Below, piece after piece: positions 1-27,817 of a stretch of DNA of 27,817 bases. The notes under the pieces were generated by a model. The model had not been told where the DNA came from. It ran no database searches and saw only the letters and a list, made by a program, of their open reading frames with translations. The translations under genes and the position numbers were made by a program. How positions within the stretch are numbered: the stretch's first letter is position 1; every line of letters starts with the position of its first letter. Origin of the DNA: a virus; the IMG/VR virus record IMGVR_UViG_3300028025_005025, positions 1 to 27,817 of that record, one strand, 5' to 3'.

Positions 1-693
1 GGTAATGGCATCACACAGTTCCTTGCAGAAGTGCAAGAAAAGGACTTGGCCAGATCGCATAGATTCGAAGTAATTATCGGAACGCCGAAATGCATGAACG
101 GTTTGGAAAATAGTATTACCAATGCGCTGTTGAATATTCCTGGGGTTCCACAAGCATCAGAATTTCTTCTGGGGCAAAAGAACACTCCCGAAAACAATAA
201 CACTGCGTATACTTCACTGATGTGCGAAGAAGCAATCTTCCCTGGATTAATGATGGGATCCAAACCATTCAAGTATAATAACCGTGTTGAAAATCGTGCA
301 ACATTCTTAGACTATAATGGCGAATCTGCAACCTTTACCTTTCTTTGCGACAAAGACTGGAAAGTGAAAAAGTATTTCGATACATGGATGCGCAAAATCG
401 TAGATCCGGAGAAGAGATATGTTGGTTACTATTCGGATTATACTTGCCAAATCGTCTTAAATTCTTTGGATCAAAAAGACGAAGTAACACAAACATGGAT
501 CATCGAAGAAGCATGGCCTAGAGCAATGGCACCTGTTTCTTTAGCATGGTCAAATACGCAATTCGTTAGACTGCCAGTAACCTTTACTTTCAAAACTTGG
601 AAACTGCAGCAAAATGTCGGATCAAGAATGGAAAATGTGCTTGGTGGACTGGCTGGCGATACATATGCGGACAGAGGTCAACCGCTTGGATAA
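1..693 (+). CDS. Tail tube-fold protein (gp54/gp19-like), 5' partial
   Basis: The reading frame is open from the first base of the window; the first in-window start candidate is a GTG at 31 with no good ribosome site, so the true start probably lies upstream. The C-terminal half has the tail-tube pattern of T4-like phages: a D-Y-T segment, a strand with I-V-L-N-S-L-D, then A-W-P-R, S-L-A-W and a final V-T-F-T-F-K-T-W strand. In T4, gp19 (tube), gp48 (cap) and gp54 (initiator) share this fold. The neighbouring gp26, gp51-like and tape-measure genes point to a baseplate or tube-initiator role (inference). At 220 or more residues it is longer than T4 gp19 (about 163) and shorter than T4 gp54 (about 320). 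The family is fairly sure, the exact gp number is not. Confidence 0.7.
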   Translation, partial: GNGITQFLAEVQEKDLARSHRFEVIIGTPKCMNGLENSITNALLNIPGVPQASEFLLGQKNTPENNNTAYTSLMCEEAIFPGLMMGSKPFKYNNRVENRATFLDYNGESATFTFLCDKDWKVKKYFDTWMRKIVDPEKRYVGYYSDYTCQIVLNSLDQKDEVTQTWIIEEAWPRAMAPVSLAWSNTQFVRLPVTFTFKTWKLQQNVGSRMENVLGGLAGDTYADRGQPLG

Positions 694-709
694 TTATTAG
701 GAGAATATT

Positions 710-1390
710 ATGTTACCCGTTATGGAAACACCAACGTTTCACGTTGATATGATTGGAAGTAAAGAACGAGTTAAATTCAGACCATTCTTGGTCAGAGAAG
801 AAAAATTACTGATTCTGGCATCAGAATCTGAAGATCAAAACGAAATGTTAAACGCGATGCAAGAAATCGTCGAAGTTTGCAGTTTCGGTAAACTGATCGG
901 TAAAGATCTCCCATTCTTTGAACTCCAGAATATCTTTATTAAACTTCGCTCTGAATCAATCGGACAAGTTACAGAGTTTAATTTGGTATGCGGAGAGTGC
1001 GGACACAAAACTCCAGCAGAACTTGATTTGACATCAATCAAACCTACAATTACTGAAGGTCATACAAACAAGATTGATCTCAGTAATGGTCTTGGAGTTA
1101 TTATGCGGTATCCAACTGCACTCGATATGAAGGGTGATTCGACAACATATGATTTGGTCGTTTCATGTATCGATAGTGTATATACCGCAGATGAAGTCTT
1201 CACGACCAAGGACATCCAAAGAAAAGAAGTAGAGCAATTTGTTGACAATTTAACTTCTGAGCAGTTTAAGAAGATTACAGAATTCTTCCTTTCTATGCCC
1301 AGAATTGAACACAAGATTGATTATAATTGTCCTAGTTGTTCGACGCACAATGTTATTTTCCTCGATGGTGTAGAAAGTTTTTTCGAATAA
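710..1390 (+). CDS. 26: Baseplate protein gp26 (T4_baseplate family)
   Basis: The protein has 226 residues, close to T4 gp26 (about 208), and matches the T4 baseplate gp26 family in layout: an N-terminal segment starting P-F-L-V-R-E-E-K-L-L, then a zinc-ribbon-like pair of Cys pairs (C94-x2-C97 and C207-x2-C210). It starts at ATG 710 behind AGGAG at 699-703, 17 bases after the tube-like gene. In T4, gp26 takes part in building the baseplate hub. The last codons before the stop contain a T-TTT-TTC slippery heptamer in the correct phase for -1 frameshifting into the gp51-like frame, so two products are likely: a 226-residue protein and a longer fusion. Its position directly before the tape measure resembles that of the tail assembly chaperones of other tailed phages. 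Confidence 0.85.
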   Translation: MLPVMETPTFHVDMIGSKERVKFRPFLVREEKLLILASESEDQNEMLNAMQEIVEVCSFGKLIGKDLPFFELQNIFIKLRSESIGQVTEFNLVCGECGHKTPAELDLTSIKPTITEGHTNKIDLSNGLGVIMRYPTALDMKGDSTTYDLVVSCIDSVYTADEVFTTKDIQRKEVEQFVDNLTSEQFKKITEFFLSMPRIEHKIDYNCPSCSTHNVIFLDGVESFFE

Positions 1391-1415
1391 CCCTTTCTCA
1401 TGATAACTTGAGGAA
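1378..1415 (+). promoter_or_regulatory. Putative programmed -1 ribosomal frameshift signal
   Basis: Bases 1378-1384 read TTTTTTC in the phase T TTT TTC of the gp26 frame, which is the X-XXY-YYZ arrangement. After a 9-base spacer a hairpin can form: 1394-1400 pairs with 1409-1415 (7 bp including one G-U) around an 8-base loop. A -1 slip moves translation into a frame that stays open to the stop at 1564-1566, adding 60 codons including the whole gp51-like segment. The stem is short and AU-rich. This is inference from pattern, not from measured frameshifting. Confidence 0.6.
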
Positions 1416-1440
1416 TCATTATAAAACCAACTTTATTTTA

Positions 1441-1566
1441 ATGCACGAACATAAATATTCGTTAAGTGAACTTGAAAATATGATTCCTTGGGAAAGGGAA
1501 GTTTATGTTGGTTTATTGGCAATGCACTTAAAAGAAAAAGCAGATAAACAAAGGCAGCAGTATTAA
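1441..1566 (+). CDS. 51: gp51-like baseplate hub assembly segment (probable frameshift extension of gp26)
   Basis: The 41-codon segment from ATG 1441 contains L-E-N-M-I-P-W-E-R-E-V-Y, which I recognise from short gp51-like ORFs following gp26 in T4-like marine phages. T4 gp51 (about 249 residues) is a baseplate hub assembly factor. The ATG at 1441 has no usable ribosome site: the only GAGGAA (1410-1415) is 25 bases upstream. The frame is continuous back through the end of gp26 and is reached by a -1 slip at 1378-1384, giving a fusion of about 285 residues. I therefore infer translation mainly as a gp26-gp51 fusion, with independent initiation possible. Its stop TAA overlaps the tape-measure ATG (TAATG at 1564-1568), suggesting translational coupling. 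Confidence 0.6.
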   Translation: MHEHKYSLSELENMIPWEREVYVGLLAMHLKEKADKQRQQY

Positions 1567-4352
1567 TGGAAACCAAGTCCGCATCAGAAAGATTTGCTAC
1601 GGTCATAGAAACCGCCAAGAACAATTCAAGTTCTGGGGCAAAACCAATGCAATCTGGAGACAAGGACAAATTGTTTTCTGAAATTCGCAAGGTTCTTGAT
1701 GTCAATAAAAATAGACCTGCAGATAAGCAAGCATCAGCAAGATTGATCGACAGTTTTATTGAATCTATTGATAAGAATACTACCGAGGCAATCAGATCAT
1801 TAGAATCTCAAGATAAGAAACTCATGGAAGACACCTTGGATGCAATCACAAAATTGCAATTCAAGACCGTAGAAGAGTTTAAGAAATCTCTAAAAGAAAT
1901 CAATGACCTCGCAGCAAAAATGATTGCTAGAAGCGAGAGTGGTGGACCAAGAGAACTTGGCGACATCGGTAAAGAATTACAAAACAAATCTCTAGACGAA
2001 CGCTTCAAGGCAGAAGGTCTTACCTTAGAAGGAAACGACGACACATTCGTCAATAGATTGAAGCAAGAGTTTTTCGGAAACTCAAAGGAACCTGGAAGAG
2101 AAGGAACGCCAACCAAAGGATTGATCGAAGGTTTCAAAAACTTTGGTAGTGAATTCACAACAGGATTCAAAAAAGGATTAACTCCGCAGAACGGAGTGCT
2201 TGGAAAGGTATTCAATTCTCAAGAATCTCGTCGAGAAGAAATTCGAAGCGAAGTAAACCAATCTAATGAAAGAGTTTCTGAAGTAGATCGCCTGAAGAAA
2301 ATGTTCTCCGAGGCAATTAATAGTAAGACTGAAACTAATAATTCAGCATCTGATTCGAGCAAGACAGAAACTAATCAGTCAACAAATGACAATAATAAGT
2401 CTGTGAACAATAAGTCAACTTCCGAATCAAGTAAGACAGAAACTAATAATTCAGCATCTGATTCGAGCAAGACAGAAACTAATCAGTCGGAAAAACAATC
2501 GATTGCAGAATTCAAGTCTATTGATAAGATGTCAAATCTTACCGAAGAACACAAAAAGATTTTAGAACAACAAGGCATCAAACCTTCTTCTGAAAAAGAC
2601 TTTTCTTACAGAAAAGATGGTAAACCTGTTTCAATGGAAGAGATTAACAAAACTCTTGAAGCAAAATACAAAGAATCGCAGCAACCAAAGGTAAAGATTC
2701 AGTCTGCCAAGAGTGGAATTGTACCCGAAGATAAAAATGATATTTCATCTATCTTAAATGAAATCAAAGACATCATTATAGAAATCAAGGATAAGTTGTT
2801 CGATAAAAAACGTGCTGGAGTTGCACCTTCTGGTAAAAAACAGTTGGATCCAAGTTCCAATGTAAAAGAAGTTATGAATCGTAACAAAGTAGCACAAGCA
2901 GAGGCAGAACAAGCATCTGCTGATGCACAAAAACGTGCAGAAAACATCGACAGGCAAAACGCTGAAAAACTATCGGCGAAGGTAGAAGCAAAAGAAAAAT
3001 CTACTCCAAAGGTAGTGATCGGTGGTACGGAATCAGCAAATTCTAGAGTAACACCAGAAACTCCTGCAACTGGTAATGGTTCGCAAGATGATTCTGGGTC
3101 GCAAGGTGGCGGAGGATCTCTACTTGGCGGAATAACTGGGGCATATGCTGGATTCAAATCTGGTGGACAGAAACTACTAACTGGTCTCAAGAATCAGAGA
3201 TATTCTCCAGGACTTTCCAGATTTGCAGATAAAGCACAAGGATATTTCAACAAAGGAACAACCGTTGTAGAAGGTGTGGCAGGAAAAGTTGTAAGTCGCG
3301 CAAATGCAATAAAGAGCAAGGCGACAGACTTTATCTCAGATCGCGTAGGTGCTTTGCGTAGTAAAGCAACCGACGTCATCAAGAACAGAGGTATTGCCGC
3401 AGAGCAACTGGTAGACAAAAACGGTAAGACTCTGAGTGGTGCTGCAAGGCAATCTCGAATAGGTAAATTGTATAGAGATCGCGCTGCAGGAGTCGCCGAA
3501 AAAGGTAAAGGGATTCTTGGAAAGGCATCTCAATTTGGAAAAGGGATGTTTGGTAAAGCATCTGCAGTTATCGGTAAAGAAGTCGATAAGGGAAGCACCA
3601 TTGGTAAAATTGCCAAAGGTGGTATGAATATGCTTGGAAAAGCAAAGGGTGCGATTAGTAATGTTGCTGAGAAAGCAATGGCATCTTCCGCTGGCAAGGG
3701 AATTACTAAAGCAGCAGGTAAGGGTGGAGCGAAGATAGCAGGTAAAGCAGCAGGTAAATCTCTGCTGAAGAAAATTCCGCTTCTTGGTGTCGGCGCTGGT
3801 CTTGCCTTTGGTGCTGGTCGCCTGATGAAAGGTGACTTCTTAGGTGCTGCAGGAGAAGTTGCATCAGGACTTGCTGGTGGTGTTGGATTTTTAGCAGGGG
3901 GAGCAGGAACTGCTGCATCGTTTGGGATTGATGCTGCTCTTGCAGCAAGAGATATTGCCAATGAAAATAACGAAGAATCAACGGAGGGATCAACTCAATC
4001 CGTCGACGGAGCAAGAGCAGCAGGTGGTCCTGTATCTGCTAATGGTTCTTATCTTGTTGGTGAAAATGGTCCAGAGATATTCTCACCGAATACTGCAGGG
4101 TCTATTAAAACCAATCCTGTTACCAAGAGTAATCTAGAAACAGGAAATAATAGCGGTGCGGCAAATCTAAAGGAGATGACAGAAAGTGCAAAAGAAGATA
4201 CTGCACCAGTCATTAATGTTCCGCCACCGACTGTAATTCAACAACCTGCTCCACCACAACAAAATAATGGTGGTGGTTCTCTACCAATGGATACTGTTAG
4301 AACTGAAGACAGTAGTTGGCAACGGTTCCAAAATAGAAGATCTTTCGGATAA
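1566..4352 (+). CDS. Tail length tape measure protein (gp29-like)
   Basis: A 928-residue protein, the longest in the window, placed after gp26/gp51. It has a charged helical N-terminal part, a low-complexity Ser/Thr/Asn/Lys/Glu segment with an internal duplication at about residues 255-308, a Gly/Ala/Lys-rich region, a hydrophobic stretch at about 730-800, and near the C-terminus the N-G-S-Y-L-V-G-E-N-G-P-E-I-F motif (about 820-840) typical of tape measure proteins. Such proteins set tail length, sit inside the tube and are ejected during infection. T4 gp29 has about 590 residues, so this one is much longer, which predicts a longer tail if the length rule holds. The start is the ATG overlapping the gp51-like stop. 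A terminator follows directly. No enzymatic domain is evident. Confidence 0.8.
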   Translation: METKSASERFATVIETAKNNSSSGAKPMQSGDKDKLFSEIRKVLDVNKNRPADKQASARLIDSFIESIDKNTTEAIRSLESQDKKLMEDTLDAITKLQFKTVEEFKKSLKEINDLAAKMIARSESGGPRELGDIGKELQNKSLDERFKAEGLTLEGNDDTFVNRLKQEFFGNSKEPGREGTPTKGLIEGFKNFGSEFTTGFKKGLTPQNGVLGKVFNSQESRREEIRSEVNQSNERVSEVDRLKKMFSEAINSKTETNNSASDSSKTETNQSTNDNNKSVNNKSTSESSKTETNNSASDSSKTETNQSEKQSIAEFKSIDKMSNLTEEHKKILEQQGIKPSSEKDFSYRKDGKPVSMEEINKTLEAKYKESQQPKVKIQSAKSGIVPEDKNDISSILNEIKDIIIEIKDKLFDKKRAGVAPSGKKQLDPSSNVKEVMNRNKVAQAEAEQASADAQKRAENIDRQNAEKLSAKVEAKEKSTPKVVIGGTESANSRVTPETPATGNGSQDDSGSQGGGGSLLGGITGAYAGFKSGGQKLLTGLKNQRYSPGLSRFADKAQGYFNKGTTVVEGVAGKVVSRANAIKSKATDFISDRVGALRSKATDVIKNRGIAAEQLVDKNGKTLSGAARQSRIGKLYRDRAAGVAEKGKGILGKASQFGKGMFGKASAVIGKEVDKGSTIGKIAKGGMNMLGKAKGAISNVAEKAMASSAGKGITKAAGKGGAKIAGKAAGKSLLKKIPLLGVGAGLAFGAGRLMKGDFLGAAGEVASGLAGGVGFLAGGAGTAASFGIDAALAARDIANENNEESTEGSTQSVDGARAAGGPVSANGSYLVGENGPEIFSPNTAGSIKTNPVTKSNLETGNNSGAANLKEMTESAKEDTAPVINVPPPTVIQQPAPPQQNNGGGSLPMDTVRTEDSSWQRFQNRRSFG
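2331..2380 (+). repeat. 50-bp direct repeat, copy 1 (in tape measure gene)
   Basis: Identical over 50 bases to 2439-2488, with a period of 108 bp (36 codons), so the frame is kept. The preceding bases are also nearly the same. It encodes an Asn/Ser/Thr-rich linker. This looks like a recent in-frame tandem duplication. Confidence 0.95.
2439..2488 (+). repeat. 50-bp direct repeat, copy 2 (in tape measure gene)
   Basis: Second exact copy of 2331-2380. The 58 bases between the copies encode similar but diverged Asn/Ser/Lys-rich sequence. Recombination between the copies would remove 36 codons without shifting the frame. Confidence 0.95.
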
Positions 4353-4381
4353 AAAAAGGGGGACGATTAAGTCCCCCTTTT
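4351..4381. terminator. Bidirectional intrinsic terminator between convergent genes
   Basis: A 7-bp GC-rich stem (4358-4364 with 4371-4377) and 6-base loop is flanked by an A-run on the left and a T-run on the right, so it can end transcription from both sides. It sits between the converging tape measure gene and gp32. Confidence 0.9.
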
Positions 4382-4384
4382 CAT

Positions 4385-5311
4385 TTAGTCGTCTGCGAGA
4401 CTCGAGAAATAACTCATCGTGTCATCTTCATCATCATCAGTATTCCATGGCGGTGTATCACTCGCCTTGGACGCTGCTGGTGCAGACTTCATCTTAGTTT
4501 CAACGAACAGTTCGTCTTCAGCATCGAGAGGAGTAGTCCTTTCGGCAGTAGGAACACGAGCACCAGTCGAGAGAACAGCACTCAACTTGTTCTTCAGTTC
4601 GTCGTATGACTTGAAGTTTGAAGGATCCAGGAACGCATTAAGCGAATGGGTCTTACCCCAAATCTGCTCCAACTTATCTTCGTTATCGTCGAGGGGAGTT
4701 GCACCGTCGAATTCTGACTTATCGTAGTTACGATAACCTTCTACCTGACGAATGCGCAACTTGAAGTTAGCACCTTCCCAAAGGTCGAACGGATTAACAG
4801 GCTTCTCGTCTTCAAACGTCGGTTGCATCACGTCCTTAATCTTATCGAAGATCTTCTTACCATACTTGTAGAGGAAGACCTTACCTTCATTCTCTGGATT
4901 TGCGGGATCGCGAATCACAAGAACGTTGGAGATGTAAGAAAGGCGACGCTTTTGCTTACGAGCAATTTCCTTGTTCGCTTCGATACCTGAGTTCCAAAGT
5001 TCGGAATTCAGTTCGCCAACAGGATCGGGTTTGTTAAGGGTAGTAAGCGAATTTTCGATATACCACTTACCAGTTGGACCTTGGAAACCATGGTCCCAAA
5101 TGCGAACCCACGGAAGTTCTTCACCTGCAGGAGCAGGGAGGAAACGAAGCACTGCTTGACCGTTGCCTGCCTTATCGACAGTCGGTTTCCAGAAACGATC
5201 ATCGTCTCCACGCTTTTCTGTAGTGGGGTTTGCGATTGACTCAACTGCCTTCATGAGTGAGTCGAAATTTCCGCGATTCTTGCGGAGGTCAGATAGTGAA
5301 TTATTTGACAT
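4385..5311 (-). CDS. 32: Single-stranded DNA-binding protein gp32
   Basis: A 308-residue homologue of T4 gp32 (301 residues), which coats single-stranded DNA during replication, recombination and repair. Matching core segments are D-K-A-G-N-G-Q-A-V-L-R-F-L-P (46-59), H-G-F with G-K-W-Y-I-E (74-86), P-E-N-E-G-K-V-F with Y-G-K-K-I-F-D-K-I, and W-E-G-A-N-F. The C-terminal tail is acidic and Ser-rich (D-D-D-E-D-D near the end), as in T4, where the tail contacts gp59 and other partners. The protein contains no cysteine: the zinc module of T4 gp32 is replaced by P-D-P-V-G-E at about 95-100, so the T4 zinc site is lost. The ATG at 5311 follows an AAGGA site. It lies at the end of the gp33-gp59 run, next to its loading partner. 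Confidence 0.95.
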   Translation of the reverse strand: MSNNSLSDLRKNRGNFDSLMKAVESIANPTTEKRGDDDRFWKPTVDKAGNGQAVLRFLPAPAGEELPWVRIWDHGFQGPTGKWYIENSLTTLNKPDPVGELNSELWNSGIEANKEIARKQKRRLSYISNVLVIRDPANPENEGKVFLYKYGKKIFDKIKDVMQPTFEDEKPVNPFDLWEGANFKLRIRQVEGYRNYDKSEFDGATPLDDNEDKLEQIWGKTHSLNAFLDPSNFKSYDELKNKLSAVLSTGARVPTAERTTPLDAEDELFVETKMKSAPAASKASDTPPWNTDDDEDDTMSYFSSLADD

Positions 5312-5346
5312 ATGTATTGTCCTTATGTTTGCGTTGTATGTTGTTT

Positions 5347-5514
5347 TTACTTTGTATCATAATATAAGTCGTCGTCGGAATCATCTTCCCGATTACTATA
5401 GTATTTATACAAATTGTTTTTGCTTTTACGTATTTTATTTACGTCTTTTTCATTATGACGAATGCGGTCAGAACCACGATCTTCATAATAATCGTTTCTA
5501 CGAGACTTACCCAT
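5347..5514 (-). CDS. Small highly charged protein between gp59 and gp32
   Basis: A 55-residue ORF starting with M-G-K-S-R-R and ending with an acidic/Tyr stretch (D-D-S-D-D-D-L-Y-Y). It begins 2 bases after the gp59 stop and ends 35 bases before the gp32 start, filling an otherwise empty gap in the same direction. The basic N-terminal half and acidic C-terminal half suggest a nucleic-acid or gp32/gp59-associated role, but that is only inference from position and charge. I do not recognise a family. It contains a TATAAATA late box in its coding sequence. Confidence 0.65.
   Translation of the reverse strand: MGKSRRNDYYEDRGSDRIRHNEKDVNKIRKSKNNLYKYYSNREDDSDDDLYYDTK
5402..5409 (-). promoter_or_regulatory. 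T4-type late promoter box upstream of gp32
   Basis: TATAAATA on the minus strand, the exact T4 late promoter consensus, about 90 bases before the gp32 start. It lies inside the 55-residue ORF, where it encodes part of Y-K-Y-Y, so coincidence is possible. It could give late expression of gp32. Confidence 0.45.
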
Positions 5515-5516
5515 AG

Positions 5517-6101
5517 TTAGTGTACCACCGTCCCAATCTCCTGTTCTAGTTGGCGGATATAGTAATCTTTGTCAATTTTGACAAAGGGTTTATATTTCTT
5601 TACCAAATGCACGAAGTCATTCCAAATAAAATCATTCGATAAAGAACTATAGTCGGTATTCTCTATTATACCTATTTTTGCCAAAATAGCAATAGATTCT
5701 AGAGAAATCTTTTTACCAAGATAAAGTTTTATTACTTTAGGATGTTGTCCGTCAATTACTTCAAATGGATCACCGTCTGCATAGAGAGTCTGGATATCTT
5801 GTTTAAAAGTGTATCCCAATTTCTGCATACGTATCTGCCACTCTGCATAGACTTCATTTGCCTCTGCATCGAAGACACCACCCCACTGATTCCCAGACAC
5901 AAAATTAGCAACTAGAAAATCAATGATCTCAGTTTTAGTTTTTGTTTCTGCAAGTTTGCGCAGAGCAAATAAGTCTTTGCGTTTCAGAAATGCTTCTCTT
6001 GAAACCTTCACCCCCTTACGGGATTTGGTAATATCGAAATCAGGTCTAGTGAAATGTAATCTCAATGAGAGATACAATTGATACACTTGAAGTGAGTCCA
6101 T
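5517..6101 (-). CDS. 59: Replicative helicase loader gp59
   Basis: A 194-residue protein resembling T4 gp59 (217 residues), which binds forked DNA and gp32 and loads the gp41 helicase. Supporting segments are the N-terminal L-Q-V-Y-Q-L-Y-L-S-L-R-L-H-F, then F-D-I-T-K-S-R-K-G-V-K-V, F-L-V-A-N-F-V-S-G-N-Q-W-G-G, and the C-terminal I-W-N-D-F-V-H-L-V-K-K-Y-K-P-F. The start ATG at 6101 overlaps the gp33 stop (TAATG), so translation is probably coupled. It is followed by a small ORF and gp32, its known partner in T4. All parts of the family length are present. Confidence 0.9.
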   Translation of the reverse strand: MDSLQVYQLYLSLRLHFTRPDFDITKSRKGVKVSREAFLKRKDLFALRKLAETKTKTEIIDFLVANFVSGNQWGGVFDAEANEVYAEWQIRMQKLGYTFKQDIQTLYADGDPFEVIDGQHPKVIKLYLGKKISLESIAILAKIGIIENTDYSSLSNDFIWNDFVHLVKKYKPFVKIDKDYYIRQLEQEIGTVVH

Positions 6102-6367
6102 TAGAGAGGCAAAACCCCATCATCGTTTTTCAACATGTTGAGTTGCTGCGCTTCGACTCGAATCTTTTCTTTAAGTGATGAACTGATGAGACTAGCAACA
6201 GAGCCCACCTCAATATTTCGCTTCTCGCAGTAGTCTATTAGAATATCCATACAGGGTGTTCTAGATTCTCTTGCAAGTTTCTCAATAAAGATGGAAAACT
6301 CTGCTGCTGTCTTAAATTGCTTTGTAATTAAAAACTCATCAGTTAGTGGAATTTCTTCCGTTGTCAT
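6101..6367 (-). CDS. 33: Late promoter transcription accessory protein gp33
   Basis: An 88-residue protein matching the short gp33 proteins of T4-like marine phages; T4 gp33 has 112 residues. In T4, gp33 binds the RNA polymerase flap and links the sliding clamp to late transcription together with the sigma-like gp55. Visible family features are an acidic N-terminus, the helix around I-L-I-D-Y-C-E-K-R-N-I-E, then A-S-L-I-S-S-S-L-K-E-K-I and A-Q-Q-L-N-M-L-K. Position directly upstream of gp59 supports the call. Its presence agrees with the TATAAATA-type boxes in this window. The ATG at 6367 follows an AGGA site 3 bases after the lysin gene stop. Confidence 0.8.
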   Translation of the reverse strand: MTTEEIPLTDEFLITKQFKTAAEFSIFIEKLARESRTPCMDILIDYCEKRNIEVGSVASLISSSLKEKIRVEAQQLNMLKNDDGVLPL

Positions 6368-6370
6368 AAT

Positions 6371-6991
6371 CTATCCTGCGTAAAAAATATGTCTACCGAT
6401 TTTAGTAACTCGTTGTAATTTCCAACCTGGATTGACATAATCCGCATGGTAGAACAACACGTTATTATTAACTACTATACGCGTATTGATCTCAGAAGTC
6501 AATACTTTTTTCGCAATATCTTTTGCTTCAGCATATAATACTGGGTCTTTGGCAGGTCGACGCATACACGTCCAACTGAACTGACAGACCCTACTTGTTC
6601 TCTGATAAACGACAGAGCAAACGTTTGATGGATATTTTGGATTGCGTGCACGATTCATTGTAACACCAGCAACCGCGATTTTACCCTTTCTGGGTTCATT
6701 ACCTGCTTCGTAGTAGATGTTGTCTGCTAGGCAAGTTATTGCCTGAGAGTTTTGTGACAGGTATTTCTTTTTTTCTTTTTGAATTTTAGTTTGTATAATT
6801 TCTTCTTGTTTTTGTAAGATTTCTTGTTTTTGTCGTTTTACGCTTTCGACTTTCTCATATCCACCGACAGTGTATTCCATTGCGGTGTCTTCGATTCTTT
6901 CTTTTGCATAACTCAATGATATACAATATGTTACAATTACTAGTAAAAATGCAGAAAGAACTTTCAATGTCTTCTTATTGAAGGAAGGCAT
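6371..6991 (-). CDS. Membrane-anchored cell wall hydrolase, SleB family
   Basis: A 206-residue protein with an N-terminal hydrophobic anchor (about 8-28), a Gln/Lys/Glu-rich coiled stretch (about 45-80), and a SleB/hydrolase_2 domain (about 83-206). The domain shows A-D-N-I-Y-Y-E-A-G-N-E (candidate catalytic Glu95), A-V-A-G-V-T-M-N-R, V-C-S-V-V-Y-Q and C-Q-F-S-W. The family cleaves peptidoglycan glycan strands, so this is a probable lysin acting from the inner membrane. I chose ATG 6991, behind GAGGAA, over an upstream in-frame GTG at 7111, which would add 40 residues before the anchor. The gene lies between the tmRNA and gp33. A signal-anchor (SAR-type) export route is plausible but not shown. 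Confidence 0.85.
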   Translation of the reverse strand: MPSFNKKTLKVLSAFLLVIVTYCISLSYAKERIEDTAMEYTVGGYEKVESVKRQKQEILQKQEEIIQTKIQKEKKKYLSQNSQAITCLADNIYYEAGNEPRKGKIAVAGVTMNRARNPKYPSNVCSVVYQRTSRVCQFSWTCMRRPAKDPVLYAEAKDIAKKVLTSEINTRIVVNNNVLFYHADYVNPGWKLQRVTKIGRHIFYAG

Positions 6992-7129
6992 CTCTATTCC
7001 TCGGATTGTTGAACTGGAGAGAGGATTATCCAGTGACTCCCTACACTGGGCACTTTTTTTCAAAGGTGCATTATATTTAGGGTTTCGAGACCCTTGATAG
7101 TCTTTTTTCACCGCTAAATTAGAACGGTT
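6992..7129 (-). other. Leader between the tmRNA and the lysin gene
   Basis: 138 bases without a supported gene. On the minus strand two small hairpins can form: 7079-7083 with 7090-7094 (5 bp) and 7030-7035 with 7044-7049 (6 bp). A TATAAT lies at 7075-7070 but has no convincing -35. It is probably the 5' leader of the lysin gene or processed read-through from the tmRNA transcript. Confidence 0.4.
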
Positions 7130-7426
7130 GGCGGTTTATTCTGTTTCGAGGGAAACCGCCGAAAACCCAATGACTTACTGCTTACGCAGCAAGGGCAAAG
7201 GCAACGTTATCGTTTGCATTTACTTTTTATGGGCGCTTTACCCAGTCAATCAGTCTACTCTCACCTTCAACTCGCAGTCGAATCCTAAGTACACCCCCAT
7301 CAACTATACACTGGATCATTGAGTATTATCAGGCATCTTACGCCCTCTCCCCAATGTATAGATGGTGGAGGTGAGGGGAGTTGCACCCCTGTCCTACGCA
7401 GCATTCAGTTTGTATCAACAACTGAT
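7130..7426 (-). ncRNA. ssrA: Circularly permuted two-piece tmRNA
   Basis: Read on the minus strand, the acceptor piece comes first: a T-arm (stem 7390-7386 with 7378-7374, 7-base loop TGCAACT), the 3' acceptor strand 7373-7367, discriminator A at 7366 and encoded CCA at 7365-7363. After a 64-base intervening segment the coding piece begins at 7298 with GGGGGTG, followed by GGATTCGAC, the tmRNA 5' signature. The two acceptor strands (7298-7292 with 7367-7373) form 7 pairs, with G-U at the third position, the alanine identity element. The tag frame follows at 7217-7182. The coding piece probably ends after the hairpin 7160-7153/7137-7130. CTGCG after GGATTCGA can pair with CGTAG just before the T-arm, as helix P2 requires. 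tmRNA rescues stalled ribosomes. The outer ends are estimates. Confidence 0.93.
7182..7217 (-). other. tmRNA proteolysis-tag reading frame (ANDNVAFALAA)
   Basis: Starting at the resume codon GCA (7217-7215) the frame reads A-N-D-N-V-A-F-A-L-A-A and stops at TAA (7184-7182). The start A-N-D and end A-L-A-A match the degradation tags added to stalled proteins by bacterial tmRNA. The A-L-A-A end is the usual ClpXP/ClpAP recognition end. The tag is a functional-looking 11 residues, with no sign of decay. Confidence 0.93.
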
Positions 7427-7430
7427 ATTC

Positions 7431-7461
7431 TATTTATACTATAGTTTTGTTCAGAAGTCAA
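7431..7461 (-). promoter_or_regulatory. Combined sigma70-like and late promoter of the tmRNA
   Basis: TTGACT (7461-7456), a 17-base spacer and TATAAA (7438-7433) form a sigma70-like promoter. The -10 is part of TATAAATA (7438-7431), the T4 late consensus. Either mode would start RNA near 7425, just before the acceptor piece. The -35 overlaps the stop of the exonuclease gene. Confidence 0.75.
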
Positions 7462-8132
7462 GCCAAATAGTAACCATTTTCATAATAATCACGAGTTCGA
7501 AGCAATTCTTTTGCCCAGTTGTCTCGCTTCTCGATGAACACCTGTGGTTCATCGCCTTCGACTGCAATAAGAACTACCAACCAAGGAACAGGAATGCCAG
7601 TACGTTCCTCATACATGATAGCATATGCTGCTGTCTGCATAAAGTAGGAACTGATATGTTCTTTCTTCTTTAACTTGTTAGAAGTTTTGAAGTCGATAAC
7701 TGCAAGTTGTCCGTTATATTCGGCAATGCAATCGACGCGACCTGCCATGCGCAGATGGTCGCTATAGAGCGCCAATTCCTGACAATGGATATTATCAATC
7801 GGCATCAGGATGGGCATAAACTTATTGAAAAGTTCTAGATCCAACAGACTGAAATTATGCGCTTGAAAATCAAGATCTTCGTTCTTCAGAAACGATTCAG
7901 TTACATTGTGGAGTTTAGTCCCGCGAGTTGAGGACTGTTTTGAGATTCTGTTCGCTTCTTCTTCGCCAACACGCTTACGCCAAGCAGTAATACCATCTCG
8001 GGATAGAACTGAAAGAACGGTGGTAGCAGAAGGATACGCTACGCCAGAGGCATTAACGTAAACTCTGCTACCATCTTCGTTTGTAGTTGACTGAGCGAAA
8101 TCTTCATATTCATATATCGTTTTAAACATCAT
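7458..8132 (-). CDS. PD-(D/E)XK family exonuclease
   Basis: A 224-residue protein with a RecB/Cas4-like nuclease core: the A-G-R-V-D-C strand with Asp134, then V-I-D-F-K-T-S with Asp147 and Lys149, Glu119 upstream, and the conserved R-G-T-K-L-H block (70-75). Family members are metal-dependent exonucleases; in T4-like marine phages such genes are annotated as exonucleases that may act in recombination or host DNA breakdown (general family knowledge). It begins with two adjacent ATG codons at 8132 and 8129 and has its own sigma70-like promoter whose predicted start point falls on the first ATG. Translation may therefore be leaderless; no Shine-Dalgarno sequence is visible. Its 3' end carries the tmRNA -35 element. 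Confidence 0.85.
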   Translation of the reverse strand: MMFKTIYEYEDFAQSTTNEDGSRVYVNASGVAYPSATTVLSVLSRDGITAWRKRVGEEEANRISKQSSTRGTKLHNVTESFLKNEDLDFQAHNFSLLDLELFNKFMPILMPIDNIHCQELALYSDHLRMAGRVDCIAEYNGQLAVIDFKTSNKLKKKEHISSYFMQTAAYAIMYEERTGIPVPWLVVLIAVEGDEPQVFIEKRDNWAKELLRTRDYYENGYYLA

Positions 8133-8138
8133 AAATTC

Positions 8139-8167
8139 ATTATACTATAATTTTATAGAAAAGTCAA
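8139..8167 (-). promoter_or_regulatory. Sigma70-like promoter of the exonuclease gene
   Basis: TTGACT (8167-8162), 17-base spacer, TATAAT (8144-8139). The expected start, about 7 bases downstream, is position 8132, the first base of the exonuclease ATG, implying a leaderless or nearly leaderless mRNA. Confidence 0.8.
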
Positions 8168-8170
8168 GCT

Positions 8171-8455
8171 TTAATTTTGCTCTACCCAAGTTTTTAATGC
8201 AGTTTGATACATAGTATAATATGCAATTTCTGCGGCATCTTCCGTATAATCTGCAGTATCAACAACTGCCTGCGCTTCTCCGATTTCGCGGGTAAGAGTG
8301 GTGATGCGCAATTCGTTTTCTGCATCCCCAGCATCAAGCGAATCTAATTCTGCCTGTAACTGTGCTGGACGCTGAAGTGCGTGATCTTTTGGCATTTTTG
8401 GAACGCCAGTAAATGCATCACCAAGTGATGCGTGAAATAGTTCTAGAATTTCCAT
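8171..8455 (-). CDS. Small unknown protein downstream of PhoH
   Basis: A 94-residue, mostly helical and acidic protein with a predicted coiled segment (L-Q-A-E-L-D-S-L-D to about E-I-G-E-A-Q). It starts 10 bases after the PhoH stop behind AAGGAAA, so it is probably co-transcribed with PhoH. I recognise no family or catalytic motif. The exonuclease promoter lies immediately downstream of its stop. Confidence 0.7.
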   Translation of the reverse strand: MEILELFHASLGDAFTGVPKMPKDHALQRPAQLQAELDSLDAGDAENELRITTLTREIGEAQAVVDTADYTEDAAEIAYYTMYQTALKTWVEQN

Positions 8456-8465
8456 ATTTGTTTCC

Positions 8466-9224
8466 TTATGCTGCGTAGCGACTTTCGTATTCTAGTCGTG
8501 CAATTATATATTCTTTTACAAGTTTTGATCGAACGATATCGTCTACGGTAAACTCAACAGTCTTAAACGAAGGCATCATGTCAGCAATTGCAATGAATTT
8601 TTGCAATCCAGACATATCGTTCTTCTTATATAGGTCAGTTTGACGGAAGTCTCCGCAGAAAATTACCTTTGAGTTTTTACCAATACGAGTCATAACTGAA
8701 TTTAGTTCCATATCAGTCATATTCTGACATTCATCAACAATGACGATGGAATTATCTAGAGTGATACCACGAACAAATGATGTAATTAAGAAGTGAACGA
8801 TTTTTTGTTCTTGTAGACGAGCGAAGGGTTGAATATGATTAAATAGATCTTCACATATTTCAACATATGGCATAGTGTAAACTTCTGTCTTTTCTTTCTC
8901 ATCTCCAGGAAGATGTCCAATTTCACGAGAAGGAACAGCGGATCGGACGATAATTACACGTTCGAAATTGGTTGAACTATCTAATACTTCTTCTAGTGCT
9001 TTATATAGAGCGATGAATGTTTTACCAGTGCCAGCGACACCGTGTAGTAGGACTGCTGATGCTTGTTTATCATAAATTTCGAAAAAAGTTCTTTGATTAA
9101 AATTAAGAGGGGAAATGTTTTTCAAATCATTATAAGAAACTTTGCATTTAGAACTTCTCTCCTGTTGAATGACAGTTTCAGATGGTGTGACGAGTTGTAG
9201 ATTATTTTGTTTTCTTCTCGACAT
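8466..9224 (-). CDS. phoH: PhoH-like ATPase
   Basis: A 252-residue P-loop ATPase of the PhoH family, very common in marine phages. The Walker A motif G-V-A-G-T-G-K-T spans 62-69 and the Walker B motif V-I-V-D-E-C-Q-N has Asp164 and Glu165, the D-E-x-Q-N form typical of PhoH. The R-S-A-V-P-S-R-E-I-G-H-L-P-G-D motif (94-108) is also characteristic. The cellular role is unsettled; PhoH in Escherichia coli belongs to the phosphate regulon and relatives have been linked to RNA handling. No phosphate-box sequence was recognised upstream. The start at 9224 follows AAGGA and lies 33 bases after a strong terminator. Confidence 0.92.
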   Translation of the reverse strand: MSRRKQNNLQLVTPSETVIQQERSSKCKVSYNDLKNISPLNFNQRTFFEIYDKQASAVLLHGVAGTGKTFIALYKALEEVLDSSTNFERVIIVRSAVPSREIGHLPGDEKEKTEVYTMPYVEICEDLFNHIQPFARLQEQKIVHFLITSFVRGITLDNSIVIVDECQNMTDMELNSVMTRIGKNSKVIFCGDFRQTDLYKKNDMSGLQKFIAIADMMPSFKTVEFTVDDIVRSKLVKEYIIARLEYESRYAA

Positions 9225-9256
9225 TTACAGTCCTTATTTTTCTAGAGGGTTGATAC

Positions 9257-9290
9257 GAAAAAGGCGACTCCACATACAGTGGAGTCGCCT
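9257..9290 (-). terminator. Strong intrinsic terminator upstream of PhoH
   Basis: A perfect 12-bp stem (9290-9279 with 9273-9262) and 5-base loop are followed on the minus strand by a U-run (9262-9258). It ends transcripts coming from the 9898-9359 gene and from the late box at 9360-9353. Confidence 0.9.
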
Positions 9291-9347
9291 CTAATTACCG
9301 AGGACATCGGTATCTAGGATAGGGATGGGAGTTCTTGTTTGTTCCAT
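9257..9347 (-). ncRNA. Candidate short late RNA, possibly with an 18-codon ORF
   Basis: A late box at 9360-9353 would start RNA near 9347, and the terminator at 9290-9257 would end it, giving an RNA of about 90 bases. It contains a 5-bp hairpin just before the terminator and an 18-codon ORF (9347-9291, starting M-E-Q-T-R-T) whose ATG falls on the predicted start point. Neither RNA nor peptide is supported beyond this arrangement. Confidence 0.3.
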
Positions 9348-9352
9348 ACAAG

Positions 9353-9360
9353 TATTTATT
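9353..9360 (-). promoter_or_regulatory. Late promoter-like box AATAAATA
   Basis: AATAAATA on the minus strand, one base from the T4 late consensus and matching the relaxed NATAAATA form reported for marine T4-like phages. It overlaps the stop codon of the upstream gene and lies before the candidate short RNA. Confidence 0.4.
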
Positions 9361-9898
9361 AACTTGCGACGCTCCACCACTCTGGAATCGGACGATTTTT
9401 CCATTTTGCCATATTATTTTTTGCGCCGAGATAATAATTACGATATGACTGAACAGAGTCAGGAACCTTGTATTCGTCTGGCATAGCAGGAGTCGGTTGT
9501 GTCTTATACCCAACAGGAATATTAACAGGAGGTTTACGCAACCAATAGACTAGACGATCGCAAGAATGGATTTTACCATAGCGATGAGTGTATTCTGAAA
9601 GGAGGGATTGGAATAGACAAACAAGCCAGTTATAATTGTTATTAGACTGGCGGACCCAAACAGCACTCGGATGATTGATGTGCGTTGCCTTGTATAGATG
9701 CGCTTCAAGAGAAGTATCTTCTAACCGCCATCGTTTGATCTTTCGTCCAGAGGAAGCATCAATATATTCTTTACCGTCAAGAACACGATGTGCTGTTGAC
9801 AGCAATTGGGCATACTCTAGAATCATCTTGACGACATGTTTGTCGTTGTGGTATTCTGCACACTTGGTGACATTACTGTCGAGATAAAAAATATTCAT
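9359..9898 (-). CDS. Conserved phage protein, unknown function
   Basis: A 179-residue protein starting M-N-I-F-Y-L-D, with C-A-E-Y-H-N-D-K-H-V-V-K-M-I-L-E near residue 14 and a H-P-S-A-V-W-V-R segment near the middle. I recognise this as a conserved protein of T4-like marine phages and cyanobacterial relatives but know no established function. The clustered C-x3-H-x3-H residues and other His residues suggest metal binding or catalysis (inference). A sigma70-like promoter lies about 77 bases upstream inside the previous ORF. Its gene end carries a late box, and a terminator follows downstream. Confidence 0.8.
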   Translation of the reverse strand: MNIFYLDSNVTKCAEYHNDKHVVKMILEYAQLLSTAHRVLDGKEYIDASSGRKIKRWRLEDTSLEAHLYKATHINHPSAVWVRQSNNNYNWLVCLFQSLLSEYTHRYGKIHSCDRLVYWLRKPPVNIPVGYKTQPTPAMPDEYKVPDSVQSYRNYYLGAKNNMAKWKNRPIPEWWSVAS

Positions 9899-9904
9899 AA
9901 TGTA

Positions 9905-10183
9905 TTACTCGTCAAATGGAATCTCTTCCATGTTATTAATTATGTTTTGTATCGCAATTTTAGCGACATCACTTATTATACTATTTCCTATCGAAAAGTC
10001 AAGTGCTTTTCTAACAAAAATTGGATCTAATGTCTGTAACATATCAGCATTATATCTCTTATCGCATTCTGGATAAGTATTCAATGCAGCAAGAACAAGT
10101 TCTACCTCGAAGTCCGTATATAAAGATATACGATACCTTCTGCAAGAGAGAAATCTATCTGGAAAATTGACTACTTTACCCAT
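9905..10183 (-). CDS. Small unknown protein downstream of the carbamoyltransferase
   Basis: A 92-residue ORF starting M-G-K-V-V-N-F-P-D-R-F, with no recognised family. It begins 14 bases after the carbamoyltransferase stop. There is no Shine-Dalgarno sequence; instead an AATAAATA late-like box lies directly before the ATG. Its second half overlaps a sigma70-like promoter pointing to the next gene. Frame length and orientation fit the operon, but coding status is only moderately supported. Confidence 0.55.
   Translation of the reverse strand: MGKVVNFPDRFLSCRRYRISLYTDFEVELVLAALNTYPECDKRYNADMLQTLDPIFVRKALDFSIGNSIISDVAKIAIQNIINNMEEIPFDE
9975..10002 (-). promoter_or_regulatory. Sigma70-like promoter inside the 92-residue ORF
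   Basis: TTGACT (10002-9997), a 16-base spacer and TATAAT (9980-9975). It would start RNA near 9968, giving a leader of about 70 bases before the 179-residue gene. Confidence 0.65.
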
Positions 10184-10188
10184 AACAA

Positions 10189-10196
10189 TATTTATT
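10189..10196 (-). promoter_or_regulatory. Late promoter-like box AATAAATA before the 92-residue ORF
   Basis: AATAAATA on the minus strand directly before ATG 10183. The expected start would fall on the ATG itself. AT-rich spacer sequence makes a chance match possible. Confidence 0.3.
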
Positions 10197-10197
10197 A

Positions 10198-11622
10198 TTA
10201 AAAGACCTTCACTCGGTATAATCCTTGGAACATATCAGCATCTCGTAAATCATTTACCATAGGAAATCCTTTGATGTTCAAACTTGTATTGAGCAACATC
10301 GGACAACCTGTTTCTTCCAACCATCTTTCTAGTAGTTTATACAATCCAGGATGTTGTTCCTTGGTTACAGTCTGAACTCGACTTGTTCCATCAGTATGAA
10401 CAATAGCAGGAAATTGATCAGGATATTTACATCTTGAAGTAAATTGCATATAAGGGGATGCCGAAACTGGCATGTCAAAATAGTCTCTTGCATATTCTGC
10501 CATGATGACTGGAGCAAATGGACGGAACTGTTGCCTTCGTTTAATTGCATTTACCTTGTCCTTGATATCATTCCTAGTTGGATCTGCTAACAAACTACGA
10601 TTACCTAAAGCACGTGGACCAAACTCTGCTCGTCCATTTGCAACACCCACTATACCTTCTTTTTTGAGATAAGTCAATAGATTTTCGACAGGATATTCAC
10701 CCTCGATATTCTCACCGAGATATGGACCTTGCCAGTTTAACTTTTCGCGATTATTTGCAGCAATAGCACCAAGACTGCTTCCTGCATCACCAGGATTTGG
10801 CATGATCCAAACATTCTTAAAATGTTTTAGTGCGATATGATTCGCCGAGCAGTTAAGTGCACAACCACCCATGAGAACCAAATTTTCCTGGAATGGATCT
10901 ATCTTCTTTGCACGTATCAGTAGTTTTTCGAATTCTTCTTCATATATCTGTTGAGTTGCAGCAGCGATATCGAATGGATGAGGTTCATCATCCATTCTCC
11001 ACCACTTACATCCACGATGAAGAGTTTCTTTCTCCCATAATTGTCTGATCTCATCATAATAACGTTCTTTTACGCCATACGCTGCCATACCCATGAGGAT
11101 ATATTCATCTTCGTTTGGTTTCAGACCTACACGATCCGTCATAGCAGAATAGAATAACCCAAGAGATTTAGGATAATCCATACTCCACTGTTTCTTCATA
11201 ACATGTGCGTAACATGTCCAGATAGATGCCGTATCAAACTCACCGATAGCATCAATTACAAGAGTGGTCGCTGAATGAAATGGAGAGGTATAGAAACCTG
11301 CTGCTGCGTGCGATTCGTGGTGCAAGGCAAATTCAACAGGAACTTCAAGACCAAAATGTTTTAGATACTGCCGAACGCTGAACCGAACAATTCCTTGACC
11401 AGAAAGTAGTCTACGCATCCCTCTAAGTTTTGGTTTCTCGTACCAGTGGATCTTCTCTGGTTTACCAAACTTCAGAGCAGCATCAATCAGATCCTTATTA
11501 AGATCTTTATCATTCTTGATACCACTATAACGCTCTGCGCTCGAGGCAAACAGAATTTCTTTCCCGTTAACAACAGTCAGCGCTGCGTCATGTGCGGCAG
11601 CAGAGATTCCCCACTCAATCAT
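10198..11622 (-). CDS. Carbamoyltransferase, NodU/CmcH family
   Basis: A 474-residue enzyme of the NodU/CmcH O-carbamoyltransferase family, which moves a carbamoyl group from carbamoyl phosphate, through carbamoyl-AMP, to a hydroxyl group of sugars or antibiotics. Visible features are A-A-H-D-A-A-L at the N-terminus, the metal-binding H-H-E-S-H (101-105), G-G-C-A-L-N (252-257), P-N-P-G-D-A-G-S-S-L-G (276-286), and the C-terminal domain with E-F-G-P-R-A-L-G-N-R-S (333-343), F-R-P-F-A-P-V-I and L-N-T-S-L-N. It is somewhat shorter than NodU but has both domains. It is the last large gene of the radical SAM run and its start overlaps the 34-residue ORF, so it probably modifies the same product. 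The acceptor is unknown. Confidence 0.92.
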   Translation of the reverse strand: MIEWGISAAAHDAALTVVNGKEILFASSAERYSGIKNDKDLNKDLIDAALKFGKPEKIHWYEKPKLRGMRRLLSGQGIVRFSVRQYLKHFGLEVPVEFALHHESHAAAGFYTSPFHSATTLVIDAIGEFDTASIWTCYAHVMKKQWSMDYPKSLGLFYSAMTDRVGLKPNEDEYILMGMAAYGVKERYYDEIRQLWEKETLHRGCKWWRMDDEPHPFDIAAATQQIYEEEFEKLLIRAKKIDPFQENLVLMGGCALNCSANHIALKHFKNVWIMPNPGDAGSSLGAIAANNREKLNWQGPYLGENIEGEYPVENLLTYLKKEGIVGVANGRAEFGPRALGNRSLLADPTRNDIKDKVNAIKRRQQFRPFAPVIMAEYARDYFDMPVSASPYMQFTSRCKYPDQFPAIVHTDGTSRVQTVTKEQHPGLYKLLERWLEETGCPMLLNTSLNIKGFPMVNDLRDADMFQGLYRVKVF

Positions 11623-11719
11623 AGATGAACGGATCCAGTTTTTTTAGTTTTTTCATTTTTTTCTTAAATTTATAGATCTCATAATACTGTTTAATTTTTC
11701 TAACTAGTAATTCTATCAT
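11615..11719 (-). CDS. 34-residue Lys/Tyr-rich small protein
   Basis: A small ORF starting M-I-E-L-L-V-R-K-I and ending L-D-P-F-I-Y-D. The ATG at 11719 has a good GAGG ribosome site 7 bases upstream, lies inside the last codons of the SGNH-like gene in another frame, and its stop overlaps the carbamoyltransferase start. It fills the only intergenic gap in the operon, so translational coupling is likely. It is strongly basic in the middle (K-K-K-M-K-K-L-K-K). I do not recognise a family. A role as a peptide substrate of the radical SAM enzymes is possible in principle, but it has no Cys, Ser or Thr for typical cross-links, so I regard that as speculative. Confidence 0.55.
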   Translation of the reverse strand: MIELLVRKIKQYYEIYKFKKKMKKLKKLDPFIYD

Positions 11720-12500
11720 ATAAATGCCTCGCAAATAATTCATGAACTTCCTCGCGTGGATGTGCATATTGACAATCTTTATGTATGTCTGGATCTATAA
11801 AATCGTGTAAATGGGTTTCCGCATCAATCGAATATTTAAGAGATTCACTTAATATTTCATCAAATACTGGCATAAACTCCCAACCTCCTATCATGTCGAC
11901 ATAATAGTTATGCACCTTACTATCATACTTCATAAATTTTACAGGAACGACAGGTTGTATTATGAAATCAAATTTTCGTTCTTTGCATGTTGCAATGATT
12001 TGTTGCAGAGAAAAACCATATGTTTGCATTATTTTATATGAATTGTAGAAAATATCGATATTATTAAACGGAGAGCATATCACTCTGGTCAAATCACGTC
12101 CATCTGGTCCAAAATGTAAATACCGTTGTGGAGAAGTTAAACCAAAAAACAATAAGTCTGTTTGGGGATTTAACTCTGCTTTATGTAGAGCTTGTAAAAA
12201 TAGTAGAACTGAGTGCTCTAGAGCATGACCATGCCATGCATAACTCTTATACTCTAAATCTAACCGATCAGACAATTTAGCAGCATATGCACGCTTGGAA
12301 GATATATCAGAAAGTTGCCTTAAAGATTTACCCGTGGTTTTCTCCATATAAAGATCAAATTTAGATATAGAACCAATTTTTTTCTTCAGAGAATTACACT
12401 CGTCAAATGAAATATTTAATAATTCATGATCAATTATTTCATGACCAGAAGTAAATGAACATCCAAACGAAACTAATCTTGTTTTTCCTTCAAATTTCAT
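11700..12500 (-). CDS. SGNH hydrolase-like protein
   Basis: A 266-residue protein with the N-terminal block S-F-G-C-S-F-T-S-G (residues 11-19), resembling SGNH/GDSL block I, a central F-F-G-L-T-S-P-Q-R segment, and a C-terminal A-H-P-R-E-E-V-H-E-L-F-A resembling the His-containing last block. SGNH proteins usually act as esterases, acetyltransferases or acyl hydrolases on glycans and lipids. The canonical Asn and Gly blocks are not clear, so the catalytic assignment is tentative. The ATG overlaps the stop of the last radical SAM gene. Position in the modification run suggests adding or removing an acyl or similar group on the same product (inference). Confidence 0.6.
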   Translation of the reverse strand: MKFEGKTRLVSFGCSFTSGHEIIDHELLNISFDECNSLKKKIGSISKFDLYMEKTTGKSLRQLSDISSKRAYAAKLSDRLDLEYKSYAWHGHALEHSVLLFLQALHKAELNPQTDLLFFGLTSPQRYLHFGPDGRDLTRVICSPFNNIDIFYNSYKIMQTYGFSLQQIIATCKERKFDFIIQPVVPVKFMKYDSKVHNYYVDMIGGWEFMPVFDEILSESLKYSIDAETHLHDFIDPDIHKDCQYAHPREEVHELFARHLYDRITS

Positions 12501-13642
12501 TCTCTATGATCTTTCGGCATTGGTCTTGGATTTTCGACTTCTTTTCCATCTAAGAATGAAGATAGACTATTTCGTAAATCAACACATTGTTTCCGCATTT
12601 TACCGTTTTCGGGCAACGAAGGTATTTCAGCATCATATAATGCGATTACTTCTTCGAGTTCTTTACGCGACATGTTATGACATGCCATGTGGTCAGGATA
12701 ATACAAGTAATTAAAATTTAAAGGGTTTGAATTATTAAATCGCACATATTGATTCAATATTTTGTAAAGGGGAATTGCATCTCTTACGTTCATCTTACTT
12801 ACTGTCATAACAACAGAAACATTTGATGTATGTAAATCGAATTCCTTTGCTATAATTTCTTCTTGGCAGTATTTTAAGTTATCCAATACTTGATCCCATT
12901 TAGCACCCACTCTAAGTTTCTCGAATTTATCGCCGTAGGAATCTATACTAAAGGATAGAATAATTCCTCTAAATTTTTTCCAAATATCAATTTCTTTTCT
13001 GGTGGGTCTTTGCGTTCCATTTGTATTGTATAGCAATATTGTTTTTTCAGGATTCGGTAATTGATCTAACCACTCGAAGTGTGTCTTGTTTAATAGAGGT
13101 TCTCCGCCCGCAATATCAATTCTGAAATATCCATTTTCACCTGGATTCAATTTTTTATATTGTTCCACATCATAAGACCAAGCAATCTCTTCGTTTAGTC
13201 GATCGTATGTTGCTCTATCCAATTTTCCTATGCGCAACAGTTCTGTGGATATTGCAGTTGAACACGCAGGAGTACAAATTGTGCATCGAAGATTACACAA
13301 TCTTCCAGTTTTTAACTGCAAGTATTCAAGGGAAACATCTTCAGGTGGAGTTTGCATTGTTCCATTATGCAACATCCACATATCTTGTAGTCGTTTACTA
13401 TCTCTTCCCTCATCTTCTGCAAATTTACATTGATTACATCCACTCGGCCAAATTCCCTGTGAGAGTTGATCTCGATATTCCTGGAATTCCTCTTGTAAAA
13501 TTGTTTCTGCGTGTAGTATATCGACAAGTTTACTTTTTTTGTCTTCTCTATGAATGAAAAGGCAGCATGGAGTTAAGTAACCATCGGTATCAACATGAAC
13601 CGATTTCCACATAGATGGACAATAAATTTTAGTTTCGCTCAT
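12497..13642 (-). CDS. Radical SAM protein E with N-terminal twitch-type Cys motif
   Basis: A 381-residue radical SAM protein, fifth in transcription order. C116-N-L-R-C120-T-I-C123 is the cluster-binding motif and D-I-A-G-G-E-P is the SAM-binding G-G-E-P. Before the radical SAM domain lie C8, C26-C27 and C69-x2-C72, in the order C...P-C-C...C-x2-C with D-G-Y before the C-C, resembling SPASM/twitch auxiliary-cluster motifs but placed at the N-terminus. I recall an NCBI family of twitch-domain radical SAM proteins with this order. I chose ATG 13642 (ATGA overlap with the upstream stop) over an in-frame TTG at 13657. The substrate is unknown; SPASM/twitch enzymes commonly act on peptides or complex small molecules. 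Confidence 0.85.
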   Translation of the reverse strand: MSETKIYCPSMWKSVHVDTDGYLTPCCLFIHREDKKSKLVDILHAETILQEEFQEYRDQLSQGIWPSGCNQCKFAEDEGRDSKRLQDMWMLHNGTMQTPPEDVSLEYLQLKTGRLCNLRCTICTPACSTAISTELLRIGKLDRATYDRLNEEIAWSYDVEQYKKLNPGENGYFRIDIAGGEPLLNKTHFEWLDQLPNPEKTILLYNTNGTQRPTRKEIDIWKKFRGIILSFSIDSYGDKFEKLRVGAKWDQVLDNLKYCQEEIIAKEFDLHTSNVSVVMTVSKMNVRDAIPLYKILNQYVRFNNSNPLNFNYLYYPDHMACHNMSRKELEEVIALYDAEIPSLPENGKMRKQCVDLRNSLSSFLDGKEVENPRPMPKDHRE

Positions 13643-14928
13643 ATCGACATATACCAATCTCTAACTTCTGGATCGATGATCGCAGTTAAACTTTCAAAGG
13701 TGTATTTTCCTTTGAGAAATTTTTCTCTGTATTCCCAGTTTTTCTTTATAGTTTTAATAGTTTCTAGATCAGAATATATTTTGTTTTGACTTTTATCTAT
13801 CTTATATGATTGTAAGATAGCAATCGTTCTTTCTTTTCCTCGTAAAGAACAATTTTCAAATTTATTGATGGCATGATTAACTATTCTATCAAAAATTTCT
13901 TGCGGATATAGTCTAATATCCAAAAACCCTTGGTAAGAATCTGCAGTAATATTACTGAACAATTTATGTGAGTGAAGTTCTGGATCATACGGTTCATAGA
14001 AGTCGAACCACCTATCAATATCCATCAATACAGGAGCAGACATGATACTAGAAAGTCCAAATTGATTTTTTTCATTCAGTCTAGAATGATATTCTTTCCA
14101 GTTTGTAGATACAGCATCCCATGATGCACCGTCTCTACAAAACTCAAATGTTTCATGAGTTCCATCTAAACTCGCCTGTATACTTGGTTGATAAAACTGC
14201 AACAAATCTGGAATAAGTTTACCGTTCCAATAAAGTCGAGTCAGATTAGTATTGTAATGAATAAAGATTTTTTGTAAATATGAAGGATCTTCGGATTGAA
14301 TCTGTAGTAATTTGTCCACTACTTTCCAATGCACATGAGACATCATCGGTTCACCACCAGCCCAATAGATCTTGGTCAATCTCCGCTGGTCCAAACAATC
14401 AATAATTTCTTGCGCCATAGAATCTTCAAATTTATAATCTATTACAAATTCTTTACCAGAAGGCCACATTTTTGGTGCATGACCCCACATTTCTCTGAAC
14501 AGAGAATTATGTTTAGAACTGTAAATACTACCACAACTTAAACATTGTAAATTACAATGGATAGTTCTATAATCAAAATATACAGGCAATTCAGAAATAG
14601 AACCATCTTCTTCGGTTTTACTTATAGCATCTGAGATCATTTCTTCTTCGGTCTGATGATCTTTCCAACTCTGTTGTCGCAAAGATTGTATATTTTGCTC
14701 TTCGTTCTTATAACAAACCGAACAAGCATTAATCTTTTCCCCTGCGATCATTCTTTTCCGAACATCTTTCATCACAGAAGAATTCCAGAAATCTTTAGTT
14801 TGTGTTTTTTCCTCTGGAACAATATCCTCTGATATACAGCAAAGTTTTCGCTCATACTGAGATCCGATATAACTATGGACCCATGGATATCTACAGATAC
14901 TTTTATTATTTTCAGTATTGATAGTCAT
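13639..14928 (-). CDS. Radical SAM protein D with N-terminal twitch-type Cys motif
   Basis: A 429-residue radical SAM protein. N-terminal cysteines are C12 (C-R-Y-P-W-V-H), C30-C31 and C69-x2-C72 after W-N-S-S-V-M-K-D-V-R, a clear SPASM-like spacing. The radical SAM motif is C125-N-L-Q-C129-L-S-C132 and the SAM site is A-G-G-E-P. The start ATG lies inside the end of gene C (17-base overlap). It differs from the other four in the length between the auxiliary and main motifs, where an acidic insert (about 90-115) occurs. No C-terminal SPASM motif is seen. The substrate is unknown. Confidence 0.85.
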   Translation of the reverse strand: MTINTENNKSICRYPWVHSYIGSQYERKLCCISEDIVPEEKTQTKDFWNSSVMKDVRKRMIAGEKINACSVCYKNEEQNIQSLRQQSWKDHQTEEEMISDAISKTEEDGSISELPVYFDYRTIHCNLQCLSCGSIYSSKHNSLFREMWGHAPKMWPSGKEFVIDYKFEDSMAQEIIDCLDQRRLTKIYWAGGEPMMSHVHWKVVDKLLQIQSEDPSYLQKIFIHYNTNLTRLYWNGKLIPDLLQFYQPSIQASLDGTHETFEFCRDGASWDAVSTNWKEYHSRLNEKNQFGLSSIMSAPVLMDIDRWFDFYEPYDPELHSHKLFSNITADSYQGFLDIRLYPQEIFDRIVNHAINKFENCSLRGKERTIAILQSYKIDKSQNKIYSDLETIKTIKKNWEYREKFLKGKYTFESLTAIIDPEVRDWYMSI

Positions 14929-16105
14929 AATTGAATATATCTTTCCACGGACCCATTTTTCTACTCAGTTGAACAACGTCTAAGTATTTATTACCTTGAT
15001 TCCAAAGTTTATCATCTTCAGATTCAACACGAAGATACGATTTCATTGTTTCAGTAAGAATCCAGTTTGAATACGGAGAGTCTTCGTATAGCAACTTTAA
15101 ATCTTCTTTGAATTGTTTTGATGCACAATTCAACGAGAGATACTCAGGAAACACAATGAAATTCTGATTGATAGTTGTGTGGGGTTTGAGTTTAGTGAGC
15201 GGAACTGCCCATTCATAAAACTCAGGTAGATATGGTGCATTCAACCATTGAATGCTACATGTAATGTTTATAGCAGCGATATGAGGATTTTCTAGAAACT
15301 TTTGAATATTTCTATTCGCCTTTTCCCAATCATTTGGGTATCGAATAAACTTATTTCTATCACCTACTGCATCCATACTACAACCAAGCGTAACAACCTT
15401 AAAGTGTTTCCAATAATCGCTGAACGATTCATCATAAGTTGTGCAATTGGTGTTGTAACTGATATGAATGTTACTAGCGACACCCCATTCTATTAGTTTT
15501 TCAAGTAATTTCCAGTGCATCGGCATAATAAACGGTTCGCCGCCATTAATATACAGATACCTTAAAGTGTCTTTGTGTGCATATAGTTGATCAATAATAC
15601 TTTCGTCGAACCACTGAAACAATTCATGTTCAGCACTGTTTTTTGTCATAAATGGAAGTTGGTCAGACCATTCTTTATAATCAGACACAAGGGAAGAACT
15701 AGAGTCAGGATAACACATCAAACACTTTAAGTTACAAAGGTTACTTAATCTGATATCTAGAAATTCTAGTTTAGGTTTCTCAATATTTTCCCATCGATTA
15801 TTTTCAGTAATTCGTCGCGACTTTCCACCATATTGCTCAATCTTATAACAACCCTCGCAAGCAGATGGATACTGTTGGGATAACATTTCTTCGCGAATTC
15901 TGTTCGTCGAATAACTATTAAAGATTTCATCAAATGTGTGTGTTTTTAAATTTAGCAATTCTCCTTGACTATCTTTGGCGAATCCACTATCTGGACCATC
16001 CATTTTAGCAACACAACAAATAGAAACGTTGCCGTTGGGATGTAGATTCATATGATTGAACGGGAGGGTACAATACCCGTCATTTCTTAGAGAGTGTTGA
16101 ACCAC
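14912..16105 (-). CDS. Radical SAM protein C with N-terminal twitch-type Cys motif
   Basis: A 397-residue radical SAM protein. Auxiliary cysteines are C12 (C-T-L-P-F-N-H), C30-C31 after P-N-G-N-V-S-I, and C83-x2-C86; the main motif is C124-N-L-K-C128-L-M-C131, with N-G-G-E-P for SAM binding. The start is GTG 16105 behind GAGGAG, which lies inside the end of gene B; the GTG has better ribosome-site support than any nearby ATG. Of the five, this one most closely follows the textbook N-terminal twitch pattern. The reaction is unknown. Confidence 0.85.
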   Translation of the reverse strand: MVQHSLRNDGYCTLPFNHMNLHPNGNVSICCVAKMDGPDSGFAKDSQGELLNLKTHTFDEIFNSYSTNRIREEMLSQQYPSACEGCYKIEQYGGKSRRITENNRWENIEKPKLEFLDIRLSNLCNLKCLMCYPDSSSSLVSDYKEWSDQLPFMTKNSAEHELFQWFDESIIDQLYAHKDTLRYLYINGGEPFIMPMHWKLLEKLIEWGVASNIHISYNTNCTTYDESFSDYWKHFKVVTLGCSMDAVGDRNKFIRYPNDWEKANRNIQKFLENPHIAAINITCSIQWLNAPYLPEFYEWAVPLTKLKPHTTINQNFIVFPEYLSLNCASKQFKEDLKLLYEDSPYSNWILTETMKSYLRVESEDDKLWNQGNKYLDVVQLSRKMGPWKDIFNYDYQY

Positions 16106-17412
16106 TGTAAAAACTCCTCTGGGAATACATCTATTGGTTTATTTCTACGAGAACTATATTGAGTATAGAATCTTTTAAAGTCTCTTTTGTTTTTTTCTAG
16201 ATCTGTGTCATATGAATGTGGTGTTTCAATAACGTCAACATAAGAAATCAATCGCTCGATATCACTTCTTTCTGTAAACATGAGATTTGGATCGTCTCTA
16301 TTTAATTCACACCAATCACTAAGTTTTTGATATACATTTTCTCTGAGAATGTCTGGCAAAACGGTAAGACTTTGAAATGCAGGGAAACGCAAGAAATTAA
16401 TACTCATACTAATGCGATTGCCATACTTCTGTTTCCATTGCATGACTTGATCCATAAACTCAGTAATATTAAATAGACACAAAGCATTAATTGTCATCAT
16501 AACAACAATTCGTTTTACATTAGATTCGGAAAGAATTCGTTCAACGTTATTTTTCCATTCTTCATAGACTAATCCGTCACGAATATACTCTGCTTGCGCT
16601 CCAGTAGTTTCCATACTAGTAAAGATAGTTAAGTTATTGATATTAAATGAACTTTCTATCAATCTATCAATGATTGCTTTTTTCGCACCAAGATTGGAAT
16701 TGATACCCAATTCAAACTGATATTTTTCCTCAGCAAACATGTCAATTAGTTTCCAAACATCGACATTCATCAGAGGTTCGCCGCCTGTAATGCGCAGAAC
16801 ACGCAATTCTTTGCTTAACTCAGGCCACCATTCCCAGAATGCTTTAATGAATGGATTTTCTGATTTTTCATAACAATTGTTGGCAGTACCATCATGCTTG
16901 AATGCTCCACCTCCCGATGTTTCAAGATCATAATGCCCAAACTTCTTGATGTCTCGTTCCCATGTTGTGCTGAAGTTTGCATTACAATAACTGCAAGCAA
17001 AATTGCAGGTGCGATCAAACATAATCTCTAGTGTCGGTGGAACAACACGAGCATCTGCGGGTATATCAAACCAATTCTGCATTTCTTCTTGTGTAAACTG
17101 TAAAGATTTAAATACACGATCTGATATGTATTCAGGTCCCATACTTTCGATCTTCCAACAATAGTCACACTCTGTTGGTTTATGACCTTGCTGCATCAAT
17201 TCCCGCATCTTAATTTTATGGTCAGTATTATGCAACTTGGCAGGATCTTCTGCTACTTGTGCAGCGTCCATTTTGTGAACTGGAGGAAGGTGACAACTAC
17301 TAGTCTCTCCGCTGTTTAACCAAAGAGTACTGTTACCCCATTTCGCACCACAAAAAGATGCGGATTTAGAATTCAGTATACTGTTTCTAAATTTTAGTAG
17401 ACCGTCATCCAT
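16087..17412 (-). CDS. Radical SAM protein B, C-H variant of the twitch motif
   Basis: A 441-residue radical SAM protein closely resembling gene A: both have F-C-x-A-K-W, S-G-E-T-x-S-C-H, H-N-T, E-C-D-Y-C-W-K-I-E and S-D-R. The auxiliary set is C21, C40-H41 and C82-x2-C85, with His replacing the second Cys of the usual C-C. The main motif is C136-N-F-A-C140-S-Y-C143 and the SAM site is R-I-T-G-G-E-P-L-M. A-B similarity suggests tandem duplication inside the operon followed by divergence. The ATG overlaps the stop of gene A by a few bases. The substrate is unknown. Confidence 0.85.
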   Translation of the reverse strand: MDDGLLKFRNSILNSKSASFCGAKWGNSTLWLNSGETSSCHLPPVHKMDAAQVAEDPAKLHNTDHKIKMRELMQQGHKPTECDYCWKIESMGPEYISDRVFKSLQFTQEEMQNWFDIPADARVVPPTLEIMFDRTCNFACSYCNANFSTTWERDIKKFGHYDLETSGGGAFKHDGTANNCYEKSENPFIKAFWEWWPELSKELRVLRITGGEPLMNVDVWKLIDMFAEEKYQFELGINSNLGAKKAIIDRLIESSFNINNLTIFTSMETTGAQAEYIRDGLVYEEWKNNVERILSESNVKRIVVMMTINALCLFNITEFMDQVMQWKQKYGNRISMSINFLRFPAFQSLTVLPDILRENVYQKLSDWCELNRDDPNLMFTERSDIERLISYVDVIETPHSYDTDLEKNKRDFKRFYTQYSSRRNKPIDVFPEEFLQWFNTL

Positions 17413-18829
17413 AGTATTCGTCTTCCATTAAATATGCAAGTTCGGGAAACGTTTCAACAAATGATGTTTTTCTACGTTTATCTAAACTGCGAGTATAGTT
17501 TCTAAAGTCTTTATAAAGAGACTGAGGTTCTTTTGTCGATCTCATATAGTCAACTAATCGTTTTACTTGATCGACTTCTTCCAAATAAAATGTTTCTTGG
17601 GTCGATTTTTTTGGTGTTAATTTATGCGTCTCGACGAAATCGATCCACATGTCACCAAACCTCTGCTTATCTTCATCTGATAGTAGTGTCAAACATAACA
17701 TCCGAGGCCAACGAAGATATGACAAGTGGGTTCTTACTCTAAATTCGTGCAACTTGCTATAATACTGCAATCGCATTTCTCTGATATACCCGAGATATTC
17801 TAGAAATGTCGGAGCACTAGTCAAATTAATTGTGGTCATATAATGTAACCGTGTTGTATTCGGTGTATTATCCAGAACATATTTACAGTTCTTCTTAAAC
17901 TCATCAAATTGCATACCAAATCTAGAATACTCGGCATGCTTGCCAGTGCTCTCGAGGGATGTATAAACGTCGAACAATTTAATATTACACGAGATTCTAT
18001 TGATGTACTCTACAAGTTTTTCGACCAATTTATCAGGAACATTGAGATTAGTATTAATCGCAAGTGTCAAATTCGGATTGGGATTCTCTGCGATGTAGTC
18101 AAGAACTCGCCAAGTATGCTTACTGAGTAAGGGTTCGCCGCCAGTAATTCTAAACGTATGGAGATTGGGATAGAGGTCAGGCCACCACTTCCAGAAAGCA
18201 TCAATATATGGATTTTGTTCTTTACGATGGATTGGCAGTTTACCAACTTCCTTCAACCAATCAAGATCATGTAAGTTGAAGTCTTCAAGTTCTATTGGTC
18301 CATGTGTTTCGATTTCTTCTTGCCAACGAGAAGAACTTTCGGGACTACAATAGACGCACTTAAAATTGCAAGTTGATTCGAATGCAACCTCGAGATAAGA
18401 AGGATCTATGTTAGCACCTTCTCCTGACTCGACAATTTCTTCGATATGCGGTAATGCCCAAGAATAAGTGGATTTATAGATTCTATCGCTCATCCAATCC
18501 TTATTCAGATTCTCAATTTTCCAGCAATAGTCACACTCTTTAGTTTGAATTCCATTTAGCATATCCTTTCTTGCTGCCATTTTGACCGCTGTGTTATGAA
18601 TGCCTCTTGGATTATCCTTAATGTCTTCTAGAGTAATTTTGTGTCTTGATGGGTGGTGACAACTATGTGTCTCTCCACTATAAAGCAAGATTGTAGACTG
18701 CTTCCATTTCGCAGCGCAAAACGAAGGACTGACAGCATTAATCTGTTCTCGTTTTTCTTTTAGAAAATTCCAGTAAGAATCTACTGAGTGAACATCTAAC
18801 TTATGCTCTTCGTGTGCACCATCGCTCAT
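17405..18829 (-). CDS. Radical SAM protein A, C-H variant of the twitch motif
   Basis: A 474-residue radical SAM protein, first of the five. Auxiliary residues are C38 (F-C-A-A-K-W), C57-H58 (S-G-E-T-H-S-C-H) and C99-x2-C102; the main motif is C154-N-F-K-C158-V-Y-C161, with R-I-T-G-G-E-P-L-L at the SAM site. It shares its whole architecture with gene B, including W-K-I-E after the last auxiliary Cys. Start ATG 18829 overlaps the methyltransferase stop (TAATG). The C-H arrangement may give a cluster with a His ligand or leave an open iron site for substrate (inference). Confidence 0.85.
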   Translation of the reverse strand: MSDGAHEEHKLDVHSVDSYWNFLKEKREQINAVSPSFCAAKWKQSTILLYSGETHSCHHPSRHKITLEDIKDNPRGIHNTAVKMAARKDMLNGIQTKECDYCWKIENLNKDWMSDRIYKSTYSWALPHIEEIVESGEGANIDPSYLEVAFESTCNFKCVYCSPESSSRWQEEIETHGPIELEDFNLHDLDWLKEVGKLPIHRKEQNPYIDAFWKWWPDLYPNLHTFRITGGEPLLSKHTWRVLDYIAENPNPNLTLAINTNLNVPDKLVEKLVEYINRISCNIKLFDVYTSLESTGKHAEYSRFGMQFDEFKKNCKYVLDNTPNTTRLHYMTTINLTSAPTFLEYLGYIREMRLQYYSKLHEFRVRTHLSYLRWPRMLCLTLLSDEDKQRFGDMWIDFVETHKLTPKKSTQETFYLEEVDQVKRLVDYMRSTKEPQSLYKDFRNYTRSLDKRRKTSFVETFPELAYLMEDEYYG

Positions 18830-19413
18830 TATTTGTATCCCACTGCCATGTATCTATAGAAATGCCCACACTTCAACATACCAGCGTATTCTGGTTCTTT
18901 GATTCTGTTTATGTTTAAGAATTGCTCTAGATTATCGGCAAGACGAACATGCTCAGGATTTTCTAGATTATTTCCTTGGACGATATATTTAGTCCCGCTA
19001 GGAATAGCGTTCCACCAAGCATCATAAACTTCCTGCGTCACATGTTCGCTACTTGTATTGATTACTAGATGAGGATACATACAGACAGCAGGCATTCCAT
19101 TTTGCATGTCATGTTGACGAAAACGAATCTCGTGATAATAATTATTGATAGCATCAAATACTTTTTTACAACTATGGTCTACATCAGTAGTTACAATTTG
19201 AACATTTGGAAATTTATGTGCAATAAACTGTGCAAGAACTCCATACCATCCGCCAAAAATTACGATAGATCTATCCATGGGAGTTACATGTTCAAGTAAC
19301 CACTTCTTACTTTCGATCTGACTCGGCCAAAAGTTTTCTGAAAATCTGTATGCATTTTCTGGATTATTGCGGATGTATTCCATCCAATTCATTACAACAT
19401 CAAAATTAACCAC
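18829..19413 (-). CDS. Class I SAM-dependent methyltransferase-like protein
   Basis: A protein of about 194 residues with a Rossmann-like motif I, I-V-I-F-G-G-W-Y-G-V-L-A-Q-F, an acidic strand-2 end (V-T-T-D-V-D), and Q-H-D-M followed by a strand ending V-I-N-T-S-S-E-H. This is the usual class I methyltransferase layout, with the glycine-rich loop changed to G-G-W-Y-G. I recall similar short proteins in T4-like marine phages. I chose GTG 19413 behind AAGGA; ATG 19467 and ATG 19389 are alternatives, and the first codons overlap the end of the upstream gene. Placement before five radical SAM genes suggests a tailoring step of the same pathway. The acceptor is unknown. Confidence 0.65.
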   Translation of the reverse strand: MVNFDVVMNWMEYIRNNPENAYRFSENFWPSQIESKKWLLEHVTPMDRSIVIFGGWYGVLAQFIAHKFPNVQIVTTDVDHSCKKVFDAINNYYHEIRFRQHDMQNGMPAVCMYPHLVINTSSEHVTQEVYDAWWNAIPSGTKYIVQGNNLENPEHVRLADNLEQFLNINRIKEPEYAGMLKCGHFYRYMAVGYK

Positions 19414-19816
19414 GACGCATCCTTGAGATTTCTTCCATTTGTTTTTGATCAATGACAGGAACAGCATTGCTCTTGTGCATAGTAGCGATGCCCTTGATCA
19501 GAGTGCCAGTATATTCATTAGGTTTCTTGGCAAACGTAACACCGATGCCATCACCGCTCTCGTATTTAGGCGACTCGCGACGAAGGGTAGTTGCGTGCAT
19601 AGGATTCGACACGACACCCTTCAGTTTGGGTTTATACTTACCCTGACGATAAGTAACGTATTCGTCAAACGTCTTGGTCTTGCATCCAAGTTTCTTCATA
19701 TGCTTGTTATAAGCAACCCAATCTTGGGCATACTTAGCAGTCACACCCTTGTTCGCAGTCTTGCGCTTGCGAGTGCTGGTGGTAGTGAACGCAGGGGACA
19801 TGAGGTGCATTGACAT
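19406..19816 (-). CDS. Conserved phage protein of unknown function, first gene of the modification run
   Basis: A 136-residue basic protein beginning M-S-M-H-L-M-S-P-A-F-T-T-T-S-T and containing, near the C-terminus, Y-T-G-T-L-I-K-G-I-A-T-M-H-K-S-N-A-V-P-V. I recognise this ending from conserved hypothetical proteins of marine and other phages, but no function is known to me. The ATG at 19816 has an AAGGA site and lies directly behind the single promoter that appears to serve the genes down to 10198. Since this protein is also found in phages without the radical SAM cluster, it is probably a core phage gene that supplies the promoter, not a pathway member (inference). Confidence 0.8.
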   Translation of the reverse strand: MSMHLMSPAFTTTSTRKRKTANKGVTAKYAQDWVAYNKHMKKLGCKTKTFDEYVTYRQGKYKPKLKGVVSNPMHATTLRRESPKYESGDGIGVTFAKKPNEYTGTLIKGIATMHKSNAVPVIDQKQMEEISRMRRG

Positions 19817-19848
19817 AAAACTTATCCTTTTCCTTAGACGACATAGTC

Positions 19849-19877
19849 AGTATACCTGTTATCGAGACAAAAGTCAA
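19849..19877 (-). promoter_or_regulatory. Sigma70-like promoter of the modification operon
   Basis: TTGACT (19877-19872), 17-base spacer, TATACT (19854-19849). It is the only clear promoter found upstream of the unbroken gene run 19816-10198. Confidence 0.8.
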
Positions 19878-19911
19878 GGGAAAAAAAGATATTATTTTAG
19901 CAAATGAGGTG

Positions 19912-19940
19912 TTGACTTTTATCTCGTTTTGCGGTAGAAT
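19912..19940 (+). promoter_or_regulatory. Sigma70-like promoter, divergent, for the small-gene cassette
   Basis: TTGACT (19912-19917), 17-base spacer, TAGAAT (19935-19940). The two divergent -35 elements are 34 bases apart. RNA would start near 19947, just before the AGGAG ribosome site of the first small gene. Confidence 0.8.
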
Positions 19941-19958
19941 GGATAATAGGAGAATGTA

Positions 19959-20252
19959 ATGACCGATCTTTATCACCTTTTTCAAGAACTAGAAACCGCC
20001 GAAATTTTCGAAATGGAAGACGAGTTCAACCGAATCAAAGCACAAATCAGCAAGCACGGTAATTTTGAACGTTTAAAGTTCAACCACGAAAAGAAAGCAG
20101 ACGAGGTTTATCACCTTCAACGAGCGTACGACGGAGAAATCACGACGTACATAAACGGAGTCAAAACCGTAGAAAATTATTTAGAATACGAATTCAGAAA
20201 AGGACGAGTCAAGCGCGACAACCCACTTTTAAAATATATCATAAGAAAGTAA
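19959..20252 (+). CDS. Small charged protein 1 of the plus-strand cassette
   Basis: A 97-residue Glu/Lys-rich protein, predicted mostly helical, containing a repeated E-F-x-R type pattern and ending basic. ATG 19959 has AGGAG (19948-19952) at good spacing and lies directly behind a promoter. I recognise no family. Position behind an early-type promoter, apart from structural genes, fits the small host-takeover proteins of T4-like phages, but that is inference. Confidence 0.75.
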   Translation: MTDLYHLFQELETAEIFEMEDEFNRIKAQISKHGNFERLKFNHEKKADEVYHLQRAYDGEITTYINGVKTVENYLEYEFRKGRVKRDNPLLKYIIRK

Positions 20253-20261
20253 AAAAGAGGC

Positions 20262-20290
20262 TTGACTTTTCCCTGGAAATGGGGTATATT
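20262..20290 (+). promoter_or_regulatory. Sigma70-like promoter within the small-gene cassette
   Basis: TTGACT (20262-20267), 17-base spacer, TATATT (20285-20290). RNA should start near 20297, which rules out the ATG at 20279 as the start of the next gene. Confidence 0.8.
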
Positions 20291-20314
20291 GGTAATATTA
20301 TGATGGAGACTACG

Positions 20315-20548
20315 ATGATTGATATGAATGAATTTCAAATTTCTGAAGAAGCAGAAACCCTACTTGAAACTCTTGGTTATGAGTGGAATGGATGGGGATA
20401 TATCGCCCAAGATTTCCTAGAAATCAATGGTGAGTTAGAAGCGAATGGTGTCCCCAGTTATAAGACGTTCGAAGAGTTTCTCCGCCGTAAGTTGGAATGG
20501 AAGCAGTCTCTGAAGAGCGATATGATTGATGAGAAGGAAGTAGCATAA
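20315..20548 (+). CDS. Small acidic protein 2 of the plus-strand cassette
   Basis: A 77-residue acidic protein beginning M-I-D-M-N-E-F and containing G-Y-E-W-N-G-W-G-Y-I. Start ATG 20315 is chosen because the longer in-frame ATG (20279) lies inside the promoter, while GGAG at 20305-20308 is well placed for 20315. Its stop overlaps the next ATG (TAATG). No family is recognised. Confidence 0.75.
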   Translation: MIDMNEFQISEEAETLLETLGYEWNGWGYIAQDFLEINGELEANGVPSYKTFEEFLRRKLEWKQSLKSDMIDEKEVA

Positions 20549-20766
20549 TGCCATACATTACCACAGAAGTCCATATTGAACTTGAAGATTTTGACGACGA
20601 AGAACTTATCGAAGAACTAGTCGATCGAGGTTACTACGTTAACAAACTAGTCGAAGATTGTAGAACTCCACTCCAACTTCTATATGAAGCATGGGTTTAT
20701 AAGACTGGTGATTATGAAGATCTATTTCGCAAATATTGTCAACAAAATCTTGGCAGGAGTTTTTAA
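20548..20766 (+). CDS. Small acidic protein 3 of the plus-strand cassette
   Basis: A 72-residue acidic protein with an N-terminal strand Y-I-T-T-E-V-H-I-E followed by an Asp/Glu-rich segment (D-F-D-D-E-E-L-I-E-E). ATG overlaps the previous stop and is preceded by GAAGGAAG. Its own stop overlaps the next start. The protein is unknown; the acidity would suit a DNA-mimic or protein-binding role, which is speculative. Confidence 0.7.
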   Translation: MPYITTEVHIELEDFDDEELIEELVDRGYYVNKLVEDCRTPLQLLYEAWVYKTGDYEDLFRKYCQQNLGRSF

Positions 20767-20936
20767 TGACCGTTTCTTTTCTTGAAGAAGATGCACCATA
20801 TTTCGACGAATTGGTCGATGGTAGCGTTGGCGCATTACAGAATGCATTGTTTGACGCAGACCTGGACGAAGAAGCAAACATCATAGAACAGATTATGTGG
20901 AAGTTAGTAAATAAGATAGAACTGGAAAAGCAATGA
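20766..20936 (+). CDS. Small acidic protein 4 of the plus-strand cassette
   Basis: A 56-residue acidic protein (M-T-V-S-F-L-E-E-D-A-P-Y), with D-A-D-L-D-E-E-A-N-I-I-E in the middle. The start is the ATG overlapping the previous stop (TAATG at 20764-20768); an earlier in-frame ATG (20736) would overlap the previous gene needlessly. No family is recognised. Confidence 0.7.
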   Translation: MTVSFLEEDAPYFDELVDGSVGALQNALFDADLDEEANIIEQIMWKLVNKIELEKQ

Positions 20937-21115
20937 GCACATCAATCCACGATCAGGAACTCGATACGCATTTTGAGAAAGTAGAACAAGATCTGTATAG
21001 TTTAGAACATAGTTATACGATAAACCCAAAACAAGAACCTGTGTTCTACGATCTCAAGAACCCGAACACATTCCTACTTACTTGGTCGTTGCTCGATAAA
21101 CGCCATCGAAGTTAG
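20933..21115 (+). CDS. Small protein 5 of the plus-strand cassette
   Basis: A 60-residue protein starting M-S-T-S-I-H-D-Q-E-L, coupled to the previous gene by an ATGA overlap. Its last 38 bases overlap the 3' end of the convergent adenylate cyclase gene, and no terminator separates them. The basic end (K-R-H-R-S) differs from the acidic rest. Coding is likely from position and coupling; function is unknown. Confidence 0.6.
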   Translation: MSTSIHDQELDTHFEKVEQDLYSLEHSYTINPKQEPVFYDLKNPNTFLLTWSLLDKRHRS

Positions 21116-23129
21116 CAGGAGGTTCGCCCTCCATGCGCTCGAGCATCATATCATAATAATTGACCAACTCTCCTTGCCAGCACTTCTTTAAGTCGCTGGC
21201 AAACATTTTAGCAGTCTCCCATTTACCTTCGCGATATAGTTGCAAGAACTTCTTATGTTGCAATTCGCCAGGAGCATCAAAAAATGGGAATGCTGTATAG
21301 ATTCGCGCAGGTTCTGTCTTACCTTTCACTGCAATCAGGTCAAGTTCTACGACTTGGTATACATCCCCAACCAATTCGGCCGTTTGTGGTCCGAGGACGA
21401 GTTTGACACCATAAGGTTTGGACTGACCTTCGAGACGAGCAGCCAGATTAACCCCATCACCCAAGCAAGTATAATCAAAACGCTGGTCGCTGCCCATATT
21501 ACCAACAACCACAGTGGCAGTGTTAATACCAAGACCCATGCCAAAAGCGGGAATGCCTTCTCTCGTAACTTCTTCATTAAAAGTCTCCAAATCCTTTAAC
21601 ATTTGGAATGCTGTTCGCACAGCATCCAATGCATGTTGTTTATTATCTACAGGTGCATTCCAGAATGCCATTTGCGCATCACCGATATACTTATCAAGTG
21701 TACCTTTATTCTCTAAAATTGCTCTTGTCATGACTGTCATGTAGCGGTTCATGATCTTTGTCAGACCCTGAACGTCTTCGCCGTAGTGCTCAGAAATAGT
21801 AGTGAACCCACGAACGTCTGTGAACATGATCGACAGTTCTCTAGAATCACCACCCAGTTGCAATAGTTCTGGTTGACGTTGTAGTTGTGCTACGAGATCT
21901 GGTGACAGATAGGTTCCGAATTGCTTCTTGATTTGTTGTTTTTGTAGGAACTCACTGATAAACTTAGCAGTGTAGATGTGCATATAGATTAATGCAATGG
22001 CAAAGACGTTAAACGAAACATCGAATAAAATATTCTGCGTTTGAAATAAATATGTTGGTAAGTATAGATATCCACCTAGTAGAATTGCAATATATACTAT
22101 TGAGAATCTAAAACGAGAAAGAATAATCAATGACAGAGCAAGACCAAGAAAAACTGCAAGATCCGCAAGTTGACTCCACACAGGAATCGCAACCGAATCT
22201 CCTTTTATCAGAGTTTCAAGAATTGACGCTTGCAACTGATGGGGATGTTGCGCACCTGCGGGAGTCGCTACTGGATTCGCAATACCAGCAGCAGTTACAC
22301 CAACTACGACGATTTTACCACTCAGGTCAGGTAAAGGATCCGATCCAATTTCGTATGACTGAAATTGGTAATTAGGATTAATGAACACACGACCATATTC
22401 ATCTGTTTTTATGGTATCAAATTGAGGAACACGTAATGCTTCAACACCAGTCTGATTTATCTTTGCTTGATACGAAGAGTCTCCTGCAGCTACACGCAGC
22501 ATCTCTATCGCAAATGCAGGGTAATATTCGCCTTTTGATTGAGATAGAAGAGGAACTCGCCTTACAACCCCGTCAGTCTCGGGTAGAGTCGACGTTATAC
22601 CAACACCGACGGCTGCTTCTTGCAGAACTGGGATATTACTTAGAACGCATGGGTATTGAGGAAGAAATTCAGACGGTTGTCCGTCGCCGATTACGGCAAC
22701 TCCAGTCCGAGCAATATTCTGCACCCCCTTACATGAATCGGTTGTTGTCTGACTCAGGACTACTGGATACTGATTTAGGGTATCCGCAAGAACTCGATCA
22801 GTCCCCATCCGATCAGACTCAGGCATAAGTATAGTGCTACCAACAAGAGCAGCCCCTCTGCCATAAATGTCCCCAACAATTTTAGCATGGACTTCCCTCG
22901 GGAAAGGCCACTGTCCGTATTTCTCAATTGCTTTCTCCCCGATATTGACGGTTACAATTTGTTCAGATTGCGTCGGCGAACCGAGCATCAAATAATCATA
23001 AAACTTCAATCTCGTGGATTCAACCATGTATGGATCAGATAGTTTTACCCAAAGAAGAATACCAAAAGTAAATAGTGCCAACCAAGGCGAGAGTAAAACT
23101 TTCTTAGTTTTTTGTATAAGAGTATCCAT
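21078..23129 (-). CDS. CHASE2-domain transmembrane adenylate cyclase
   Basis: A 683-residue membrane receptor: one N-terminal transmembrane helix (about 13-30), an extracytoplasmic CHASE2 sensor domain (about 35-310, with F-Y-D-Y-L, W-P-F-P-R and V-G-V-T-A-A-G), three membrane helices (about 320-400) and a class III cyclase domain (about 430-620). The cyclase has metal-binding Asp438 (F-T-D-V-R-G-F) and Asp484 (Y-I-G-D), Lys480 and Thr554 at the purine-selecting positions, and Asn561/Arg565 (V-N-L-A-A-R), so it looks active and ATP-selective. It would raise cAMP in response to an external signal. It is the last gene of the curli-type operon, overlapping the preceding gene by 26 bases. CHASE2 cyclases are common in bacteria but unusual in a lytic phage. 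Confidence 0.9.
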   Translation of the reverse strand: MDTLIQKTKKVLLSPWLALFTFGILLWVKLSDPYMVESTRLKFYDYLMLGSPTQSEQIVTVNIGEKAIEKYGQWPFPREVHAKIVGDIYGRGAALVGSTILMPESDRMGTDRVLADTLNQYPVVLSQTTTDSCKGVQNIARTGVAVIGDGQPSEFLPQYPCVLSNIPVLQEAAVGVGITSTLPETDGVVRRVPLLSQSKGEYYPAFAIEMLRVAAGDSSYQAKINQTGVEALRVPQFDTIKTDEYGRVFINPNYQFQSYEIGSDPLPDLSGKIVVVGVTAAGIANPVATPAGAQHPHQLQASILETLIKGDSVAIPVWSQLADLAVFLGLALSLIILSRFRFSIVYIAILLGGYLYLPTYLFQTQNILFDVSFNVFAIALIYMHIYTAKFISEFLQKQQIKKQFGTYLSPDLVAQLQRQPELLQLGGDSRELSIMFTDVRGFTTISEHYGEDVQGLTKIMNRYMTVMTRAILENKGTLDKYIGDAQMAFWNAPVDNKQHALDAVRTAFQMLKDLETFNEEVTREGIPAFGMGLGINTATVVVGNMGSDQRFDYTCLGDGVNLAARLEGQSKPYGVKLVLGPQTAELVGDVYQVVELDLIAVKGKTEPARIYTAFPFFDAPGELQHKKFLQLYREGKWETAKMFASDLKKCWQGELVNYYDMMLERMEGEPPANFDGVYRATTK

Positions 23130-24558
23130 TACATGGTCCAGTCGTGCATGTTATTTCCATTTTCGCAGAGTCAGCGACAGTCAAGTTATTTTGTGTGACA
23201 GTTACACCAATTCCAGGACTATTTAGTAAAAGTTGAAATTGCTTTGCAGACGCACCTAATTGAGTAACAGATGCAGTAACTCCACCAAATGGAGCATTTA
23301 TTTCCAAGAAGTGACTGCCAGTTCCCTGTTGTAAGGTGCTGATATTATTAGAGTTTCCTAAAGCATTGATAAACAAGGATTTTCCGTTAGCATCTTTTTG
23401 TTGTGCAGTTATTTGATTGCTTAGACCATTGGTCACAATCTCAGCATATTTACCATTATATTGTTGTGTCAACGATACTATATTGTTATTACCAGTCACT
23501 GACACTTCTGCTAGGTTTTTACCGATTGGTGTTGTTGCTGTACCTTGATTAATAGTAATACTGTTGCCACTACCATTGATCAACATTGCTTGTGCACCAT
23601 TAACTCCACGAATCTGATTCTGCTTAGAGAACTGTTCAATGTAAACGGAGTTGTTAGAACCAGTAGCATTAATATAGATTGAGTTTTGTGTAATGGAATT
23701 TGTTTGATTAATCTTTAGTGTTTGGTTAGCACTAATGCTTGCCAGCGGATAAGTTGGTTCAGGTGGTGTTGGTGCGGGAGGTGGTGGAGCAGAAGAACCA
23801 GCATTTGGTTGAACTGGAGTAAATGTTGTTCCATTCAGTAGCGTTGAACCTTGCATCTGATCAATAAACAGAATTGGCGACAATGCTGTATCTCCAAGAT
23901 TGAACGAAGCAAATCCTAATAGATAATTTCCATCAGCGGGAACTGTGAACACCGCAACTTGCCAACCAGTAGCACCATATGAGTTTGTCGAGTAGTTACC
24001 AGTTCCAGGATTAGTAAATCCGAGAAGAGCAAAGTTTTGAGTTTGCCCATTGATAGTGGCAGTTCCTGGACCACCTGTAACTGTGATCATCGAACCATCA
24101 TTGTATGGAACATAATCAGTCGAGACATACTGCCAAGCATAAGTGTATGTCACACCTGCTTGAAGAAATACTGTCCTGCTAATAGAAGTTGCGTTTGTAG
24201 GATACATATTACCATTGGAGTAAATGGTATTTCTAATTGATGTAATCGTGGAACTTTGTAATCCGAGATTTGTCATGGCACTATCAAATCCAGGAGAACC
24301 TCCCCCTGCTTGTAGTGACACCATGTAAGAACCATATGGAGTAACTGTCCAGCACTTACCTCCACCTGGACAATAGTTAGTCATACCAGTTGTAACTTGA
24401 ACACCCGAACCATCTGGACCCCATGTGGTTCTTGCAGTGGTCGAACCATTACTCACAGTCCAACCAGTATAGTTACCATTCTCGAAACCGTAGTTTGTAA
24501 CTTGCGCAAATGTTGGCATTGCAAAGAACAGTAGAAAGAGAGCAATTAGTCTTTTCAT
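23104..24558 (-). CDS. Secreted fusion of a beta-rich domain with curlin-like repeats
   Basis: A 484-residue exported protein: signal peptide 1-18 (cut after P-T-F-A), a Gly/Thr/Tyr-rich N-terminal domain (about 20-250) with a jelly-roll or carbohydrate-binding look (F-E-N-G-N-Y-T-G-W near the start), a Pro-rich linker (about 255-270), and a C-terminal part (about 275-470) of repeated strands with G-x-x-N-x-x and Q spacing as in curlin repeats. One Cys pair lies in the N-terminal domain and another near the end. It is probably a CsgG/CsgF-exported substrate that presents a binding domain on an amyloid-like base (inference). It overlaps the FecR-domain gene by 4 bases. Binding specificity cannot be read. 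Confidence 0.75.
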   Translation of the reverse strand: MKRLIALFLLFFAMPTFAQVTNYGFENGNYTGWTVSNGSTTARTTWGPDGSGVQVTTGMTNYCPGGGKCWTVTPYGSYMVSLQAGGGSPGFDSAMTNLGLQSSTITSIRNTIYSNGNMYPTNATSISRTVFLQAGVTYTYAWQYVSTDYVPYNDGSMITVTGGPGTATINGQTQNFALLGFTNPGTGNYSTNSYGATGWQVAVFTVPADGNYLLGFASFNLGDTALSPILFIDQMQGSTLLNGTTFTPVQPNAGSSAPPPPAPTPPEPTYPLASISANQTLKINQTNSITQNSIYINATGSNNSVYIEQFSKQNQIRGVNGAQAMLINGSGNSITINQGTATTPIGKNLAEVSVTGNNNIVSLTQQYNGKYAEIVTNGLSNQITAQQKDANGKSLFINALGNSNNISTLQQGTGSHFLEINAPFGGVTASVTQLGASAKQFQLLLNSPGIGVTVTQNNLTVADSAKMEITCTTGPCNGYSYTKN

Positions 24559-25700
24559 CTTGCACCTGTTTCTTGCATTACTGTAATATTACCTTGCGGT
24601 CTACCAGTTCCAGATGTTGTCCACTTGTCGTCCATAAAGTTATAGACATCCACAAGTCCGTTCTGCACAGAAACAACTTGTGCTTCTGATCCCTTTTCTA
24701 ACCAGATAGTGATTGCTTGTTGCTTGTCCTCGGATAAACGAGTATACACCCACCCGACCTGAACGTTTTTCTTAAATGTAGGAGACACGTTAGTATAAAC
24801 TGTTTCCGCTGGTTTCGTACCCTCATTAAATTCAGCATAAACATCTAAAAGTTCTTGGGGTGTTGCTGGACGAAGCATCGCTATGGAAACTTGTTCAACG
24901 TTATCATTTGTGCCTGCATCTGGATCTTTATTGTCGTCGGATGCTGCTTTAGAAGGATTGACAAATTTCTTTAAACTGTCTCTTGCAACTTGCAAGAGAC
25001 TTTGACCATCATCTGTTTCCAGCGGAACAATCTGAACGTTGTTGTCTAGTGACTTAATCAACGGATTGATGACCACTGGTGGAGCAGGTGGTGCAAAGTT
25101 GTTCTCAACAACAGTTGCTTGGAATGGTTTATCTAATGTAACTACGCCCGATGCCGTAATGACATCAATCATACCATTAGGACATTCGGCAGTTTGTTTT
25201 GTAATATCTAATTCGTTATAGCATTCGGGAACCAGCACGACCGTAGAACGACCTGCTTCATCAACCGACATAACGAAGTCTGTACCACGAACTGCGATAG
25301 TAGCAGTTGGTGTGCGAATGTTTACGCCTTTTCCGTTTCCGTGGGCGATTTTACCTGAAGTGTATCTAACTGTTCCAAGAGCAACTCGTAACCCGAGTTT
25401 GCCTTTTGATTTCCCTCCACCATCATACACAAAGTCATCCACAAGAAGTCGCGAGTTTTCTGTAATATTAACTGTAGTCGAATCATTGAATGTAATCCTA
25501 AATCTACCTTGAGAGTTGGTGGACACTGTGTCCATCTTTTCAACACCAGAACCTTTAGTTGCTGGTGTGGTCTTGGCGCCACGCTTAATAGCACCACCAC
25601 CTCTGAAATCTGTTATCGACCCAATACCAGCAAAGGCAGGAGTCGATAACAGAAATATCAGTAGAAGATTAGTGACCAGTTTTGATATTAAACGTGCCAT
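24555..25700 (-). CDS. Secreted FecR-domain protein
   Basis: A 381-residue protein from ATG 25700, giving M-A-R-L-I-S and a signal peptide cut after P-A-F-A at residue 24; the upstream in-frame start at 25745 would place 15 extra residues before the signal and is rejected. A FecR domain (about 55-165) shows G-R-F-R-I-T-F-N-D-S, L-L-V-D-D-F, V-R-Y-T-S-G-K-I and I-R-T-P-T-A-T-I-A-V-R-G-T-D-F. After a Pro-rich segment (about 210-225) comes an Asp/Asn-rich linker and a C-terminal domain. Unlike anti-sigma FecR, no cytoplasmic sigma-binding part is present, so it is probably a periplasmic or outer-surface partner of the curli pore or the CHASE2 sensor (inference). Confidence 0.85.
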   Translation of the reverse strand: MARLISKLVTNLLLIFLLSTPAFAGIGSITDFRGGGAIKRGAKTTPATKGSGVEKMDTVSTNSQGRFRITFNDSTTVNITENSRLLVDDFVYDGGGKSKGKLGLRVALGTVRYTSGKIAHGNGKGVNIRTPTATIAVRGTDFVMSVDEAGRSTVVLVPECYNELDITKQTAECPNGMIDVITASGVVTLDKPFQATVVENNFAPPAPPVVINPLIKSLDNNVQIVPLETDDGQSLLQVARDSLKKFVNPSKAASDDNKDPDAGTNDNVEQVSIAMLRPATPQELLDVYAEFNEGTKPAETVYTNVSPTFKKNVQVGWVYTRLSEDKQQAITIWLEKGSEAQVVSVQNGLVDVYNFMDDKWTTSGTGRPQGNITVMQETGAR

Positions 25701-26442
25701 TAGATCCCACACTGTTAATGTTGATAACAGTTTCCGATGCACCATATTGTTGTGTTGTTATAGTGTTAAGAGAACCTGTTAGATTTACATACAGAGAGTG
25801 ACCGAATGTTCCACCAAGATCAGTTTGAGTAACATCAAAATCATTGTAGTTACCTGTTACTAGAATTGTTTGTGATGCATTTGGTGATAGTGCATCCATA
25901 TTGATTGTGTTATTGTTACCGCTGAAGTCCATCGAGTTGCGGATATTAGCACCCGAACCGTGGAAAACAAACGCATTATTATTACCAGTGAACCTAGCAT
26001 TCATATCAAGTTGATTACATGAAGAATCTGATTGCAGAGTGCCGCAACGGATATCTGCAGTGTTTAAATCGCCGATTTGACGAATTGTTACATCGGCGAT
26101 TCCTTGTGCTCCTGTGTCGGATACGACACCCATATAAAGCTGGTTTCCATTGCCTGTTTGAATTGCGATGACGCTTTGGTTATCACCACGTAGGTAAATA
26201 GGATCGATAGCAGAACCGATGACATTAGCAGTCCCAGTTTGAACAACGTTAACATCTACGTTACCCCCTTCTTGATCAATATAAACCTTGTTGGTTGTAG
26301 CAACAGAATTGGCATCGGTTTCATTTGGCGATGTTGTTACGATTGCTGGTGGAGTTGGTGCTGTTGGTAGCACAGTCTGTGCAATCGCAGATGTTCCATA
26401 ACAAAGAGCAGCGCCAACGAATAAAAACTTACTTAGTTTCAT
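25669..26442 (-). CDS. Curlin-repeat (CsgA/CsgB-like) protein
   Basis: A 257-residue exported protein. Start ATG 26442 has AAGGAAA upstream and gives a signal peptide cut after S-A-I-A (residue 21); a longer in-frame version would add 16 residues before it. After a Pro-rich segment come repeated units of the curlin type, for example V-V-Q-T-G-T-A-N, I-Q-T-G-N-G-N and I-R-Q-I-G-D-L-N, then F-T-G-N-N-N and F-S-G-N-N-N. In curli, such repeats form the amyloid fibre and are exported by CsgG. It is longer and less regular than CsgA (about 150 residues), so either a fibre subunit or a nucleator is possible. It lies directly behind csgG, overlapping its end. Confidence 0.8.
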   Translation of the reverse strand: MKLSKFLFVGAALCYGTSAIAQTVLPTAPTPPAIVTTSPNETDANSVATTNKVYIDQEGGNVDVNVVQTGTANVIGSAIDPIYLRGDNQSVIAIQTGNGNQLYMGVVSDTGAQGIADVTIRQIGDLNTADIRCGTLQSDSSCNQLDMNARFTGNNNAFVFHGSGANIRNSMDFSGNNNTINMDALSPNASQTILVTGNYNDFDVTQTDLGGTFGHSLYVNLTGSLNTITTQQYGASETVININSVGSNGTFNIKTGH

Positions 26443-27253
26443 TTGTCGTTTCCTTTTGTTTGAATCTCCATAGATTTTTCTTTTCACCATCCTTGATTAA
26501 CTCAACAACAGCCGTTTCTATGGCAGAACGGATCGCATAACTACCTGCTTCATTACTTGTTTGTTGTCCATCAAATTCGAATGCTTTAGTTGCCATGTCG
26601 AAGAACGTAAAGGCAGTAACTCCCTCAGAAGTAGAGAGAACTGTCTTTTCTACAGTAACCGAATTAAGAACTTCGCCTGTTTGGACAGAAACAAGTCGAA
26701 GACTAACTGTAACTTGGTCTTGTGTATATTGCTGGTATGGACCGACGCCGAGGAATCGAGCACCAGTACCACCAGTTTTAATGTTTGAGTTATAGTCAAT
26801 GATACCACCTTCTATGATGATACCCGCAACTTTTAATGGAGGCAGAGGTTCAGCACCTTCGCCTGAAATCTGTTCGCGCATCTGACGAACAAGTTGACGT
26901 TCTTTGATTAATGAATCAATACCGACACGCTCGACAGGAACAAACCACTTACCATTTCCTGTGTCTTGTAGTGTTTTAATCAAATATGCATCAGCACCCT
27001 GAGTAACCGCAGTAGAGAAACTTGCAAGGGTTGAAGATGGTTTACGTTGACCAGTTCTATCAGTGAACGAATACAGAGCAATTGGAATTGGTTGTCCGTC
27101 TAACTCTGGAAGATTTTTGAAGAGTTTCGGATTAGCAAAACGTTTTACTTCGGCGTCTTCTCTGAAAAGATATGATTGGTTGGCGGTAGGATGAAGCGCA
27201 CCAACACAACCAGAAGTTGCAAGAAGAAGTGGAAGGAGAATTAACTTTTTCAT
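26429..27253 (-). CDS. csgG: Curli secretion channel lipoprotein CsgG
   Basis: A 274-residue outer-membrane pore lipoprotein: signal peptide with lipobox A-T-S-G-C (Cys16), F-S-T-A-V-T-Q, W-F-V-P-V-E-R, L-I-K-E-R-Q, I-I-E-G-G-I-I-D-Y-N-S-N-I-K-T-G-G-x-G-A-R and Q-D-Q-V-T-V-S-L-R-L-V, all matching Escherichia coli CsgG. At the channel constriction, Tyr61 matches Y51 and Phe79 matches F56 of E. coli, but the N55 position is Ser. ATG 27253 behind AAGGAG is chosen over upstream in-frame starts. CsgG forms a nonameric pore through which unfolded curli subunits leave the cell. No csgE gate gene is present in the window. Confidence 0.95.
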   Translation of the reverse strand: MKKLILLPLLLATSGCVGALHPTANQSYLFREDAEVKRFANPKLFKNLPELDGQPIPIALYSFTDRTGQRKPSSTLASFSTAVTQGADAYLIKTLQDTGNGKWFVPVERVGIDSLIKERQLVRQMREQISGEGAEPLPPLKVAGIIIEGGIIDYNSNIKTGGTGARFLGVGPYQQYTQDQVTVSLRLVSVQTGEVLNSVTVEKTVLSTSEGVTAFTFFDMATKAFEFDGQQTSNEAGSYAIRSAIETAVVELIKDGEKKNLWRFKQKETTNETK

Positions 27254-27263
27254 GGTCATCTCC

Positions 27264-27713
27264 TTAGAACGCAAACGTAGCAATAGGAACAGTAACAACT
27301 GTAGTGTTACCATTCTTATCGACAACTGTTAGTGTGACTTCTGTTCCCGTCTTAACGTAACTTACTGAGTTACCGTCGAGGTTGAATGTTCCTGTGCTGG
27401 CATTCCCACCTTCTGCGAACAGATTGTTTGAAAGTTGTGTAGCAAGTTGAGCGTAAACCTGAGAGGTAAACAGCGCCATGAACTTTGCTAGAGGAGTGTT
27501 TGATGCCTCTGCTCGTGCTAATGCTGCTTTCGCTGCTTCAGCATCTTTAATTGCTTGTTCACGCGAACGCTCTTGTGCATCAATTGATTGCACGTGCGAA
27601 GACCACCCGTAACCAGTGAAGGAAGGTGATTTAAATTGCTGTACTATAGGGTCGGCAAATGCAGGACTACTTAGACTTAGTAGTGCCAGAAGCATCGTCG
27701 CTCGTTTTAACAT
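27264..27713 (-). CDS. csgF: Curli assembly protein CsgF
   Basis: A 149-residue exported protein with a signal peptide cut after P-A-F-A (residue 20), followed by the N-terminal segment of CsgF, Q-F-K-S-P-S-F-T-G, which in E. coli plugs the CsgG pore and forms a second constriction (E. coli has Q-F-R-N-P-N-F-G-G). The C-terminal half has Q-L-A-T-Q-L-S-N-N-L-F, D-G-N-S-V-S-Y and V-T-L-T-V-V-D-K-N-G-N-T, also as in CsgF. The middle helix is Ala/Glu-rich. CsgF normally couples fibre nucleation to the pore outside the cell. The gene lies 10 bases upstream of the csgG ATG. Confidence 0.92.
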   Translation of the reverse strand: MLKRATMLLALLSLSSPAFADPIVQQFKSPSFTGYGWSSHVQSIDAQERSREQAIKDAEAAKAALARAEASNTPLAKFMALFTSQVYAQLATQLSNNLFAEGGNASTGTFNLDGNSVSYVKTGTEVTLTVVDKNGNTTVVTVPIATFAF

Positions 27714-27804
27714 CTTTCTCTTCCTTTTTTGGTTTGTTGTCCGAAGAAAAATTTAAATCAAACGTAAATACTTTAAGGATCTCAATCTTTAGATTTAGTG
27801 TCAC
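27667..27804 (-). CDS. 45-residue ORF overlapping the start of csgF
   Basis: A GTG-started ORF (27804) with a near-perfect AAGGAGG site 6 bases upstream, at the very edge of the window. It encodes a short hydrophobic/acidic N-terminal strand (L-N-L-K-I-E-I-L-K-V-F) followed by a Lys/Asp/Glu-rich tail, and overlaps csgF by 47 bases in another frame. The ribosome site argues for real translation, perhaps as a coupled leader for csgF. No family is recognised, and the protein is too short to be csgE. Confidence 0.5.
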   Translation of the reverse strand: MTLNLKIEILKVFTFDLNFSSDNKPKKEEKDVKTSDDASGTTKSK

Positions 27805-27817
27805 TGTGATCCTCCTT

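Follow-up and report, generated by a model that had tools for sequence, protein, structure and literature searches.

A complete permuted tmRNA gene in a T4-like phage contig and the probable interchange of its intervening segment among related phages

A 27.8-kb virus contig (27,817 nucleotides; this whole stretch is called the window here) carries a complete permuted tmRNA gene on its minus strand, at positions 7424-7130. From comparisons of sequence, we consider it probable that this gene specifies a working phage tmRNA, and that the intervening segment (IVS) discarded from its middle serves as an interchangeable slot in a group of related phages, occupied by a non-coding hairpin in the window and by other hairpins or by protein genes in relatives. 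The contig is T4-like by its Pfam matches (gp32, gp59, gp33 and PhoH). The features of the gene and its surroundings are as follows.

7458-8132, minus strand: PD-(D/E)XK nuclease, upstream neighbour (PF12705)
7431-7461, minus strand: promoter-like TTGACT-17-TATAAATA, combining a sigma70-like -35 with a T4-late-like TATAAATA (sequence; conservation of TATAAATA)
7363-7424, minus strand: acceptor half, with 5' pairing strand, T-arm, acceptor 3' strand CACCTCC, discriminator A and encoded CCA (RF04321 alignment; coordinates)
7374-7390, minus strand: T-arm (sequence)
7373-7363, minus strand: acceptor 3' strand and ACCA (sequence)
7299-7362, minus strand: IVS of 64 nt, a non-coding hairpin with a 12-bp terminal helix (fold; exchange analysis; helix test)
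7130-7298, minus strand: coding half, with acceptor 5' strand, D-like GGATTCGAC, tag frame and 3' pseudoknot stem (covariance models; sequence)
7298-7292, minus strand: acceptor 5' strand GGGGGUG, with G-U at pair 3 (sequence)
7285-7277, minus strand: GGATTCGAC, D-like (sequence)
7182-7217, minus strand: tag reading frame ANDNVAFALAA*, resume codon GCA (ARAGORN; sequence)
7130-7160, minus strand: 3' pseudoknot stem GGCGGTTT/AAACCGCC around CCCTCGAAACAGAAT (RF01849 match; stem conservation)
6371-6991, minus strand: cell-wall hydrolase (Hydrolase_2), downstream neighbour, likely ATG start at 6991 (PF07486; start codon position)
6101-6367, minus strand: gp33-like late-transcription coactivator (PF16805)
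5517-6101, minus strand: gp59 helicase loader (PF08993)
4385-5311, minus strand: gp32 ssDNA-binding protein (PF08804)

The identification of a phage-encoded permuted tmRNA, two-piece by its architecture, had been made in a preliminary description of this DNA, and two covariance models and ARAGORN now agree with it on a T4-like contig. The Infernal search with Rfam models that had been proposed as a check returned both models above their cut-offs: RF04321 (tmRNA_permuted) matches 7423-7182 on the minus strand with 94.4 bits (cut-off 47, E 2e-17), and RF01849 (alpha_tmRNA) matches 7465-7130 on the same strand with 71 bits (cut-off 50), covering model positions 1-355, including the 3' pseudoknot, to the last position. 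The RF04321 score of 94 bits is below the ∼140-167 typical of alphaproteobacterial tmRNAs, which marks the window RNA as divergent. ARAGORN reports a permuted tmRNA at 7455-7091 with the tag ANDNVAFALAA*.

The anatomy is likewise as first described. The acceptor half lies upstream of the coding half with the IVS between them, and coordinates and sequence agree on an acceptor stem of seven pairs (GGGGGUG/CACCUCC) that joins across 64 nt with G-U at the third position. The T-arm, CCA and GGATTCGAC can each be located intact in the sequence, the tag is complete by both ARAGORN and direct inspection, and the earlier impression that nothing is decayed extends to the 3' pseudoknot stem. The alanine identity set is present (G3-U70, discriminator A and CCA), and the tag frame has an Ala resume codon (GCA), a hydrophobic -AA end and a stop. 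The precursor is predicted to fold into a hairpin of -50 kcal/mol that contains the acceptor stem, the T-arm and the 12-bp IVS helix, and it is more stable than 200 of 200 dinucleotide shuffles (z = -2.96). Among 100 distinct sequences the 3' stem is kept despite sequence change, with 7.6 bp in a sequence's own helix against 5.8 bp with swapped partners.

The location of the gene is also conserved. The order nuclease, tmRNA, gp33, gp59 and gp32, apart from some additional genes, is found again in Pelagibacter phage Mosig, Methylophilales phage Melnitz and relatives from IMG/VR, and the tmRNA is annotated as SsrA in both Mosig and Melnitz. The cell-wall hydrolase that stands between tmRNA and gp33 in the window is absent from that position in these two phages. 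Given the metagenomic origin of the contig and the presence of several host-like genes in the window (curli, cyclase), an assembly chimera or host contamination had to be considered; we regard this as extremely improbable, since the isolate genomes of Mosig and Melnitz have the same neighbours, the curli block also occurs in Melnitz and HTVC008M, and tmRNA cores are identical across independent metagenomes.

Two further gene blocks in the window deserve description. Curli-type blocks are known in pelagimyophages, and the one found here (21078-27713, minus strand) encodes CsgF, CsgG, a curlin-like protein, FecR, a second curlin-like protein and a CHASE2-cyclase, in the order seen in Melnitz and HTVC008M. 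Five consecutive large ORFs at 12497-18829 (minus strand) include four with Radical SAM matches and one with a weak Fer4_12 match, two of them with SPASM; a methyltransferase-like ORF and a carbamoyltransferase lie close by. One member of this block (16087-17412) had no match among 50,697 phage records; the block as a whole resembles a phage-borne modification pathway.

Upstream of the gene, TTGACT-17-TATAAATA occupies 7461-7431, so that the transcript probably starts near 7424 and 7425-7461 would be promoter rather than RNA. The downstream part, TATAAATA, which we take to be a T4-late-like element, is found upstream of 95 of 152 distinct phage tmRNAs (shuffle expectation 2), and its distance to the end of CCA is 73-80 nt in most of these 95 relatives, chiefly 76-77. 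Within the window it occurs upstream of the tmRNA and of gp32 only, a count not above chance window-wide. The near-fixed distance makes the late expression envisaged in the preliminary description plausible; early expression is equally possible, as TATAAATA overlaps a sigma70-like promoter with its -35 element in the window.

Evidence on the IVS comes from relatives gathered via gp32 homology, the tag region, the resume region and an IVS-ORF pattern, from which 154 distinct tmRNAs were parsed (L plus a number denotes the locus of a related phage in this comparison set; L083 is Melnitz). Their IVSs range from 3 to 499 nt, compared with 64 nt in the window. In 37 ANDNVAFA-tagged tmRNAs, identity of the IVS is uncorrelated with that of the backbone (r 0.01 and 0.07), whereas the 5' (A) and 3' (B) parts of the backbone correlate with each other at 0.80. 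A 67-nt IVS is common to L087, L117, L157 and L162, which have different backbones: L087 and L117 have it in identical form with B halves that agree at 83%, and it is 97% identical in L157 and L162, whose A and B parts are 58% and 68% identical. Conversely, L087 and L098 have A and B parts that are 100% identical and unrelated IVSs. L015 and L129 likewise share a 122-nt IVS on different backbones, as L096 and L139 share one of 65 nt, and the window IVS itself recurs in L089, L099, L163 and others, in combination with either of two tags and either of two 3' regions. Since L157 and L162 keep distinct acceptor pairs (CGCCTCC/GGGGGCG and CACCTCC/GGGGGTG), the IVS ends, or their immediate vicinity, are where the breakpoints fall. 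With the same combinations recurring in many independent metagenomes, the contigs suggest that the IVS has been exchanged between phages independently of the surrounding tmRNA.

What appears to be retained through these replacements is a helix at the IVS ends. Among 120 distinct tmRNAs, 92% of 11 pairs are formed, against 57.6 ± 1.2% when partners are shuffled, and a single position shows as many as six pair types; the terminal repeat measures 10.5 bp within an IVS and 4.0 bp across IVSs. Pairing in the T-arm and the acceptor stem was a requirement of the parser, which deprives these two helices of value as independent evidence; neither the IVS helix nor the 3' stem played a part in selection. 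As the IVS would be discarded, its replacement may be tolerated provided that the ends form a helix of 11-12 bp beyond the acceptor stem.

Some members of the set differ in other respects. L095 and L138 have an IVS of just 3 or 5 nt, and near-identical backbones carry one of 53 nt. L031, L036, L041, L042 and L049 belong to another permuted tmRNA type without encoded CCA, with IVSs of 3-24 nt and tags such as DNSYMSNANSYALAA. In L015 the start of the tag has gained a GCC codon (AANDNVAFAGYALAA), apparently through duplication at the resume site.

Many relatives' IVSs hold a protein gene fitted to the gap, with a Shine-Dalgarno sequence (SD) just after CCA and frequently a TGA one base before the acceptor strand. 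In samples chosen regardless of IVS, an SD-led frame of 25 codons or more is present in the IVS of 16 out of 91; the corresponding count in shuffled IVSs averages 3.0 and reaches at most 9, so chance may account for a few of the 16. Staphylococcal-nuclease-like ORFs lie in the 453-455-nt IVSs of L347, L359, L392 and L410 (PF00565, 2.6e-12), an HNH endonuclease ORF of 156 aa fills the IVS of L420 and ends in TGA one base before the acceptor strand, and that of L206 holds an HNH ORF matching a homing endonuclease family (phrog_655, E 3.5e-14). A class of small membrane proteins (...WSICADITLLAGIIYLVFF) occupies the IVS of 17 tmRNAs, and further ORF classes occur; a tblastn search for the nested membrane-protein gene in isolate phages gave no match. 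Selection for coding is evident in five ORF classes, with pN/pS of 0.12, 0.26, 0.14, 0.33 and 0.25 and substitutions favouring third codon positions; a sixth, at 0.60, is uninformative. The Rfam model spans the entire gene-bearing RNA in L347, L359, L392, L420 and L224 (634-687 nt), and the sequences of L420 and L392 (the latter on a 144-kb contig) were inspected directly. Not every nested frame stops within the IVS, as the L392 nuclease frame continues past the acceptor strand, and nested genes also extend beyond alpha-type RNAs, one being present in the beta-type L397. The Melnitz tmRNA (5229-5681) has an IVS with an SD-led ORF (MFKWLSKTR..KIPKYLSGTRSVYD) that has no stop inside the IVS, and similar YLSG ORFs occur in L268, L292 and L224. 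A Bfd-like [2Fe-2S] identity considered for the ORF of a 134-nt IVS was rejected, there being no Pfam, PHROG or phage match. The window IVS contains no gene.

How the segments move, and whether they profit the phage, can be read in more than one way. They may be mobile elements, intron-like but without splicing, which homing endonucleases drive into the tmRNA gap; ordinary pre-tmRNA processing would remove them, so that no ribozyme would be needed. The HNH ORFs filling the IVSs of L420 and L206, beside which can be set L232 with an 89% identical backbone and an 81-nt IVS, and the decoupling of IVSs from backbones are consistent with this. Most IVSs, however, lack an endonuclease, homologous recombination via CCTCCACCA and GATGGGGG may suffice for exchange, and the Rfam match in L206 does not span the IVS; we therefore hold the mobile reading to be possible and rather unlikely. 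The window IVS in particular was rejected as a free mobile element, its exact 36-nt core occurring in only eight viral stretches, of which the parsed ones lie within tmRNAs. Somewhat more credible, if still short of probable, is a regulatory or cargo slot of benefit to the phage, in which small genes would be co-expressed with the tmRNA and their SD, kept in the IVS helix, would be freed by processing. Among the small membrane proteins, base pairing links the SD (AAAGGAGATTA) to the 3' end of the ORF that it precedes, and the low pN/pS (0.12-0.33) in five classes and the recurrent TGA one base before the acceptor point the same way; against it, many IVSs are geneless, including that of the window. 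A combined and tentative scheme, doubtful as a whole, would make the permuted-tmRNA gap in T4-like phages a landing slot, in which IVS cassettes, some of them bearing homing endonucleases, nucleases or membrane peptides, would spread among phages by way of the tmRNA gene because tRNA processing removes them from the RNA; the excised IVS would be the nested gene's mRNA, and stopless frames (the CxC class, Melnitz) would yield products that are substrates of the same tmRNA.

For the tmRNA itself, the favoured reading of a working phage gene implies the following pathway. A single precursor would be transcribed by the phage from 7424 to about 7130, and by homology host RNase P and tRNA 3' processing would remove the 64-nt IVS, leaving two pieces joined through the acceptor stem and P2 pairing. 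G3-U70 and CCA would permit charging by AlaRS, and host SmpB would deliver the tmRNA to ribosomes stalled on broken mRNAs, which should abound while host mRNA is degraded. The nascent chain would receive ANDNVAFALAA, whose -LAA tail is of the kind recognised by ClpXP. SmpB was not found in six related phage records by a search that detects it in 10 of 14 control genomes, and the action of the tmRNA would thus depend on the host protein. The anatomy accords with ordinary trans-translation; replacement of host rescue by the phage copy, as suggested earlier, would still call on host SmpB.

It had also been suggested that the tag is phage-chosen and that the permuted form hints at host lineage. 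The former is favoured by the exact tag ANDNVAFALAA occurring in none of 84,980 species genomes scanned and weakened by near variants, the nearest being ANDNVAFAVAA and ANDNVAFAAAA, mostly in assorted alphaproteobacterial MAGs; with near tags so spread, host assignment from the tag was abandoned. The latter finds no support: Melnitz infects OM43 and yet has an alpha-type tmRNA (PMC9004378), and the window T-loop (TGCAACT) is unlike those of the alphaproteobacterial tmRNAs listed. That integration and recombination often take place at tmRNA genes, and that the Melnitz gene has been interpreted as alphaproteobacterial in origin (PMC9004378), could suggest a passenger or decaying host copy, gained by recombination and functionless for the phage. 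We think this very unlikely: all elements are intact, the locus is the same across very divergent phages, the 3' and IVS stems are kept through changes, the promoter-like element stays at a near-fixed distance and ARAGORN tags in relatives end in -LAA.

Novelty of the exact form had been left open; its basic form is already published, and the window gene adds a further member to it. Buchholz et al. describe the two-piece tmRNA of Melnitz, and 53 of 133 distinct phage tmRNA structures are two-piece, with marine or aquatic phages accounting for 50 of these (PMC9004378). Like the window, Melnitz and Mosig (PMC9004378; MZ577097, MT647606) are T4-like aquatic phages whose permuted tmRNA gene is flanked by PD-(D/E)XK nuclease and gp33, and Melnitz also has a curli block nearby; both differ from the window in tag and IVS and in lacking the hydrolase between tmRNA and gp33. 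The small ORF in the Melnitz IVS is unmentioned in the available part of PMC9004378. A glutamine riboswitch downstream in the window was rejected (17 bits, wrong strand; 52.8 bits in Melnitz).

Alphaproteobacterial permuted tmRNAs (RF01849; Caulobacter type) share with the window the order of halves, the acceptor stem, the A-N-D-N tag start and the 3' pseudoknot. Matches occur in 270 of 289 genomes, with lengths mostly of 185-250 nt and, among the matches listed, at most 351, and with T-loops of GGCGGTA, GGCAGTA and similar (GGCxGxx). Their IVSs are short and without a consistent terminal helix or ORF (median 30 nt, maximum 48, mean terminal repeat 5.0 bp in 34 parsed best matches), whereas phage T-loops and IVSs are highly diverse. 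For the IVSs the contrast is strong but not exhaustive, since best-scoring matches favour short ones; no 25-codon ORF occurs in the longer alphaproteobacterial IVSs examined (165, 115 and 89 nt).

Group I introns in tmRNA genes, some with LAGLIDADG endonucleases, self-splice from the T-loop (PMC11915505). Like the phage IVSs, they are inserts removed from the RNA that sometimes carry a homing endonuclease; the phage IVSs differ in occupying a natural permuted gap where splicing is unnecessary, and in their HNH, SNase or small-protein cargo. From bacteria or nominal archaea, one permuted-tmRNA IVS with a tRNA-Ala gene and one with a repetitive element have been reported (PMC11915505), single cases for which the available part of that paper describes neither protein genes nor exchange, and endonuclease genes in tmRNA are noted there solely in self-splicing introns. 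In these aquatic phages, the segment cut out of a structured RNA gene appears as a focus of exchange and a place for cargo, offering a way other than introns to house genes within a functional RNA. The case opens to test why lytic phages carry their own ribosome rescue and whether homing acts without splicing. As far as the available accounts in PMC11915505 and PMC9004378 go, the exchangeable, gene-bearing IVS of this phage group is a previously undescribed variant of the permuted tmRNA.
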